Assembly (NCBI RefSeq): GCF_002155265.1
Contig: NZ_CP021251.1
Span: 558,001 to 622,000, forward strand
Origin: Corynebacterium pseudotuberculosis
Lineage (GTDB): Bacteria > Actinomycetota > Actinomycetes > Mycobacteriales > Mycobacteriaceae
Length of the DNA: 64,000 bases
Reading direction: 5' to 3'
The notes below the pieces were generated by a model. That model had not been told where the DNA came from. It searched no databases and saw only the letters and a program-made list of their open reading frames with translations. The translations under genes and the position numbers were made by a program. Position 1 is the first letter of the stretch; the number at the start of each line of letters is the position of its first letter. This document shows positions 1 through 64,000 of the stretch, piece by piece.

Positions 1-1
1 C

Positions 2-1921
2 GGGGAACTTAACAATCGTGAGCTCGAGGATCTCCTTCTCGGCCCTATTGGCGGTGCGGATTCGGTGACCCTGCGTCGGCTTTATCGTGGGCTACGTAAA
101 GTTGAAATGAGCCGTGGCGGGAGCCGGCGTGCCATAGAACTGTTAAAAATCCTCATTAGCCCCCGTCCATCGGAGGAACAAAACGACCTAATAGGAGAAG
201 CTGAGGAGGTTCTTTCTGAAAGAGAACTACAGATTTTAGAAAGAACCAGAAGGGTGCTCTTGCGAGGTGCTCAACCAGGTAGCGTTGAAGAAGTCCTGTG
301 GGCAATTTGGCATGAAACCGGTTTAGCCAATCACCTACAAGCGGTGAGTTTAAGGGGCGGAGCTGCAGGCTCTCAGGCGGATCGTGACCTTGACGCGGCA
401 ATGGCGCTCTTTGATGCCGCGGGGGACTGGGTGGAACGACGCCCTACGGCGGGGATTGTGTCCTTTATGCGGCACATCGCAGAACAAGAGCTGCCCACAG
501 GCGTGCGCGACCGGCGACAAATCCGAACACAGGCCGTACAGCTTCTTACAGCTCATGCAGCGCTTGGTCAACAGTGGCATACAGTGATCGTTGCAGGAGT
601 ACAGGAGGGGAGCTGGCCTTCTCTTGGGGAAACCGGAACTCTTTTTGGCCAGGAGGAGCTCACGGACCTCATTGATTCAGGCATAGAACCAAATACCATC
701 GTTATGCGTTCTAAGGACCGGCTTGATGAGGAACGCCGCCTTTTCCATGTGGCTAAGAGCCGAGCCACGCATCGTCTGTATATCACCGCTGTGGAGGATC
801 CTGCGTCTAATGACGTAGCCGAGCCATCGCGTTTTATAGAAGAGCTTGATCCTTCGTTTTTCCAGCAACAATCGCAGGAGAATGAAGCATCGTATGCGGA
901 TCTTTCTGTGCCCTTGGCCCCCAAAGACACCGGTTTGGAAGACTATATTCGGCTTTTGAGCGTTCCAGCGATGGTAGCGGAGTTACGTCGAGAAGTTCGT
1001 AACAGCGACTCGCCACAGCGGCGCCGTGATCAGGCTGCTCGTCAGCTAGCGCGTCTAGCGTCGGCCGGAGTCCCGGGGGCGCACCCTGAAGAATGGTGGG
1101 GTGAAGGCGGACCTTCCACTGATCAGCCATTACAACAGCGGTCTATTTCTCCTTCCCTTATAGAACAGGGTCTTACGTGTCCTTTGCGCGCTCGACTGGA
1201 TGCCGTTATTGAGGGAGAAGAGACACCATTTCAAATGCTGAAAGGCTCTTTGGCCCATGCGTATGCAGAAGCAATTGCTCGGGGAGTGGAGTCGGAGACA
1301 GCAAAAGAACTCACTACTGAGGCATTCCTCCGGCTGCTTAATGCTCCTGCGTGGCAGCAGGAGACAGAAAAAGCCGCGTGGATACGGATGATTGAGCGTT
1401 TAGAGGAATGGATAACGGTGTCGGCGGCCCGGTATGAGCTGGTGGGAGTAGAAACCTCAGTGAACACGAAGATCGCAGAGGGAATCACCATCAGAGGCCG
1501 TATAGACAGGATAGAGCGCACTCAGGACGGCGCGTATCGGATCATCGACTATAAGACGGGCACCCGCGGGCTAAGTGCGAAGGAGGTCGCCGATCACAAA
1601 CAATTGATGGCGTACCAACTTGCATTGAGCAAAGGGAAGCTTAGTGATACCGGCGATGTGATCAGCGGGAATGACGAGGAATCGCTGATCGTAGACCAGG
1701 CAGTACTGGTGTATCCCGGTTCTACAACAAAGAAGATCAAAACCTGTGAACAGGCGACAAAAACTCCAGAGGAACTCCAGGAATTTGCAGACCTGCTACC
1801 ACCGCTGATCCAGAATCTGACTGGTCCTAGTCTTATGGCGGTTGTCAACGATGGATGTTCGAATTGCTCGATAATCAACATATGTCCAGCGCAGCCCGAA
1901 GGAAGGATGACCCCGGCATGA
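2..1921 (+). CDS. adnA: AdnA-like helicase-nuclease subunit, C-terminal part (5' end outside window)
   Basis: This is the C-terminal 639 residues of a UvrD/PcrA-like helicase fused to a RecB-type nuclease. The frame is open from base 2, so the real start lies upstream; the first ATG-like codon at 65 is internal. A helicase tail is visible (EGSWPS, then DEERRLFHVAKSRA as motif VI). The C-terminal PD-(D/E)XK nuclease shows GRIDR and IIDYKTG. Cysteines before and after it (LTCPLR; GCSNCSIINICP) fit the 4Fe-4S staple of AddB/AdnA-type nucleases. The next gene starts on the stop codon (ATGA overlap), so the pair is translationally coupled. In mycobacteria AdnA and AdnB form the heterodimeric end-resection motor-nuclease, and the downstream order here matches Rv3202c-Rv3198c. 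I assign AdnA by position and the Fe-S cysteines. Confidence 0.9.
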   Translation, partial: GELNNRELEDLLLGPIGGADSVTLRRLYRGLRKVEMSRGGSRRAIELLKILISPRPSEEQNDLIGEAEEVLSERELQILERTRRVLLRGAQPGSVEEVLWAIWHETGLANHLQAVSLRGGAAGSQADRDLDAAMALFDAAGDWVERRPTAGIVSFMRHIAEQELPTGVRDRRQIRTQAVQLLTAHAALGQQWHTVIVAGVQEGSWPSLGETGTLFGQEELTDLIDSGIEPNTIVMRSKDRLDEERRLFHVAKSRATHRLYITAVEDPASNDVAEPSRFIEELDPSFFQQQSQENEASYADLSVPLAPKDTGLEDYIRLLSVPAMVAELRREVRNSDSPQRRRDQAARQLARLASAGVPGAHPEEWWGEGGPSTDQPLQQRSISPSLIEQGLTCPLRARLDAVIEGEETPFQMLKGSLAHAYAEAIARGVESETAKELTTEAFLRLLNAPAWQQETEKAAWIRMIERLEEWITVSAARYELVGVETSVNTKIAEGITIRGRIDRIERTQDGAYRIIDYKTGTRGLSAKEVADHKQLMAYQLALSKGKLSDTGDVISGNDEESLIVDQAVLVYPGSTTKKIKTCEQATKTPEELQEFADLLPPLIQNLTGPSLMAVVNDGCSNCSIINICPAQPEGRMTPA

Positions 1922-4900
1922 TAGATCCGATCGAACTATCGCGATTGCTCAAGCAGAAATTCCCTCCTACGCCGCAGCAAGCGGCAGTCATAGGAGCTGA
2001 GCTCGAACCTATGCTGGTAGTAGCTGGCGCCGGTGCAGGAAAAACAGAAACCATGGCCGCCCGCGTGGTATGGCTGGTGGCTAATAACATAGCGAATCCT
2101 GATCGCATCCTGGGCCTGACGTTTACCAGAAAAGCTGCGCAACAGCTCTCTCAACGCATCCGAGGCCGGCTTGAGCAACTCGCGGGTATGGATGCACTGA
2201 GGGACATCGACCCGAGTGGGGAGCTGTCTTATAAACTAGAGGCTATCGCTCCGACAGTCTCCACGTACGATTCCTATGCCGGCAGCCTGATCCGAGAATA
2301 TGGTTTGTTATTACCGGTGGAACCCACCTCACGGTTAATTACAGAAACCGAGCTTTTTCAGATTGCGTATGACATCGTTATTAACTATTCAGGGAGCTTA
2401 GATACACAGACGCAACCTGTTAACGCGACAGAGAAGCTCTTGTCTTTAGTCTCTGAAATAGACAACCATATTGTTTCGCCGCAGGACATTGTGGAAGAGA
2501 CAGACGCATTTTTATCGGTGCTAGATGACGTAGAGGCGGCGTCTAAGCGCGGGCTAAATCAGATCCTTATCGGGTGGAAGCAGCGTCAGATAATCCGGAA
2601 ACAAATGTTGCCCATGGTCGCGATGCTCAAGCAGCACTTGGCCTACAATAATCTTATGACCTTCGGCGAACAGATGTCGCTTGCCGCCAGACTCGCCGAG
2701 GAAAATCCGCAGGTAGGAGCATCTCAGAGGGATCGGTATTCCGTGGTATTGCTGGATGAATACCAGGACACCGGGCACGCGCAACGGGTGTTGTTACGCA
2801 GCCTCTTTAGCGGCGCCGCAGTCACCGCGGTGGGCGATCCGATGCAATCAATTTACGGATGGCGTGGTGCTACCTCTGCCAACCTCGAGCGTTTTAGAGA
2901 GGACTTTGCACTAGGGGAAGAACCTGCGCAAAAACGCGAGTTAACGGTGAGCTTCCGTAATCCCCCCGAGGTCCTTCAGCTGGCCAACGAGGTATCTCGG
3001 GAAGTCCTGGGAGCCCCGGACAACCCTCGTAGAACAGTGCAACCGCTCTCTTCCCGTGAAGGAGCACCGCACGGGGAAGTAACACTGGGATTTTTCCCTA
3101 GCGCAGAAAAAGAGCGCGAATTTGTAGCCGATCAATTGGCAGAGGCTTATAAAAATCGGGGAGAGAGTTTTACCGCTGCTGTTCTAGTGCGAAAGAAACG
3201 GCACTCTGCTCCCATCGCGTTAGAATTGCAATCGCGGGGAGTTCCCGTGGAAATTGTTGGTTTATCTGGTCTTATAGACATCCCCGAGGTCGCCGATCTG
3301 ATTGCGATCGCAGCGATGTTGATTCGGCCTCAAGACACAAAATCTGCGCTACGAATTTTAGCGGGTCCGCATGTGGGGCTGGGCGCAGCAGATATTCTGG
3401 CATTAGCTGACCGTGCGGCTAACCTCGCAGGACGCGGAAAAGCTGAGCGGGAAGAGAAAAAGACAGATCCGCTTGAGCGCCTGGAACAGATAATCGCTGA
3501 AACCCTGCCCAAGGCACCAGAATCGGTCGTGGGATTGGCAGAGGCTGTTGCAGATCTTGATGTACCACGGGAAGAAGGGGCCGCAACTCGCTATAGCGAC
3601 GAGGGGTTGCGCAGGCTGCAATTGCTGGCATCTGAGCTTAGATATCTGCGTACGCACAGTTTGGGCCACTCATTGCCAGATCTTTTTGCAGATATTGAGC
3701 GAGTATTTGGGATCCGCACCGAAGTATTGCAGCGAGAAGATCCACACTCGGACGGTGCTCCAGGCACGGTACATCTAGATCGTTTTGCTGAAGTTGTCTC
3801 GGATTTTGCGCGGGTTCCAAATGCAACGCTGAGCCAGTTTTTAGATTATCTTGAGCTGAGTAGAAGCCAGGGAGATGGCTTGGAGCCTGGAGAAGTGCAG
3901 GTTCGTTCTGACCGCGTTCAGATCCTCACTGTGCATAAAGCTAAAGGTCTGGAATGGCAGATCGTGAGCGTTATGCACGCAGACTCCAGCACCTATAAGA
4001 CAACAACGTCGACATGGCTTAGCAACGAGTCTGCGGTGCCATCGGCGCTTCGAGGAGATGCCCGAGAAGACGATTCTTTAGTGGGAGCTCCCGTTTGGTA
4101 CATCGATTCTGCAGAATCGCCAGCTGATCTGAAAAAACAAGGAGAGGCTCACATCGCGGAATTTAGGGCTGTGGAAGAGGAAGAGAACGCCCGGTTATTT
4201 TATGTGGCTTTGACCCGTGCAGAGGAGCGTGTTCTGGTTACTGCGTCGACTGACATCACCAAGGCTTCGCCCCCAGGACCTTATGCGCATCTTGATATGC
4301 TACGCACTAAATTTCCAGATTGCGTGGTGGAATGGTTCGACGGCGAGAGTGATGATGCCCTTGAGCCGCCTCTTCCAGAGATCGGAGTTTTTCCGCAAGA
4401 ATTGCGCCCTGAGGGGGCAGACGCCGTAAAAGCTGCCATGGTAGATCTTCCTGAGCTGATAGAAGATGGCGAGCTCTTCGAGCGATGGGAACAAGAGGTA
4501 ACTGCGCTCATCGAGGAACACCATCAGTTGAGTACCCCGGTTGTCCCCGTCGAGTTGGGCCTTGAGCTTACGGCCTCGGACATCGTGAATCTTTCACAGG
4601 ACCCCCAAGCTTTTGCTCGAAGGCGACGCCGCCCAGTTCCTTTCAAACCCAATAGCTATGCCAAGCGCGGAACTGCCTTCCACCAGTGGCTTGAAAACCG
4701 TTTTGGCGCCACAGCCCTACTGGACGCTGATGAGCTCCCTGGTATCGATGATGCGCTGGATGGAACAGAACTAGAGACTTTGAAAGCTCGCTTTTTGGAC
4801 AGCGAGTGGGCGGACCGGACCCCCGAATATGTGGAGCATCCGTTTGAGGTTTCTATTGGCGAGCATATAGTGCGAGGCCGCATGGACGCTGTGTTTAGGG

Positions 4901-5142
4901 ACGCAGATGGCAGATGGATTGTTGTTGATTGGAAGACGGGACAACCCCCCACGGAGGCTGCGGAGCGCCGCTCTGTATCGCTGCAGCTGGCGGTATACCG
5001 ACTAGCGTGGGCCCGGTTGCAGGGAGTCGAACCATCAGAGGTACAAGCACTATTCCATTATGTGGGGCGCAACTTTAGCTATCGGCCCAGCGAGCTTCCG
5101 GATGAGGCGTCGTTAGCTCGAATGCTGGCGTTGAACGTGTAA
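1918..5142 (+). CDS. adnB: AdnB-like ATP-dependent DNA helicase/nuclease
   Basis: This is the lead motor subunit of the actinobacterial AdnAB double-strand-end resection complex (1074 residues; mycobacterial AdnB is about 1100). The SF1A helicase motifs are complete: Walker A GAGAGKT near residues 37-43, LLDEYQDTGHAQ (motif II), GDPMQSIYGWRGA (III), VHKAKGLEW (V region) and RLFYVALTRAEERVLV (VI). A C-terminal RecB-like nuclease has GRMDAVFRDADGRWIVVDWKTGQ. I chose the ATG at 1918 because it overlaps the upstream TGA (ATGA) and GGAAGG lies about 10 bases before it. In-frame starts at 1855 and 1882 would need longer overlaps. It is expected to work with the upstream gene in presynaptic end processing or single-strand annealing. 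Confidence 0.93.
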   Translation: MIDPIELSRLLKQKFPPTPQQAAVIGAELEPMLVVAGAGAGKTETMAARVVWLVANNIANPDRILGLTFTRKAAQQLSQRIRGRLEQLAGMDALRDIDPSGELSYKLEAIAPTVSTYDSYAGSLIREYGLLLPVEPTSRLITETELFQIAYDIVINYSGSLDTQTQPVNATEKLLSLVSEIDNHIVSPQDIVEETDAFLSVLDDVEAASKRGLNQILIGWKQRQIIRKQMLPMVAMLKQHLAYNNLMTFGEQMSLAARLAEENPQVGASQRDRYSVVLLDEYQDTGHAQRVLLRSLFSGAAVTAVGDPMQSIYGWRGATSANLERFREDFALGEEPAQKRELTVSFRNPPEVLQLANEVSREVLGAPDNPRRTVQPLSSREGAPHGEVTLGFFPSAEKEREFVADQLAEAYKNRGESFTAAVLVRKKRHSAPIALELQSRGVPVEIVGLSGLIDIPEVADLIAIAAMLIRPQDTKSALRILAGPHVGLGAADILALADRAANLAGRGKAEREEKKTDPLERLEQIIAETLPKAPESVVGLAEAVADLDVPREEGAATRYSDEGLRRLQLLASELRYLRTHSLGHSLPDLFADIERVFGIRTEVLQREDPHSDGAPGTVHLDRFAEVVSDFARVPNATLSQFLDYLELSRSQGDGLEPGEVQVRSDRVQILTVHKAKGLEWQIVSVMHADSSTYKTTTSTWLSNESAVPSALRGDAREDDSLVGAPVWYIDSAESPADLKKQGEAHIAEFRAVEEEENARLFYVALTRAEERVLVTASTDITKASPPGPYAHLDMLRTKFPDCVVEWFDGESDDALEPPLPEIGVFPQELRPEGADAVKAAMVDLPELIEDGELFERWEQEVTALIEEHHQLSTPVVPVELGLELTASDIVNLSQDPQAFARRRRRPVPFKPNSYAKRGTAFHQWLENRFGATALLDADELPGIDDALDGTELETLKARFLDSEWADRTPEYVEHPFEVSIGEHIVRGRMDAVFRDADGRWIVVDWKTGQPPTEAAERRSVSLQLAVYRLAWARLQGVEPSEVQALFHYVGRNFSYRPSELPDEASLARMLALNV

Positions 5143-5178
5143 TCTTGATGAGCACTTTGAGAAGAACCTAGGAGCATA

Positions 5179-6258
5179 ATGCCGTTGACCAACCGCGATG
5201 CGGGGCGATACCTCGGGGACGAGGGACTCACCGAGTTGCCAGAGCATACCCTGCTCAACGTTATTCGTATCCCCGGAAACCCATTGATCAGTCCAGTGCG
5301 GTTGATCGCTCGGCGTTTTGGCTATGCGTTGGTGCTGATTCTGCTTGTAGCGTTGATCGTTTACTTTGATAAGGGCGGTTACAGCGAGCATCTCACCTTC
5401 ATCGATGCGCTTTATTATTCGGCGGTCTCCTTGTCCACCACCGGTTATGGCGACATCACTCCGGTGACGCAAGGGGCACGTCTTCTCAACATCATCATCA
5501 TCACTCCGCTTCGGTTAACATTTGTTATCCTCCTGGTCGGCACGACGTTGTCAGTGCTGACAGAGGAATCGCGCCGAGCATGGAAGATCCAGCGCTGGAG
5601 GAAACGCATGCGAAACCACACCGTGGTTATTGGATATGGAACTAAAGGACGCTCGGCAGTCTCTGCACTGCTGGCGGATGGCGTGTCTCCTAAGGAGATC
5701 GTTGTTGTGGATACCGATCCTGTAGCGCTTGAGACTGCAAATACGGTAGGACTGGTCACAGTTAATGGTTCTGCGACTAAATCAGAGGTGCTCAAACTCG
5801 CGGGTGTGCCTAAGGCAAAGGCAGTTGTAGTAGCCCCGAATATTGATGACACCGCAGTGTTGGTAACGCTCTCGGTGAGAGAGCTGGCGCCAAGCGCATG
5901 GGTTGTTGCCAGCGTGAGGGAATCTGAGAACCAGCACCTATTGGAACAATCGGGCGCAGATTCAGTGGTGATTTCTTCTGAAACCGCAGGTCGCATGCTT
6001 GGCCTGGCCACGGTGACGCCTTCGGTGGTGGAGATGATGGAAGACTTGTTGTCTCCTGATGAGGGATTTTCCGTTGCAGAACGTCCTGTAGGTGAAGACG
6101 AGGTAGGTGCTAATCCGCGGCACTTGGCGGATATTGTTCTTGGAGTTGTGCGCTCTGGAGAGCTGTATCGAATCGATTCTCCAGAAGCAGAGACCGTGGA
6201 GCCCAGTGATCGATTGCTTTATATCCGACGGGTTTTTAGTGAGGATGTTTCAGATTAA
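5179..6258 (+). CDS. Two-TM potassium channel with RCK/TrkA-N domain
   Basis: This is a voltage-independent K+ channel subunit of 359 residues. Two transmembrane helices (RFGYALVLILLVALIVYF and the LLNIIIITPLRLTFVILLVGTTL segment) flank a pore loop with the selectivity filter TTGYGD. A cytosolic RCK domain follows (HTVVIGYGTKGRSAVSALL, VVDTDP), with a Rossmann-like nucleotide site and a TrkA-C-like tail. TAGGAG stands just ahead of the ATG. It lies 36 bases after adnB and overlaps the next gene by 14 bases, so it is probably in the same transcript. The position equals Rv3200c in M. tuberculosis. The ligand of the RCK domain cannot be read from sequence. Confidence 0.92.
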   Translation: MPLTNRDAGRYLGDEGLTELPEHTLLNVIRIPGNPLISPVRLIARRFGYALVLILLVALIVYFDKGGYSEHLTFIDALYYSAVSLSTTGYGDITPVTQGARLLNIIIITPLRLTFVILLVGTTLSVLTEESRRAWKIQRWRKRMRNHTVVIGYGTKGRSAVSALLADGVSPKEIVVVDTDPVALETANTVGLVTVNGSATKSEVLKLAGVPKAKAVVVAPNIDDTAVLVTLSVRELAPSAWVVASVRESENQHLLEQSGADSVVISSETAGRMLGLATVTPSVVEMMEDLLSPDEGFSVAERPVGEDEVGANPRHLADIVLGVVRSGELYRIDSPEAETVEPSDRLLYIRRVFSEDVSD

Positions 6259-6973
6259 AAAGTGCCTGCTGGTTGATCCTGGTGGACGAGTTCCTGTCCA
6301 GAACGGCCATCCGGTGCTGTCTTCACAGTGGCCAGGCGCTCCAGCCTTTAATGTGACGGATCAGCTGCTAGTGCAAAGAGTGGATCCCGAGGTGGTGGAT
6401 TCGGTGACGGGAACAGCAACGCGACTTTATACCTCCTGGGTGACCAGGGCTATAGCGGTCCTCCGGAACCGTGAAGTAATGGTTTATGATCCAACTTCTG
6501 GAGAGAGATTGGAATATAACGCTCCCACCATCGGGCAGACGCTCGGCGGGAAGGAAGTGTTTCCTCGCATTGACCCGGCAGTGATTGGTCTGATTACGTC
6601 AGAGTCTGATGAGTACGTGCTTGTAGGGGAAAACTCACATCGCTGCGGGTACTTTTCCCTCATCGCTGGTTACCTTGGAATGGGCGAGACCTTTGAGCAA
6701 GCGCTAACTCGAGAGGTGTGGGAAGAAACTGGAAGACGTATCTCTCATATTTCCTATGTAAAAAGTCAGTCGTGGCCTTATAGCGGTGCCATTATGGTGG
6801 GGATGACGGCACAGACAACGGACATGGATGCTGTTGTACAACCAGATGGTGAGCTCAAAGAGATTCGCTGGATAACGCGCAAAGAAATCATCCAAGGAAC
6901 CATCCAGCTTCCGGCTCCGGGCAGTATTGCGCATGACATGATGTGGGATTGGGTAAAGAAACACGATGATTGA
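6245..6973 (+). CDS. nudC: NudC-like Nudix hydrolase lacking the zinc ribbon
   Basis: This is an NADH pyrophosphatase-type Nudix protein of 242 residues. The Nudix box is intact (GYLGMGETFEQALTREVWEETGRR fits GX5EX7REUXEEXGU). It is followed by SQSWPYSGAIMVG, close to the SQPWPFPxS motif that marks NudC enzymes. The C4 zinc ribbon usually found just before EVFPRIDPAVIGLI is gone: that stretch holds no cysteines, which also explains the short length. ATG 6245 is chosen since MFQIKKCLLVDPGG starts where family homology should start; the reading frame itself continues upstream into the channel gene. Likely substrates are NAD(H), NAD-capped RNA or related dinucleotides, but loss of the ribbon makes this less certain. 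Confidence 0.8.
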   Translation: MFQIKKCLLVDPGGRVPVQNGHPVLSSQWPGAPAFNVTDQLLVQRVDPEVVDSVTGTATRLYTSWVTRAIAVLRNREVMVYDPTSGERLEYNAPTIGQTLGGKEVFPRIDPAVIGLITSESDEYVLVGENSHRCGYFSLIAGYLGMGETFEQALTREVWEETGRRISHISYVKSQSWPYSGAIMVGMTAQTTDMDAVVQPDGELKEIRWITRKEIIQGTIQLPAPGSIAHDMMWDWVKKHDD

Positions 6974-9017
6974 TCTCAACGAGCTGGATAGCGATCAAAG
7001 GGCCGCCGCTAGCGCCCCGCGGGGACCAGTAGCTATCCTCGCGGGCGCGGGTACAGGTAAGACTCGAACGATTACCTATCGGATTGCCAATCTTATTGAC
7101 CGCGGCATGGCTAGCCCCAACCGCGTACTTGCAGTGACGTTTACGCGTCGCGCTGCGGGGGAAATGCGGCACCGACTGGGAGTTATGGGGGTCGGGGGTG
7201 TTCAGGCGCAGACCTTTCACTCAGCTGCGATGCGACAACTATCGTATTTTTGGCCGCAAGTGGCGGGGAATCTTCCCTGGAAACTGTTGGATAACAAGTT
7301 TCCGCTCGTTGGCAAAGCAGCGCGCTCGGTAGGCATAGAGACGACGACGGAAAACGTTAGGGATCTTTTAGGCGAGATTGAGTGGGCAAAGGCTACGTTA
7401 ATAACGCCGGACCGTTATGTGGAGCATGTGAAGGATCGGAAGATTCCCGCGGCCGCAGATAAAATTGCCCAGGTATATCGCAGGTATGAGCAGGCTAAAA
7501 CAACGAGTGAAGGCATGCTTCTGGATTTTGATGATCTTTTATTGCACACGGCAGGGGCCATTGAGAATTCGACTGCTATCGCAGAGGAATTTCGGGAGCA
7601 GTATCGCACTTTTGTAGTCGACGAGTACCAGGACGTTACGCCCCTGCAACAGAGAGTGCTGGATGCGTGGCTCGGTGAGCGTGACGATATCACTGTGGTG
7701 GGAGACGCCAATCAGACTATTTATTCTTTTACGGGAGCAACTCCTAATTATCTTTTGGGGTTTTCTCGTAAATACCCTCATGCGACCGTAGTCAAACTAC
7801 AGCGAGATTATAGGTCGACCCCCCAAGTGACGGACCTTGCCAATACGGTCATTGGGAAGGCTCGGGGTCGGGTAGCTGGTACCCGGCTTCAATTGGAAGG
7901 AATGCGCCCTCCCGGTCCGGATCCGGAATTCTGCACTTTCGACGATGAACCGGCTGAGGCTCGCGCCGTAGCTAGTAGGATTAAAGAACTCTTAGACAAG
8001 GGGGTTGCAGCGTCGGAAATCGCGGTGCTTTATCGCATCAACGCGCAATCGGCGGTTTTTGAGCAGGCCCTTGCAGATGCCGGGATCGTTTACCAGGTGC
8101 GTGGTGGCGGCGAGTTTTTCCAGCGCGCGGAGATTCGCCAGGCAATGTCGCAGCTTGTTCGCGTGGCCCAGCGCACGGGAACGGAATCGATCCGAGGCTC
8201 TGCCCTGGAGACCTTGGTACGCTCGTCGCTAGCACCTTTGGGGTTAACCCCGGAAGAACCGGAAGGAACGCAGGCTCGCGAACGGTGGCAATCCCTAGAT
8301 GCCCTTGCAGAGCTCACTGTAGAGCTGACTCAAGCTACACCGGATTTGGATATCCAAGGACTCCTAGAACAGCTCAATCAGCGTGCAAGCGCAAAGCACC
8401 CACCGACGATGCAAGGCGTGACTTTAGCGTCTCTGCATGCGGCTAAAGGCTTGGAATGGGATGCGGTGTTCCTTGTGGGGCTTGTAGACGGCACGCTTCC
8501 GATCACTCATGCGCTCAAAGGAGGGGAGCCCCATATTGAAGAGGAACGCAGGCTTTTCTATGTCGGCGTCACCCGTGCCCGGGAACACCTTGTGTGCTCG
8601 TGGGCAAAAGCTCGGCAGGAAGGAGGCCGTGCAACGCGCAAGCGAAGCCGATTTTTTGACGGCATCGTGGAAGAACCTATCCATGCCGCAGTCCCGCCGC
8701 GTACCAAGCGATCACGGCGCTGTCGTGTCTGTGGCTCGCCCTTGAGCACGTCTGCAGAAAACGTGATGGGAAGGTGCGTTGATTGCCCATCGGGCGTGGG
8801 CGAGGAGGTATTTGAGACTCTGAAGGCGTGGCGTCTAGACATGGCCAAAGAGGGGGGCGTACCTGCTTATATAGTCTTTACAGACGCGACCCTGCACGCT
8901 ATTGCTGAGGCCTGCCCGACGACCACCGATGAGCTACTAAAAATTTCGGGTATCGGGCAGATGAAAGCGGAGAAGTATGGCAGTAGCTTGCTAGAAGTTT
9001 TGGCCCAATTTCACTGA
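6966..9017 (+). CDS. uvrD2: ATP-dependent DNA helicase UvrD2
   Basis: This is an SF1A 3'-5' helicase of 683 residues. Walker A is AGAGTGKTRT near the N-terminus; VDEYQDVTPLQQRV is motif II, GDANQTIYSFTGA motif III, LHAAKGLEWDAVF motif V and RRLFYVGVTRARE motif VI. A tetracysteine module (CRVCGSP then GRCVDCPSG, near residues 580-602) links the motor to a C-terminal HRDC domain ending LLKISGIGQMKAEKYG. That order (motor, Cys4, HRDC) is the mycobacterial UvrD2 architecture. The ATG overlaps the upstream stop by 8 bases. In mycobacteria whiB7 follows uvrD2; here the next gene is convergent and there is no room for whiB7. Confidence 0.93.
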   Translation: MIDLNELDSDQRAAASAPRGPVAILAGAGTGKTRTITYRIANLIDRGMASPNRVLAVTFTRRAAGEMRHRLGVMGVGGVQAQTFHSAAMRQLSYFWPQVAGNLPWKLLDNKFPLVGKAARSVGIETTTENVRDLLGEIEWAKATLITPDRYVEHVKDRKIPAAADKIAQVYRRYEQAKTTSEGMLLDFDDLLLHTAGAIENSTAIAEEFREQYRTFVVDEYQDVTPLQQRVLDAWLGERDDITVVGDANQTIYSFTGATPNYLLGFSRKYPHATVVKLQRDYRSTPQVTDLANTVIGKARGRVAGTRLQLEGMRPPGPDPEFCTFDDEPAEARAVASRIKELLDKGVAASEIAVLYRINAQSAVFEQALADAGIVYQVRGGGEFFQRAEIRQAMSQLVRVAQRTGTESIRGSALETLVRSSLAPLGLTPEEPEGTQARERWQSLDALAELTVELTQATPDLDIQGLLEQLNQRASAKHPPTMQGVTLASLHAAKGLEWDAVFLVGLVDGTLPITHALKGGEPHIEEERRLFYVGVTRAREHLVCSWAKARQEGGRATRKRSRFFDGIVEEPIHAAVPPRTKRSRRCRVCGSPLSTSAENVMGRCVDCPSGVGEEVFETLKAWRLDMAKEGGVPAYIVFTDATLHAIAEACPTTTDELLKISGIGQMKAEKYGSSLLEVLAQFH

Positions 9018-9862
9018 CGTTGCAGGTCCCAGCAGAACGGGCACCTAGGGTGGGTGGAGAGACGAGGAAGCCTCTCCACCTCAAAAGCGGAGATCTTGAA
9101 GCTATCGCCGGGGATAACTGACTGGGAGGCTGCAGAATAGACGTTGTTTTGCTCTGAAAGCAGGCTTTGAATCACAAAGATTGCATGGGCAGCGGTGGCC
9201 GTTATGAGGTGGGGTTCCGCTGAAAAAGAATGGCTAGAAAGTAGCGATTGGGTGCGAAGCGCTGGCCACTCGGGATCGGCATCGGTGCGGTAGAGATCGC
9301 TGCAGGCAAGGCAAGGACCACTTCCCGCTATTCGGACGGGACCGATCATTCCGTGGGCGTCGATAAGCGCTACTGGTAGGAGAAAGCCGTGCGTGTTTAT
9401 GCGATCCTCCACGCAGGATTCTTTGGGGTTGCACACGATCACTAAAGTTCGGCGGTGAACATGTTCCATAAAATCCTCTGAGATAGGAAAATGCGTTGAG
9501 CGCAGTACGCTGACCCCGGCTCCTTTTAGGAGGTTTGATATGGCATTTGCTAGGGGGTCGTCGCCGATCACAGCACTCGCGTAGGGGGTGCTCTGCTGTC
9601 GGAGTACCCCGTGGGCGAGCAAATCTTCCATGAGCCCCCGTGCGGCAACAGGATGTAGTCCAGCTGAAGTAAGTTCAGAAATTACCTGAACTTTTGCTCG
9701 TGGCTCGCGTAAGCTGCGAAGTATCGGAACTAGTGCATCGATAAGCTCGCGCGGTGCTGGAAAAATTCCTGCATGCGCTGAGTCGAGCCCAAACTGAATC
9801 CCCTCAGTCCGCGCCAATACTTGGTTACTGGGACTGAGAACTACGTTTCCCCCCGTGTTCAT
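9011..9862 (-). CDS. ThiF/E1-like family protein, Rv3196-type
   Basis: This protein of about 283 residues belongs to the actinobacterial group annotated as ThiF-like or TOMM leader-binding-like proteins. The middle reads VIGDDPLANAISNLLKGAGVSVL, like a worn Rossmann segment. Cysteine pairs GPCLACSDLY and HPRCPFCWDL could hold a zinc, as in E1-like proteins. No adenylation active-site motif is obvious, so enzymatic activity is doubtful. Start: MNTGGNVVLSP at 9862 avoids overlap with the divergent peptidase; MALCAEIT at 9889 is the alternative, and no clear ribosome site decides. The 3' end overlaps the end of uvrD2 by 7 bases. No thiazole/oxazole precursor or cyclodehydratase gene is nearby, so a role in peptide modification is not supported. 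Confidence 0.6.
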   Translation of the reverse strand: MNTGGNVVLSPSNQVLARTEGIQFGLDSAHAGIFPAPRELIDALVPILRSLREPRAKVQVISELTSAGLHPVAARGLMEDLLAHGVLRQQSTPYASAVIGDDPLANAISNLLKGAGVSVLRSTHFPISEDFMEHVHRRTLVIVCNPKESCVEDRINTHGFLLPVALIDAHGMIGPVRIAGSGPCLACSDLYRTDADPEWPALRTQSLLSSHSFSAEPHLITATAAHAIFVIQSLLSEQNNVYSAASQSVIPGDSFKISAFEVERLPRLSTHPRCPFCWDLQRQ

Positions 9863-9896
9863 GACGGTAATTTCAGCACAGAGAGCCATTTTTGTC

Positions 9897-10412
9897 ATGC
9901 CCCGTAAAAACACCCCCGAGCTTCCTGTGGAAGTGATTCGCTCAAAGCGCCGGGTACGCACCGTTTCTGCTCGGCTTATCGGCGGGCGCGTGCAGATCCG
10001 AATCCCGGAGTCAATGAGCAAAAACGACGAACAGCGAGTCATCGCTGAAATGTCTGCAAAAGTGAAACGGAAAACTCAATCCACCGCAGATTCTAATGAG
10101 CAGCTCTTTCAGCGCGCTCAGTACTTAAACCGACGCTATCTGGATGGGAAAGCCAACCTAGGATCCATTAAGTGGGTGACTAATCAACGGAGACGCTGGG
10201 GGTCGTGCTCGCAAAGCACCGGGGAAATACGAATTTCTCACCGGTTGAAGGAAGTACCCGACTACGTTTTGGATTCTGTGATTATCCATGAACTCGTGCA
10301 TACGTTCATTCACAGTGGTCACAGCAAAGAGTTTTGGGAATGGGCGGATCGTGCCCCTTATGCGGAGCGGGCTAAGGGGTTTCTCGAGGCCATGCAGCGG
10401 GTGAGCGGTTAA
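9897..10412 (+). CDS. YgjP-like zinc metallopeptidase (DUF45/M48-like)
   Basis: This is a 171-residue WLM/SprT-like metallopeptidase. The zinc site is plain: VIIHELVHTFIHSGHSKEFW, that is HELVH plus a downstream GHSKEFW histidine and the glutamate base. The upstream RRRWGSCSQSTGEIRISHRL is the RWGSC...I.....L signature of YgjP/DUF45 proteins. The N-terminus VEVIRSKRRVRTVSARLIGGRVQIRIP also fits the family. ATG 9897 is chosen over 9855 because PRKNTPELPVEVIRSKRR begins the conserved region. It is transcribed divergently from the ThiF-like gene and ends in a terminator shared with the next gene. The physiological substrate is unknown. Confidence 0.85.
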   Translation: MPRKNTPELPVEVIRSKRRVRTVSARLIGGRVQIRIPESMSKNDEQRVIAEMSAKVKRKTQSTADSNEQLFQRAQYLNRRYLDGKANLGSIKWVTNQRRRWGSCSQSTGEIRISHRLKEVPDYVLDSVIIHELVHTFIHSGHSKEFWEWADRAPYAERAKGFLEAMQRVSG

Positions 10413-10417
10413 CCGCA

Positions 10418-10477
10418 CGAGAAAACCCCGAGCGGATCTGCAGCTTTAGCTTAGGAATCTAGCTCGGGGTTTCTCGG
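10418..10477. terminator. Bidirectional terminator between convergent genes
   Basis: Arms at 10418-10433 (CGAGAAAACCCCGAGC) and 10462-10477 (GCTCGGGGTTTCTCGG) are inverted repeats with one unpaired A. They sit between the peptidase gene and the convergent DUF2342 gene, and the A/T bases lie inside the arms as in two-way terminators. Confidence 0.75.
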
Positions 10478-10479
10478 CG

Positions 10480-11868
10480 TTAAGACTTCTTGGGGTCTTG
10501 ATCGTCGGTATCATCTTCCGGCTTGGGATTCTCCTTGCTTTCAGGATTCTCCCCCTCAGAAGCAAGCATTTCTTCTAGCTTGGTGATCTCCGCGATGGGG
10601 TCAAAGTCGGATCCGGAGGAGTCGTCGAGAAGCGCATCGATAAACTCAGCAGAAGATTCGAGGTCCTCGGCGGTGGGCAAGAAGTCCGGGTGATCCCATA
10701 CGTGATCGCGGAGCTCAGTGCCTACTGCGACGCCTACTCGACGCCACAGCTCTCGGGCCTCAGCCACCTTGGGGGCGGCGAACTCAATACCCACGACCTT
10801 TGCAAATGCCTGCTCCGCAGAACCTCCGGTGGCGCGGCGGCGACGCCATGCCTCGTTTAATGCGGCTGTGGAGGGAATGCGGTTTCCCATAGCCTCAGTA
10901 ACCACTATTTCTACCCAGCCTTCGATCAACGCAAGGAGGGTCTCTAGACGAGATGCAGCGTGGGAGTTACGCGAGGTAATGCGAGGGCTCATGTCGAGCC
11001 CCTGAAGCTGCTCCATAGCATTTTGGATCGCAGCGGGGTCACCAGACTCTAAGTTCAAATCACGCATGGCCTCTTCAATATGAGAAGTGTCGATGACCAG
11101 GCCTGCCGCATACTCCTCAACGGAAGACACTAGCCTTTCCCGCAGCCAGGGCACGTGTTTGAACAAGCGCTGCCGGGCTGCCTCGCGTGCGCTGAGATAG
11201 ACTATGACCTCGCGGTCTTCAATTTTTAGACCAGAGGTTTCTTTACGCAAGTTAGCGGGGAGCAAGGCGGTGACACCTGTAGGGGCTATGGGGAGCCCGA
11301 AATCCGTGCCGGCGATAGTCTGGGTAGCCAGGTCACCTAGAGCGTGACCTAGCTGCATACCAAAATTCATTCCGGACATCTGATTCATGATCTGCATCAT
11401 GGGGCCCACCATCTCGCGAGCCTCTTCAGGCAGCGAGTCAACCTGAGCTTGGGCCATGTTCTCAGCTACCGGGGTGACCAGACGCTTCCACATGGGAAGG
11501 GTTTGTTCTAGCCACAAGGAAGCATCCCAGGCAGCCACGGTATTGCCGGAGGCTGGCAAAATGGTGGCGTCATCAAGCCATATTTCCACCAGCCGGACGG
11601 CTTCTTCTACAGCAGCGGTGTCATTGTCCGAAACAGCTGTTGAAGAGCCAATTTGTTGCCTGGCAATCCGCTCTGCGAGGGCGTAGTTCACTGCCCCCTG
11701 TCCCTCGGGAGAATTCATAGTGGAACCCATCCCAGAGAGCATCTGTCCGAATTGGTTCAGCATGTCTCCCAAACCACCGGCGCCAAAGGGGTTGTTGTTG
11801 CGGCCGTTGTTATCATCATCGCCATTGCCGCCGAAGTTGAAAGAAAAACCGAATCCATTGGTATTCAT
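10480..11868 (-). CDS. DUF2342 family protein (zinc-dependent metalloprotease-like, Rv3195-type)
   Basis: This is a 462-residue actinobacterial protein of the family called 'zinc-dependent metalloprotease' or 'putative hydrolase' in databases. A low-complexity N-terminus (FNFGGNGDDDNNGRNNNPFGAGGLGDMLNQFGQMLSGMG) leads into the conserved helical core with LEDREVIVYLSAREAARQRLFKHVPWLRERL and SRLETLLALIEGWVEIVV. I cannot see a classical HEXXH in this copy, so it is probably not an active protease. The C-terminal tail is acidic and disordered (ESKENPKPEDDTDDQDPKKS). Its place next to the PDZ-Lon gene is conserved in mycobacteria (Rv3195/Rv3194c). The function is unknown. Confidence 0.8.
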   Translation of the reverse strand: MNTNGFGFSFNFGGNGDDDNNGRNNNPFGAGGLGDMLNQFGQMLSGMGSTMNSPEGQGAVNYALAERIARQQIGSSTAVSDNDTAAVEEAVRLVEIWLDDATILPASGNTVAAWDASLWLEQTLPMWKRLVTPVAENMAQAQVDSLPEEAREMVGPMMQIMNQMSGMNFGMQLGHALGDLATQTIAGTDFGLPIAPTGVTALLPANLRKETSGLKIEDREVIVYLSAREAARQRLFKHVPWLRERLVSSVEEYAAGLVIDTSHIEEAMRDLNLESGDPAAIQNAMEQLQGLDMSPRITSRNSHAASRLETLLALIEGWVEIVVTEAMGNRIPSTAALNEAWRRRRATGGSAEQAFAKVVGIEFAAPKVAEARELWRRVGVAVGTELRDHVWDHPDFLPTAEDLESSAEFIDALLDDSSGSDFDPIAEITKLEEMLASEGENPESKENPKPEDDTDDQDPKKS

Positions 11869-11949
11869 GCTTCATAACGGTACCTATTCTTGCGCTATTT
11901 GTGCCATGTTGGAAGCAACGCTGTGAGCGAACATGTACCCTAAGGACTC

Positions 11950-13005
11950 GTGAAACGTCGTCTAAGCACTCTTACACTGGGAGCCCTTCCCATCGTTGTC
12001 TTGGGAACTCTTGTCACCATTGATCATGTTCCCGGAACTGATATTGATTTAACCGTGCCGTATGCGGCGGAAGGACCAGGTCCTACGTTTAACACACTTG
12101 GGCAAATCGACGGGCAAGATATCGTGGAGATCGATGGCGCGGAAATTGATAAGACCCGCGGCAATCTCAATATGACAACGGTTTCTATCCGCAGCGGGAT
12201 GACTCTGGCCCAGGCGTTCAGCCGTTGGCTCTTTACAGACGACACGCTTATTCCCCTGGAACGCGTCTATCCCAAGAACAAAACCCCAGATCAGGTTAAT
12301 CAAGAAAACCAGCTTGCCTTTTCCACCTCCGAGGCCTCTGCGACCATCGCTGCGATGAATCATTTGGGCCGGCCGGTGGAAACGGAGGTTGCGGGTATCG
12401 TAGAGGAATCTGCCGCACAGGGGATCCTCCATGAAGGCGACGTGATTGTGGAGATCGACGGCACGGCTGTTGGCGGCCCCAAGCAAGTTCGAGAGGCTGT
12501 CCGGAAGAAAAACGTTGATGATACCGTGACAATTACGTATCAGCGTGACGGGAAAAAACACGATGCCACGGTGAAACTGGGTAAAAACCCTAGTGATCCC
12601 AAAATTCCGTTCTTAGGGGTCAGCATGGCAGCCAAACCAGCTGACGGAATCACGGTTGATTACCATCTCAAAGATATCGGCGGCCCCTCAGCCGGCCTTA
12701 TCTTTTCCCTAGCCGTGGTGGATAAGCTCAGCGGCGGAGAACTCAACGGCGGAAAATTTGTGGCAGGTACTGGAACCATAGATGATGACGGCACCGTAGG
12801 GCCTATCGGTGGGATCGCTCATAAAGTTCAAGCAGCCAAAGACGCCGGTGCAGAACTCTTTCTCGCTCCCGCTAAGAACTGCTCGGAGGCTGTAAGCCGG
12901 AACCATGACGGCATGACTATTGTGAGTGTTGACTCTTTAGAAGACGCCATCAAACAAATGGATGCCTATAATTCCGGCGGCGAGTACACAACGTGCAAAG
13001 AATAG
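11950..13005 (+). CDS. PDZ-containing Lon-type serine protease (YlbL/Rv3194c family)
   Basis: This is a membrane-anchored protease of 351 residues. A single N-terminal anchor helix (LSTLTLGALPIVVLGTLVTI) is followed by a substrate-like region, a PDZ domain (VAGIVEESAAQGILHEGDVIVEIDGTAVGGPKQVREAV) and a Lon proteolytic domain. The nucleophile lies in GGPSAGLIFSLAVVD and the paired lysine in GPIGGIAHKVQAAKDAGA, giving the Ser-Lys dyad. The start is GTG at 11950 with AAGGA at 11942-11946. The active domain faces outside the cell membrane. It lies divergent from the DUF2342 gene. Confidence 0.9.
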   Translation: MKRRLSTLTLGALPIVVLGTLVTIDHVPGTDIDLTVPYAAEGPGPTFNTLGQIDGQDIVEIDGAEIDKTRGNLNMTTVSIRSGMTLAQAFSRWLFTDDTLIPLERVYPKNKTPDQVNQENQLAFSTSEASATIAAMNHLGRPVETEVAGIVEESAAQGILHEGDVIVEIDGTAVGGPKQVREAVRKKNVDDTVTITYQRDGKKHDATVKLGKNPSDPKIPFLGVSMAAKPADGITVDYHLKDIGGPSAGLIFSLAVVDKLSGGELNGGKFVAGTGTIDDDGTVGPIGGIAHKVQAAKDAGAELFLAPAKNCSEAVSRNHDGMTIVSVDSLEDAIKQMDAYNSGGEYTTCKE

Positions 13006-13021
13006 CGGACAAAGAAAACAG

Positions 13022-13726
13022 TTAAGACTTAGCTTTGGCAGGCTCCGTATGGGTGGGGGTTTCCATGGCGGAGCTCTCTGCCTGCGGACACTGTGCTAAT
13101 CCCAAAGCATAGATCTGTTCCGCTGGGTCTTTTTCATCAGTAGACACCATTTGCTGCATAACCAGGCCTTCATCGTTGTCTACTACCGTGATCACTGCGG
13201 TACTACCCAGAGTGGACCAGCCCACAACGCGACGCCCGGTATCTTCTACCACTCGTGAGCTTCTGAGCTCCGTGAGCAGCTGCGTTGTGGATGCGGCTTT
13301 AGAATCGGATTTAAAAAATTGGAATTGGCCAATTTTTTCTCCAGAACAAGCCATCGAATTTTGGACTCCGTTTGCGTCGCAAGAGTCAAACTGGTCAAAA
13401 AAATCCTTAGGCGCGAGCGCCGCAAACTGCTTACGGGCCTTCTCCAAGTTGGGATTCTTCTTTGTTTTCTCTGAACTTGTCTCTGCTGTTCCAGCATCTA
13501 CCGTCCCGGTTCCCACCGATTGGCTGGTTTCCCGTGCACTCGACGCCGTAGGCGTCGTGGTCTCTGCCGCAGACTCTGAGGATGTTTCTGTTGCCGCCTG
13601 GGCTGGGTCATCTCGATCGTTTCCACAGGCCGTTACGCCTAAAAGACCGCATAATGCGAGGGCGCATGCGGATCTCCTAAAAACACGAATGTTCAGTGGC
13701 ATCCGGAGAGCGGTGAGGGAAAGCAC
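13022..13726 (-). CDS. Secreted lipoprotein, unknown function
   Basis: This 234-residue protein has a type II signal peptide: VFRRSACALALCGLLGVTAC, with the lipobox cysteine near residue 34. A Ser/Thr/Glu-rich linker (ETSSESAAETTTPTASSARETSQSVGTGTVDAGTAETSSEK) precedes a compact domain with two cysteines (FDSCDANGVQNSMACSG) that may form a disulfide. The start is GTG at 13726, with AGGAG 8 bases upstream; the internal ATG at 13702 has no such site. It ends 16 bases from the convergent PDZ-Lon gene. I recognise no enzymatic motif. Confidence 0.8.
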   Translation of the reverse strand: MLSLTALRMPLNIRVFRRSACALALCGLLGVTACGNDRDDPAQAATETSSESAAETTTPTASSARETSQSVGTGTVDAGTAETSSEKTKKNPNLEKARKQFAALAPKDFFDQFDSCDANGVQNSMACSGEKIGQFQFFKSDSKAASTTQLLTELRSSRVVEDTGRRVVGWSTLGSTAVITVVDNDEGLVMQQMVSTDEKDPAEQIYALGLAQCPQAESSAMETPTHTEPAKAKS

Positions 13727-13770
13727 AAAATCAGCTCCTGGGGCATCAATCGGGCGGAAACAACTCGATT

Positions 13771-14274
13771 CTAATCCAACGTCATACGAAGAGCAGCGAT
13801 AACTCCGGGGGCAACTCCAGGTCCGCCCCGCAACTCGATCTCATCAGCTGCAAAAGGACCACGCGCTTCCAACTCTTCTTCAGAAGGGCGCATCTGAAGA
13901 AGAGTCAACTCATGGTCTCCTTGGAGAACGCCGGAGAAAAGGCGCGCCGGGCGGGGGCCTGCTGCAGGATCGGAGGAATCTCTGAAGATGATTTCTTGGG
14001 CCAAAACGGCACCTATAACCTGGCTTGGCCAAGATACACGGGAGATATAATCCCCGAGTTCTTCTGATCCTGGCTGGATATGTTCCGGGAGATTATCTTG
14101 GACTACGAGCGCTAGGGGAGAGTCATCCTCTTCGGGGAGGGCGGAACCCACTAATTCTGCGGGGACCAGCGCAAATAGTGTAGGGGAGGCATCCCATCCC
14201 TCGGCGTGAATGAAATCGACTGCCTCCAGCATTGCCTTATTTAGTGCTTGGATGGGGTAGTCAGGAGTGCTCAT
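13771..14274 (-). CDS. PPA1309 family protein
   Basis: This 167-residue protein matches the actinobacterial PPA1309 family, seen in LNKAMLEAVDFIHAEGWDASPTLFALVPAEL and in LLQMRPSEEELEARGPFAADEIELRGGPGVAPGVIAALRMTLD. The family is cytosolic with unknown function and often sits next to the UPF0182 gene, as here. ATG 14274 is chosen because AAAGGA lies 7 bases before it; a longer frame to 14295 lacks a ribosome site. It is divergent from the UPF0182 gene. Confidence 0.85.
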   Translation of the reverse strand: MSTPDYPIQALNKAMLEAVDFIHAEGWDASPTLFALVPAELVGSALPEEDDSPLALVVQDNLPEHIQPGSEELGDYISRVSWPSQVIGAVLAQEIIFRDSSDPAAGPRPARLFSGVLQGDHELTLLQMRPSEEELEARGPFAADEIELRGGPGVAPGVIAALRMTLD

Positions 14275-14415
14275 TAAAAAATCCTTTACATTCACCTGTG
14301 AGGAAACTGTCGTAGACTAGGACATTACCTTGTCCATCGTAGAAAACTTTTGTATGGGATCCCCGTTGATTTCCGCGAATGTGACCCTACAAAGAATGAA
14401 ATAAAGGAGTTCGAG

Positions 14416-17382
14416 TTGGCGAACGGCCTTACGCCTCCGTCCCCCTCGATCGGTCGCCCACCTAAGTTGTTCACCCGGATTGTGGTACTTCTGGTGATTT
14501 TGGGTGCGCTGGTCCCCACGGCAATTGGTCTTTATACCAATTGGCTGTGGTTCGGTGAAGTTGATTTTAGGGGGGTGTTTAACAAGGTCATACTGACCCG
14601 AATTGTGCTGTTTGTGGTGTTCGCTCTGGTTGCAGGGATCATTACATGGATTGCCGGATGGCTCACATACCGTGGTCGTCCCGACGAACTCGATGTTCTG
14701 GACCTAGAGGGCCCAATCCCGCAATACCGTGCGGTGGTGGAGCGCAGCGTTAAACGATTCTTGACCATTATCCCTATAGTCATTGCTCTTGTTGCGGGCT
14801 TCCTGGGGCAGCAGAATTGGCAAACCGTCCAGTTGTTCCTTAACCGCCAAAGTTTTGGCGTATCGGATCCACAGTTTGGAATGGACTATGGATTTTATGC
14901 TTTCATGCTTCCGGCGCTGCGTCTGGGGCTGGGCACGGTATCAATCCTTGTTGCAGTAGCCTTCCTGCTCTCCCTGATCGGTCACTACCTTCTGGGAAGC
15001 ATCAGAATAGGCAACCAGGCAGCAGGCGTCCGAGGCAGTATCTCTTCCTACGCTCGCGTCCAGCTTTCCGTAACCGCAGGCTTGTGGATGCTTTTGAAGG
15101 TAGCCTCCTACTGGCTTGACCGCTATGACTTGCTCAATAACCGCCATGAGACTTTTACCGGCGGTAGCTACACGGACATCAATGCCGTCTTGCCTGCCAA
15201 GATCGTGCTGTTAGTAATTGCTGCAGTAGTTGCTCTCTGCTTCTTTTTGGTGGTTGTGCTGAAAGATCTTCGGATTCCGGCTGCAGCTACAGTTCTCATG
15301 GTGGTTAGCGCGGTTTCTATCGGAAGCATCTGGCCACTCATGGTGGAGCGTTTTTCTGTTTCCCCGAACCGTGCAGAGAAAGAGTCGGAATTTATCTCCC
15401 GTAATATTCAAGCGACTCGTTTTGCCTATGGCATCACTGATGACCAAGTAACTTACTTGAACAATTGGGGGGCTCAGGGGCCTAACTCGGATAAAGTAGC
15501 CTCGGATTCTGCCACAGTGAGCAACATCAGGTTGCTGGATCCTGAGATTATTTCTCCGACATTTACCCAGCAACAACAATTGAGAAACTTCTATGGTTTC
15601 CCCAAATCTCTTGCGATGGACCGCTACGTTATCGACGGGGAATTGCGTGACTTTGTGGTCGCCGCCAGAGAGCTTGATCCGAATGCTCTTCAAGAGAACC
15701 AGAGGGACTGGATCAACCGGCATACGGTATACACCCACGGAAACGGCATCGTTGCGGCGCAAGCGAACCAGGTGGATGAGGTAGCTCGCGACGTCGGATC
15801 CGCACGTGGCGGTTATCCGGTGTATACAGTCTCGGATCTGCAGTCGACAGACGCTGAGGCAAAAGAACTCGGCATCGTGGTCAAAGAGCCGCGCACGTAC
15901 TACGGCCCGGTTATCGCGTCTGCTCGCGACGGCGCCGATTACGCAGTGGTGGGCTCGGACCAAGGTAACCCCGTGGAATATGACACCGACTCTTCTACCT
16001 ACACGTATAAGGGTAAAGGCGGAGTGAACATTGGAAACCTCTTTAACCGCTTGGCGTTTGCCGTCCGCTACCAGGAACTTAATCTTGTTCTCTCGGATCG
16101 CGTGAATAAAAACTCGAAGCTCCTGTTCAACCGTGATCCCCGCGAACGCGTGCATAACGTGGCCCCGTGGCTGACCACAGATTCCACTACATATCCTGCG
16201 GTGATCGATGGACGCATCAAGTGGATCGTGGACGGATACACCACCCTTTCTTCTCTGCCATATTCGGAGCGGACGTCTATGACAGAGGCCACCACAGATA
16301 CCACCGCGCAGGTTGGTAATAGTGCACAGCGCATTGTCACCGACAACGTGGGATACATCAGGAACTCTGTGAAAGCCGTAGTGGATGCTTATGACGGCAG
16401 TGTGGATCTCTACGAGTTTGATGAGCAAGATCCGGTGCTCAAGGCGTGGAAGGGAATCTTCCCGGGCTCTGTGAAGCCAAAGTCGGAGATTTCTGAGTCG
16501 TTGATGAACCACCTGCGGTACCCGGAAGATATCTTCAAGGTTCAGCGTAAGATGTTGGCTCGCTACCACGTTGATGACGCTCGTGACTTCTTTACCAACG
16601 ACCGCTTCTGGTCAGTCCCAAGCGATCCATCTGCATCTGAAGGTCAGCAGAACATAGCGCAGCCTCCGTACTACGTGGTTGCTGCAGATCCTCACACTAA
16701 AAAGCCAAGCTTCCAGTTGATTACCCCGTTCCGTGGTCTGCAGCGTGAGTATTTGGCAGCGCATATGTCAGTGAGCTCAGACCCTGATAACTACGGCAAA
16801 ATCACCGTGCGGGTCCTGCCTACAGACACCTTGACTCAAGGACCTAAGCAGGCTCAAGACACCATGATGTCTTCGGATCAAATCGCCTCTGACCGTACGC
16901 TGTGGCGCGACACAAATGATCTCTTTAACGGCAATCTCCTGACTCTTCCGGTCGGTGATGGTGAGATCCTCTATGTGGAGCCGTTGTACTCCCAGCGTAA
17001 AGACCAAGCCTCGGCATTCCCTAAGCTTCTTCGCGTGCTTGTTTCCTACCAAGGAAAAGTTGGTTACGCCCCAACTATCTCTGAGGCGCTATCGCAGGTA
17101 GGGATTGATCCTAAGGCGGCTCAGGATCTTGGCGAGGCCCGGAACCTGGGCAAGGTGCCAAAGAAAGATGATGCTAACAAGGATCAATCGAATCAGAAGG
17201 AATCTCCTAAGCCATCAGCGCCTGCCACTGGTACTGGTGCAGCGGGAGAAGCCATCCAAAAGATCAACGATGCTCTTAAAGCCCTGGAGACCGCTAAGGG
17301 CAAGTCCAATGAAGAATATGGTCGTGCGATCGACCAGCTGGACAAAGCCGTTCAAGACTATCGCCACACTATAGGCGGATAG
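14416..17382 (+). CDS. UPF0182 family large membrane protein
   Basis: This 988-residue protein belongs to UPF0182 (DUF3097-unrelated; Rv3193c-like). About seven transmembrane helices fill the first 330 residues, for instance LFTRIVVLLVILGALVPTAIGLY and VILTRIVLFVVFALVAGIITWIAGWL. A large extracytoplasmic domain follows, then a charged helical tail (AIQKINDALKALETAKGKSNEEYGRAIDQL). I chose TTG at 14416 because AAGGAG ends 6 bases before it and the protein then opens with ANGLTPPSPSIGRPP; the frame is open back to 14350. The function is unknown. A large open frame on the other strand (15211-16569) is a shadow. Confidence 0.9.
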   Translation: MANGLTPPSPSIGRPPKLFTRIVVLLVILGALVPTAIGLYTNWLWFGEVDFRGVFNKVILTRIVLFVVFALVAGIITWIAGWLTYRGRPDELDVLDLEGPIPQYRAVVERSVKRFLTIIPIVIALVAGFLGQQNWQTVQLFLNRQSFGVSDPQFGMDYGFYAFMLPALRLGLGTVSILVAVAFLLSLIGHYLLGSIRIGNQAAGVRGSISSYARVQLSVTAGLWMLLKVASYWLDRYDLLNNRHETFTGGSYTDINAVLPAKIVLLVIAAVVALCFFLVVVLKDLRIPAAATVLMVVSAVSIGSIWPLMVERFSVSPNRAEKESEFISRNIQATRFAYGITDDQVTYLNNWGAQGPNSDKVASDSATVSNIRLLDPEIISPTFTQQQQLRNFYGFPKSLAMDRYVIDGELRDFVVAARELDPNALQENQRDWINRHTVYTHGNGIVAAQANQVDEVARDVGSARGGYPVYTVSDLQSTDAEAKELGIVVKEPRTYYGPVIASARDGADYAVVGSDQGNPVEYDTDSSTYTYKGKGGVNIGNLFNRLAFAVRYQELNLVLSDRVNKNSKLLFNRDPRERVHNVAPWLTTDSTTYPAVIDGRIKWIVDGYTTLSSLPYSERTSMTEATTDTTAQVGNSAQRIVTDNVGYIRNSVKAVVDAYDGSVDLYEFDEQDPVLKAWKGIFPGSVKPKSEISESLMNHLRYPEDIFKVQRKMLARYHVDDARDFFTNDRFWSVPSDPSASEGQQNIAQPPYYVVAADPHTKKPSFQLITPFRGLQREYLAAHMSVSSDPDNYGKITVRVLPTDTLTQGPKQAQDTMMSSDQIASDRTLWRDTNDLFNGNLLTLPVGDGEILYVEPLYSQRKDQASAFPKLLRVLVSYQGKVGYAPTISEALSQVGIDPKAAQDLGEARNLGKVPKKDDANKDQSNQKESPKPSAPATGTGAAGEAIQKINDALKALETAKGKSNEEYGRAIDQLDKAVQDYRHTIGG

Positions 17383-17508
17383 TCCAGATGGTTAGACTGA
17401 TCCTCAGTGCTTAGGTATATGGCGCCTGTGCTGGGGATTTGTCTATTTGTTAGGTCCTATGTAAAGTTACTCCTCGTTGCACAGGACATCTTGTTCTAAG
17501 GCAATCGT

Positions 17509-17585
<77 letters not shown>

Positions 17586-17592
17586 TGTTTCG

Positions 17593-17802
17593 TTAGCCCC
17601 CTCTTCGGAGGGGGCTTTCGTGTTTTTCAGGGGCCTTGGCTTGGTGGGGGATTAAATCATGCACGCTGATATCCAAAAGTTCAGCAACCGAAAATAGCTC
17701 AGCTAACGACCAAGAAATTTCCCCTCGCACTTTTCGGCCAGCGGTTGCACCAGAGATACCCAAAACTTCTCCAAGCTGTTTCTTTATGACGCGATTGACC
17801 AT
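17593..17802 (-). pseudogene. XRE-type helix-turn-helix protein, probably N-terminally truncated
   Basis: The 69 residues read as a phage-repressor-like HTH: KKQLGEVLGISGATAGRKVRGEISWSLAELFSVAELLDISVHDLIP fits helices 2 to 5 of the XRE fold, with LGISGATAGRKVRG as the recognition region. Helix 1, normally about 15 residues before this, is missing: the frame only adds VIFLL up to a GTG at 17820 before it closes. Its ATG (17800-17802) overlaps the ATG of the divergent Abi gene, so the two starts collide. It looks like the 3' remainder of a repressor/regulator left at a tRNA integration site. A short functional DNA-binding protein cannot be excluded. Confidence 0.55.
17595..17616 (+). terminator. 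Terminator after tRNA-fMet
   Basis: A perfect 9-bp stem (AGCCCCCTC / GAGGGGGCT) around a TTCG tetraloop, followed by a T-rich run at 17617-17627. It also contains the stop region of the small HTH frame on the other strand. Confidence 0.9.
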
Positions 17803-18622
17803 GAGTAAGAAAATGACCACGAGACAACACGCAAGACAGCTAACAAGGCAAGCTCTTGCGCAGAAAGTAGCTCACCAATCCGGCCTTGAGCCAATGAAGT
17901 TTCATTACTTTCTGGGGTATGCCCGCAATTTCAGAGAGTTGTACTTTGACGGAAAGTTGCCAGGCCGGAAAACGCCTGACCGTGTGTTCCGGTTGATTGA
18001 TGTCGACGCTAAAGTTTCGGAAGTTCTCTATTCGGGTATTCGAAATGCTGAATGGCTATTGCGGCATTATCTCGTGCAAGAGTACTGCGAGAGATTTGAG
18101 TCTCGGGGTTCATTTCTTGATTTCGAAAATTACTTGAACTTGGGAGACGATTACACCAATGATCATTTAGCTCGTGGCTTAATGAATGACATTCTTGATT
18201 ACAGTGAAACATATGTTGTAGAACAGCTTGCCGAAGTTGCTAAGGCTCTGAAGTGTCCGCCTCCTAAGCGGTGTGACGTAAGCAATTGGGAGCATTGTAA
18301 AAATCTTTCAGAAGACTTGGCGTTGTGGTCAGTCGTTGATAGTTTTTCGCTGGGGCGTTTGGTAAAGCTGATACAGCGCTGTGATAGCACCGCGGACGAT
18401 AAACAACGTATTTGGCGTAAAATTGCCGCAGATATGGATATTCCCGCTGGGCGTTTTGGTGTAGGGATGGAATCGCTACGTTCATTAAGGAATCTGGTTT
18501 CGCATCAATCTAGACTTTGGCTAAGACCAACAACGAACACTGTCAGTAAAAAGGGCCAGTTTCATAAGAAGATTGGCCGTTGTCACAGAAATCCATACCC
18601 GTTTGGTGTACCGATAGGGTGA
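17801..18622 (+). CDS. Abi-family (Abi_2/AbiD-F-like) HEPN protein
   Basis: This 273-residue protein resembles the Abi_2 group of abortive-infection proteins: HYFLGYARNFRELYFDG and VFRLIDVDAKVSEVLYSGIRNAEWLLRHYLVQEYCERF match the family layout. Near the C-terminus SLRNLVSHQSRLW holds an RX4-H motif (R230 to H235), the catalytic signature of HEPN RNases. In lactococci, Abi_2 proteins stop phage growth by killing or arresting the infected cell; RNase action here is inference. ATG 17801 or 17813 may be the start; neither has a good ribosome site. The frame is open further upstream, but only across the antisense HTH region. G+C is below the flanking core. Confidence 0.75.
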   Translation: MSKKMTTRQHARQLTRQALAQKVAHQSGLEPMKFHYFLGYARNFRELYFDGKLPGRKTPDRVFRLIDVDAKVSEVLYSGIRNAEWLLRHYLVQEYCERFESRGSFLDFENYLNLGDDYTNDHLARGLMNDILDYSETYVVEQLAEVAKALKCPPPKRCDVSNWEHCKNLSEDLALWSVVDSFSLGRLVKLIQRCDSTADDKQRIWRKIAADMDIPAGRFGVGMESLRSLRNLVSHQSRLWLRPTTNTVSKKGQFHKKIGRCHRNPYPFGVPIG

Positions 18623-18778
18623 GAATGACGTCGTGACAATCAGGCCATGTAGGTTCCTTAGTGATGATGATCTGAGCCTGAATCTAGGTTGCCTAGGGAA
18701 TAGTTGCAACGATCTTCCTCGAACGAACTTCAGCTAGAATATGCAATATCCTCAAAACTGACTGGAGTGCTTCTAAAG

Positions 18779-19765
18779 ATGCCACTGAAACGACTGAATC
18801 GTACCGTCCAATTCTGGAGAATTGTTGATGCGAGAGATAACCAGCCACTGGAAAAGGATTATGATTGGGCTGCAATATTCGGTGACTTATACGGCAAAAC
18901 TTCCCCATTGCTCTTCGAAGCAGATTTGGAAGGTCGAAAGTTTTTAGGCCAAGTGGTGACGCTTGGTGATAAGATAACAGAGCTCCTACATCATGAATTA
19001 ACCGACGTATTTGGTAGTAAGGGCAGCTGTCAACATTTTGGCGTTATCCTTGCTGGTGATAAGGACTACGTGCCCAACCAGCAAAACAAACAATCAGGTG
19101 TTCAGCAACCCGTGGGGCTTAATGAGGGATGGGATGCTGTTGATAACTCCTTTGTCTGGCATCTAGCTTTCGGAAACATGTTTGCGATCCTATTGGAATC
19201 ACAATCATCTGGCAGAGCTAATCGTTACGCAGCTTGGCTTACGCGATTTTTACGTCAAAGTGGAATCATTTCCGATCAGCAAGTGTCATATGAAGCAATT
19301 CCTGTCATTGATGGTGACGTTGTGGATCGAGCTCGGAAGGCAAAGGGAATCAAGGCTGTAAGCCTCCGAACTTCTCTAGGTAGAGCATCTTCAGCGAATA
19401 ATCCTGTTAACCGCATATTTGCATCGCATAGCAACTATCACGATGTCGACATTGAAATAAAGATAACCACGCGGCCCGGGAGGAGTAGGCAAGAGGATGA
19501 GCAAGAAAATTTGGAGTGGTTCCGAGAGAATCTAGGAGATTTGACTGAGTTTTCGAAAGCTGTTGTGAAGACTGTGGACAGCAAGGGAACTATCGATGAG
19601 CTAAACTTGCTGAAAGAACGCTTGAGTCGAAAACAGAATATTACACTGGATACAAGTAAGTCGGCAGCCGACGCCATAAATAAGGATTCCGTATTTCCGG
19701 CTATTGTTGAGGCCTTCGTTAAAAATTACCGCGATTTGCAAGGCCTTAAAGATGATGGGCGTTAA
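18779..19765 (+). CDS. Unrecognised 328-residue soluble protein in tRNA-linked island
   Basis: I do not recognise this family. The protein is soluble, with an alpha/beta N-terminal half (RTVQFWRIVDARDNQPLEKDYDWAAIFGDLYG, then GKTSPLLFEADLEGRKFLGQVV) and a helical C-terminal half rich in charged residues (SRQEDEQENLEWFRENLGDLTEFSKAVVKTVDSKGTIDELNLLKERLSRK). No Walker, nuclease or transferase motif is evident. ATG 18779 is preferred since homology-like structure starts there, with GGAG 12 bases upstream; 18704 is the far alternative. The 4-TM gene follows after 19 bases, so the two are probably one transcript. A pairing of a soluble protein with a small 4-TM protein resembles the general plan of the Kiwa defence system, but I see no direct sequence match. 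Confidence 0.65.
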   Translation: MPLKRLNRTVQFWRIVDARDNQPLEKDYDWAAIFGDLYGKTSPLLFEADLEGRKFLGQVVTLGDKITELLHHELTDVFGSKGSCQHFGVILAGDKDYVPNQQNKQSGVQQPVGLNEGWDAVDNSFVWHLAFGNMFAILLESQSSGRANRYAAWLTRFLRQSGIISDQQVSYEAIPVIDGDVVDRARKAKGIKAVSLRTSLGRASSANNPVNRIFASHSNYHDVDIEIKITTRPGRSRQEDEQENLEWFRENLGDLTEFSKAVVKTVDSKGTIDELNLLKERLSRKQNITLDTSKSAADAINKDSVFPAIVEAFVKNYRDLQGLKDDGR

Positions 19766-19784
19766 CAATTTTTAGAGGTGGAGT

Positions 19785-20243
19785 ATGAGCTCGGTCACCA
19801 AACATGTGGGACTTTCCTGTTTGTTCTTTGGCGTCGTTTGCTTGGCCCTAGGAATCGCCATTAATTCGGCTAAGGCGGAAGTCTTAGCGAGCGCACTGAC
19901 TAATTTGGCTGCCGTGAGCGGGATCGCGAGTGGCCTTTCGTTTGCTGCTTTATCAATCTTTACTCTTAACGGCACTTACCAAGAAAAAGTATTGAAGTAT
20001 GTGGGAAATACCGTCCGCGGAACTCTCTTCTACATGCTATTTGTCGTTATGCTCGTGTCGGTATTTAGTGGTATTTCTGTAATTTGGGCTGATTCGTCGT
20101 GGATTAGAATTGTTTTCCCTATCCTAGTTTTCCTTGTGGTCGAGCCATTTTATATCACTTTTAGAATTACCTATACCGCATATGAATGGGAATCTGAGCC
20201 GACTAGACCAGACCCTATGGACTCGAAATATATCAAAAAGTAA
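19785..20243 (+). CDS. Small four-TM membrane protein in defence-like island
   Basis: This 152-residue protein has four predicted helices, near residues 8-26, 34-60, 78-100 and 107-128. The tail is short, charged and cytosolic (YEWESEPTRPDPMDSKYIKK). The ATG has a strong ribosome site (AGGTGGAG at 19774-19781). It lies 19 bases after the soluble unknown gene and ahead of a very strong terminator, so the pair forms a closed unit. Small 4-TM proteins act as membrane effectors or sensors in several phage-defence systems; that role here is inference from context. Confidence 0.7.
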   Translation: MSSVTKHVGLSCLFFGVVCLALGIAINSAKAEVLASALTNLAAVSGIASGLSFAALSIFTLNGTYQEKVLKYVGNTVRGTLFYMLFVVMLVSVFSGISVIWADSSWIRIVFPILVFLVVEPFYITFRITYTAYEWESEPTRPDPMDSKYIKK

Positions 20244-20248
20244 GACAA

Positions 20249-20296
20249 AACCACCGCCCCTAACGCTCACACCTAGAGCGTTAGGGGCGGTGGTTT
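20249..20296. terminator. Very long perfect hairpin terminator
   Basis: A 20-bp perfect inverted repeat: AACCACCGCCCCTAACGCTC at 20249-20268 and its complement at 20276-20295, with a 7-base loop. The flanking A run and T run let it work on both strands. It separates the Abi/4-TM unit from the convergent restriction-modification gene. Confidence 0.9.
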
Positions 20297-20323
20297 ATCC
20301 CGAGTAGTCAGTTGCCTAGCTAG

Positions 20324-20540
20324 CGGTCAATTCTAGTAGCCAAAACCGGCCATGCTGGGTGTGTCACCTCGGCCGTTGCGGTTATCGACGGGGGCCTGTT
20401 GGTGACTCACTGCGCCCCGGTCACCTGTCCCGTAGACCCGCGTGCCACGGGCTCTAGATACATCACGCTAGGGGGCACAACCACCTGGTGTGACATGTGC
20501 GTCCGTGCAGTTATGATTTCCGCACTGTGGCAAAGTCGAA
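20324..20540 (+). other. Possible cysteine-rich gene fragment
   Basis: An open stretch after a TAG at 20321 reads AKTGHAGCVTSAVAVIDGG, LLVTHCAPVTCPVDPRATG and TTTWCDMCVRAVM. Cysteine spacing (CxxxxC... CDMC) is zinc-like. There is no convincing start codon or ribosome site and the frame runs on into the antisense end of the restriction gene. It may be a remnant of a mobile-element gene, or chance. Confidence 0.2.
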
Positions 20541-23500
20541 TTAACCCTCGTCCAACCCCTCCACAATCCGCACCGTCTCCATGGCCACGCGCACAACGCG
20601 CCCGATCAGCTCCACGATGTAGAGCGGGTTGCCTACCTCGTCGGCCCAATCGTTTGGGTCATTAACAATCCCGGAGGCCTTGTCCGTTTTGACTTGGTAG
20701 CGATCAATCAGCCACGCCACCGCGGAGCGCGAGCCGAGCATGTACTCATCGGCCTGCTCCGGGATCCCGCTGATGGTGATCTGCCGGTTGTAGATCAGAC
20801 TGGTCACGTCGTTGACGTTCTTGCCGGTCTCGGGGTCCTTGCGCTTAGCCCACCGCATCTTGGCCACCCGCCAGGTCTCGCGTGCGTCCTCGTCGCCTTT
20901 GACTTTCACGTCGAGCGGCCACGGCTCGACCGTTTCGTATCCGATGTGCAGCGTGAGCAGTTCGGCACCCGCACGCACAAACCGATCAAACTCCTCGCGG
21001 GTGGCCGGCGTTTCAATGTGCGGCAGCATCTTCTTCAGATCCGTCGCATACGCGTTGCGGTACGCCGGGTCATGCAGTTTGCCGTACATGAAGTGGAAGA
21101 TGTCATCGCCCGTAATATCGCCACCGAGCGCCTCGCGGTACAGCATCTTGATCTCGACGGTGATGTTATCCACGCGCCGGTAGCCCTCAACAACCTCGCC
21201 GATCTCGCCATAGGCGCTTTCTTCAAAGCTTTGCTTGTCGACGCCCCCACGACCGAACAACCCACCATTATCCTCGGTAGGGTCCCACGTGAACCGGGGG
21301 AAGAATTGGCCGGATCCCGAACCACTTAGACACAAATCAGGTACGAGTTCAGTTGCAATCGCATTGAATCCACGAGCAGCACTACTTGCGGCAGGAATAT
21401 AAAATCCAACATTGCGGTGCGCTGGCGTCGGAAACATCGTCGGCAGTTGGTAGCGACGGTGGTTTAGTTGTTCATCAAAATAGACGTGCTGTGCACAAAA
21501 AGGGCGGTAAAGACTGTTCATCACAGAGCCAGACTTTCGTAGAGGCTGCCTGCGCTCTAATTGGCTCTGGAGGCTCGACGACCACTTGCTCTTTTTCGGA
21601 TCAACAAGTGATGGTTCTGTTGCAAATAATTGGGGGGCACTCTGACCATCTTGAATTTTGTCTAATGCCTCCGCGTAGTTTTGCTCGATCTGTTTTACTT
21701 TTAAATCAAGTTCCGTAGACGTGAACGAATACACCCACGCATCGCGATTTGTCTGGAGACCTGCAGAAAACGTTCTGAAGAACGTGGTGGACGTACCCTT
21801 CTTCTCGCCGATCACCGGCCACGTGGCGAAGTCCTCCGAGCGCTGGTTCAACCAATCACCGTGAACGTTTGGTTCAATTACTCGCCATTCGAGCGTGCCT
21901 ACTGTTGAAGTCGAAATTAGTTCGAGTTTTTCCTCACGGGGCGCAGCGTCCGGAGTTTGAGCATAGGAAAGACGGAATCCCTTTCTTGATGAGTCTTTCA
22001 CCGCGACAAAAATTGCAATCGTGGTCTGGGAGCCAGCACCAAAAATTTGTCCACCCTCGGATCTCCAATCAGAGTTGCGCATGTTCCCGCGCAGGTTAAA
22101 CACATACAAATCCGTGAAGTCTTCAGCCATGGACAAACGCACACCGTCACCGGTGTTGCCGTCGATCCAGCCACCGTTGGACACAAAAGCAACAACGCCT
22201 TGATCTCCGATACGATCGGTGGCCCAGCGGAAGGCGCGCAGGTAGGAATCATAAAGCGAGTTCTTGTTCGTCGCTGTAGATTTCGCGGCATAGGTCTCCG
22301 CGATGCGCGCGTCCAAGCTGGGGTACTTCAAGTTCGCGTTGAGATCGTTTGCGGATTTTTGGCCTGCCGAATAGGGCGGGTTACCAATCACCACATTGAT
22401 CGGGGCAGCCTTCTGGCGCTCGATCGTGTCGTTGTTCTCCCGGAAGATGTTCAAATCCGGGATATCGCCGTCCTCGTGGATCTGGAACGTATCAGCCAGG
22501 GCGATGTTCTTAAACGGCACGTACTCCGGTTCCGGCTCACCACCCCGCTGCGCGGCCTCGGCGCGCAAGGCGTTGTAGGTGGTCTCAATGTTTACAGCCG
22601 AGACGTAGTAGGCCAACAGCATAATCTCTGTGACAAAGATTTCGTTCGCGTACTTGCGCGCCAGATCTTCCGGGCGGATCAAACCCGACTGTAATAAGCG
22701 CACCGTAAACGTTGAGGTACCAGCAAAGGGATCGAGGATGCACACCCCTTCATCACTTAACCCGCGCCCAAAATGCCTACGCGAAACATCATCGGCAGCG
22801 CGCAAGATGAAGTCCACGATCTCCACCGGGGTGTACACAATCCCCAGGGAATCGGCTTGCTTTTTAAAGGCCTTTTGGAAGAAGCGCTCGTAAAGCTCCT
22901 TAATCACCTGCTGCTTGCCAGAGGCCGAGGACACCTCCGAAGCACGCACGCGCACCGAATCGTAGAACTTCTCCAGCGACTCGGTCTCGGTATCCAAATG
23001 CGCAGCCTCCAACGCATCCGTCATGCGCTGCATCACCTGGGCCACCGGGTTGTGCTCTGAGAAAGAATGGCCCTCAAAGAGCGCATCAAAAACCGGGGCG
23101 GTGATCAGGTGCTGCGAAAGCATACTGATCGCCTCATCTTTGGTAATCGAATCATTCAAATTGGCGCGCAAACCAGCAACAAACGCCTCAAACTCGGCGG
23201 CTAGTTGGGGATCGGCGCCGTCGATAAGCTTAGAAATACGCACGATATGCGACTGCGCAATCGTAGCGACATCATCGGCCCAATCCTCCCAATACGTGCG
23301 CGTGCCCACCTTATCCACCAACTTGGTGTAAATAGCCTCCTGCCACTTTTCCAAGGAAAACAGGGCGATCTGTTGGGCGGGATCGTGGGTAGGGTCCTCG
23401 CCGGGCTGATCTTCGGCGGGGCGGGTGTCGTCCTTGTCCAGCTTGTCTTTCGGGTTCTCCAGGTGATCCACCACAATCGGCAGCTCTTCAGTCGAACCCT

Positions 23501-25487
23501 CGTTCAGCGCAAGCGAATTCACCTTCGCGTTAAAACGATCATCGTGCGCGCGCAGGGCATTGAGAATCTGCCACACAACCTTAAAACGCGCGTTATCATT
23601 CAGCGCCTGTGCAGGGCTAACACCAGGGGAAACCGCAACCGGCAAAATAATGTAACCATAATCCTTACCCTCGGCCTTACGCATCACACGCCCCACCGAT
23701 TGCACAACATCCACCATCGAATTACGCGGATTAAAGAAAATCACCGAATCCAAGCCCGGCACATCCACGCCTTCAGACAAACACCGCGCGTTAGTGAGAA
23801 CCCGCGACTCATCGGACGGGAAATCAGCCTCCAACCACGTAATCTTGCCCGAGCGCTCCAGCGCATTCATGGTGCCATCCACATGCTGGGCGGTAACGGA
23901 AAGATCGACGTGGTGCAAGGTGGCGTCGACAAGCGAAGGCTCAACGTTCACCGCGTTTTGGTGAAGCAGCTCCTGGTGCGCCGCAATCAACGCCGGGAAA
24001 GACTCTGCAATCTGGCGCGAATGCTTAATATCCTTGGCAAAAGCCACCGTGCGGCGCATCGGCTGATCATCAGCGCCGAAGCCGCCCTTCTTGCCTTGCA
24101 GGGTACCCGAACGCTTGGCCAGCGCATTCCACGCGCCAATAATCGCAGACGCCGTGGTTAAATTCAGCAGCTCACTAGGGGAGTGGGCCAGGGCCTCGGC
24201 GGCGACGGACTCATCAACCGTCATCACCAACACCTTGTAATCAGTGAGCAAACCGCGCTCTACCGCCTCACCAAAACCAAGACGGTGGAACTCCGGGCCA
24301 TAAATCGCCTCATCATCCATCGACGCCAACTCCGCGAAATGATCGGCGGCTTTGCCCTTGACGGTATCGTCGAAAAGCCTCGGCGTAGCCGTCATGTACA
24401 GCCGTTTCTCGGCCTTGATGTATGCGGGGTCATGGACCTTGACAAAATTCGAAGCATCCTGGCCAGCCAACGTCACGCCCGTAGTACGGTGTGCCTCATC
24501 GCAAATGACCAGATCAAAATCCGCCAAACCCTGCTGTTGCGCCTCATGCACCGCCGGCAACGACTGATAGGTGGAAAACACCACGTGCAAGCCCTTCGAG
24601 CGCTTGCCCGTTTCAAAGGCCTCTGCCAAGGTTTTCCCATCCGTGGACACCGGGATCTCCACATCATAGGAGGCAATATCCTCCGCCTGGCGGCCGGCCT
24701 TTGTATCCGAACACACCGCGAAACTACGCATGGACACCGTCGCCTGCGCCGTCCACTCCCTCAAGGTCTGCGACAGCAACGCGATCGACGGAACCAAAAA
24801 CAAAACACGCGCACGGCCACCGTTCTTGTGTGCAAACTGCTCCGCAAGGCGCAGTGACGTAAACGTCTTGCCCGTACCGCACGCCATGATCAGCTTGCCG
24901 CGATCATGAGCGTTAAAGCCTTCCAGAGCTTTTTCAATCGCCTCCGCCTGGTGCTTGCGCGGCTTGAAAGGCTCCTTACGGGTGAGCTTGACCTCGATCT
25001 CCGAACCTGGGAACACCACGTCCCAATCCACCGGCGCCCCCGAAATATCCGCACGACCAATCCTGCTGGTCGGGATCATCTGGTTGGCAAGCGCCTCCTC
25101 AGCATTCTTCGACCACTTATCGGTGGTGGAAATAATGTAGCGGTGTGAGAAATGCTCTCTGCCTTGTTCAGTTTCAAAGGATTGGCCGGAGGCCTCAAAG
25201 AAGGAATCAATGTGCCTCTTTTGAATACTGGTGGACTCCTGGTAAAACTTCGCCTGGATAGCTACCCACGAACCATCTTCTTTTCGCTTAGCAACGATAT
25301 CGATACCCGTATCCGGCTTACCTCCGTTATAGCGCCAGTCGCCCCAACGCGAGACCTCATCAAACTGCTCCGCCAGCGTAGGCGCCATGCGGAAGAAATT
25401 AACCATCAACTTCTCAAACGCAATCCCATACTTGCCCTGGGGTTGGTTATCACGCAGCTGATCAAGGACCTGTTCAAAAGACGCCAT
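20541..25487 (-). CDS. Single-chain restriction-modification enzyme, type ISP-like (Mrr-helicase-N6-MTase)
   Basis: One 1648-residue polypeptide carries all restriction and methylation functions. The N-terminal Mrr-like nuclease shows D63 (GIDIVA) and Q78-A-K80 (AIQAK). An SF2 translocase follows: MACGTGKTFTSLRL (Walker A, about residue 200), VICDEAHRTTG (DEAH), YMTATPRLF and ESRVLTNARCLSEGVDVPGLDSVIF with VQSVGRVMRK. Beyond residue 900 is a gamma-class N6-adenine methyltransferase: LDPFAGTSTFTVRLL (SAM site) and VIGNPPYSAGQ (NPPY). A target-recognition region completes the C-terminus. LlaGI and LlaBIII share this plan: they methylate one strand and cleave after head-on translocation. The frame is full length. 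G+C is clearly higher than the Abi genes next door, suggesting a separate arrival. The recognition site cannot be read. Confidence 0.9.
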   Translation of the reverse strand: MASFEQVLDQLRDNQPQGKYGIAFEKLMVNFFRMAPTLAEQFDEVSRWGDWRYNGGKPDTGIDIVAKRKEDGSWVAIQAKFYQESTSIQKRHIDSFFEASGQSFETEQGREHFSHRYIISTTDKWSKNAEEALANQMIPTSRIGRADISGAPVDWDVVFPGSEIEVKLTRKEPFKPRKHQAEAIEKALEGFNAHDRGKLIMACGTGKTFTSLRLAEQFAHKNGGRARVLFLVPSIALLSQTLREWTAQATVSMRSFAVCSDTKAGRQAEDIASYDVEIPVSTDGKTLAEAFETGKRSKGLHVVFSTYQSLPAVHEAQQQGLADFDLVICDEAHRTTGVTLAGQDASNFVKVHDPAYIKAEKRLYMTATPRLFDDTVKGKAADHFAELASMDDEAIYGPEFHRLGFGEAVERGLLTDYKVLVMTVDESVAAEALAHSPSELLNLTTASAIIGAWNALAKRSGTLQGKKGGFGADDQPMRRTVAFAKDIKHSRQIAESFPALIAAHQELLHQNAVNVEPSLVDATLHHVDLSVTAQHVDGTMNALERSGKITWLEADFPSDESRVLTNARCLSEGVDVPGLDSVIFFNPRNSMVDVVQSVGRVMRKAEGKDYGYIILPVAVSPGVSPAQALNDNARFKVVWQILNALRAHDDRFNAKVNSLALNEGSTEELPIVVDHLENPKDKLDKDDTRPAEDQPGEDPTHDPAQQIALFSLEKWQEAIYTKLVDKVGTRTYWEDWADDVATIAQSHIVRISKLIDGADPQLAAEFEAFVAGLRANLNDSITKDEAISMLSQHLITAPVFDALFEGHSFSEHNPVAQVMQRMTDALEAAHLDTETESLEKFYDSVRVRASEVSSASGKQQVIKELYERFFQKAFKKQADSLGIVYTPVEIVDFILRAADDVSRRHFGRGLSDEGVCILDPFAGTSTFTVRLLQSGLIRPEDLARKYANEIFVTEIMLLAYYVSAVNIETTYNALRAEAAQRGGEPEPEYVPFKNIALADTFQIHEDGDIPDLNIFRENNDTIERQKAAPINVVIGNPPYSAGQKSANDLNANLKYPSLDARIAETYAAKSTATNKNSLYDSYLRAFRWATDRIGDQGVVAFVSNGGWIDGNTGDGVRLSMAEDFTDLYVFNLRGNMRNSDWRSEGGQIFGAGSQTTIAIFVAVKDSSRKGFRLSYAQTPDAAPREEKLELISTSTVGTLEWRVIEPNVHGDWLNQRSEDFATWPVIGEKKGTSTTFFRTFSAGLQTNRDAWVYSFTSTELDLKVKQIEQNYAEALDKIQDGQSAPQLFATEPSLVDPKKSKWSSSLQSQLERRQPLRKSGSVMNSLYRPFCAQHVYFDEQLNHRRYQLPTMFPTPAHRNVGFYIPAASSAARGFNAIATELVPDLCLSGSGSGQFFPRFTWDPTEDNGGLFGRGGVDKQSFEESAYGEIGEVVEGYRRVDNITVEIKMLYREALGGDITGDDIFHFMYGKLHDPAYRNAYATDLKKMLPHIETPATREEFDRFVRAGAELLTLHIGYETVEPWPLDVKVKGDEDARETWRVAKMRWAKRKDPETGKNVNDVTSLIYNRQITISGIPEQADEYMLGSRSAVAWLIDRYQVKTDKASGIVNDPNDWADEVGNPLYIVELIGRVVRVAMETVRIVEGLDEG

Positions 25488-25749
25488 GAAAAAGATTATG
25501 GCACGTGGGGGTAAGGGGGCTGGGAATCAAAGCAGTGGCCCGGGGGGTGTACCGATTTTCCGCGGCGTCGACCCCTCACGATCTTATCGTCAAGACTACT
25601 CATACTAGGAGGTCCCTATCTTAAAAAAATCTTCGGCCTGGATAGGAGACCGGACTCAAATGACAACCCGCAGTGGAGAAACTCAACAAAAGCCTACGCA
25701 GCACGAGCGAAAATAGTTTCTCTCATTTTGCTGTGGTTGTTGCTTCTTT

Positions 25750-26067
25750 TTGAAGATCAAACGCACTACCTACGTAGCTCTCACGGCAGTGCTCATGCTT
25801 TCGGTACTATCCCGTCGCTAATGCCTCGAAATAACCGGAAGCTCAGCTCTCTCCGAATCTGCTCAGAGTCTGCGTTACCTTGATGACGGCAGGACGTTGG
25901 TTTTTGACAAAAACGAAGAAAAGGTTCGAGAAATAGGAAACGACTCACCACGTAGAGTAAAACGGGGAATCATTCCAGAAGAGACTAAAACTCTCGTTGA
26001 GAAATGTCTCGGCGTTGGATTTTTCTCAGGTGGTCTTCCTGGAAAACTTAGCTCTGCATGCCGTTAA
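25750..26067 (+). pseudogene. Small secreted-protein gene interrupted by a stop codon
   Basis: One frame reads LKIKRTTYVALTAVLMLSVLS, a good signal peptide from a TTG start, then RR, a TAA at 25819-25821, then 81 further codons to a natural TAA at 26065-26067. The part after the stop looks coding (SLRYLDDGRTLVFDKNEEK; GFFSGGLPGKLSSACR) and keeps two cysteines. I see no frameshift, only the nonsense codon close to where the signal peptide would be cut. Its start (TTG AAG ATC AAA) resembles that of the secreted protein at 39043. The bases on either side (25500-25749 and 26068-26240) hold no gene I can support. Confidence 0.6.
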
Positions 26068-26240
26068 CATAACCCCGTGTTCTAGCAGTGCTGTTCAAAG
26101 CCAGCCGTGCCAAGATCCCACCGGAAGTCACGCCATTCTTAGCTGAGGAAAAGACGTCTATGCTAAATATCATATCCTTTTCTTTAAAAGAAGCTATAGG
26201 ATAAAAATATCAACGAATTCCTCAAGACTGGACTGATCCC

Positions 26241-26537
26241 TTGAAGAGTCAACTATCCCTCAATGAAACCTCAACCCAGCCCCACGCAGGCGCTTGCGGA
26301 TGTCACTTTCAGCAGGCCGAACTCCCGACTCTGGATGCCCGCGCGATTGTTCCCCGCCTGCGTCATGCCGCTATCTTTGGAGCATTGGAATCCCTGACTC
26401 CAGGGGAAGCAATGGGCTTCATTGCGCCGCACAACCCCGTGCCTTTGTTGCAGCAAATCGGGGACAAATACGGTGATGGCGTAGAGGTGAGCTACCTGTC
26501 AGAAGACCCGTGGACGCTCAAGTTCACCCGCGTCTAG
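26241..26537 (+). CDS. DUF2249 domain protein
   Basis: This 98-residue protein matches DUF2249: LDARAIVPRLRHAAIFGALESLTPGEAMGFIAPHNPVPLLQQIGDKYGDGVEVSYLSEDPWTLKFTRV. An N-terminal CGCH pair-like motif (GACGCHF) could bind metal. DUF2249 proteins sit with nitrite and nitric oxide metabolism genes in many bacteria, as here. The start is an unusual TTG at 26241, since no ATG or GTG precedes the domain in frame. It overlaps the next gene by 28 bases, so the three genes form one operon. Confidence 0.75.
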   Translation: MKSQLSLNETSTQPHAGACGCHFQQAELPTLDARAIVPRLRHAAIFGALESLTPGEAMGFIAPHNPVPLLQQIGDKYGDGVEVSYLSEDPWTLKFTRV

Positions 26538-27658
26538 TAGCTGGACGCTCCAACCCAGCACGTTGGCGCGTCGTACTGCTCGTGCTCGGTGGCGTGTGCC
26601 TTTTGATGGGACTTAACGCCGCGCTGCTGCTCCTCGGGGTCCCCGCTCCCGTGGAATCGGAGACGCTGAGCAACAACCATGGGCTCATCATGACCCTTGG
26701 CTTCATGGGCACGGTCATTGCACTGGAACGCGCCCAAGCGCTCCACCAACCTTGGGCCTACCTTGCGCCGGGGTTGTTAGGCAGTGGTGGACTTGCGCTG
26801 GGCTTCGGTGCCAGCTGGCTCGGGCACACTCTTCTACTTGAAGGCACACTCGCCCTTCTGTTGGTTTACGCCCTGCTATTTAAGCGTGCACCTCTACCGT
26901 TGGTTGCAGTTCAAGGCCTCTCTGCTGTGTGGGCATTTATCGCAGCTGCCTTGGCCCTCACTCTGCCTACCGCGGACCTCATCGTCCCTCTTGCTGCCTT
27001 CATCGTGCTGACCATCGCCGCCGAAAGGGCAGAACTCGCGCAGCTGGCCATGGGGCCCAAAGCGATTCCCACTCTCGTACTTCTGTCCGCTCTACTCAGC
27101 GCCGGAGTTGCCGCGCACCTACTGTGGGCCTACAAGGGTGCACACCTCTATGGCGTCGCCCAGGCCATCATCGCGATGTGGTTGCTTCGCGACGACGTGG
27201 TGCGCATCTTCATCCGCGCACGCGGATTGCGTCGATACAATGCCAGCGCACTATTGAGCGGCTATACGTGGCTGACCCTCGCCGGCCTGATCTGGGCAGC
27301 AGGCGGTGGGCACATAGGGACGGCTTCCTACGATGCCGTCATCCACTGCACTTTCTTGGGTTTCGGCGTGTCCATGATCATGGCCCACGCGCCGATCATT
27401 TTCCCGACTGTGATTGGTCGCCCTTTGCCGTATACCCCGTGGTTCTACCTCCCTTTGGCGGCACTCCACGGCGGCATGGTTCTACGGATAGCTGGCGACT
27501 TCTCCGGGCAAGGCATCGCGTGGCAGATCGGAGGAAGCATCACCGTGATAGCCATGCTCATTTTCGTCATTCTTGCCGCGATGACGGTGCTTTTTAACCG
27601 ACGCGACCAGCAGCAACCCCAGACTCCACAAACGTGTGAAAAGAAAGTACAACAATGA
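26510..27658 (+). CDS. Polytopic membrane protein of nitrite/NO operon (NnrS-like fold)
   Basis: This 382-residue protein has about 11 or 12 transmembrane helices. Conserved-looking histidines lie in HGLIMTLGFMGTVIALERAQAL and in the pair VIHCTFLGFGVSMIMAHAPIIFPTVIGRPLPYTPWFYLPLAALHGGMVLR. This pattern resembles NnrS-like heme/copper membrane proteins that respond to nitric oxide, but the match is by eye only. The GTG start lies within the DUF2249 gene, and the 3' end overlaps the start of the nitrite reductase gene by 4 bases (ATGA). Context suggests it handles NO or metals for that enzyme. Confidence 0.65.
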   Translation: MDAQVHPRLVAGRSNPARWRVVLLVLGGVCLLMGLNAALLLLGVPAPVESETLSNNHGLIMTLGFMGTVIALERAQALHQPWAYLAPGLLGSGGLALGFGASWLGHTLLLEGTLALLLVYALLFKRAPLPLVAVQGLSAVWAFIAAALALTLPTADLIVPLAAFIVLTIAAERAELAQLAMGPKAIPTLVLLSALLSAGVAAHLLWAYKGAHLYGVAQAIIAMWLLRDDVVRIFIRARGLRRYNASALLSGYTWLTLAGLIWAAGGGHIGTASYDAVIHCTFLGFGVSMIMAHAPIIFPTVIGRPLPYTPWFYLPLAALHGGMVLRIAGDFSGQGIAWQIGGSITVIAMLIFVILAAMTVLFNRRDQQQPQTPQTCEKKVQQ

Positions 27659-30303
27659 ACCAGCCAAAAATGCCTCCCAATCGATCCGGACGCCGCAGCA
27701 GCTTGCGTGACTTCGTCGTCATCGGCTGGCTGGTGGCCTTGTTCGCAGTGATCTTCGTACACCGCTGGGTGCCGGAGGCCATGTGGCTGATGATTCACCT
27801 CGTGCTGCTAGGGGCACTGACGCATTCCGCAATGGTGTGGAGCGAGTACTTCGCGCACACTCTGCTGCGTACGGGGCAGGGTGCGCAAGAAAAGAAAAAC
27901 CAGAACCGCCGCATCCTCATCCTCGTGGCAGGTACCTTGATGGTTTTCATCGGGGTCCCGGCAGGGCAGTGGTGGCTGGTCGTGGCCGGGGGCGTACTCA
28001 TCGCGTCTGCGGTGATCTGGCATGGCGCCTATCTGTACCGCCAGTTGAAAAAAGCCTTGCCCGCGCGTTTCCAGATCGTGGTGCACTACTACGTGGCTGC
28101 GTCTTTTATGCTGCCGATCGGTGTGTTTCTCGGTGTGCTCATGGCCAGGAATCCGGAGGAACCTTGGTACGGGCAGTTCCTCATGGCCCACATTGCGGTG
28201 AATTTCCTAGGCTGGATCGGCCTGACAGTCGTGGGCACGCTGGTAACTCTGTGGCCAACGATGCTGCGCGCCCGCATGGACGAGCGCGCGGAGAAACTTG
28301 CTACTCGTGCTCTGCCAGTGCTGCTCTTAGGTATTGCAGTGATCGTGGGTGCAACACTGCTAGGTGCGATGAAGATGGCGCTGGCAGGACTCGTGGTGTA
28401 CTTTGCAGGCCTGGTTATTTGGGGAATCGCTCTGGGCAAGCCGTTGCGAGCAAAGGGGCTGCGTGAATTCGCGCCAGCATCCGTGTTGGCTGCAATGTTC
28501 TGGGCCGTTGTAGGGCTGGTCTGGGTGGGTATCATTCTTGCGACATCAACCAACTGGGCGCAGGTTACTGCGGCTCTGCCACTGATAGGTGGGGTGTTTG
28601 CTGCAGGCTTTGCTATCCAGCTGCTGTTTGGTGCGCTGACGTACCTTATGCCTTCCGTTATGGGTGGCGGAACAAGGGTCGTCCATGCGGGGCAGTCTGC
28701 GCTGCACAAGTGGACGACTTTCCGCATTCTTGTTCCAAACGTCGCGCTGGCACTGTGGTTGGTGGTCTCGGCCTCATGGGTCAAGGTTGCGCTGTCGGTC
28801 GTGGGGGTTTTGGTATTAGCGATGTTCGTGCCGCTTTTGGTCATAGCAGGGAAGCGTTGTGCGGCGATGCTTCGCGATAAGAGCACGGGTGCGGCGCTAC
28901 CTGAGTTCGATGTTCCCGCGACCTGGAGCTGGAATGGCGTGGTCGCGGCTGTAGCAGTGATCGTGCTGTCTGTGACCGCGGGTGTGGCTGTTGATCCCGG
29001 CGCAGCGGGTTTTCAGCCTCACGGCGGAACAAACAGTTCCGGTACGGGAGTCATGGCCACCGGCCAAGATACCCGCGTGGAGGTCACGATCGAGGGAATG
29101 CATTTTGTTCCGAGCCGCATCGAGGTGCCCACGGGTAACAGGTTGATCGTGGAGTTTAAGAACACCGGATCCGATGTGCACAACCTTGTGGTGGGCGACG
29201 CCCGCACACCCCGCCTCGCGCCGGGGGAGTCTCATACCTTAGAAGCTGGTGTGATCAGTCATGACGTGGAGGCTTTTTGCTCAGTTGCGGGGCACCGCCA
29301 GATGGGCATGGTTTTGGACGTTGTAGCCGTGGGCGCGCTCGCGGGGAACAGCATGACCGGAGGGGACCACGCCGGTCACACACCTATGTCCACCGGTCAG
29401 ATCCAGAACGTTCCGGGTGCTAAGTTGCAGGATCACATCGACCCGAAGCTGCCAAAGCTCGGCAGTGAGCGCGTGCATAAGCACCGCTTTGAGGCCACGG
29501 AGGTTCCCAATGAAGTCGCGCCCGGCCTGTGGCAGACGCGGTGGACTTTCAACGGGAAGTCTGTCGGCCCCACCTTGCACGGCCGGGTTGGAGATGTCTT
29601 TGAGATAACCCTGGTCAACAATGGCAGTATGGGGCATTCCATCGATTTCCACGCCGGTGCCCTAGCACCGGATCTCCCGATGCGTACCATCGCGCCGGGA
29701 GAGGAACTGGTCTATCGTTTTAAAGCCACGCGCGCGGGTATCTGGATGTATCACTGCGGAACGATGCCGATGACTAGCCATATTGCTATGGGTATGCACG
29801 GGGCCGTGGTGATTAAGCCCGAAGGATTGCCTGAGGTGGATCACGAATACGTGCTCACCCAGTCTGAGATTTATCTAGCTAACAAGGCGCGCTCTGCCGG
29901 TGAAGCCCAAGAGCTGGATAGCAAAAAGCTGGCGGAGGAACGGCCGGACCGGGTGGTTTTCAACGGCATCGCCAATCAGTATGATCAGCAGCCTTTTAGG
30001 GTAAAGGTCGGTCAGCGGGTGCGTTTCTGGGTTCTCGACGCTGGGCCGAACCGCGCGCTGTCCTTCCACGTCGTCGGCGGGCAGTTCGATACTTCGTGGA
30101 CTGAAGGTTACTACACCCTCAACCGGGGTGTATCCGCCGATGGAGCTACCGATGGAGGCGCTCAGGTCCTGCCGCTGCTTCCCGCGCAGGGTGGCTTTGT
30201 GGAACTGACTTTCCCGGAAGCCGGCCACTACGCCGTAGTCAATCACGTCATGATTGACGCAGAACGCGGTGCCCACGGCATCGTGGAAGTCACGGATCGC
30301 TAG
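27655..30303 (+). CDS. nirK: Membrane-fused copper nitrite reductase (TM domain + cupredoxin + NirK)
   Basis: An 882-residue fusion in three parts. Residues 1 to about 450 form a polytopic membrane domain with histidines (IHLVLLGALTHSAMVWSEYFAHTLL). A cupredoxin follows, with the type 1 copper ligands FCSVAGHRQMGM. The rest is a two-domain copper nitrite reductase: MGHSIDFHAG gives type 1 and type 2 histidines, WMYHCGTMPMTSHIAMGMHGAVVI gives the C/H/M set next to a type 2 His, and LSFHVVGGQFDTSW and NHVMIDAERGAHGIVEV complete it. The expected reaction is nitrite to NO on the outer membrane face, with electrons relayed through the extra cupredoxin. All key ligands appear present. The function of the membrane part is unknown. 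Confidence 0.85.
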   Translation: MNQPKMPPNRSGRRSSLRDFVVIGWLVALFAVIFVHRWVPEAMWLMIHLVLLGALTHSAMVWSEYFAHTLLRTGQGAQEKKNQNRRILILVAGTLMVFIGVPAGQWWLVVAGGVLIASAVIWHGAYLYRQLKKALPARFQIVVHYYVAASFMLPIGVFLGVLMARNPEEPWYGQFLMAHIAVNFLGWIGLTVVGTLVTLWPTMLRARMDERAEKLATRALPVLLLGIAVIVGATLLGAMKMALAGLVVYFAGLVIWGIALGKPLRAKGLREFAPASVLAAMFWAVVGLVWVGIILATSTNWAQVTAALPLIGGVFAAGFAIQLLFGALTYLMPSVMGGGTRVVHAGQSALHKWTTFRILVPNVALALWLVVSASWVKVALSVVGVLVLAMFVPLLVIAGKRCAAMLRDKSTGAALPEFDVPATWSWNGVVAAVAVIVLSVTAGVAVDPGAAGFQPHGGTNSSGTGVMATGQDTRVEVTIEGMHFVPSRIEVPTGNRLIVEFKNTGSDVHNLVVGDARTPRLAPGESHTLEAGVISHDVEAFCSVAGHRQMGMVLDVVAVGALAGNSMTGGDHAGHTPMSTGQIQNVPGAKLQDHIDPKLPKLGSERVHKHRFEATEVPNEVAPGLWQTRWTFNGKSVGPTLHGRVGDVFEITLVNNGSMGHSIDFHAGALAPDLPMRTIAPGEELVYRFKATRAGIWMYHCGTMPMTSHIAMGMHGAVVIKPEGLPEVDHEYVLTQSEIYLANKARSAGEAQELDSKKLAEERPDRVVFNGIANQYDQQPFRVKVGQRVRFWVLDAGPNRALSFHVVGGQFDTSWTEGYYTLNRGVSADGATDGGAQVLPLLPAQGGFVELTFPEAGHYAVVNHVMIDAERGAHGIVEVTDR

Positions 30304-30312
30304 TCCGTCAGT

Positions 30313-30338
30313 ACCTTGCCCCGCAGCTCGGGCAAGGT
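30313..30338 (+). terminator. Hairpin after nirK-like gene
   Basis: A perfect 9-bp stem (ACCTTGCCC / GGGCAAGGT) 10 bases after the stop. There is no U tract, so strength is uncertain. Confidence 0.5.
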
Positions 30339-30553
30339 GAGCCCCCAGCGTGACGACGAGGCAGTCTTTGCTAAAAGGAGCGGCTTGCACAATGCTTGCA
30401 GGTTTGTCTCAACGCGACTGTCTCCACGCGGGTGGGGGACTCGACCTAGCGCATTAGGGTTTATTTTTAATAGCCGAGGAAAAAGGGAAAGTGATTGTGA
30501 TCTTCGGATCACTTATGTCTTTGCTATGTACTAAAATCACAATTCCTTATAAA

Positions 30554-30572
30554 TTAGGTTAGGCTTACCTAA
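30554..30572. promoter_or_regulatory. DtxR iron box upstream of secreted protease
   Basis: TTAGGTTAGGCTTACCTAA matches the DtxR consensus TTAGGTTAGCCTAACCTAA at 17 of 19 positions. It lies directly after a TATAAA (-10-like) at 30548-30553 and 24 bases before the start codon, where a bound repressor would block initiation. Iron-replete repression of the downstream protease is inferred. Confidence 0.85.
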
Positions 30573-30595
30573 TCTAAACGGGAAGGTGGCTCAAT

Positions 30596-31270
30596 ATGTA
30601 TTCCTCCCTCAAAGAAAGGTCTTCTGTCAAAATGAAGATGCATACGCGTGTGGCTATCGCGCTATTCGGTTCATTTATTGCTGCTTCAACGCTTGCGGGC
30701 ACTGCTACTGCCGACGAATCTAATGGACCGATCAAAAATGGAAGTTTTATTGAGGTATTCAATGGCGATACACGTATCGGGTCATGCTCGGCAACAGTGA
30801 TTGAAAAGGGAAGCCTGTTAACGGCTGGACATTGTGGTCATGTGGGTGCGAAAGTTCGCATCAGGGATAAGGAAATCGGCTTCGTGGATTCAAGTGGTCT
30901 CCGTCAGGGCTACGATATTATTCACGTCACACTTAATCCCGGTATAAAAGTTGTGCCTATGAAAGCTGATTTGGGATATACCCCTAAGACTGGAGACCGT
31001 GTATCGAAAGACGGTTGGCGCAGCCTTCATACTGAAGGGACTGTGAAGGATCCTGAAATTAAGGAAGTTAAATCCCGCGAGAGCATCAACGCGCCTGTTG
31101 ACGGGCAGACGTTTACCGTATCAACCTGGACCGCGGACCTAGTTAGCCTGCAAGGCGATTCTGGTGGAGCTGTGACCCATAATGGGAAAGTTGTGGGACT
31201 AGTCAAGGGTGGACCAAACGATGAGGTCACAACTTACTCCCTTGGGGGCTGCCCTTCAGTCTTTGCATGA
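30596..31270 (+). CDS. Secreted trypsin-like serine protease, iron-regulated
   Basis: This is a chymotrypsin-fold (S1) protease of 224 residues with a Sec signal (TRVAIALFGSFIAASTLAGTATADE). The triad is visible: TAGHCGH (His), YDIIHV (Asp) and LQGDSGGAV (Ser). Two cysteine pairs are likely (GSCSATV...GHC). The propeptide is minimal, unlike the longer protease at 45256. ATG 30596 follows GGAAGG; ATG 30632 (MKMHTRV) is a possible inner start. The DtxR box in its promoter places it in the low-iron response, fitting a role in host protein use. G+C is lower than in the preceding operon. Confidence 0.88.
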   Translation: MYSSLKERSSVKMKMHTRVAIALFGSFIAASTLAGTATADESNGPIKNGSFIEVFNGDTRIGSCSATVIEKGSLLTAGHCGHVGAKVRIRDKEIGFVDSSGLRQGYDIIHVTLNPGIKVVPMKADLGYTPKTGDRVSKDGWRSLHTEGTVKDPEIKEVKSRESINAPVDGQTFTVSTWTADLVSLQGDSGGAVTHNGKVVGLVKGGPNDEVTTYSLGGCPSVFA

Positions 31271-31383
31271 ATAGAACGATCGAAGAAGCGGCGACTCATG
31301 CTGAGAAAGCTAGTTACGGTAAACAGCAAGTTGAATAGTCGTGACGAGTCTCTTGGCTTTAAAAAGTCTCTTCTATGAGACAT

Positions 31384-31408
31384 AGTTCAAATTCTATTCC
31401 CGCTACTA
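31384..31408 (+). repeat. Decayed tRNA 3' end, possible att remnant
   Basis: GTTCAAATTCTATTCCCGCTACTA aligns with the T arm and acceptor end of the initiator tRNA (17562-17585) at about 19 of 24 bases; all differences are C/T or G/A. No 5' half of a tRNA is present, and a terminator follows directly, as after the real tRNA. It may mark the far edge of an island inserted at tRNA-fMet, or be a relic of another tRNA. Confidence 0.4.
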
Positions 31409-31416
31409 AAATGGAT

Positions 31417-31447
31417 CCCCCGATTTGTAAAAGCGAATCGGGGGTTT
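31417..31447. terminator. Rho-independent terminator
   Basis: A 9-bp perfect stem (CCCCCGATT / AATCGGGGG) with a TTT tail, about 150 bases after the protease gene. The 31271-31607 gap otherwise holds only the tRNA-like remnant. Confidence 0.75.
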
Positions 31448-31607
31448 CTTGCCTCTCGAGGAGGGAAAATGCCGGGGAAGGAAGCGCCTATTGGTAAGCG
31501 CAGGGGAGAAGGAAATATCAAGATCAACTGTTCAAAAAGAAAAACCCCACTGACGTGGGGAAGTTTTCTCATCGGTTACCGCGGAACAGCACAGACTACG
31601 AGAGTTC

Positions 31608-32455
31608 TTAATTCCAATAGAGTGAGTCGCGGGATTTTTCTCCGGATTGGTCCCAGTCAAAGCGAACAGACTGAGCATGCTTATTGTTTGCGGAGTCTTG
31701 ATTCTTAGTGATCACTCCGATGTTTCCGCGTGCGTAGACCCGGTTGACCTTTAAAAGAGACTCAGACGTTGGTATACGGCTGGAATCGGGGATTCCGCAG
31801 GCTTTGTCTGCTCCACCATTGAGGTGGAGAGCATTGTCACCCGAAGCCGTTGCCGGCACCAAGGTAGGAGCGATAACGGCAGCGTGCTCGGCGTCGGCAA
31901 GCCCGGAGAGCGCGAGCGGGTCATCGGAACCTTTGGAGACTGCCCCTAAGAATTCAACGTCGTAGGCATAACACATGAAATGTGAAACCTCGTTGGATTC
32001 ATTGGTGTTAAGAAGACTGACTTTCTCTAAAGGCAGTGGGACACCATCGTGGGCAGTGACGGCCCAGACAAGGTAGCGTCCCTCAGAATCTTCGGTGACT
32101 ACATTTGCGGTTTCTCCAAATTTTAACGTGGTGCCCAATGGGGTTATTTTGACTTCTTTATCATTAGGATAAAGAAATATTTGCTGTTCAGGAAGTGCCT
32201 CTGGAGGTTGCGGAGCTTCAGAGCTTACGCTGGGAGGCTCAGGAAGATCCTTCTTGTTAACCACCTCATTATGTTTGTCGGCGGTGATCTTTTTTCTAGT
32301 TTCGGCTTATCCTTATTTGACGGATGTGGATGGAAGCCCGCAGCATCATTTCCTCCGCACGCTGTGACTAGCGTGGCAAGCGTAGCGGCAGCAGAGAGTT
32401 TAAGGACAAAAGTCCTGAACGAGCGGTGCGTGCTAGCCCGATGAGACTTTGACAT
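31608..32455 (-). pseudogene. Lipoprotein gene with a one-base frameshift in an A tract
   Basis: The first frame gives a lipoprotein signal (TFVLKLSAAATLATLVTACGGN) and runs GFHPHPSNKDKPKLEKRSPP. The second frame carries KKITADKHNEVVNKKDLPEPPSVSSEAPQ onward for about 215 residues. The frames join if the A6 run at 32290-32295 (T6 on the plus strand) had seven A's, giving KLEKKITADKHN. So one A is missing: a true null allele, phase variation by slippage, or a sequencing error. The rebuilt protein, about 282 residues, has FMCYAYDVEFLG and CGIPDSSRIP, with two cysteines. It lies 17 bases after the acyltransferase-like gene and is the last gene of the Pls-type operon. I recognise no function. Confidence 0.75.
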
Positions 32456-32472
32456 AGCGTTTTCTTTCTCTG

Positions 32473-33840
32473 TTAGTTTTCTGTGTCACTGACGGTTTTG
32501 GGTTGAGCAGGGAGAAACGCTCTGCTCACCCGTTTGGAGATTTTTGATACGACCTCTTCTAGTGGTCCACGGCCTCTAGCAAGCTGCCATGCGGTGCCAA
32601 ATAGCAAAGCCCCAAGAACATGAACCATGAACCAGAGCGTTGGCAGGGCCTCTGTAGATTCTTTGAATGTGGCCATCAGGAGGATGTGGGAGACGTAGAG
32701 CGTCAGAGTCATCGATCCAGCGGCAATTAATGGGATAAAGAGGTTCTTAATCATTCGGGTGATTACAAGGAATGAACCGAGAGCCAAAATTGCTGTGCCA
32801 AGGGACGTGAGCAAAGAAAATGGTGTGTTCACGTGCGGGCCGTTGATAGCCAGCCACCACCATGTGTCCGTAGGAAGATGGATCTCAGGGCCAAAGTCGA
32901 TGACTCGAAGAATGTCCTCTACATCGTAATTATCAGTGTGGTAATAGAGCTGAGAGAACCCGCCTACGTAGTCAATAAGGAAAGTTGATAGAAGAAAGCC
33001 CATGATCGCGGCAACCGCACCGATGGCGATGAGCCTGGTTTGGGTAATTAACCAATGGAGGTTCATGCGGCCTAGGGCTATGCCTACACAGATGTACGCC
33101 ATCCAGGTGACCACCGGGTAGGTACCACCGACAAACAACGTGATGATGGTGTCAACAGGCAGATTAATCAACGAGGAGAAGCTGGGGTTCAGAGTGGTGG
33201 TGTAGTGTCCCCAAGAATTCACCGCAAAGATTGCTAGGGGACCAGCGATAATGAACACCCCGCTGAGGATGAACAACGTCCGAATTCTCAAGGAGACGAG
33301 CGCGATGGACAGCAGGAATAGTAGGCCGTAGTAAGCCAAAATATTGGATACTGGCAGCCTGATCTCGTCGAGGGCTAACCCCAAGGCAAAGACAATAACC
33401 GCGCGAACTGCTAGTGATATCTGATCGCGGCGAAGCTCCCTGCCAGAATGCGGCATATTTCCGCCCGTAAGAAGTGCGATAGTTACTCCCGCCAGTAGCG
33501 CAAATAACGCAGAAGAATTTCCACCGAATAACTGCCAGATCAAAGTGGGTTGGTCGGTGTATTTGTTGTACGCAGGAAGCACATGAACGGCGATCATGCC
33601 TATGAGGGCAAAGCCGCGGGCTGAGTCGATACCAATGATGCGTCGAGGATCGGCAGAAGAACCAAAGGCAAGTTCTTTGTTCCAGCGTGATGGGCGAATT
33701 TCTGGCTCCGGTGGTGGACTATAAGGTTGGGGTAGTACCTCGGCTTCGCCGTTCCAGATAGGACGGACACACGCAGGGCCTGGTTGTGGCCTAGTTATAG
33801 CATCTGAGGTGTGATGCTGCGTAGATATCTGTGATGTCAT
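32473..33840 (-). CDS. Polytopic acyltransferase-like membrane protein (DUF1624/YeiB-like)
   Basis: This 455-residue protein has a 65-residue cytosolic proline-rich N-terminus and about 10 membrane helices. RRIIGIDSARGFALIGMIAVHVLPAYNKY is the start signature of heparan-alpha-glucosaminide N-acetyltransferase-like (DUF1624) and YeiB (DUF418) proteins, with the conserved Asp/Arg and the membrane histidine. AAGGA lies 7 bases before the ATG. It begins 33 bases after the peptide-synthetase gene and ends 17 bases before the lipoprotein, so it is operonic. It could acylate or move the polymer made by the synthetase across the membrane; this is inference. Confidence 0.75.
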   Translation of the reverse strand: MTSQISTQHHTSDAITRPQPGPACVRPIWNGEAEVLPQPYSPPPEPEIRPSRWNKELAFGSSADPRRIIGIDSARGFALIGMIAVHVLPAYNKYTDQPTLIWQLFGGNSSALFALLAGVTIALLTGGNMPHSGRELRRDQISLAVRAVIVFALGLALDEIRLPVSNILAYYGLLFLLSIALVSLRIRTLFILSGVFIIAGPLAIFAVNSWGHYTTTLNPSFSSLINLPVDTIITLFVGGTYPVVTWMAYICVGIALGRMNLHWLITQTRLIAIGAVAAIMGFLLSTFLIDYVGGFSQLYYHTDNYDVEDILRVIDFGPEIHLPTDTWWWLAINGPHVNTPFSLLTSLGTAILALGSFLVITRMIKNLFIPLIAAGSMTLTLYVSHILLMATFKESTEALPTLWFMVHVLGALLFGTAWQLARGRGPLEEVVSKISKRVSRAFLPAQPKTVSDTEN

Positions 33841-33873
33841 TGTCGATTCCTTGGATGTGGTGAAATCAATCCA

Positions 33874-36800
33874 CTAGCCGATGAGAACGGCTTCTTGCGG
33901 GAGAGTGTTTTGGGAAGTGCTATCAAAATCAGTGATGCTTTTAGGATCAGCGACATAGGAAACGGGGTTTCCGGACCAGACGCTATCGTTGGGGATAGCG
34001 TCTTGGCGCAATATCAAGGATCCGGGGCCGATGGTGGCCCGATCACCGATGGAAGAGCCGGGAAGGATAAAACTATTGGGGCCAAGGGTAGAGCCTGTCC
34101 CCATGGTGACTGTCTCTAGGGCCATAACGCGATCATGGAATAGATGCGTCTGGAGAACGGTACCCCGGTTGATCGTGCAACGGTCTGAAAGGGTGATCAG
34201 ATCGAATTCCGGGAGCCACCAGGTTTCACACCAGACGTCGCGGCCGATATGCGTTCCCATGAGCCGCAACCACCAGTTATAGAGTGGTGACCCGAGCGAC
34301 ATTCTGATCAAAGAAGGCACTGCCAGAAGTTCAGCGATATTATCGGTGAGTTCGCCGCGCCAAACAAAGGTGGAAAAGAGCGTGCGATGCCCCGCAGTAA
34401 ACCGACCTATGAGAAGCCATTTCATTATGATTGGCACGATGCTGGCGATAATTCCAGCTCCGAGAACGATGGGGAAAGACCACAGCAAGACTGCCTGGAT
34501 TCCGCCCCATCCGCGTCCGCCCGACATGTATGCCAGCGTGCCCAGCCACACGATTAAAAGATCGAGATAAGCAGCAACGATTACAGGCAGGAGTCGGAAC
34601 AACTCGACGAATGCGCGGGCTACTTTGAGCCGGTCAGAAGGATTGAAAGTGCGTTGAACATCGGCGTCGATATGGGCGCGAGGGATTTGGCGGGTAGACC
34701 TACCAAGCCAAGAAGTGCCTTTACCGGGGCGCTCAGGAGTCGATGAGAGAACCGCGACCAGAGACTCGGCAGGAAGATCGTGGTCGGGGCCAACAATTCC
34801 AGAATTACCAACAAATGATCCATCGCCGAGGACGGTTGTGCCGACGTGAACCCAGCCGTTGTTATAGCGTGCCGACGTACACATGGAGTGATCTGCAAGG
34901 AAGCAACGGTCACCGATGGCTGTCAAGTGCGGAATGGTCTCAACAGTAGATATCTCGGTGTCTTTGCCCACACGAGCCCCCAGAAGTCGCAGGAAAGCAG
35001 GAGTGAGCCAACCGGCGTACACAAAATAAGTGGAGGTGAGTGTTTTCTGTAGCAGCGTGTGTGTCATCCACAGTGCCCAGCCAGTGCTGGAGTGAACCGG
35101 GTAATAGCCTGGACGAATCAACAGTGAGCAGAGGCGAACCGTGATGATCACTAGCGCCAGCCAACATGCAACAGTGAGAATCGCGAAGAAGGGCGTCCAT
35201 GCTGCCAAGATCAAGAAGACCTCTTGGTACCGGAAATTATCCACCACCGTGGGCAGGATGAGGAAGGTCGCCGGTAGCACTGCCAAAACCGGCAATAAGC
35301 TCTGCAATAACAATCCGAACATGTACAGCAGATGGTGGGATAGGAATCCCAGCCCGGTGACGGTTCCCTCGGCGATAGCCTCTTTGGGGGTTTGGCTAGG
35401 CCAGGTGGTCTTGCTCGGGCCGTTATCGCTTAGCGGATTTCCGCTGTAGCACCGACCCTCGGCGACGGTACCTGTGACACAGGAGCCGGGGATAATCTCT
35501 ACGTCATCGCCAATACGCGACCCAGGGGAAACGAATGTTCGCATGCCAACACGTACGCGATCACCGATGGTGATGTCTCTGACGTAGAAGGTATCGCCCT
35601 CAATCCAGTGTCCATTAATGTCCACTTCATTTTCCAGGACTGAGTTCTCGCCTATTGTTGCCAGACCCGTGACCGGTGGGAATGCTGCTAGCGTAGTTCC
35701 CTTGCCTACTTTGCAACCAAAGAGACGGAACAAGAGCGGAGTCGATGGAGTGTCAAGGATTGCGTCTAAGCGTAAATAGGCCAAGAAGCGTTCCGCAGAC
35801 CAGACTCGTAGATGAGTCCAACCACCTCGTGGGTAGTCTCCAGGTCGGATGCCAAAGGTAGCGATGCGAGCCACAAGTGCCGCTTGCAAAATCTTTCCGG
35901 GAGTGGAAAAGAGCACAATCATGCCAATGCATATCGGCCAGAATGGGACGGTGGGTACCCATGCCGCAGAGAAGAAGAATCCCAGGGCCCATACAACAAA
36001 GACCGATCCGACGATATACCGAGCAACGTTGACGGTGTAAATACCGCAGACGATCAGGAACTGGATGATGCCAGACCACCACGGGATCTTCTTGGGTAAT
36101 GGCCGTTGTTCGGTGTCGTTGTGGAGTGTATCCACGTAAGCGGCCATGCTAGACAACGTGGGGTTATCGTAAAGAGCTCCGATATCCAACGCAGGGTGGG
36201 ACTTCCTTAGCGCAATAGCTAATTTTGCAATAGCCACCGATGAGCCGCCAAGGTCGAAGAAATTAGAGTCGGCTTCAATCGGGACAGGTCCTAGCTGGTC
36301 TATCCATTGATCTGCAAGCCAACGCAATTGTTCAGGCAGTGCCTCAACGGAATCGCGAGAATCCGGTAACGGCCAAGGAAGTGCCTTGCGATCCACCTTG
36401 CCGGAGGTCTTCATAGGAAGCTCATCGACGATGCACAACGTGGGAGCGATTCCACCAGGTAAGACGGTGGCTAGATGGGTGCGGGCTTTGTGCAGGTCTA
36501 TAGTTACCGGCTTGCCCTCGTCCTCTTCCGGAACAACATAGCCGATGATAACGTCAGATCCAGCCGTGGTTGTTTGCTTGGCTGCCGCTGCTACTCCGGG
36601 TACAGATGCGAGGGCTCGGTCGATCTCACCAAGTTCCATGCGGCGGCCGCCGAATTTGATTTGATCATCCGCGCGTCCCGCAAAGATGATTCCCTTTTGA
36701 TCCGCTACCACAAGATCGCCAGTCCGGTAGGCGCGTTCCCACCCTAGGGATTCGAGGGGAGCGTAGGCTTGGGCATCTTTTTCTTGGTCTAGGTACCGGC

Positions 36801-37872
36801 CTAAGCCGACCCCTGTTACAAGGAGCTCACCAGTTTCTCCCCAGCGCACGGGATCGCCAGTCTCCGGGTCTACGATGGCGAGCTCCCAACCTGGGACGGG
36901 ACGGCCGATTCGTACCGGCTCTTTATCCGTCATCGGTTCCATGAGATGACCCGAGCAGATAATGGTGGCTTCTGTTGGGCCATAGGTGTTCCAAAGCTCG
37001 CGACCTGGGGCTGCGAGTCGGTTAACCAACTCTACGGGGAGAGCCTCACCACCAAAGATCAAGAGACGTACTGCGGCTAACGACTCAGTGGGCCAGAATG
37101 ACGCGAGAGTTGGCACCGTTGATACAGCGGTGATTTCGTTTTTTGTGATCCACTTGCCCAGCTCATCTGCGGAACGGACAATATCGCGAGGAGCAGGGAC
37201 GAGAGCAGCCCCGTACCGCCAGGCCAGCCACATTTCTTCACAGGATGCGTCGAATGCAACAGAGAGTCCGGCCATGACCCGATCCTGAGGTCCTAGAGGA
37301 TCGTTGACCAGGTACATGCGTGCCTCTGCATCAACAAGCGCCGCTGCAGAGCGATGGGTAACCGCCACTCCCTTGGGCTTACCCGTGGAACCAGAGGTAA
37401 AGATGATCCATGCGTCGTCAGCAATTGTCGGCTCACAGGCTTTGACGGGAGCGAGAGTATTACCTCTGAGGTCGAGGGAAAGTTCGGCGCCATAGACAGC
37501 AGTGACATTGGCTTCTTCCCATACTGTGTTAGCTCGAGAATCTGGATCGTCCCAGTCAACAGGAACGTAGGCCGCCCCAGCACAGATCGTGGCAAGTATT
37601 GCTATGTACAGGTCGGTGGTGCCTGAGGGTACCCGAATTCCGATGCGCGCTCCGCGGCCGACCCCGAGAGCCGCCAAGCGCTCTATTTGCTTCTCGACGC
37701 GCTCTGCTAACTCGCTGTAAGTCAGAGATTCATTTGTGCCAATAAGAGCGGTGGCGTTGGGGTAGCTGATTACGGTGTCGCTGAAAATATCAACGAGCGT
37801 GCGAGGTTCGGGGATGGTATCGACGCCGTAGATTGCATACGTACGGTCGTCGGATGGGGCTGGTTTTCCCAC
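33874..37872 (-). CDS. Pls/PosA-type non-ribosomal peptide synthetase (poly-amino-acid synthetase-like)
   Basis: A single-module synthetase of about 1332 residues; poly-epsilon-lysine synthetase Pls is about 1320. Order: adenylation domain (IIFTSGSTGKPKGVAVTH, YRTGDLV, KTSGKVDRKALP), carrier domain (FFDLGGSSVAIA, Ser 545), then about six TM helices between three left-handed-helix soluble domains (IGENSVLENEVDINGHW; IGDRCFLADHSMC; LGPNSFILPGSSIGDRATIG). In Pls these C-terminal domains join monomers into an isopeptide chain. Pocket residues by alignment to PheA are D208 A209 E212 S251 I272 G274 T296 I304 I305 K492. The acidic residue at the 239 position suits a basic amino acid. GTG 37872 is chosen, with AAAGGA 9 bases upstream; TTG 37890 is an alternative. 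No condensation or thioesterase domain is present, as expected for the family. Confidence 0.88.
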   Translation of the reverse strand: MGKPAPSDDRTYAIYGVDTIPEPRTLVDIFSDTVISYPNATALIGTNESLTYSELAERVEKQIERLAALGVGRGARIGIRVPSGTTDLYIAILATICAGAAYVPVDWDDPDSRANTVWEEANVTAVYGAELSLDLRGNTLAPVKACEPTIADDAWIIFTSGSTGKPKGVAVTHRSAAALVDAEARMYLVNDPLGPQDRVMAGLSVAFDASCEEMWLAWRYGAALVPAPRDIVRSADELGKWITKNEITAVSTVPTLASFWPTESLAAVRLLIFGGEALPVELVNRLAAPGRELWNTYGPTEATIICSGHLMEPMTDKEPVRIGRPVPGWELAIVDPETGDPVRWGETGELLVTGVGLGRYLDQEKDAQAYAPLESLGWERAYRTGDLVVADQKGIIFAGRADDQIKFGGRRMELGEIDRALASVPGVAAAAKQTTTAGSDVIIGYVVPEEDEGKPVTIDLHKARTHLATVLPGGIAPTLCIVDELPMKTSGKVDRKALPWPLPDSRDSVEALPEQLRWLADQWIDQLGPVPIEADSNFFDLGGSSVAIAKLAIALRKSHPALDIGALYDNPTLSSMAAYVDTLHNDTEQRPLPKKIPWWSGIIQFLIVCGIYTVNVARYIVGSVFVVWALGFFFSAAWVPTVPFWPICIGMIVLFSTPGKILQAALVARIATFGIRPGDYPRGGWTHLRVWSAERFLAYLRLDAILDTPSTPLLFRLFGCKVGKGTTLAAFPPVTGLATIGENSVLENEVDINGHWIEGDTFYVRDITIGDRVRVGMRTFVSPGSRIGDDVEIIPGSCVTGTVAEGRCYSGNPLSDNGPSKTTWPSQTPKEAIAEGTVTGLGFLSHHLLYMFGLLLQSLLPVLAVLPATFLILPTVVDNFRYQEVFLILAAWTPFFAILTVACWLALVIITVRLCSLLIRPGYYPVHSSTGWALWMTHTLLQKTLTSTYFVYAGWLTPAFLRLLGARVGKDTEISTVETIPHLTAIGDRCFLADHSMCTSARYNNGWVHVGTTVLGDGSFVGNSGIVGPDHDLPAESLVAVLSSTPERPGKGTSWLGRSTRQIPRAHIDADVQRTFNPSDRLKVARAFVELFRLLPVIVAAYLDLLIVWLGTLAYMSGGRGWGGIQAVLLWSFPIVLGAGIIASIVPIIMKWLLIGRFTAGHRTLFSTFVWRGELTDNIAELLAVPSLIRMSLGSPLYNWWLRLMGTHIGRDVWCETWWLPEFDLITLSDRCTINRGTVLQTHLFHDRVMALETVTMGTGSTLGPNSFILPGSSIGDRATIGPGSLILRQDAIPNDSVWSGNPVSYVADPKSITDFDSTSQNTLPQEAVLIG

Positions 37873-37890
37873 CGAAAAAGTTCCTTTCAA

Positions 37891-39027
37891 TTGCTTTAAA
37901 AGCCTCCAAAGTTTGTTAGCGGAGACCCCTGTCAGTGAACTATTGCCCAGATATAGTCTGTGCTTTTTAGAAAGCTAATAGTTTCCGATTGAGCGATAAG
38001 AGTAATTTACACTCAACCTGATGAAATATTCTTAATAACATATTTAAGTCATATGCAAATCAGTGAAATATTATTATTTTATCGATAGAAAATAGGGGTT
38101 TTTATTTCCGTGCTGGTTGTGAGGCTTTTCTATCTTTTCGCGTATGCATTACGGGAATACAAGGTGTGAAATTAAGCACATTTTAAGGGATTTAAAAACT
38201 ATTGCAAAGCCATTTGAAGTGCCCTTTAGTCACTATTGCGAGTTGTTTGAACGCATGTGAAAAATGATACTTTTTAATCGGGAAATATACGGTTAGGCAT
38301 TGCTTAATTAGTTCTTTTAATAGGCAATTTCCAAATCTTATATAAGTAAAATAAACCTATTTGCCTAGGTCGGTGAAAATAGGAATAAGGGCTGGACGGA
38401 ATGCTTTCTTTTCCTGTTTGTGATCTGGGGTAGGCGGCGAAAAGAATGGCCAAAGTACTGATATATCGTCTGGCTGTTTTATAGGGTGGGGCAGGCCTAA
38501 ATAATCGGCAGGGGGAGTTTTTAATCTTCCGATATTCATTGAAGGCGAGTGGTCTGAAATTTTCAGCTTTTATTAAGTAAATGAGAAAGCTGTGAATTCT
38601 TCTTTATCGCCCGTAATTCTCCGTTTTCGAGTTTTCGTTTTTAAACGTGAATATTGCCGGAATGTATTTCATGCTGGGGCTATGTGAATTGTGTGGGTTT
38701 ATTGGGGGTTGTTTTTGCGGAGTTAAAAAAGGGGAGGGGCAGTAAGTATTTCGTACGGAAAACTATAAAAAATGGATTTGTGAGATTTTCCACTTAAGAG
38801 AAATGGTTACCGGAGCGGGGAAGGGGCGGTTGTTTCGGTCCCCGGCGTTGTCCTAGTTAGTTGGCTCTTTTTCGTTTCCTATATGTCTACCGATATTTTT
38901 TAAAAAAAGTGACAAAAAACGCATTCATACAAAAAATCTTATTAGGATATTTTTAGTTCATTTATAAATTTGTGTAAGTTTCTAAATGCATCGATCGAAT
39001 GTATTTATTTGATTTCCGCTTTTATAT
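37891..39027. other. AT-rich noncoding region
   Basis: About 1.1 kb between the divergent synthetase and small secreted protein genes, with long A/T tracts (for example near 38020-38110 and 38890-38980) far below the G+C of the flanks. A 60-codon frame at 38357-38539 has no ribosome site or recognisable motif, and I reject it. The region must carry the promoters of both flanking genes; such DNA is a typical target for Lsr2-like silencers. Confidence 0.6.
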
Positions 39028-39042
39028 AAGGAGAGTTTTATT

Positions 39043-39321
39043 TTGAAGATTCGCAAGATCACCCTGACTGTTACCGGTGCTGCCATGTTGGCGGGGGTTG
39101 CCTCGGCGCAGGCAAGTACGTATTCCCCAGAGCCGCATTCCAAAGAATGGTGCCATAATACCTTCGGTGATGGTCAGCATGACCTCTGTAATTACTACAA
39201 CTGGGCAACGGATGCTGCCCGTATTCTGCGGCAGAATGGTGAGGATCAAGCTAAGGACTATCAGTCTGCTGCGGATGAGGCCCTGCGCCGTCTTTATGAG
39301 GAACAGAAACGGGGCCTTTAG
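39043..39321 (+). CDS. Small secreted two-cysteine protein
   Basis: The 92-residue precursor has a clear Sec signal (KIRKITLTVTGAAMLAGVASAQAS). The mature part is about 68 residues, with two cysteines (EWCHNTFGDGQHDLCNYYNW), probably one disulfide, and then an amphipathic helix (DEALRRLYEEQKRGL). The start is TTG with AAGGAG at 39028-39033. It is divergent from the synthetase operon across AT-rich DNA and stands alone before a terminator. I recognise no family; a host-directed or envelope role is possible. Its N-terminus resembles that of the pseudogene at 25750. Confidence 0.75.
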   Translation: MKIRKITLTVTGAAMLAGVASAQASTYSPEPHSKEWCHNTFGDGQHDLCNYYNWATDAARILRQNGEDQAKDYQSAADEALRRLYEEQKRGL

Positions 39322-39366
39322 TCCTATATTCCTATAGCTTTAACTGCCGCTACGCTATCTGTCATT

Positions 39367-39413
39367 AAGGCCCTTATGGTTCTTTCCTTGTGGGATCGAA
39401 CCATAAGGGCCTT
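39367..39413. terminator. Strong terminator after small secreted protein
   Basis: A 16-bp perfect inverted repeat (AAGGCCCTTATGGTTC at 39367-39382 with its complement at 39398-39413), 15-base loop. Confidence 0.85.
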
Positions 39414-39702
39414 GTCTGTGTGGCGGGCATGTGGTGCGGAACTGCCCAATTATGTGATTTTGATAAAAATGACGTAATTTAGTCACTAAAAATTTTATTT
39501 GTACTGTGATCTCCATTGCATTCTCTTTATTGTGGGCCTTTAACTAAAGTGCCCGCTAGCTGCGCAATGTGGTGTTGGGGTGCGTGAGAACGTCGAAAAG
39601 CTTTATGGATAACTATTACTTGATAGCTTTCGCCGTGTATTTTCTCCTTATTGCTTAGTGCACAATGCGCTGGGCTTAGTCCGAAAAGGTCGGTCAGATT
39701 TT

Positions 39703-41142
39703 ATGGCGCATACAGATTCTTCATTTCTTACAGCGGATCAGGAGGGATACAAGACAACTCTGGGTTCACGCCACATCCAGATGATGGCACTGGGCTCTGC
39801 GATTGGTACGGGGCTCTTTATGGGAGCTGGCGGGCGTTTGGCCACTGCGGGGCCGTCGTTGGTTTTGGCGTACCTTATTTGTGGCTTTTTTGCTTTCTTT
39901 ATTCTGCGTGCTGTCGGTGAACTTGTTTTGTATCGCGCGTCTTCCGGCGCGGTAGTCTCGTGGACTCGTGAATTTATGGGCGAGCGTGCGGGGTTTGTGG
40001 TGGGGTGGGTCTACTTTATGATGTGGGCCTTGACCGGAATTGCAGACACCACGGCTATCGCGATTTATCTGAAGTTCTGGAATCTTTTCTCGGATGTTCC
40101 GCAGTGGACACTTGCATTAGCCGCATTGGTTATTGTTTTGCTTCTGAACCTCATCTCAGTCCGCGTTTTTGGCGAGATGGAGTTTTGGTTTGCCATGATT
40201 AAAATAGCTGCAATTTGCCTGTTTATGGCCGTCGCAATCTTTTTTGTGGTCACGGGTCGCGTTGTGGTGGATCAGCCGGCGGGGCTTGCCAATATCCTTG
40301 ATCACGGCGGGGTCTTTCCTACGGGATTTTTGCCTTTAATCGTTGTTATTAGTGGCGTGGTTTTCGCTTACTTTGGCATTGAGCTGATTGGCACTGCTGC
40401 GGGGGAGACTAAGGACGCAGAGAAAGAGATGCCCAAGGCTGTAAACAGCGTTATTTGGCGCATCATTGTGTTCTACTGTGGCTCGGTGTTGTTGTTGGCT
40501 TTGGTGCTTCCATACACCGCATATTCTGCAGGGGTCTCACCATTTGTCACCTTTTTTGATTCGATCGGTGTTCCTTCTGCGGGAACGATTATGAATCTGG
40601 TTGTTATCACCGCGGCTTTATCGTCTTTAAATGCCGGTCTGTATTCCACTGGGCGTACCATGCGCACCATGGCCAGGGCCGGAACGGCTCCGGAGGCGTT
40701 GGGCGCTTTTAATAAACGAGGTGTGCCTTTTGGCGGTATCGCGCTGAATTCTGCAGTGGTGCTAGTCGGCGTAGTTATCAACTACCTGGTTCCAGGAAAG
40801 GCGTTTGACATTGCTCTTAATATGACCGCAATCTGTGTGGTTATTAACTGGGCTTTCACCATCGTGTGCCATATGCAGATGATTAAAAAGGTGGAGGAAC
40901 GCCCTGCCTTCCGGATGCCGTGGGCGCCCGTGACCAACTGGCTAACGCTAGGTTTCTTGGCGGTCATCGTTATCTTGATTGCCTCTGGTTCCTGGGACGG
41001 ATTCCTAACTGTTGTTGCGTCTGTGTGCATGACTCCGTTGTTTGTTCTGGGGTGGCTGGCAACTCGGGGACAAGTGGAAAAACGTCGTGAGGAACATACT
41101 CGGGCGAATGACATAAAACAGGAGAGCGTTATAGAGGTCTAA
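39703..41142 (+). CDS. Amino-acid permease, AnsP-like (APC superfamily)
   Basis: A 12-TM transporter of about 479 residues. LGSRHIQMMALGSAIGTGLFMGAGGRLATAGPSL is the family signature (helix 1 substrate loop SAIGTGLF), and GFFAFFILRAVGELVLYRASSGAVVSWTREFMGE closely resembles L-asparagine permease AnsP. The AAT subfamily also includes lysine and aromatic permeases, so substrate is not fixed. ATG 39703 gives a normal N-terminus; the GTG at 39658 adds 15 unlikely residues. It stands alone; a weak imperfect hairpin follows near 41152-41178. The 39414-39702 gap holds only promoter-like AT-rich DNA. Confidence 0.85.
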   Translation: MAHTDSSFLTADQEGYKTTLGSRHIQMMALGSAIGTGLFMGAGGRLATAGPSLVLAYLICGFFAFFILRAVGELVLYRASSGAVVSWTREFMGERAGFVVGWVYFMMWALTGIADTTAIAIYLKFWNLFSDVPQWTLALAALVIVLLLNLISVRVFGEMEFWFAMIKIAAICLFMAVAIFFVVTGRVVVDQPAGLANILDHGGVFPTGFLPLIVVISGVVFAYFGIELIGTAAGETKDAEKEMPKAVNSVIWRIIVFYCGSVLLLALVLPYTAYSAGVSPFVTFFDSIGVPSAGTIMNLVVITAALSSLNAGLYSTGRTMRTMARAGTAPEALGAFNKRGVPFGGIALNSAVVLVGVVINYLVPGKAFDIALNMTAICVVINWAFTIVCHMQMIKKVEERPAFRMPWAPVTNWLTLGFLAVIVILIASGSWDGFLTVVASVCMTPLFVLGWLATRGQVEKRREEHTRANDIKQESVIEV

Positions 41143-41433
41143 GGTTTGTTTGCGCTCTGGTGCCGGGCAGAGGCGCTCTGTGAGGAGCTGCCGCTGCGCG
41201 GCCCGTTTTATAAGAATGATCACTTTGCGCAAACATTGTGACTAATTTATGGAATTTTCAATTTAGTGAAAAACTTCACAGGATATTTTCGGGATATCTG
41301 ATCGGACATTTCCGAGCGCAAAAAGCCGTTTTACCTGAGAAAACAACGTGGTTCATCCGGTTTTTATTTGGGTTTTGTTTGTTTTGTGATCTATTTCGGA
41401 TAAAACTACCGTGCAACTGAGCTCAAATCCGCA

Positions 41434-41439
41434 TAGATT
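41434..41439 (+). promoter_or_regulatory. -10 box of transcarboxylase operon, leaderless start
   Basis: TAGATT ends 7 bases before the ATG at 41447, and no ribosome site precedes that ATG. Transcription would begin at or one base before the start codon, giving a leaderless mRNA, common in actinobacteria. The 41143-41446 gap shows nothing else but AT-rich sequence. Confidence 0.45.
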
Positions 41440-41446
41440 GTGAACT

Positions 41447-42928
41447 ATGAGCCCAAGAAAAATTGGAGTGACTGAGGTCGCTTTACGCGACGCGCATCAG
41501 AGTTTGTTTGCAACTCGTATGGCTATGGAGGACATGGTTGATGCGTGTGAGGACATAGATAAAGCAGGATTCTGGAGCGTGGAGTGCTGGGGTGGTGCAA
41601 CGTTTGATGCGTGCATCAGATTCCTTAATGAGGATCCCTGGGAGAGACTTCGCACCTTCCGTAAGTTGATGCCAAATTCCAAGCTCCAGATGCTGCTCCG
41701 CGGGCAGAACCTTCTGGGATATCGCCACTATGAAAACTTGGTAGTAGACAAGTTTGTTGAGAAGTCCAAGGAAAACGGCATGGATGTATTCCGTGTCTTT
41801 GACGCTCTCAATGATCCACGCAACCTAGAGCACGCTATGCGGGCGGTGAAGAAGGTTGATGGACACGCTCAGGGAACCATCTGCTACACCGTTTCACCAC
41901 TACACACCGTTGAAGGATACGTTGAGCTTGCTGGTCGCCTTCTAGATATGGGGGCAGATTCCATCGCGCTGAAGGACATGGCAGCGCTTTTGAAGCCGCA
42001 ACCAGCGTATGACGTTATCCGTGGAATTAAAGAGACCTACGGCGAAGATACTCAGATCAACGTCCACTGCCACTCCACCACCGGCGTCACGCTAGTAACT
42101 TTGATGAAGGCCATTGAAGCTGGCGCAGACGTTGTGGATACCGCCATTTCCTCTCTCTCACTCGGGCCAGGCCACAACCCCACCGAGTCTCTCGTAGAGA
42201 TGCTTGAGGGCACCGACTACACCACTGACCTAGACATGGATCGCCTGATCAACGTGCGCGATCACTTCAAGGCAATCCGTCCAAAGTACAAGGAATTTGA
42301 GTCCAAGACGTTGGTGGATACCAACATCTTCCTCTCACAGATTCCTGGCGGCATGCTTTCTAACATGGAGAGTCAGCTGACCGCTCAAGGCGCCGGAGAT
42401 CGTATCGACGAGGTGATGCGGGAGGTCCCAATCGTCCGCAAAGATGCAGGATACCCGCCACTGGTTACTCCATCTTCCCAGATCGTGGGAACCCAGGCTG
42501 TTTTCAACGTCCTTATGGGGCGTTACAAGGTAATGACTGCAGAATTTGCGGATCTGATGCTTGGTTACTACGGCGAGTGCATAGGCGAGCGCAATCCCGA
42601 AATCGTGGAGCAGGCAAAGGCACAGACCAAGAAGGAAGCTATTACTGTGCGTCCGGCTGACCTCCTTGAGCCAGAGTGGGATCACCTTGTGGAGGAAGCA
42701 AACAAGCTTGAAGGCTGCGATGGCACAGACGAAGACGTGCTTACCAACGCGCTGTTCCCAGGCGTCGCCCCAGGCTTCTTTAAAAACCGCCCCGAGGGGC
42801 CAAAGAATGTGGGTAAGGACCCATCAAAGATCAAGACCCGCGAGAATGAGGCCGTTCTCGAACCGATTACCTACAAGGTCACCGTGGGCGGTCGCAGCCA
42901 GACCGTCAAGGTCGAGCCCGCCGAGTAA
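41447..42928 (+). CDS. Transcarboxylase 5S subunit (pyruvate/oxaloacetate carboxyltransferase)
   Basis: This 493-residue TIM-barrel subunit transfers a carboxyl group between biotin and pyruvate/oxaloacetate. VALRDAHQSLFATRM holds the metal-binding Asp, SIALKDMAALL the carbamylated lysine, and INVHCHSTTG the two metal histidines. The C-terminal extension (ITYKVTVGGRSQTVKVEPAE) resembles the start of a biotin-carrier linker. Length fits the Propionibacterium 5S subunit and also oxaloacetate decarboxylase alpha; the genes that follow favour transcarboxylase. It is first in a four-gene operon. Confidence 0.92.
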   Translation: MSPRKIGVTEVALRDAHQSLFATRMAMEDMVDACEDIDKAGFWSVECWGGATFDACIRFLNEDPWERLRTFRKLMPNSKLQMLLRGQNLLGYRHYENLVVDKFVEKSKENGMDVFRVFDALNDPRNLEHAMRAVKKVDGHAQGTICYTVSPLHTVEGYVELAGRLLDMGADSIALKDMAALLKPQPAYDVIRGIKETYGEDTQINVHCHSTTGVTLVTLMKAIEAGADVVDTAISSLSLGPGHNPTESLVEMLEGTDYTTDLDMDRLINVRDHFKAIRPKYKEFESKTLVDTNIFLSQIPGGMLSNMESQLTAQGAGDRIDEVMREVPIVRKDAGYPPLVTPSSQIVGTQAVFNVLMGRYKVMTAEFADLMLGYYGECIGERNPEIVEQAKAQTKKEAITVRPADLLEPEWDHLVEEANKLEGCDGTDEDVLTNALFPGVAPGFFKNRPEGPKNVGKDPSKIKTRENEAVLEPITYKVTVGGRSQTVKVEPAE

Positions 42929-42943
42929 AGGAGAACCGAAGAC

Positions 42944-44500
42944 ATGTCTCAAGAACCTACTATGTCTGAGCGCCTAGATCAGCTCGCTAAGGCTCGTCAT
43001 GAGATCGAGCTAGGCGGCGGCGAAGCCAAAATTGAAAAGCAGCATGAGAAGGGCAAACTGACGGCTCGTGAGCGCGTCGCAGCGCTTCTCGACGAAGGCA
43101 CCTTCCGTGAAATCGGCATGTTTGCCAAGCATCGCACTACTCACTTTGGTATGGATAAAGCAGTCGCGCCGGCAGACGGTGTTGTTACTGGCTCCGGAGC
43201 AATTTTTGGTCGTGCCGTTCACGTAGCCTCACAGGATTTCACCGTGATGGGCGGATCGGCTGGCGAAACCCAGTCCAACAAAGTTGCCGCGATGATGGAA
43301 GCTTCTGCTACCACCGGAACTCCTTTCATCTTTATCAACGACTCTGGCGGAGCTCGTGTGCAGGAGGGAATCGATTCTCTTTCCGGCTACGGCAAGGTGT
43401 TCTACCAGAACGTTCTTCTCTCAGGACTTGTGCCACAAATCTCGATCATCTCGGGACCTTGTGCTGGTGGCGCTGCGTATTCACCTGCTTTGACTGACTT
43501 CATCATTCAGACCCGTAAAGCCAACATGTTTATCACTGGCCCGGGTGTGATTAAGTCGGTTACGGGTGAAGAGGTCACCGCAGATGCTCTGGGCGGGGCG
43601 GATGCACATATGGCCAAGGCCGGAAACATCCATTTCATTGCTGATGATGACGAGCAAGCGGTTCTGATTGCACAGAAGCTGCTGAGTTTCTTGCCTCAGA
43701 ACAATACGGAAGAGCCACCGGTTGTTGAACCAGATCCAATCGTTACCCCTGATGAGGAACTACGGGAGATCGTTCCAGTCGATGGCAAGCGTGGTTATGA
43801 TGTCCGCGATATCATTTCGCGCGTTGTGGACCGCGGCGATTTCCTTGAAGTTCAGGCCGGATACGCCCAAAACCTTGTCGTTGGATTTGCCCGTATCGTA
43901 GGCCGTACCGTGGGCATCGTGGCCAACCAGCCAAACGTTATGTCCGGTGTATTGGACATCAACTCCTCGGATAAGGGCAGTCAGTTCATTCGTTTCTGCA
44001 ACGCCTTTAATATTCCGCTGGTGACCTTTGTTGACGTTCCAGGCTTTATGCCTGGCGTTGCCCAAGAACACGGTGGCATTATCCGGCACGGCGCGAAGAT
44101 GCTCTATGCATACTCAGCGGCTAGCGTGCCAAAGATCACGGTGGAACTGCGTAAGTCCTATGGTGGCGCACACCTAGCCATGTGCTCAAAGGACTTGGGA
44201 GCCGACCGCGTGTTTGCGTGGCCCACTGCAGAAATCGCAGTGATGGGTGCAGAAGGCGCAGTTAACGTGGTCTTCCGTAAGGAGATCGAGGCCGCGGAGG
44301 ATAAGGAATCCAAGCGCAATGAGCTTATCCGCTTGTACAAGGAGACTTTCTCCACCCCATATATGGCGGCTTCTCGTGGATTGGTGGATGACATCATCGA
44401 TCCTGCAGAAACCCGACTGCATATTGCAGACGCGCTTGAGGTCTTGGCTAACAAGCGAGTGGTTCGCCCAGCTAAGAAGCACGGCTTAGGCCCGGTATAA
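42944..44500 (+). CDS. Transcarboxylase 12S subunit (methylmalonyl-CoA/propionyl-CoA carboxyltransferase)
   Basis: This 518-residue crotonase-fold carboxyltransferase has both halves: [74 protein letters not shown] and [18 protein letters not shown] in the N-half, and [48 protein letters not shown] in the C-half. It moves CO2 between biotin and propionyl-CoA/methylmalonyl-CoA. AAAGGAG precedes the ATG by 9 bases. It lies 15 bases after the 5S gene and 9 before the small subunit. Confidence 0.93.
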   Translation: [518 protein letters not shown]

Positions 44501-44509
44501 GGAGCAAAA

Positions 44510-44773
44510 GTGAGCGAATTAAACAGCGAGCAACTTGCTCAATTAGTCGCGAAACTTTCAGCGCGGCTTGATGCGGCGGAAGCTGAGCTTAAAGAGCTGC
44601 GCAAGCGTTCTGACGCTTCCATCCCAGAGGACGTCATCATTGCTATTTCTGCAGCGGTGTCCGCCTTCATGGGTAATCGTGGCACGATTAAGGCAGTCCG
44701 CTATTCCCGCGAAAGAACGTGGGCAGCACAGGGACGCCAGAAGGTCCAGCATCATATTCCGGGTCAGCCGTAG
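44510..44773 (+). CDS. Small accessory subunit of transcarboxylase/acyl-CoA carboxylase
   Basis: This 87-residue protein starts with a coiled-coil helix (EQLAQLVAKLSARLDAAEAELKELRKR), then PEDVIIAISAAVSAFMGNRGTIKAVRYSR and a basic tail (RTWAAQGRQKVQHHIPG). Small proteins with the motif IPEDVI..ISAA..A.....AKIKAVR sit between carboxyltransferase and biotin-carrier genes in propionate-metabolising bacteria, and are thought to be assembly subunits. The GTG start has AAGGAG just upstream. Confidence 0.8.
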   Translation: MSELNSEQLAQLVAKLSARLDAAEAELKELRKRSDASIPEDVIIAISAAVSAFMGNRGTIKAVRYSRERTWAAQGRQKVQHHIPGQP

Positions 44774-44797
44774 GCATCCAAAGGTAGAAGGTAAAAC

Positions 44798-45160
44798 ATG
44801 AAACTTAACGTGACAGTCAACGGGATCGCCTATTCTGTCGAGGTCGAGGTGGAAGAGGAGAAGCGCCAGATCGCTCCCATCTACTTTGGTGGCGGCTCAG
44901 GTGCAACTCATTCTGAACCAGCCAACGCGAGCGTCTCTGGTGTATCGGCAAACGCTGTTGTCGCACCGCTCGCTGGATCAGTCTTCAAAATCTTGGTTGA
45001 AGAAGGCGAAGAGATCGAGGCCGGCCAGGTCCTCCTGATCCTCGAAGCAATGAAGATGGAAACCGAGATTACGGCCCCTAACGCAGGTACTATTACCAGC
45101 GTTCGGGTTGCCGTCGGTGATTCCGTTCAGGGAGGTCAGGCCCTGATTACCATCGATTAA
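44798..45160 (+). CDS. Biotin carboxyl carrier, transcarboxylase 1.3S subunit
   Basis: This 120-residue protein ends in a biotinyl domain: [38 protein letters not shown], with Lys 86 in EAMKM as the biotinylation site. Length and the Ala/Ser-rich linker match the 123-residue Propionibacterium 1.3S subunit. It carries CO2 between the 5S and 12S active sites. It is the last gene of the operon, with AAGG before the ATG. Confidence 0.93.
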
Positions 45161-45255
45161 ATTCGCGTTGATGTGGCGGGTTATGCGTACGCTCAAATAC
45201 ATGGTTATATGAGTGAGAAAAGCTCGTCTGAATAGCGAAAAGGAAGCCTCGGTAC

Positions 45256-46440
45256 ATGCGAAACCGCAATCCCCATACCCGTCGTTTGTTTATTACAGCA
45301 GCAATCACAGGGATGGCGGTCTTTGGTTCGCCAAGTGCCGGGGCTTCTGAGGCTGTTTCGCAGCCTGCTCCGGTCTCTGCGTGGGTTAATCAGGTATCTG
45401 AGCAACTTCGTGGCGTCGGTGTAGCTACCCCTCCTGTGGATCCGGCGATGATCGCTTCTGCAGACGCAGCGGTTGCTCGCATGCAAGCTGATGCGGACGC
45501 TTTTAATGCGAATGTTCACGCCGCAGGTGCACAAGCGCAAGCTGCTTTACATCAAATAGTGCGGCCTCAGCAGCCGCAGGCTGTTCACCCGGCGCCAGCA
45601 CCACTTGAAAATACCCAGCCAACGCAAAAAGATGCGCAAGGTCGAACAATCCCCGAGGTGGTAAAGCGGGAAAAGGCCTTTGAGCCGATTATCGATGGTC
45701 CTAATTATCACTGGCGTACGGATCTTCTCTCGCAGTTCATGGCACAACATCCCGGAAAGGTTCTCAACCGAGTAGCCGGTAGCTGGTTTAACTCTCCGGA
45801 TGTTCCAGCTGAATCTTTAGCCGCAGAAAAACGCGGGATCTCTCTGTATGGACCAGGAACCCCTGTGTATGTGGGAAAAAATTCTCTTTGTACTGTCGCT
45901 GCGACAGGACACGATTCCGCAGGGCGTGCGGTAGCTATTACCGCGGGACATTGTGGGGCAGTAGGACAAAGCGTTGAGTCTGCTGATTCTTGGCGGATTG
46001 GACCAAGCGGCACGGTCGCCCTTCGCGGTGATCGTTTGGACTATTCCGTTATTGAGCTTGGTTCTAATGCAGAAGTAACTAATGCGTACAACGGAATTCG
46101 CGTCAATTCTGTAGGAGGGCATAATCCTAATACTGGGGAGACCGCATGTAAGCAGGGAATAGCCACCGGACACTCCTGTGGGCATATCTGGAATAAAGAC
46201 GCGCTAACTTCAATGTCCCAGATTTGTGCGCGGCAGGGTGACTCCGGTGCGCCTGTGATCGTGGGGGATCGCGTGGTGGGAATCGTCAAGAGAGGTGCTA
46301 TTAATAACCAAGCTCTTGCATGCCACACACCATGGCAGGGGCCGCTGTTTATGCCCACGATCTCCACCAATATGGATGCGGTCCTCGCAGACATAAACGC
46401 GAAAAAAGGCGTGGGTGCTGGCTTCACACTAGCAAAATAG
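45256..46440 (+). CDS. Secreted trypsin-like serine protease with long pro-region
   Basis: This is a 394-residue S1 protease. It has a signal peptide with an RR start (RRLFITAAITGMAVFGSPSAGASEA), an Ala/Gln/Pro-rich helical pro-region to about residue 125, and a protease domain. The triad reads AITAGHCGAV (His), RLDYSVIEL (Asp) and ARQGDSGAPVI (Ser). Four other cysteines (NSLCTVA, GETACKQG, HSCGHIW, QALACHTP) suggest disulfides. Similar proteins are common in pathogenic corynebacteria. AAAGGAAG precedes the ATG; no DtxR box is seen here. It stands alone and ends in a strong terminator. Confidence 0.88.
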   Translation: MRNRNPHTRRLFITAAITGMAVFGSPSAGASEAVSQPAPVSAWVNQVSEQLRGVGVATPPVDPAMIASADAAVARMQADADAFNANVHAAGAQAQAALHQIVRPQQPQAVHPAPAPLENTQPTQKDAQGRTIPEVVKREKAFEPIIDGPNYHWRTDLLSQFMAQHPGKVLNRVAGSWFNSPDVPAESLAAEKRGISLYGPGTPVYVGKNSLCTVAATGHDSAGRAVAITAGHCGAVGQSVESADSWRIGPSGTVALRGDRLDYSVIELGSNAEVTNAYNGIRVNSVGGHNPNTGETACKQGIATGHSCGHIWNKDALTSMSQICARQGDSGAPVIVGDRVVGIVKRGAINNQALACHTPWQGPLFMPTISTNMDAVLADINAKKGVGAGFTLAK

Positions 46441-46453
46441 AAAACAAAGCAAT

Positions 46454-46496
46454 AAGGCAGGTTTTGGCTGAAAGAATCAGCTGAAACCTGCCTTTT
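46454..46496. terminator. Terminator between protease and hisN
   Basis: Inverted repeat AAGGCAGGTTT...GCTGA with TCAGCTGAAACCTGCCTTTT, between convergent genes. Confidence 0.8.
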
Positions 46497-46514
46497 GGGC
46501 TTAATACCACGAGG

Positions 46515-47321
46515 CTAAGCACTCGGTTTTTGGGTCTTTGTCCCCAAAATATCCAGTGCTGCGTCATGGAGTAGCGCATTGGAAGCTACCGCACTGCCGC
46601 CGTGCGGCCCTGGCTCACCCGTAAGAGAAGTGAAAGTGCCGCCGGCTTCTTCTACCAGGACGGCTAAGGGCGCTAGATCCCATAGTGAGACTTCCGGTTC
46701 TGCCGCAATGTCTACTGCGCCTTCTGCAACGAGGCAATAAGACCAAAAATCCCCAAAGCCGCGCAGCCTCCACGTGCATTCGGTCAGATCAATAAAGCGC
46801 TGGTCCAAATCCAGGCTTTGCCAGCCGCTCAAGGATGAAAACGATAGGGAGGCATTGTCTAGGTGAGCAATGCGAGAGACCGACAATTTTGTGGGGGTCC
46901 CGCCGTTGAATGTGCGCCATGCCCCTTGGCCGGAGGCCGCCCACCAACGCCGGGCTAGCGCTGGCGCGGTGACCACTCCTACAACTGGGGTGCCGTCGAC
47001 AAGCAAGGCGATAAGCGTTGCCCAAGCAGGGACGCCTCGCACAAAGTTTTTTGTGGCATCGATGGGATCAATGACCCATTGTCTTCCTTTAAATTCCACG
47101 TCACCGCCGAATTCCTCTCCCAGGATGGCATCGTCTGGGTAGCGTGCTGTGATGAGCTCCCGGAGGGCCTTTTCACAGGCGAGATCGGCGTCGCTTACGG
47201 GGGTCATGTCTGGTTTGGAATCTACAACCAGATCGGCTGACTCGAAGCGTGGGAAGGTTATCGCATCGGCAGCGTCGGCGAGTGACAGAGCAAAATCAAG
47301 GTCAGAATCATAAGAAGTCAT
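46515..47321 (-). CDS. hisN: Histidinol-phosphatase, inositol-monophosphatase type (HisN)
   Basis: This 268-residue Mg-dependent phosphatase has the family motifs [23 protein letters not shown] (metal-binding DPIDATKNF) and [19 protein letters not shown]. The form DATKNF, together with the position beside a second IMPase and prfB, matches hisN of C. glutamicum, the missing histidine-pathway phosphatase. It removes phosphate from L-histidinol phosphate. The upstream gene lies 41 bases away on the same strand. Confidence 0.87.
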
Positions 47322-47362
47322 ACAAACCGGCTTTCTAAGACGTCGCGCGTAGAAGGAGCGGA

Positions 47363-48247
47363 TTAATTCGCAGGGGGTAGACCGCGAAGAATCGTTGCGA
47401 TTTCATTAGCAGCCTGCGGATTAGCTGCTACGCACCACGTCACGCCCGCGGCTTCAACCTTGATACACGTGCCGCCTACCCCTTCGACGAGGGCGCGGCC
47501 GGGCAGCCAATCCCAGTCCTGCACAGTGTGTTGGACATAGGCGCCTAAGGTGCCATCGGCAACTCCGCCTAGGTCAACTGAGCCTGCTCCGATCATTCGC
47601 CAACTAAGAAATGCCTGCGCAAGGGAAAGCCACGCGTTAAGCAGCGCTGGTTCCGCGATAAAAGGAGGGTTGAGATACGTCGCCATGCTAATGAGCTCAG
47701 TAGATTTATTCTCTAGCGCTGGCAGGGCTTTGCCGTCGCGGGTGGTGGGGATGTCTTTACCACCAAACCAGGTGTAACCCATTGCAGGTCGGTGCACGGC
47801 ACCGAAACAGACCTTATCCGGGTGGGCCGGGTCGCCTTCTACAAGGGCGAGGGCGGAACACCAATAGTCCGAACCACTCACAAAATTGTAGGTGCCGTCT
47901 ACCGGATCGATAACCCACGTGCGCCCGGAGGTTCCGGGTTTGTGGGTGCCTTCTTCACCTACAATGCCGTCTTCTGGTCGGAGCGCACTGATCACACCCG
48001 TAACAAACTGCTCGGCTGCTCGGTCGGCATCCGTAACCACGTCAGAGAGGGAAGTCTTAAAATCCGTAGATACTCCCTGCTCCCGCATCCGCCACGCCAA
48101 GCGGCCCGCATTGAACACCAGCGCTTGAGCTAAGTGCTCGTCCGAATCTTGATCGTGAGCGATAACAAAAGTCTTGGTGATCGTTGCGATCATGTCAGTT
48201 AGCGAGGAATGTAACGCAGTATCCCGAGGTTGATCCATATTCACCAT
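47363..48247 (-). CDS. Inositol monophosphatase family protein
   Basis: This is a 294-residue second IMPase-like gene. The metal motifs are [35 protein letters not shown] and [28 protein letters not shown] is the classic form, so a sugar- or inositol-phosphate substrate is more likely than histidinol phosphate. ATG 48247 has AAAAGG 5 bases upstream; ATG 48238 is an alternative and the frame is open to 48298. It forms an operon with hisN. Confidence 0.82.
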
Positions 48248-48346
48248 TGTTGCCTTTTCCCAATGCAGTTGCCAACCGAGGAGGGGGTAACAACACACAA
48301 AAACCGGAACGGTGGGTGCAAAACGGAAGAGGGAGGTGTATCCCGC

Positions 48347-48352
48347 TAGACT
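48347..48352 (+). promoter_or_regulatory. -10 box of prfB, leaderless start
   Basis: TAGACT ends 8 bases before the prfB ATG, leaving no room for a ribosome site. The nearest GGAGG is 25 bases upstream of the ATG and lies before the -10 box. Confidence 0.45.
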
Positions 48353-48360
48353 AGTTTTCC

Positions 48361-49461
48361 ATGCGCCCGGAAATTCTCGCTGCTCTCAACGAACTCGATG
48401 CCACCTTGACCACGATCGAAAAGGTTATGGATCCTGAGGAGCTAGCATCGCGCGTCCGTGAGCTGGAACAACAAGCTTCCGACCCCACGTTATGGGATAA
48501 CCCTGACCATGCTCAGAAGGTGACCACGGAGCTGTCTTCGGTGCAAGCGCAGCTGAAGAAACTCACTAGCCTGCGGCAGCGTATCGACGACATGCCGGTG
48601 ATGTACGAGCTCGCCGAGGAAGAAGGCGACGACACTGAGCTTGCCGACGAAGAACTGGCCGAGCTTACCTCAGAGATCGAATCCCTAGAGGTGAAGACTA
48701 TGCTTTCTGGCGAGTATGACGCGCGTGAGGCCGTGATCAATATTCGTTCTGGGGCAGGTGGCGTTGACGCCGCAGACTGGGCGGAGATGTTGATGCGCAT
48801 GTACGTGCGCTGGGCGGAAAAAAATGATCGCAAAGTTGATATTTATGACATCTCATATGCAGAAGAAGCAGGTATCAAATCAGCGACGTTCGTTGTCCAT
48901 GGTGAATACATGTATGGCCAGCTTTCTGTAGAGCAAGGCGCACACCGGCTAGTACGAATCTCACCATTTGATAATCAAGGCCGCCGGCAGACCTCATTTG
49001 CAGAGATAGAAGTCCTTCCGGTGGTGGAGCAGACCGACCACATTGATATCCCTGACTCCGAAGTGCGTGTGGATGTCTATCGTTCCTCCGGGCCCGGCGG
49101 GCAGTCCGTGAATACTACAGACTCAGCCGTGCGTTTAACGCATATTCCTACCGGGATCGTGGTCACCTGCCAAAACGAGAAGTCCCAGATCCAAAATAAG
49201 GCCTCTGCCATGCGTGTCCTTCAAGCCAAACTCTTGGAGAAGAAGCGCCAGGAAGAACGAGCTGAACTCGATGCCTTGGGTGCAGGCGGCAATGCCTCGT
49301 GGGGAAACCAAATGCGTTCCTATGTGCTGCACCCGTATCAAATGGTGAAAGACCTGCGTACCAATTATGAAGTCAATGATCCCCAAAAGGTCCTCGACGG
49401 AGACCTTGATGGCTTCCTAGAAGCAGGTATTCGTTGGCGTATGGCGCAGCAGGAGCAATAA
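48361..49461 (+). CDS. prfB: Peptide chain release factor 2
   Basis: This is a 366-residue class I release factor for UGA/UAA. The peptidyl-hydrolysis loop is [27 protein letters not shown] (GGQ). The N-terminal helical domain and [20 protein letters not shown] also fit. There is no internal stop near codon 25, so the programmed +1 frameshift that autoregulates prfB in E. coli is absent. It opens the conserved run prfB - ftsE - ftsX - smpB - ssrA, broken here by two opposite-strand genes. Confidence 0.95.
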
Positions 49462-49495
49462 CAGAGGAGAACCTTGGGGGCGTGGATAAGCAATT

Positions 49496-49969
49496 TTATC
49501 GACGCCGAATTTCGGTTTTCCCTGAATATTTCTCTGCAATCTCCGCATAGTGCTTGCGTTTTTCTTTTGTGCACGAGTCCCACAGCACCCATTTGAGAAA
49601 GACACAATCAATTTTCTCTGGGCATCCTCTTGCCATATCTGGTCGCGTTGTCCCGTAGTAACGGACTAGGCGCAGAAAAACTCGCCATAATCTGATTGCG
49701 CGCGGCACGAGGACCAAGATGATGCGGTCGGCCTCAGCTAATCGACGCTCCTCAGATAAGAGTGCATAGTTGCCGTCAATGATCCAATCGCTATGTGCGT
49801 TGAGAAAAGCCTCTACGGTTGCGGATTCTTCTGCCAAATTCCGTTCCACCCAGCCGGCTGAAAAGTGAATCGAATCAAGATGCAAGACTGGAGCATTCAA
49901 CTGGGAACCTAGGCGGCGGGCAAGCGTCGATTTTCCGCCACCTGAATACCCCATAATGGCAATCTTCAT
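49496..49969 (-). CDS. P-loop NTPase, FlaR/adenylate-kinase-like
   Basis: This 157-residue protein starts MKIAIMGYSGGGKSTLARRLG (Walker A GYSGGGKST), then LDSIHFSAGWVER, DWIIDGNY and ADRIILVLVPRAIRLWRVFLRLVRYYG. That order matches small kinases annotated as DNA topology modulation protein FlaR or shikimate/adenylate-kinase-like. The name is historical; the substrate is unknown. The frame may start at 49987, but 49969 puts the P-loop at its usual distance. It is convergent with prfB and may be accessory. Confidence 0.75.
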   Translation of the reverse strand: MKIAIMGYSGGGKSTLARRLGSQLNAPVLHLDSIHFSAGWVERNLAEESATVEAFLNAHSDWIIDGNYALLSEERRLAEADRIILVLVPRAIRLWRVFLRLVRYYGTTRPDMARGCPEKIDCVFLKWVLWDSCTKEKRKHYAEIAEKYSGKTEIRRR

Positions 49970-50029
49970 CTTTTGAGAATAACCCACGGGTATAGCGCAG
50001 AACGGCAGTTTAGTTCTCAGATCTTGGCT

Positions 50030-51658
50030 TTAGCCATAATGAATAGGAGTTCCGGGGCCGATAGGAATGCCCAGGAAGTACCACACAACAAAGAACAAGA
50101 ACCATCCCACCAGCATGGAGATGGAGTAGGGGAGAGCCAAGGACATGAGAGTTCCCACGCCTGCAGGTTTGTAATAACGCTGGAGAAAAGTCAGCGCTAG
50201 AGCAAAGTAGGGGCTCATGGGAGTAATGATGTTTGTTGGGGAATCGCCTATGCGAAACAGCATTTGCGAGACTTCTGGAGAAACTCCTATGTACATCATC
50301 ATAGGAACGATTACCGGTGCCATAAGCGCCCACTGAGCTGAACCCGATGTGATGGCCAAGTTGAGCGCAGCAACCATCACCACGAGTGCTCCGAATAACA
50401 CGTAGACCGGAAGATCCCATTGCTGGAGTAATTCCGCCCCCTTAATCGCGGTCCACATTCCTAGGTTTGACCATTGAAACCACGCAAGGAACTGCGCAAC
50501 CATAAAAAACAAGACGATCATAGGGATAAGCGTTTTAAGGCCGCGTCCCATGAACTCGGGAATGTCTCCCAACTTTGTAATCGTTTTTGCTGCAACGCCA
50601 TAAACTATGCCTAATCCCAAAAACATCATTGCAATAGGAACCGCGATCGCTTTGATCAAGGGGCTGGACAGTGCCCCTTCTGCTGAATAAAGCGGTGAAA
50701 AGGGAACAAACAGCAGCGCAAAGTATGCGGCAAGCATGAGTACAAAAGCTCCTCCAGCACAGGCCAACGCGCGAGCCTCGCTAGGATGAAGCTCGATTTC
50801 TTGTGCGAGCTCATCATCTGTTTCCTCCCTATGAGGCTGTGCGCCGGGAGAGTCGCCCGCATTATTGGAAAAAGTGAGCGCGGAATGATCGATGCGGTCA
50901 TGGTCTACTAGCTCGCGGGCTTTCTTTTTTATAAAGAGCTCAGTGACCAATGTGATGATCAACGCAAGCACGATGGATGAGGCCACTACAAAGAAATAGT
51001 TTGCAAGGGGAGAAACATGGTAATCCGGATCTACAAGTTGCGCCGCAGAAGTAGAAATTCCGCCCAATAGTACATCAGTGATATTCAGAATTAGGCTGGC
51101 ATTAAACCCCGCCGAGGATGCGGCGAATGCCACCATTGCTCCTACGATCGGTGACCTACCAAGAGCCCGAAAACTCATGGCGCCTAAAGGAATAAGTATG
51201 ACGTAAACGGCATCGGATGCAATAGAACCCGTAACTCCAGCCAGCGCCACAACAAAGGTCAGCGTGCGCGGGCCAACCTTAGTTACCATGGCTCGAATAA
51301 GTGCGCTGATAAATCCGGAGTGCTCTGCTACAGCGACTCCGAGCATAACGGTAAGGATCACTCCGAGGGGTGGAAAAGTCACAAAGTTATTAACCGCCTC
51401 AGTAAGCATTTTGCTTATGCCGTCTTTGGTAAGGAGATTGGTCACGGCAACTGGAGAATTATCCTGGGGATTAATGGCGATCATGCCGGCCTTGGAACCT
51501 AGCCAGCTACTTATGGCTACTAGTCCGGCGAGAATAACAAAAAGCCAGAAGGGATCGGGCAGCAAATTGCCCGCGCGCTCCACGAATCCGAGAAATCCTT
51601 GTGACTTGGGTGGGGCGTCGTTCTTGTTTTCTAAAGTCTGCTCTGAAGTCGTGCTCAT
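50030..51658 (-). CDS. AbgT family transporter
   Basis: This 542-residue membrane protein has about 11 or 12 helices plus re-entrant hairpins. Family text: GFLGFVERAGNLLPDPFWLFVILA, GVTGSIASDAVYVILIPLGAMSF, AFAASSAGFNASL and GDSPTNIITPMSPYF. AbgT proteins import p-aminobenzoyl-glutamate or, as in MtrF and YdaH, export sulfonamides and p-aminobenzoate. The large middle loop is acidic (REETDDELAQEIELHPSEARA). GGAG lies 9 bases before the ATG. It is divergent from ftsE. Confidence 0.88.
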   Translation of the reverse strand: MSTTSEQTLENKNDAPPKSQGFLGFVERAGNLLPDPFWLFVILAGLVAISSWLGSKAGMIAINPQDNSPVAVTNLLTKDGISKMLTEAVNNFVTFPPLGVILTVMLGVAVAEHSGFISALIRAMVTKVGPRTLTFVVALAGVTGSIASDAVYVILIPLGAMSFRALGRSPIVGAMVAFAASSAGFNASLILNITDVLLGGISTSAAQLVDPDYHVSPLANYFFVVASSIVLALIITLVTELFIKKKARELVDHDRIDHSALTFSNNAGDSPGAQPHREETDDELAQEIELHPSEARALACAGGAFVLMLAAYFALLFVPFSPLYSAEGALSSPLIKAIAVPIAMMFLGLGIVYGVAAKTITKLGDIPEFMGRGLKTLIPMIVLFFMVAQFLAWFQWSNLGMWTAIKGAELLQQWDLPVYVLFGALVVMVAALNLAITSGSAQWALMAPVIVPMMMYIGVSPEVSQMLFRIGDSPTNIITPMSPYFALALTFLQRYYKPAGVGTLMSLALPYSISMLVGWFLFFVVWYFLGIPIGPGTPIHYG

Positions 51659-51916
51659 TTCTGGGCTCCGATCTTTGGGAAAGTGATGGGCGCTAGTTTA
51701 ACGTGACTAAAGTGACGCGACTCATAAATTTATAAAAACTTTACTCATGTGGGGTGGCGGGGTGAGGGGGAATCTAAATATGTGCATGTAATTATGCGTG
51801 CGCTCCAGATTGTGCTGTTCGGCATGTCACCCATGACGTCATGTGTGTAGGGAAATTCGTTCCCATTTGTCACAAGCGTTTCAATTGTCACAATGGTTTG
51901 GCTAAGGTGTTCAAGT

Positions 51917-52606
51917 GTGATCACGTTCGACAAAGTCACCAAGTCATATAAAACATCTACGAGGCCGGCGCTGGATAACCTCTCGCTCACTATTGAGAAA
52001 GGCGAGTTTGTTTTCCTCATCGGCCCCTCCGGCTCGGGAAAATCCACCTTCTTGCAGCTCATGATCAGAGAGGAGAACCTCACGAGCGGTGATCTTTACT
52101 TGTCAGATTTTCACGTGAATAAGCTGCATGGCCGGCAGATTAACAAACTGCGCCAGCACATTGGTTACGTCTTTCAGGATTTCCGCCTTTTGCAAAAAAA
52201 GACGGTTTACGACAACGTGGCCTTTGCTTTGGAAGTTATTGGAACAAGGAAAAGTCGCATCAACAAGCTCGTACCAGAAACCTTGGAGATGGTGGGGCTT
52301 TCTGGAAAAGCACATCGTATGCCCCACGAGCTCTCCGGCGGCGAGCAGCAGCGTGTGGCCGTAGCCCGCGCTTTTGTGAACCGACCATTGCTTTTGCTTG
52401 CCGACGAGCCCACCGGAAACCTGGACCCTGAGACCTCCGATGGCATCATGGTTTTGCTCAATCAAATTAACAAGACGGGCACGACTGTTGTTATGTCTAC
52501 CCATAATGCGCGAGCGGTCAATGACATGCGTCGTCGTGTTATTGAACTCAACCTGGGCAAACTCGTGCGCGATGACGCCCATGGTGTCTATGGCGAAGCT
52601 CAATAG
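51917..52606 (+). CDS. ftsE: Cell division ATP-binding protein FtsE
   Basis: This 229-residue ABC ATPase has [13 protein letters not shown] (Walker A), [10 protein letters not shown] (Q-loop), [20 protein letters not shown] (signature), [11 protein letters not shown] (Walker B) and STHNARAV (H-loop). FtsE drives FtsX to activate peptidoglycan hydrolases at division. GTG 51917 begins [10 protein letters not shown], the normal family start; upstream codons (MVWLRCSS) do not fit. A -10-like TAAGGT at 51906-51911 suggests a leaderless or near-leaderless mRNA. FtsX follows after 21 bases. Confidence 0.94.
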
Positions 52607-52627
52607 GTGCAATAGGTAAGGAACCTC

Positions 52628-53530
52628 ATGAAACTTGGATTTGTATTCCGAGAGGCCTTCCGCGGGCTCGGACGTAACATAACGATGACCATTGCGCTCA
52701 TCATCACCACGGCTATTTCCCTAGCTCTTTTGGCTACCGGATTCCTGGTAACTCACATGACTGAGGCGACAAAAGATATCTATCTTGATCGTGTAGAGGT
52801 TATGGTGCAGTTGGACGAGGATATCTCTGCTAATGACAAAGACTGTACGTCGGATGCCTGCAAACAAGTGCGCCAAAAGCTCGATGGGCAAACAGGCATC
52901 GAGTCTGTAACATTCCGCAGCCGGGAGCAGTCATATCAGCGATTTGTTGAGGTTTTCAAGGACACGGACCCGCAGCTTGTCGCAGAAACATCTAAAGATG
53001 CCCTGCCTGCGGCGTTGCATGTTCGCCTTGTAGATCCCTTGGACACCAAGCCTCTTGATGCAGTTCGCGGCATGGAACAGGTGAGCACCATAGTGGATCA
53101 AGTAGATGATTTACGTGGAGCTACGGATAACCTTGATGCCATCCGTAACGCGACGTTTATTTTTGCGGCAATTCAGGCGGTCGCAGCCGTGTTCCTAATT
53201 GTCAACATGGTGCAAATCGCTGCTTTTAATCGTCGTGAAGAAATTTCGATCATGCGCATGGTGGGGGCCTCTCGTTGGTATACCCAAGCCCCCTTTGTTC
53301 TTGAAGCGGTGATCGCCGCATTCTTTGGTGCTGTGCTTTCCGGCGTTGCTTTGTTTGGCGGCAAGGAATGGGTGGTGGATAAGACACTTAAAGGCCTCTA
53401 CGATTCCCAACTCATTGCGAGAGTAGGTAACTCCGATATCTGGGCAGTAGCTCCTATCGTGGCGGTTATTGGTGTGGTCTTTGCCGCTATCACTGCTCAA
53501 GTCACGCTCCGCTGGTATGTGCGCAAATAG
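52628..53530 (+). CDS. ftsX: Cell division protein FtsX
   Basis: This 300-residue membrane partner of FtsE has one N-terminal helix (ITMTIALIITTAISLALLATGFLV), an extracellular domain with a cysteine pair (DKDCTSDACKQVRQ), and three C-terminal helices around NRREEISIMRMVGASRWYTQAPFVLEAVIAAFFG. The extracellular domain is where actinobacterial FtsX binds the hydrolase RipC. AAGGA precedes the ATG. Confidence 0.94.
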   Translation: MKLGFVFREAFRGLGRNITMTIALIITTAISLALLATGFLVTHMTEATKDIYLDRVEVMVQLDEDISANDKDCTSDACKQVRQKLDGQTGIESVTFRSREQSYQRFVEVFKDTDPQLVAETSKDALPAALHVRLVDPLDTKPLDAVRGMEQVSTIVDQVDDLRGATDNLDAIRNATFIFAAIQAVAAVFLIVNMVQIAAFNRREEISIMRMVGASRWYTQAPFVLEAVIAAFFGAVLSGVALFGGKEWVVDKTLKGLYDSQLIARVGNSDIWAVAPIVAVIGVVFAAITAQVTLRWYVRK

Positions 53531-53636
53531 GGTCGCATAAACCAGGGACGGGAATAAGAATGCTAGCCTTCCGCACCTTCTGGTGTGGAAGGTTTTTGTA
53601 TGCACAAGGCGGGGACAAGGTAGCATCAGTGGCATT

Positions 53637-54128
53637 ATGGCGAAGAAGAAAAAAGCTGCAAACAATAATCCTGTGATAGCGACTAACCGCAAGGCTCGTC
53701 ATGATTACAAGATTCTCGAGTCCTATGAATGCGGCATTGTCCTCCTGGGCACGGAAATTAAATCACTGAGAGAGGGCAAAGCCTCTCTTGTTGATGCCTT
53801 CGCCACTATTGATGAGGGGGAGGTCTGGCTCCGTAACCTCAACATTCCGATTTATTCCATGGGATCGTGGACTAATCACAGCCCTAAGCGGACTCGTAAG
53901 CTGCTTATGCACCGCCGGGAGATTGACTCGCTGATGGGTAAGGTGCGCGATGGCAATAAAACGCTTGTGCCGTTGTCCCTCTATTTTTCCGGCGGGCGGC
54001 TCAAAGTGGAACTTGGCCTTGCCCAAGGCAAACAGGATTATGACAAACGCCAAGACATCAAACGCAGGACTGAAGAGCGTGAAGTGGTCAGGGAACTTGG
54101 CCACCGCGTTAAGGGCATCCACGCATAA
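53637..54128 (+). CDS. smpB: SsrA-binding protein SmpB
   Basis: This 164-residue partner of tmRNA opens with a basic tail (MAKKKKAANNNPVIATNRKARHDYKILESYECGIVLLGTEIKSLREGKASL) and has WLRNLNIPIYSMGSWTNHSPKRTRKLLMHRREID and GLAQGKQDYDKRQDIKRR. ATG 53637 is the family start; 18 further codons upstream do not fit. It lies 137 bases before ssrA, so both parts of trans-translation are adjacent. Confidence 0.95.
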   Translation: MAKKKKAANNNPVIATNRKARHDYKILESYECGIVLLGTEIKSLREGKASLVDAFATIDEGEVWLRNLNIPIYSMGSWTNHSPKRTRKLLMHRREIDSLMGKVRDGNKTLVPLSLYFSGGRLKVELGLAQGKQDYDKRQDIKRRTEEREVVRELGHRVKGIHA

Positions 54129-54264
54129 AACCTCGCCTACAGCTTGTCGACGTCCCCTCGACGGGCATACAAGCAACAGAAGGATTTGAAGCTGCTTCTT
54201 GCTCGGAGTAGGATGATCCGAACTACGGATATGCTGCACAGCATCCCAATCCGTAGCCGCATGA

Positions 54265-54643
54265 GGGGCTGATTTTGGTTTCGACTGCGTAGATTGAGCC
54301 AGGGGAAGCGTGCCGGTGCAGGCTAGAGACCACCGTAAGCGTCGTAGCAAACTGATAAGCGCCGAGAAGACTCAGCGCGACTACGCCCTCGCTGCCTAAT
54401 TTGCAGCGACCTGCGTGTCTGTCAGCCTAGGTTTGTCTCTGGCCTAGTGTCTGGCATCGACTAAGAGACTTGCTGATTCCATTGTGTCAACGGGATGGAT
54501 CGGGACTTTTACCGATGACTGGGCTCATCATCCGGATGTGTTCGTCCTAGCCGGAGAGCCGAGTAGAGATCTATGCGCGAACTGCGCACGGAGAAGCCCT
54601 GGCGAGGTTGCGTAGGACCCGGGTTCAATTCCCGGCAGCTCCA
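54265..54643 (+). ncRNA. ssrA: tmRNA (ssrA)
   Basis: The 5' end GGGGCTGATTTTGGTTTCGACT and the 3' end GGGTTCAATTCCCGGCAGCTCC-A pair as the tRNA-like acceptor (GGGGCTG/CAGCTCC) and T arm. CCA is not encoded (the DNA reads CAA). The tag frame at 54361-54399 gives AEKTQRDYALAA then TAA, with resume codon GCC. Pseudoknot regions follow. It closely resembles the C. glutamicum tag. Confidence 0.95.
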
Positions 54644-54649
54644 CAATTG

Positions 54650-54682
54650 TCCCCGCTCATCATTACGGTGAGTGGGGATTTT
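54650..54682 (+). terminator. Terminator of ssrA
   Basis: Stem TCCCCGCTCA / TGAGTGGGGA (one G:T pair), followed by TTTTT. Confidence 0.85.
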
Positions 54683-55001
54683 TCTGCCTGTAGAACCTAA
54701 GTCGCAAGAATAAAAAGGTGCCCCGAAGGTTTAGGGCATAGGCGACATAGCAATCTCGCAAAAAGATGGTTTTACGCCAGTTTTAAGAGAGTTTACTCAC
54801 ATATTTCTTTATTTGTGAGGACTCCTATAACACACAAACAGATTTTATTATTTCTTCTGCTCAAGCAATGTTTCAACTCAATATGTGTGGGTATTCTGTG
54901 CATAACTGATCGCAGGTTGAGTCACTTGTCGCTGCTCATTGCCTAAAACAAAAATGTTATATTTTTGAATCAAAAGTACGACTAGAGACTGGAGCTTGCA
55001 C
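54683..55001 (+). other. Intergenic region upstream of carbonic anhydrase
   Basis: About 320 bases, AT-rich towards its 3' half. I see no gene and no good match to a DtxR box. The promoter of the carbonic anhydrase should lie in its last 100 bases. Confidence 0.5.
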
Positions 55002-55724
55002 ATGTCTACAAGGAAGTCCTACAGCCGTCGCCAGATTTTACGAGCCCTGGGGTTTGGTGCTGGAGCCACAGCGCTCGCCGCCTGCACAACTGGGCCAACT
55101 AAAGCATCTCAGGGTACGGGTGATCCCATTGCGGATGGAATCAACAAATTTGAGGATTCCATCTACCCCGACAATAAAAAGCTCTATGAGGACATGGCGG
55201 ATTCCCAATCTCCTCACACTTTGGTGGTCACATGCTCAGATTCGCGCATTGATGCAGAAACTCTCTTGTCTGCCAAGCCTGGTGAGCTGTTCCATTTACG
55301 TAATATCGCCAACATTGTGCCGCACGCCAGCAAGCCAGACTTTGGGATGCTTGCCCCGGTGGAATATGCGGTGGCCAGCCTGGAGGTTTCTACGATCGCT
55401 GTTATTGGCCACTCTAATTGTGGGGGAATGGCGGCGCTTCAGCACCTCGATGACTACGCAAAAAAGCTTCCAGCTACACATGATTGGCTGACCCGATCTA
55501 AGGACGTACTTGCTCGTCTTGAGGGGGAGCGCAAAGCTGAAGATTTCTCGCTTCGCTTGGAAAGAGCCAATGCGGCGGCCCAGCTAGAGAACTTGATGTC
55601 TCATCCCTTTGTGTCGGATCGGGTAAATGCTGGCGCTCTCAAGCTGGAAGCGTATCACTATGACATCGGTAAAGGTGACGTGACCAAGTTTGATCAGAAG
55701 AAAGGCATCTTTGTGGATGTCTAG
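55002..55724 (+). CDS. Beta-carbonic anhydrase, Tat-exported lipoprotein
   Basis: This 240-residue protein converts CO2 and bicarbonate outside the membrane. The N-terminus SYSRRQILRALGFGAGATALAAC combines a twin-arginine motif with a lipobox (LAAC), so the folded enzyme is exported and lipid-anchored. Zinc ligands are the Cys of CSDSRID, then His and Cys of VIGHSNCGGM; the Asp-Arg dyad lies in SDSR. ATG 55002 has GGAG 7 bases upstream; TTG 54996 is less likely. It is a single gene. Export is unusual for a beta-class enzyme but known in corynebacteria and relatives. Confidence 0.88.
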   Translation: MSTRKSYSRRQILRALGFGAGATALAACTTGPTKASQGTGDPIADGINKFEDSIYPDNKKLYEDMADSQSPHTLVVTCSDSRIDAETLLSAKPGELFHLRNIANIVPHASKPDFGMLAPVEYAVASLEVSTIAVIGHSNCGGMAALQHLDDYAKKLPATHDWLTRSKDVLARLEGERKAEDFSLRLERANAAAQLENLMSHPFVSDRVNAGALKLEAYHYDIGKGDVTKFDQKKGIFVDV

Positions 55725-56292
55725 CTGAACACTGCGGCGGTTTATACAGCTTGTGTTGTAGGGGCTGCTACATGTGTGCGTCGATAAGCAAACTTTGTGA
55801 TTGCTTTTGTAGTGCTTTCTGTGTGCTCAGTGGCGCCGTGTTATTGGCGGCGAACAAAAAGAAAAAGTTTGTTGCCATAAAAGCGCTATTTTGTGCAGTG
55901 GTTTTGCGCTCGGCTGCCGGTGTGAAACTGAATCGCTGCCTGCATCACCTGTTGTATCTGGGAACTTTTTTGAGGGGGCTACATTCCGAAAGGTGTGAAT
56001 GGCTTTGGATGTGACTGGTCTCCAAAGTGGCCATGAAAAAAGTTCATTGAGGCAAACTATTATCTTCATTCCCAACTCCAAAAGTGGGTGATGTTAGCGA
56101 ATGTTCTATCGGTGATATTGTCTTGGGGTGGGATACTTTACCCCCTTATGGGTTCGAGCTTTTGTTTGGTTATTGCTGTGAGCTGCATGTAAGCGAAATC
56201 GGGAGGGGCGGCCTGGCCGGGATGTCCAAAAATCTTGTCTTTTCCTGAGGGGCTCTATAGCTTTGATCGAGTGAAAGCAAGCCTGCACTTAC
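55725..56292 (+). other. Gene-poor gap before siderophore operon
   Basis: About 570 bases with no gene I can support. A cysteine-rich 87-codon frame (55751-56014) lacks a ribosome site and family features. In C. glutamicum further iron-uptake genes lie in this place, so the gap may be a decayed remnant. Confidence 0.4.
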
Positions 56293-56311
56293 TGAGGTTT
56301 GCCAATCCCAT
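56293..56311. promoter_or_regulatory. Probable DtxR site upstream of siderophore importer
   Basis: TGAGGTTTGCCAATCCCAT matches the DtxR consensus at 13 of 19 positions, with the core GGTTnGCC intact. It ends 22 bases before the ATG of the binding-protein gene. The homologous C. glutamicum locus is DtxR-controlled, which supports it. Confidence 0.5.
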
Positions 56312-56333
56312 CTCAATTAAGGATAAGAGTCTT

Positions 56334-57326
56334 ATGGTCTCCAGATTTACTAAGTTCGCTGCAGTTTTTACAGCTGCGGGTCTTGCTTTGAGTGCTTGTA
56401 GCGATTCGGGCATTAAAGATAGCGCCGCGAGCGTGCAGTCGAAGGAAAATACCGTGACTGTTCAGGACAACTACGGAAAAGTCGAGATTAAAACTCCTGT
56501 TGAGCGAGTTGTTGCTACGGATAACCGCACATTCCAGGTCTTGGATCAGTGGGGGGTAACCCCTGTTGCAGTACCTAAGCCTATCGCGCCGTCGACTGTG
56601 CCTAACTTCCTTAACAATGATCAAATCGTGGATCTGGGAACCCACCGCGAGCCCAACCTTGAGGCAATGGTGGCCACTGATCCAGATTTGATCATCTCTG
56701 GCCAGCGCTTTTCGCAACATTACAAAGAGATGAAAAAGCTCAATCCCGGCGTTCCTATTGTGGACTTTGAGCCCCGTGATGGAGAACCCTTCGACGCGGA
56801 ACTTAAGCGTCAGGTGACTGAGATGGGCGTTATTTTTAACAAAGAAGGCGAAGCTAAAAAGCTTGTAAAAGATTTCGAGGATTCTGTAGCTCGGGCAAAG
56901 AAGGCCTATAACGGATCTGACAAAGTTATGGCTGTGAACGTATCTGGAGGCTCAATCGGCTACATTGCGCCGCACGTCGGCCGCGTCTATGGTTCCGTTT
57001 TTGATCTATTGGGTCTCAAGCCTGCGCTACAGATTGAGGGTGCCTCCTCCAATCACAAAGGTGATGATATTTCTGTAGAGGCGATTGCAGACTCGAACCC
57101 TGACTGGATTTTTGTCCTCGACCGCGATGGCGCAATCATGGCTAACGACGCAAGCTACACTCCTGCTAAAGACGTGATCGCTAAGAACCAAGCACTAGCG
57201 GGAATTACTGCGGTAAAGAACCAAAAAGTGCTCGTTGCTCCACAGGATACTTATCGTAACGAGTCGATCATCACGTACACGAAGATCTTTAACTCGATTG
57301 CCGATGCTTTCGAGCAAGGTAAATAA
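56334..57326 (+). CDS. Iron-siderophore ABC transporter, substrate-binding lipoprotein
   Basis: This 330-residue lipoprotein has the signal RFTKFAAVFTAAGLALSAC (lipobox LSAC). The mature part has the type III binding-protein fold: VKIKTPVERVVATDNRTFQVLDQWGVTPVAVP, EAMVATDPDLIISGQRF, and the long linking helix before IADSNPDWIFVLDRDGAI. It resembles YclQ/CeuE/FatB proteins that bind catecholate-type siderophores, but the ligand is uncertain. AAGGA lies 10 bases before the ATG. It is separated from the permeases by a hairpin, which would let it be made in excess. Confidence 0.87.
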   Translation: MVSRFTKFAAVFTAAGLALSACSDSGIKDSAASVQSKENTVTVQDNYGKVEIKTPVERVVATDNRTFQVLDQWGVTPVAVPKPIAPSTVPNFLNNDQIVDLGTHREPNLEAMVATDPDLIISGQRFSQHYKEMKKLNPGVPIVDFEPRDGEPFDAELKRQVTEMGVIFNKEGEAKKLVKDFEDSVARAKKAYNGSDKVMAVNVSGGSIGYIAPHVGRVYGSVFDLLGLKPALQIEGASSNHKGDDISVEAIADSNPDWIFVLDRDGAIMANDASYTPAKDVIAKNQALAGITAVKNQKVLVAPQDTYRNESIITYTKIFNSIADAFEQGK

Positions 57327-57363
57327 AGCCTGCTTCCTGAGCGGTGGATTTTGTTAAAAGACT

Positions 57364-57396
57364 GGGGATTGCTAGCCAAGAGGTTAAGCAATCCCC
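57364..57396 (+). terminator. Intercistronic hairpin in siderophore operon
   Basis: Perfect 10-bp stem GGGGATTGCT / AGCAATCCCC with a 13-base loop and no long T run. It probably acts as a partial terminator or RNA stabiliser after the binding-protein gene. Confidence 0.6.
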
Positions 57397-57441
57397 GTTC
57401 TGCCGTTCATTACTGATATTTGATCGTAGAACTCGATTTTT

Positions 57442-58407
57442 ATGAAAACACATACTACGTTGGCGCAGCGCTTTAACATTCGCCTTCTGCTCGCGGCATG
57501 TGCTGTGGTTTGCTTGCTCATAGTCTCTCTCCTTACCGGCGAATATGACATTTTTTCGGGTGGAGAGGTAGACATTTTTGGTATTACTCGGATACCGAGG
57601 ACCGTAGCGCTCGTCCTAGCAGGAGCTGCGATGGCTATGTCCGGCCTTGTGATGCAAATGATCACGCAGAACAGGTTCGTGGAACCGACTACTACAGGAA
57701 CCACGGAATGGGCAGGACTGGGACTGCTCTTCTGCATGCTGACGTTCCCACAAGCCAGCATTCTGGATCGCATGCTTTCCGCGGTGGTCTTTTCTTTCGC
57801 CGGAACAATGGTCTTTTTCCTTTTCTTGCGCAGAGTCTCCTTGCGTTCTTCGCTGGTAGTTCCGATCATTGGAATCATGTTGGGTGCTGTGGTCAGTTCG
57901 GTTTCTACTTTTGTTGCACTAAAAACTGACACCTTGCAGACCTTGGGGGTGTGGTTCCAGGGAAGCTTCACCTCTGTGTCCAAGGGGCAATACGAGGTTC
58001 TGTGGGCGGTAGCGCTAGTGGTTGTCGCGGTCTTTTTCTATGCGGATCGTTTAACTGCCACGGGGCTAGGGGAGGACATAGCAACCAATATTGGCGTCAA
58101 TTACAACCGTATGGTCCTTATTGGTACGGCATTGATCGCTCTTGCAACTGGAGTGGTTACCGTAGTGATTGGCAATCTTCCTTTCCTGGGGCTTATTGTC
58201 CCTAACCTGGTTTCCATTTTTAGGGGAGACGATTTGCGAGGAAACCTACCGTGGGTGTGCCTAAGCGGGATAGGCCTAGTTACGATCTGTGACCTTATCT
58301 CGCGTACCATCATTTCTCCCTTTGAGGTACCGGTTTCCGTGGTATTAGGCATGTTTGGTGCCTTTGTTTTTGTCGGTCTCATTGTGAGGCAGGTTCGACG
58401 TGGCTAG
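57442..58407 (+). CDS. Iron-siderophore ABC transporter permease 1
   Basis: This 321-residue FecCD-type permease has about nine or ten helices. Motifs: ITRIPRTVALVLAGAAMAMSGLVMQMITQNRFVEPTTTGTTEWAGLGLLF (the ARxxxxGAALAxSGxxxQ...NPLAxPxxLG pattern) and NLPFLGLIVPNLVSIFRGDDLRGNLPWVCLSGIGLVTICDLISR near the ATPase contact loop. It overlaps the next gene by 8 bases. Confidence 0.88.
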   Translation: MKTHTTLAQRFNIRLLLAACAVVCLLIVSLLTGEYDIFSGGEVDIFGITRIPRTVALVLAGAAMAMSGLVMQMITQNRFVEPTTTGTTEWAGLGLLFCMLTFPQASILDRMLSAVVFSFAGTMVFFLFLRRVSLRSSLVVPIIGIMLGAVVSSVSTFVALKTDTLQTLGVWFQGSFTSVSKGQYEVLWAVALVVVAVFFYADRLTATGLGEDIATNIGVNYNRMVLIGTALIALATGVVTVVIGNLPFLGLIVPNLVSIFRGDDLRGNLPWVCLSGIGLVTICDLISRTIISPFEVPVSVVLGMFGAFVFVGLIVRQVRRG

Positions 58408-59458
58408 GAAGCTGGTTCAAGAAAAAACCGGGGCCGATGTGCAGGATTTGGCCACTACTCGGAGATCCGGGGCGTTTCAGACGCGCCGGGAGCAACGGCG
58501 ATATTGGATAATTCTTTCCATCGTTGTTTTTGCTGGTTTGTCCTGTGCTTTTGGGCTTTTGGTATACAAAAATCCGATGCCTTTTGGTACGCAGCGTTTT
58601 TGGTTAATCGCAGAGCGGCGCACAAACGCCATTATCGCGATGGCTGTGGTGGCTTTTTGTCAGTCGTTGGCCACAGTGGCGTTCCAGACGGTGACAAATA
58701 ATAGGATTATTACACCGTCAATTATGGGATTTGAGTCGCTGTACCGTGTGATTCATACGTCGACAGTGTTTTTCTTTGGCTCCGTGGGGCTTATGCAGTC
58801 GCGCACTATTCCGATGTTTCTCCTGCAGCTTGCGTTGATGATCGGTCTTTCGATGATGCTTTACGCATGGTTGCTTACTGGCAAAAACTCTAATATGCAT
58901 GCGCTGCTGCTCATTGGAATTATTATCGGCGCTGGCTTGGGCAGCCTGGCAACTTTTATGCAACGGTTGCTCACCCCAAGTGAATTCGACGTATTAACTG
59001 CAAGGCTTTTTGGCTCTATTAGCAATGCCGATCCCGTGTATTTCCCGATCGCCATACCTTTGGTGCTCGTGGCCGGTGGGATACTTCTTATGCTGGCAAG
59101 GCATCTCAACTTGCTACAGCTGGGGCGAGAGGTAGCGATCAACGCCGGGGTGAATTATAAAGTTTTGTCGGTGCTTATTTTGGCCCTGGTATCTGTGCTT
59201 ATGGCCACGTCAACCGCACTAGTTGGGCCAATGACATTTCTAGGCTTTTTGGTGGCTACCTTGGCTTATCAATGTGCAAACACTTTTGATCACAGGTACG
59301 TCTTTCCTATGGCGTGGGCGTTGGGTTTTGTGATTCTCACGTCTGCATATTTTGTGATGAACCATATTTTCTACGCCCAAGGTGTGGTATCCATCATCAT
59401 TGAACTTGTGGGCGGAATTATTTTCCTGATAGTCATTCTGAAAAAGGGGCGCCTGTGA
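58400..59458 (+). CDS. Iron-siderophore ABC transporter permease 2
   Basis: This 352-residue FecCD-type permease partners the previous one. It has a 30-residue cytosolic lead, then about ten helices; MAVVAFCQSLATVAFQTVTNNRIITPSIMGFESLY and STALVGPMTFLGFLVATLAYQCANTFDHRYVFPMAWALG are the family regions. The start is GTG inside the upstream gene, and the end overlaps the ATPase start (GTGA). Confidence 0.88.
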   Translation: MARKLVQEKTGADVQDLATTRRSGAFQTRREQRRYWIILSIVVFAGLSCAFGLLVYKNPMPFGTQRFWLIAERRTNAIIAMAVVAFCQSLATVAFQTVTNNRIITPSIMGFESLYRVIHTSTVFFFGSVGLMQSRTIPMFLLQLALMIGLSMMLYAWLLTGKNSNMHALLLIGIIIGAGLGSLATFMQRLLTPSEFDVLTARLFGSISNADPVYFPIAIPLVLVAGGILLMLARHLNLLQLGREVAINAGVNYKVLSVLILALVSVLMATSTALVGPMTFLGFLVATLAYQCANTFDHRYVFPMAWALGFVILTSAYFVMNHIFYAQGVVSIIIELVGGIIFLIVILKKGRL

Positions 59459-60210
59459 TTCGGCTAGAACAAGTAGCAAAGAACTACAACAGCGAGGTCT
59501 CCATTGGCCCTGTTGAACTTGAAATTCCTCAAGGCGGTATCACGGCTTTTATCGGCCCCAATGGGGCTGGAAAATCCACGCTTTTGACGATGATCGGAAG
59601 ACTTTTGCCTATCGACGCCGGCCAGATATCCGTAGCCGGCTACGATGTTGCGGCTACCAAATCTCAGGACCTGGCAAAAATTATCTCCATCCTTAGGCAA
59701 GAAAACCACTTTATTACCCGTCTTAGCGTGCGCCAGCTGGTTGGTTTTGGTCGATTCCCCTATTCAAAAGGGAAGTTAACCAAACAAGATGAGGAGATCG
59801 TTTCCAGATATATCGATTTTCTTAATCTCCGCCCACTGGAAAACCGCTATCTGGATCAGCTTTCGGGCGGTCAACGCCAGCGTGCTTACGTGGCCATGGT
59901 CTTGGCGCAGGAAACTGACTATGTGCTTCTCGACGAACCCCTCAACAACTTGGATATCGCTCATTCTGTGGAAATGATGCGTCACCTGCGCGATATTGCG
60001 CGCGACTTGGGGCGAACAGTCATAGTCGTTCTCCATGACATCAATTTCGCCGCACGGTATGCCGACTACATCTGTGCAGTTAAGGACGGAAGCGTAGTGC
60101 ATTTTGGTCCGGTAGCTAGCGCAATGGACAGCGAGGTACTGACCCGAATATTCAATACCCCGGTGCGAGTTATTGATGGCCCCGACGGTCCATTGGCTTG
60201 TTACCACTGA
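59455..60210 (+). CDS. Iron-siderophore ABC transporter ATPase
   Basis: This 251-residue FecE/FepC-type ATPase has GPNGAGKSTLLTMIGRLLP (Walker A), LRQENHF (Q-loop), QLSGGQRQRAYVAMVLAQE (signature), VLLDEPLNNLD (Walker B) and VLHDINFAARY (H-loop). It powers the two permeases. GTG start overlaps the upstream TGA. It is the last gene before the rRNA operon. Confidence 0.92.
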   Translation: MIRLEQVAKNYNSEVSIGPVELEIPQGGITAFIGPNGAGKSTLLTMIGRLLPIDAGQISVAGYDVAATKSQDLAKIISILRQENHFITRLSVRQLVGFGRFPYSKGKLTKQDEEIVSRYIDFLNLRPLENRYLDQLSGGQRQRAYVAMVLAQETDYVLLDEPLNNLDIAHSVEMMRHLRDIARDLGRTVIVVLHDINFAARYADYICAVKDGSVVHFGPVASAMDSEVLTRIFNTPVRVIDGPDGPLACYH

Positions 60211-60221
60211 CACTGGCGCTG

Positions 60222-60253
60222 AAGCACCGTAGGAATTTTTCCTGCGGTGCTTT
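60222..60253 (+). terminator. Terminator of siderophore operon
   Basis: A 14-bp stem (AAGCACCGTAGGAA / TTCCTGCGGTGCTT, one T:G pair) with a TTT loop, 11 bases after the stop codon. The 60254-60524 stretch beyond it shows no gene. Confidence 0.85.
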
Positions 60254-60524
60254 GCTGTTTTTATCGCCTTGTTGATTAAAGCTTGTTTGAAAAGCGTTAA
60301 AAAACGTGTTCTGACCTGGGGATTTGTGTGTTGTGTTGAGGGTGTGTAACTTTATGTGAGTCGCCGCGACCGACAGCGCCCCTCACAGAGGCAAACACCA
60401 CACAGTGGTTGTTGATTAGTGAGTGTAAGGCGAGAGGAAAACGAGCAGGCGATAAACAAAAATTATTCTTACATTCAGTACATGCTGGCTTTGTGGTTGG
60501 TGTGTGTGGGTGTGGGTGTGTTGT

Positions 60525-61017
60525 TTGAGAACTCAATAGTGTGCCAATGTACTTATAATATTTTTTATGGTTGACATGGCGGTAGCTACGTTGTGTAGTG
60601 GCAGCAATATGTTTTGTTACATGGTTGTGTGATGATCACGATGGTGCAGTATCGACCGGCAAGTGTGGCTTGCTTGTAAAAGATTGTGCTGTTTGTGGAA
60701 AAAATGTTGTTGACATGAGGCGTTGTTATGGTGCTGATGCGTGCATGATGTTGTGTTGTGTGGGTGTTGGTGGCTGTGGAAACGTGTGATGCTTGTGCTG
60801 TGATGCTCTGGGTGTTGTGCTTGGGGTGTTGTGGTGTGGGTGTTGGGTGATTGTTGTGTTGTCTCGTCAAGGCATCGATGGTCACTGTTTTGTTGTACTT
60901 TTTTCATTGTTTTTTGTTGAATGATCAATGAAATGTTTTTTTTTGTTGGTTGTTTGTTTTTTGCCAGTTTTGGTTGGGCTTTTCACGAAGCCTGGTTGGT
61001 CTTTTATTGGACTGATT
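60525..61017 (+). promoter_or_regulatory. rRNA operon promoter/leader region
   Basis: TATAAT at 60554-60559 and TTGACA at 60571-60576 and 60710-60715 are promoter-like, though none has an ideal partner. TTGTTTGAGAACTCAATAGT at 60521-60540 is the antitermination/processing-type element that recurs, altered, in the 16S-23S spacer. From 60680 to 60880 the plus strand is almost only G and T, which is unusual. Confidence 0.5.
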
Positions 61018-62907
<1,890 letters not shown>

Positions 62908-64000
62908 GTGTTGTTTTTTAAGGGCACACGGTGGATGCCTTGGCATTATGAGCCGATGAAGGACGTGTAAGGCCGCGATAGGCCTCGGGGAGTTGCCAAT
63001 AGAGCGTTGATCCGAGGGTGTCCGAATGGGGAAACCTGGCTGCAGTTATGTGTGGTTACCCTTCAGTGAATTCATAGCTGTTGTGGGGGTTTACGCGGGG
63101 AAGTGAAACATCTCAGTACCCGTAGGAGAAGAAAACAATTGTGATTCCGTTAGTAGTGGCGAACGAACGTGGATGAGGCTAAACCATGTGCGTGTGATAC
63201 CTGGCAGGGGTTGCGTGTGTGGTGTTGTGGGGTGTGTGCGTGAAAAGGCTGCCATCTTTTTGCTGGTTTGTGCATGTGTTAGCGGAAGTGGTGTGGGAAC
63301 GCCTGCCGTAGAAGGTGAGAGTCCTGTACGTGAAAGCATGTGTGCGCTGGTTGTGCATGTCCCCGAGTAGCAGCGGGCTCGTGGAATCTGCTGTGAATCT
63401 GCCGGGACCACCCGGTAAGCCTAAATACTTGTGATGACCGATAGCGGATGAGTACCGTGAGGGAATGGTGAAAAGTACCCCGGGAGGGGAGTGAAATAGT
63501 ACCTGAAACCGTGTGCTTACAATCCGTCAGAGCCTTTTTTGTGGGGTGATGGCGTGCCTTTTGAAGAATGAGCCTGCGAGTCAGCGGCATGTCGCGAGGT
63601 TAACCTTTTGGTGGGTAGCCGTAGCGAAAGCGAATCCTAACGAGGGTGTTGTTAGTGGCATGTCCTGGACCCGAAGCGGGGTGATCTACCCATGGCCAGT
63701 GTGAAGCAGAGGTAAGACTTTGTGGAGGCGCGAACCCACTTAGGTTGAAAACTGAGGGGATGAGCTGTGGGTAGGGGTGAAAGGCCAATCAAACTCCGTG
63801 ATAGCTGGTTCTCCCCGAAATGCATTTAGGTGCAGCGTTGCGTGTTTCTTGCTGGAGGTAGAGCTACTGGTTGGTTGAGCGGGACTACAATCTTAGCAAT
63901 GTCAGCCAAACTCCGAATGCCGGTAATGTTATAGCGTGGCAGTGAGACTGCGGGGGATAAGCTCCGTTGGTCGAGAGGGAAACAGCCCAGATCGCCGGTT
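62908..64000 (+). rRNA. rrl: 23S ribosomal RNA (partial, 3' end outside window)
   Basis: The 5' part is marked by AAGGGCACACGGTGGATGCCTTGG near 62920 and, downstream, GTACCGTGAGGGAATGGTGAAAAG and GATAGCTGGTTCTCCCCGAAA. The exact 5' base is estimated by comparison with the E. coli start. It runs off the window end. Confidence 0.96.

Follow-up and report, generated by a model that had tools for sequence, protein, structure and literature searches.

A candidate operon pairing a probable epsilon-poly-L-lysine synthetase of a second lineage with a membrane acyltransferase in Corynebacterium pseudotuberculosis

The locus that we analyzed in Corynebacterium pseudotuberculosis, within a stretch of 64,000 nucleotides (the window), is probably an operon for an epsilon-poly-L-lysine synthetase of a second lineage and a dedicated membrane acyltransferase, a reading that we hold with moderate confidence. 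We computed directly the family of the synthetase, its domain layout and pocket, its lineage, the pairing of the genes and the purifying selection on them. The pairing of this lineage (lineage II) with the acyltransferase is new, as is the proposed identity of nrpS1 and nrpS2. Our reading offers a concrete candidate product for two genes that have been candidate virulence factors since 2010 in an animal pathogen. Polylysine serves as a food preservative, and the co-inherited acyltransferase, which may tailor the polymer or protect its producer, could give natural polylysines that are less toxic or differently active. The operon and its flanks comprise the following features, numbered from the first letter of the window.

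30596..31270, forward strand: secreted trypsin-like protease gene (PF00089, 35.1 bits), a convergent neighbour outside the operon
31545..31560, reverse strand: terminator-like hairpin and T run of the intrinsic type, downstream of the lipoprotein gene
31608..32455, reverse strand: lipoprotein gene with an interrupted frame, in a signal peptide/lipobox part and a remainder
32473..33840, reverse strand: act, transmembrane acyltransferase (HGSNAT_cat/AT3, TmAT superfamily) with PF07786, PF01757 and a DxxRx10H motif
33874..37890, reverse strand: pls, lineage II Pls/PosA synthetase of 1338 aa, start TTG, matching nrpS1 by gene order
Synthetase residues ~30-505: A domain (PF00501, 215 bits)
Synthetase residues 523-586: T domain (PF00550, 38.8 bits; LGGSS at 547)
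Synthetase residues 609-1310: C-terminal domain, containing hexapeptide repeats and three clusters of hydrophobic segments
37891..39042, reverse strand: upstream intergenic region of 1.15 kb, AT-rich (36% GC), presumably regulatory

The window synthetase is a member of the Pls/PosA family: it has an A-T arrangement in which a Pfam scan found no condensation or thioesterase domain, and its C-terminal domain matches TIGR02353 ('Pls/PosA family') with 513.7 bits (cut-off 423.1). Clusters of hydrophobic segments at 608-663, 853-929 and 1093-1165, located by a crude hydropathy scan, are compatible with six transmembrane helices. The initial annotation had described a Pls-type layout of A-T, six transmembrane helices and three beta-helix domains, and the Pfam and TIGR02353 matches uphold it, although, of the three beta-helix domains, a single one exceeds the Pfam cut-off on its own (PF00132 at 1261-1294) and a second falls below it (an LbH match at 744-802). 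Of 108 C-terminal positions at which 97 other rows show almost no variation, the window protein keeps 93, and its dN/dS of 0.047 against C. silvaticum indicates purifying selection. An alternative in-frame GTG start lies at 37872, the end coordinate of the initial annotation. The hydropathy scan also marked one stray hydrophobic segment within the A domain.

The pocket code of the A domain is DAESIGTIIK. The alignment of positions 235 to 331 with the solved A domain of 7wew, an epsilon-PL synthase, is free of gaps (582.6 bits); the pocket Lys at 517 falls within the SGKVDRKALPWPLP motif common to both proteins. The code of 7wew, DAESIGTVVK, is also the commonest among Pls loci; the sole difference in the window is Ile for Val at two sites, and its code has the lysine-type pattern DAESIGT(V/I)(V/I)K. 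The lysine-like code proposed from the sequence at the outset is supported by this alignment. Lys-activating homologues have Ala at 236, where PosA has Met (Patel et al., PMC10522769); the window has Ala there as well, and at 331, where the PosA-type pocket has Ser, it has Ile. Relatives of the Nesterenkonia/Arthrobacter group lend support to lysine as the substrate, since in five of their six loci a dapA separates pls from act (tblastn); the sole one scanned, that of L009, matches TIGR00674 with 270.6 bits (cut-off 206). Judged by sequence, lysine is in all likelihood the substrate, an epsilon-linked product is likely too, and the window enzyme is very probably a maker of the cationic polymer epsilon-poly-lysine.

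Lineage II, the distinct Pls lineage into which the window synthetase falls, has 20 rows, which a fully supported branch (FastTree, local support) sets apart on one of its sides; a second branch of equal support has lineage II and a mainly Streptomycetaceae group together on one side. Among the matches listed from 201 Corynebacterium genomes, act follows pls in 30 of the 32 lineage II copies, and the two remaining copies break off at contig ends. No act was found at any other Pls locus among those compared. The pairing spans Corynebacterium, Kocuria, Arthrobacter, Nesterenkonia, Citricoccus, Zafaria and Paeniglutamicibacter. Four genomes (G111, G126, G174 and G200) carry close act homologues, at 38-54% identity, that have no listed lineage II pls as a neighbour, and G178 has two extra ones.

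The act product had been read as a DUF1624-like membrane protein in an operon-like set, and the domain matches agree: PF07786 scores 37.7 bits (cut-off 22) and PF01757 scores 33 bits (cut-off 31), consistent with an enzyme that may modify the product. The residues of its DxxRx10H motif (D72, R75 and H86) are invariant in an alignment of 57 sequences, 54 of them chosen from 120 listed of 174 homologues found and 3 taken from loci. PMC12423673 describes DxxRx10H, in transmembrane helix 1, as the motif by which AT3 proteins of the TmAT superfamily are marked; in this motif and in both Pfam domains above cut-off, the act product resembles HGSNAT/YeiB and AT3 proteins. An amine is the acceptor of HGSNAT, a member of this superfamily that works as an acetyltransferase in the lysosomal membrane (PMC11199644). 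A crude hydropathy scan of the act protein gave many overlapping hydrophobic segments, and neither a single-sequence nor a profile search found a PDB match for it. Its dN/dS against C. silvaticum is 0.083, again indicating purifying selection. Position and co-inheritance alone tie act to the polymer, and to our knowledge no polycation was known before as a TmAT acceptor.

We propose that L-lysine would be activated by the A domain and held as a thioester on the T domain, and that the membrane-embedded C-terminal domain would link lysines via their epsilon-amino groups while exporting the polycation outwards. The acyltransferase would move acyl groups from cytosolic acyl-CoA across the membrane and would most likely cap amines of the emerging polymer. 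Such capping might make the polymer less charged and less toxic to the producer, or might suit it to a surface role. Acylation of the polymer by act is a possibility that we rate at slightly less than even. It is more tentative still that lineage II operons at large yield an acylated epsilon-poly-lysine via a TmAT enzyme at the membrane, perhaps for self-protection, which would be a class of modified cationic homopolymer new to the literature, and that nrpS1 and nrpS2 both encode polylysine synthetases, of which a single one has its product modified in this way.

The window genome holds exactly two A-T proteins, both Pls enzymes. PF00668, the condensation domain, is absent from the whole genome, which rules out a siderophore or classical NRPS. 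In strain FRC41, nrpS1 (cpfrc_00565) and nrpS2 (cpfrc_01801) were described as NRPSs of unknown product and as candidate virulence factors (PMC3022926). By locus-tag number in the FRC41 table, nrpS1 is three genes away from cpfrc_00562, which encodes a trypsin-like protease; the protease in the window serves as the synteny marker, the spacing is the same, and on gene order the window gene corresponds to nrpS1. As the genome has only two A-T proteins, both of them Pls, nrpS2 is probably the second Pls. An M20 peptidase (L111:2734-4299) lies about 4 kb from that second gene and was set aside as its partner because the two are not adjacent.

Several other readings of the operon deserve weight. 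It is possible, though unlikely, that Pls polymerises lysine while the acyltransferase targets another envelope molecule, such as a lipid, glycan or glycolipid, the two sharing an operon through one envelope response. The TmAT proteins described in PMC12423673 mostly acylate sugars, and Corynebacterium act homologues away from pls, mostly of 25-35% identity with a few at 38-54%, would agree with such a target. Against this reading stands a close act homologue that accompanies one Pls lineage across Corynebacterium and genera of the Micrococcaceae. The Micrococcaceae are without the mycolic-acid envelope of Corynebacterium.

Quite improbable, in our judgment, is a lineage II that activates ornithine, 2,4-diaminobutyrate or meso-diaminopimelate in place of lysine and builds a different polymer, cationic or zwitterionic. 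Ile occupies position 331 in 19 of the 20 lineage II rows, where at least 98% of other rows have Val; by spacing this is the site of the Ser that PosA requires for ornithine, so a shifted substrate preference is possible. Five further lineage-specific switches, at window residues 364, 570, 951, 955 and 1001, would fit such a shift, and DapA supplies diaminopimelate as well as lysine. Yet the ornithine code of PosA, DMEHNGTVSK, is clearly different (PMC10522769), and lineage II retains six residues of the lysine code (A236, E239, S278, I299, G301 and T322). We give equally little weight to an operon that is silent or decaying in C. pseudotuberculosis and makes no polymer. The open frames of pls and act, their low dN/dS values and a reported 44-fold macrophage induction of an NRPS-like gene tag of this species (nrpS gene unspecified in PMC3022926, which cites earlier work) argue against decay, despite the interrupted lipoprotein frame and the '-' marks for NrpS1 and NrpS2 in the detected-protein table of strain 12CS0282 (PMC9784263). 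Other genomes show signs of damage as well: among the matches listed, 2 of the 32 Corynebacterium lineage II copies look damaged (G012, where frames judged by eye to be transposase-like split pls, and G123, whose pls contains three stops), and the pls of G109, truncated where its contig ends, contains a single stop.

Epsilon-polylysine made by a Pls has precedent in the genus. The initial annotation regarded such a polymer as unfamiliar there; Jiang et al. 2021 (PMC8117764) found Pls to be widespread among isolates of Corynebacterium and showed that the enzyme of Corynebacterium variabile gives epsilon-PL when expressed in Streptomyces coelicolor, in a system of strain M145 with the S. albulus pls promoter. 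The same study obtained no epsilon-PL from C. variabile under the test conditions, nor from C. glutamicum with its pls; it assays Streptomyces epsilon-PL following a change to pH 4. The window enzyme shares domain layout, TIGR02353, a lysine-type pocket and the C-terminal domain with the Pls of Streptomyces albulus and C. variabile; it differs in belonging to a separate clade, in Ile at 331 and in the conserved acyltransferase partner. With PosA of Acinetobacter baumannii (PMC10522769) it shares family, architecture and an acidic Glu that reads the side-chain amine, whereas the pocket differs and posA is a single-gene operon.

Many pls loci have an M1 peptidase gene, the kind to which PldII belongs. 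A Nocardia M1 peptidase used as query (tblastn, 1e-10) matched 71 loci. Matches occur at 69 of the 76 non-corynebacterial loci of other Pls and at 2 of the 20 lineage II rows (L009 and L013); in L011, also among the 71, the M1 gene lies beside its other Pls copy. There was no match at the compared corynebacterial loci of either kind; with none in the window, the pls-pldII operon type was not found there. The match was also absent from seven of the nine rows of the group beside lineage II, some of which lie on short contigs. The idea that the acyltransferase replaces a degrading M1 peptidase was set aside, since corynebacterial loci of other Pls likewise gave no M1 match and two lineage II loci have both.

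Around the operon, terminator-like matches across the region number 10 against 7.6 in shuffles (sd 2.6), no clear excess, and promoter-like matches are at chance level only. No Rfam match was found within 26000-45000, the upstream intergenic region included. The lipoprotein gene does not form a single open frame in this genome; its signal peptide and lipobox read from the ATG at 32455, and the remainder (31608-32264) is in a different frame. This 218-aa remainder also forms a protein cluster (P0122) of 8 sequences on 2 contigs. Uninterrupted copies occur in relatives (L001:11442-12284, L002, L112 and L113), which are the 4 of 19 other lineage II rows with a match; 15 of the 20 rows have none (blastp, 1e-3). 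Surface anchoring of the polymer by the lipoprotein, as first suggested, was accordingly set aside as a general feature. Two further matching proteins (P0123 and P0124) are without context. Pfam and PDB profile searches with the lipoprotein alignment gave nothing usable. For an uninterrupted relative, the AlphaFold model (mean pLDDT of 67, below 50 over residues 1-87) had no Foldseek match at E <= 0.001; its top two matches were 9a4z (a YxkC-DacA model, E 0.013) and 1lmi (MPT63, E 0.035), with 3cfu (YjhA) at rank 18, a hint that the lipoprotein may have an MPT63-like immunoglobulin fold.

The synthetase gene pls and the membrane acyltransferase gene act downstream of it are a real, conserved, operon-like pair, arranged in the window as follows.

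33874-37890, minus strand: pls, the synthetase frame
32473-33840, minus strand: act, 33 bases from the end of pls
32455 (start ATG), minus strand: lipoprotein gene, 17 bases from the end of act
31560-31545, minus strand: terminator-like hairpin, 3' of the lipoprotein gene
30596-31270, convergent to the pls, act and lipoprotein set: trypsin-like protease gene
1.15 kb upstream of pls: AT-rich stretch, GC 36% against 52.5% in the window

Another window gene (27655-30303) encodes a membrane protein of 882 aa in fusion with cupredoxin and copper nitrite reductase-like domains (163 bits against TIGR02376, under the cut-off of 296).

A FastTree phylogeny of 126 Pls rows (117 different), with local support only and several long branches flagged, places the window protein in a 20-row group, lineage II, which is set apart by a branch with full support and spans Corynebacterium, Kocuria, Arthrobacter, Nesterenkonia, Citricoccus, Zafaria and Paeniglutamicibacter. 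A second fully supported branch sets these rows and nine more (eight Streptomycetaceae and one Pseudonocardia) against the other 97. Of 201 Corynebacterium genomes, 152 match Pls at E <= 1e-200. Among the places listed, which miss weaker fragments, 31 of these genomes have a lineage II copy (32 copies, each with identity of 55% or more). At least one further match occurs in 25 of the 31, and a row at 43-47% identity is listed for all of these except G119. The window genome itself also encodes a Pls of the other kind (G000:C1:876633-880412; pocket DAESIGTVVK). In genome G108, two lineage II pls-act pairs of equal similarity face opposite ways with about 82 kb between them (G108:C1:55826-59728 and 141716-145618).

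In the Corynebacterium genomes, 32 lineage II copies are listed, and 30 have act downstream on the same strand, with 37 to 1942 bases between match ends; the two copies without it stop at contig edges. It accompanies all 20 lineage II rows among the fetched loci, with dapA intervening at five, and is absent from every fetched locus of the other Pls, an absence that is weaker evidence for L088-L110, where flanks are only 1.5 kb, and for some short contigs. One short fetch without act (L084) is the lineage II copy of G012, for which a longer fetch (L114) shows the gene. Close act homologues apart from lineage II copies argue against perfect pairing: four genomes have them without a listed lineage II copy (G111, G126, G174 and G200), two have them on a different contig from pls (G064 and G109), and G178 has two extra. 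By coordinates, homologues also lie near Pls genes of the other kind: in G118 one of 29% identity at 1.6 kb, on the opposite strand, and in G129 one of 30% at 7.8 kb. At L013, pls is flanked by two act genes. An M1 peptidase gene is matched at 71 loci, of which two are lineage II loci (L009 and L013) and 69 belong to the 76 loci of the other Pls outside the corynebacteria. None was found at any corynebacterial locus, of either Pls kind, or at seven of the nine rows beside lineage II, and we therefore do not claim that act replaced the peptidase. We take the Streptomyces PldII to be an M1 peptidase. PMC8117764 calls PldII a peptidase and places it in one operon with pls.

The product of the window Pls is probably epsilon-poly-L-lysine (epsilon-PL), possibly carrying acyl groups. 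The protein combines an A domain and a T domain (LGGSS at 547) with a Pls/PosA C-terminal domain that exceeds the NCBI cut-off for TIGR02353, and among solved structures it matches the A domain of the epsilon-PL synthase 7wew best (582.7 bits). Ten pocket residues, read off by alignment at positions 235 to 517 in what we take to be PheA numbering, give DAESIGTIIK, the very code claimed in the initial annotation. The spacing of these positions agrees with the PosA contacts D217, M218, E221, T304 and S313 (PMC10522769). Read by eye, the 7wew pocket is DAESIGTVVK, as in 92 of the 113 Pls rows compared; the others have DAESIGTVIK (15), DAESIGTIIK (5, counting L081, which is the window gene a second time) and DAESVGTVVK (1). 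Position 331 is Ile in 19 of the 20 lineage II rows. The intervening dapA counts as support for lysine as substrate, DapA being the first step of the lysine and diaminopimelate pathway. By tblastn it lies between pls and act at L008, L009, L010, L011 and L013 (58-63% identity to that of L009, which exceeds the TIGR00674 equivalog cut-off), that is, at all Micrococcaceae loci outside Kocuria except L012 (five of six), and has no match at Kocuria and Corynebacterium lineage II loci.

The act product exceeds the Pfam cut-offs for both HGSNAT_cat and Acyl_transf_3, and its D72, R75 and H86 (DxxRx10H) are invariant in an alignment of 57 sequences (three from the loci and 54 chosen among the 120 homologues listed). 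According to PMC12423673, DxxRx10H is the motif of AT3 proteins in the TmAT superfamily, in which acyl groups go from acyl-CoA to extracytosolic acceptors, and HGSNAT is described as acetylating an amine (PMC11199644). Given this outward transfer and amine chemistry, we propose that the act product would acylate amines of the emerging polymer.

Conservation and selection speak for retained function. Of the positions near-invariant in the 97 other rows, the window protein keeps 144 of 154 (A domain), 7 of 9 (T domain) and 93 of 108 (C-terminal part). Against C. silvaticum, whose Pls is 91% identical, dN/dS is 0.047 for pls, 0.083 for act and 0.104 for the lipoprotein part at 31608-32264. Counting against the proposed reading, the lipoprotein frame (31608-32455) is broken in the window genome; relatives have intact copies. 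A single sequencing error is unlikely, since this 218-aa remainder recurs as a cluster with 8 members across 2 contigs, and the loss may be recent, as dN/dS of the downstream part is 0.10 despite the broken frame. Also against it, lineage II pls looks damaged in two Corynebacterium genomes, G012 and G123; that of G109 has one stop and is cut by a contig end. In G012, transposase-like frames, judged by eye, split the gene (L114:10781-12088), with the remainder of pls and act beyond them.

The initial annotation held such a polymer to be unfamiliar in this genus, a view that falls with published work. Jiang et al. 2021 identified epsilon-PL after expressing a C. variabile pls in S. coelicolor, and 10 of the 12 Corynebacterium isolates that they took from cheese and skin had Pls; against the proposed product, neither C. 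variabile nor C. glutamicum with the C. variabile pls was seen to make epsilon-PL (PMC8117764). An epsilon-PL-like cluster was also noted in the C. striatum pangenome (PMC10486106). What is new here is the lineage plus the acyltransferase, within a known kind of Pls. The word "acyltransferase" occurs 0 times in PMC8117764, and the best-ranked open-licence matches (the best 12 of 374, 15 of 212 and 10 of 297) held no paper on an acyltransferase with pls, which does not prove absence.

The two Pls should be the nrpS1 and nrpS2 of the C. pseudotuberculosis literature, matched by gene order and domain content. PMC3022926 lists cpfrc_00562 (secreted trypsin-like protease), cpfrc_00565 (nrpS1) and cpfrc_01801 (nrpS2) as candidate virulence factors, states that the role of the two nrpS genes is not deducible, and cites earlier work with 44-fold induction of an NRPS-like gene tag in macrophages. 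The window order of protease, lipoprotein, acyltransferase and pls matches cpfrc_00562 to cpfrc_00565. Domain searches of the whole window genome (one contig of 2,337,763 bases) gave no condensation domain, the same search being positive in 4 of 14 controls. Of eight AMP-binding matches, only those in the two Pls fall into one frame with a PP-binding match; the five PP-binding matches are these two, two in one 1616-aa frame and one in a 122-aa frame. In the C. silvaticum genome (L001, which is the place of G197), a single Pls reaches E <= 1e-200 and belongs to lineage II, and nrpS2 is marked "No" for that species in PMC10008321; this support is soft, because the table gives nrpS2 as cpfrc_00180, not cpfrc_01801. 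Against the proposed reading, a detection table in PMC9784263 marks NrpS1 and NrpS2 "-". Among open-licence papers, in the parts accessible, we found no link of nrpS1 or nrpS2 to polylysine, which leaves absence unproven; neither PMC3022926 nor PMC9784263 has the word "lysine" in its main text.

Mycobacterium avium/intracellulare plasmids (NZ_CP023152.1, NZ_AP012556.1, NZ_CP076859.1, NZ_CP076857.1 and NZ_CP059000.1) carry Pls/PosA genes that share about 46% identity with that of the window. In the window genome, the other pls (L111:8616-12446) has a MarR-type regulator gene directly upstream (L111:12447-12887) and a convergent polyphosphate kinase 2 (PPK2) gene downstream (L111:7016-7939). A neighbour cluster that includes PPK2 is shared by 19 corynebacterial loci, or 14 distinct places, two of which were scanned by Pfam, and an ATP-supply link between PPK2 and this pls is conceivable.
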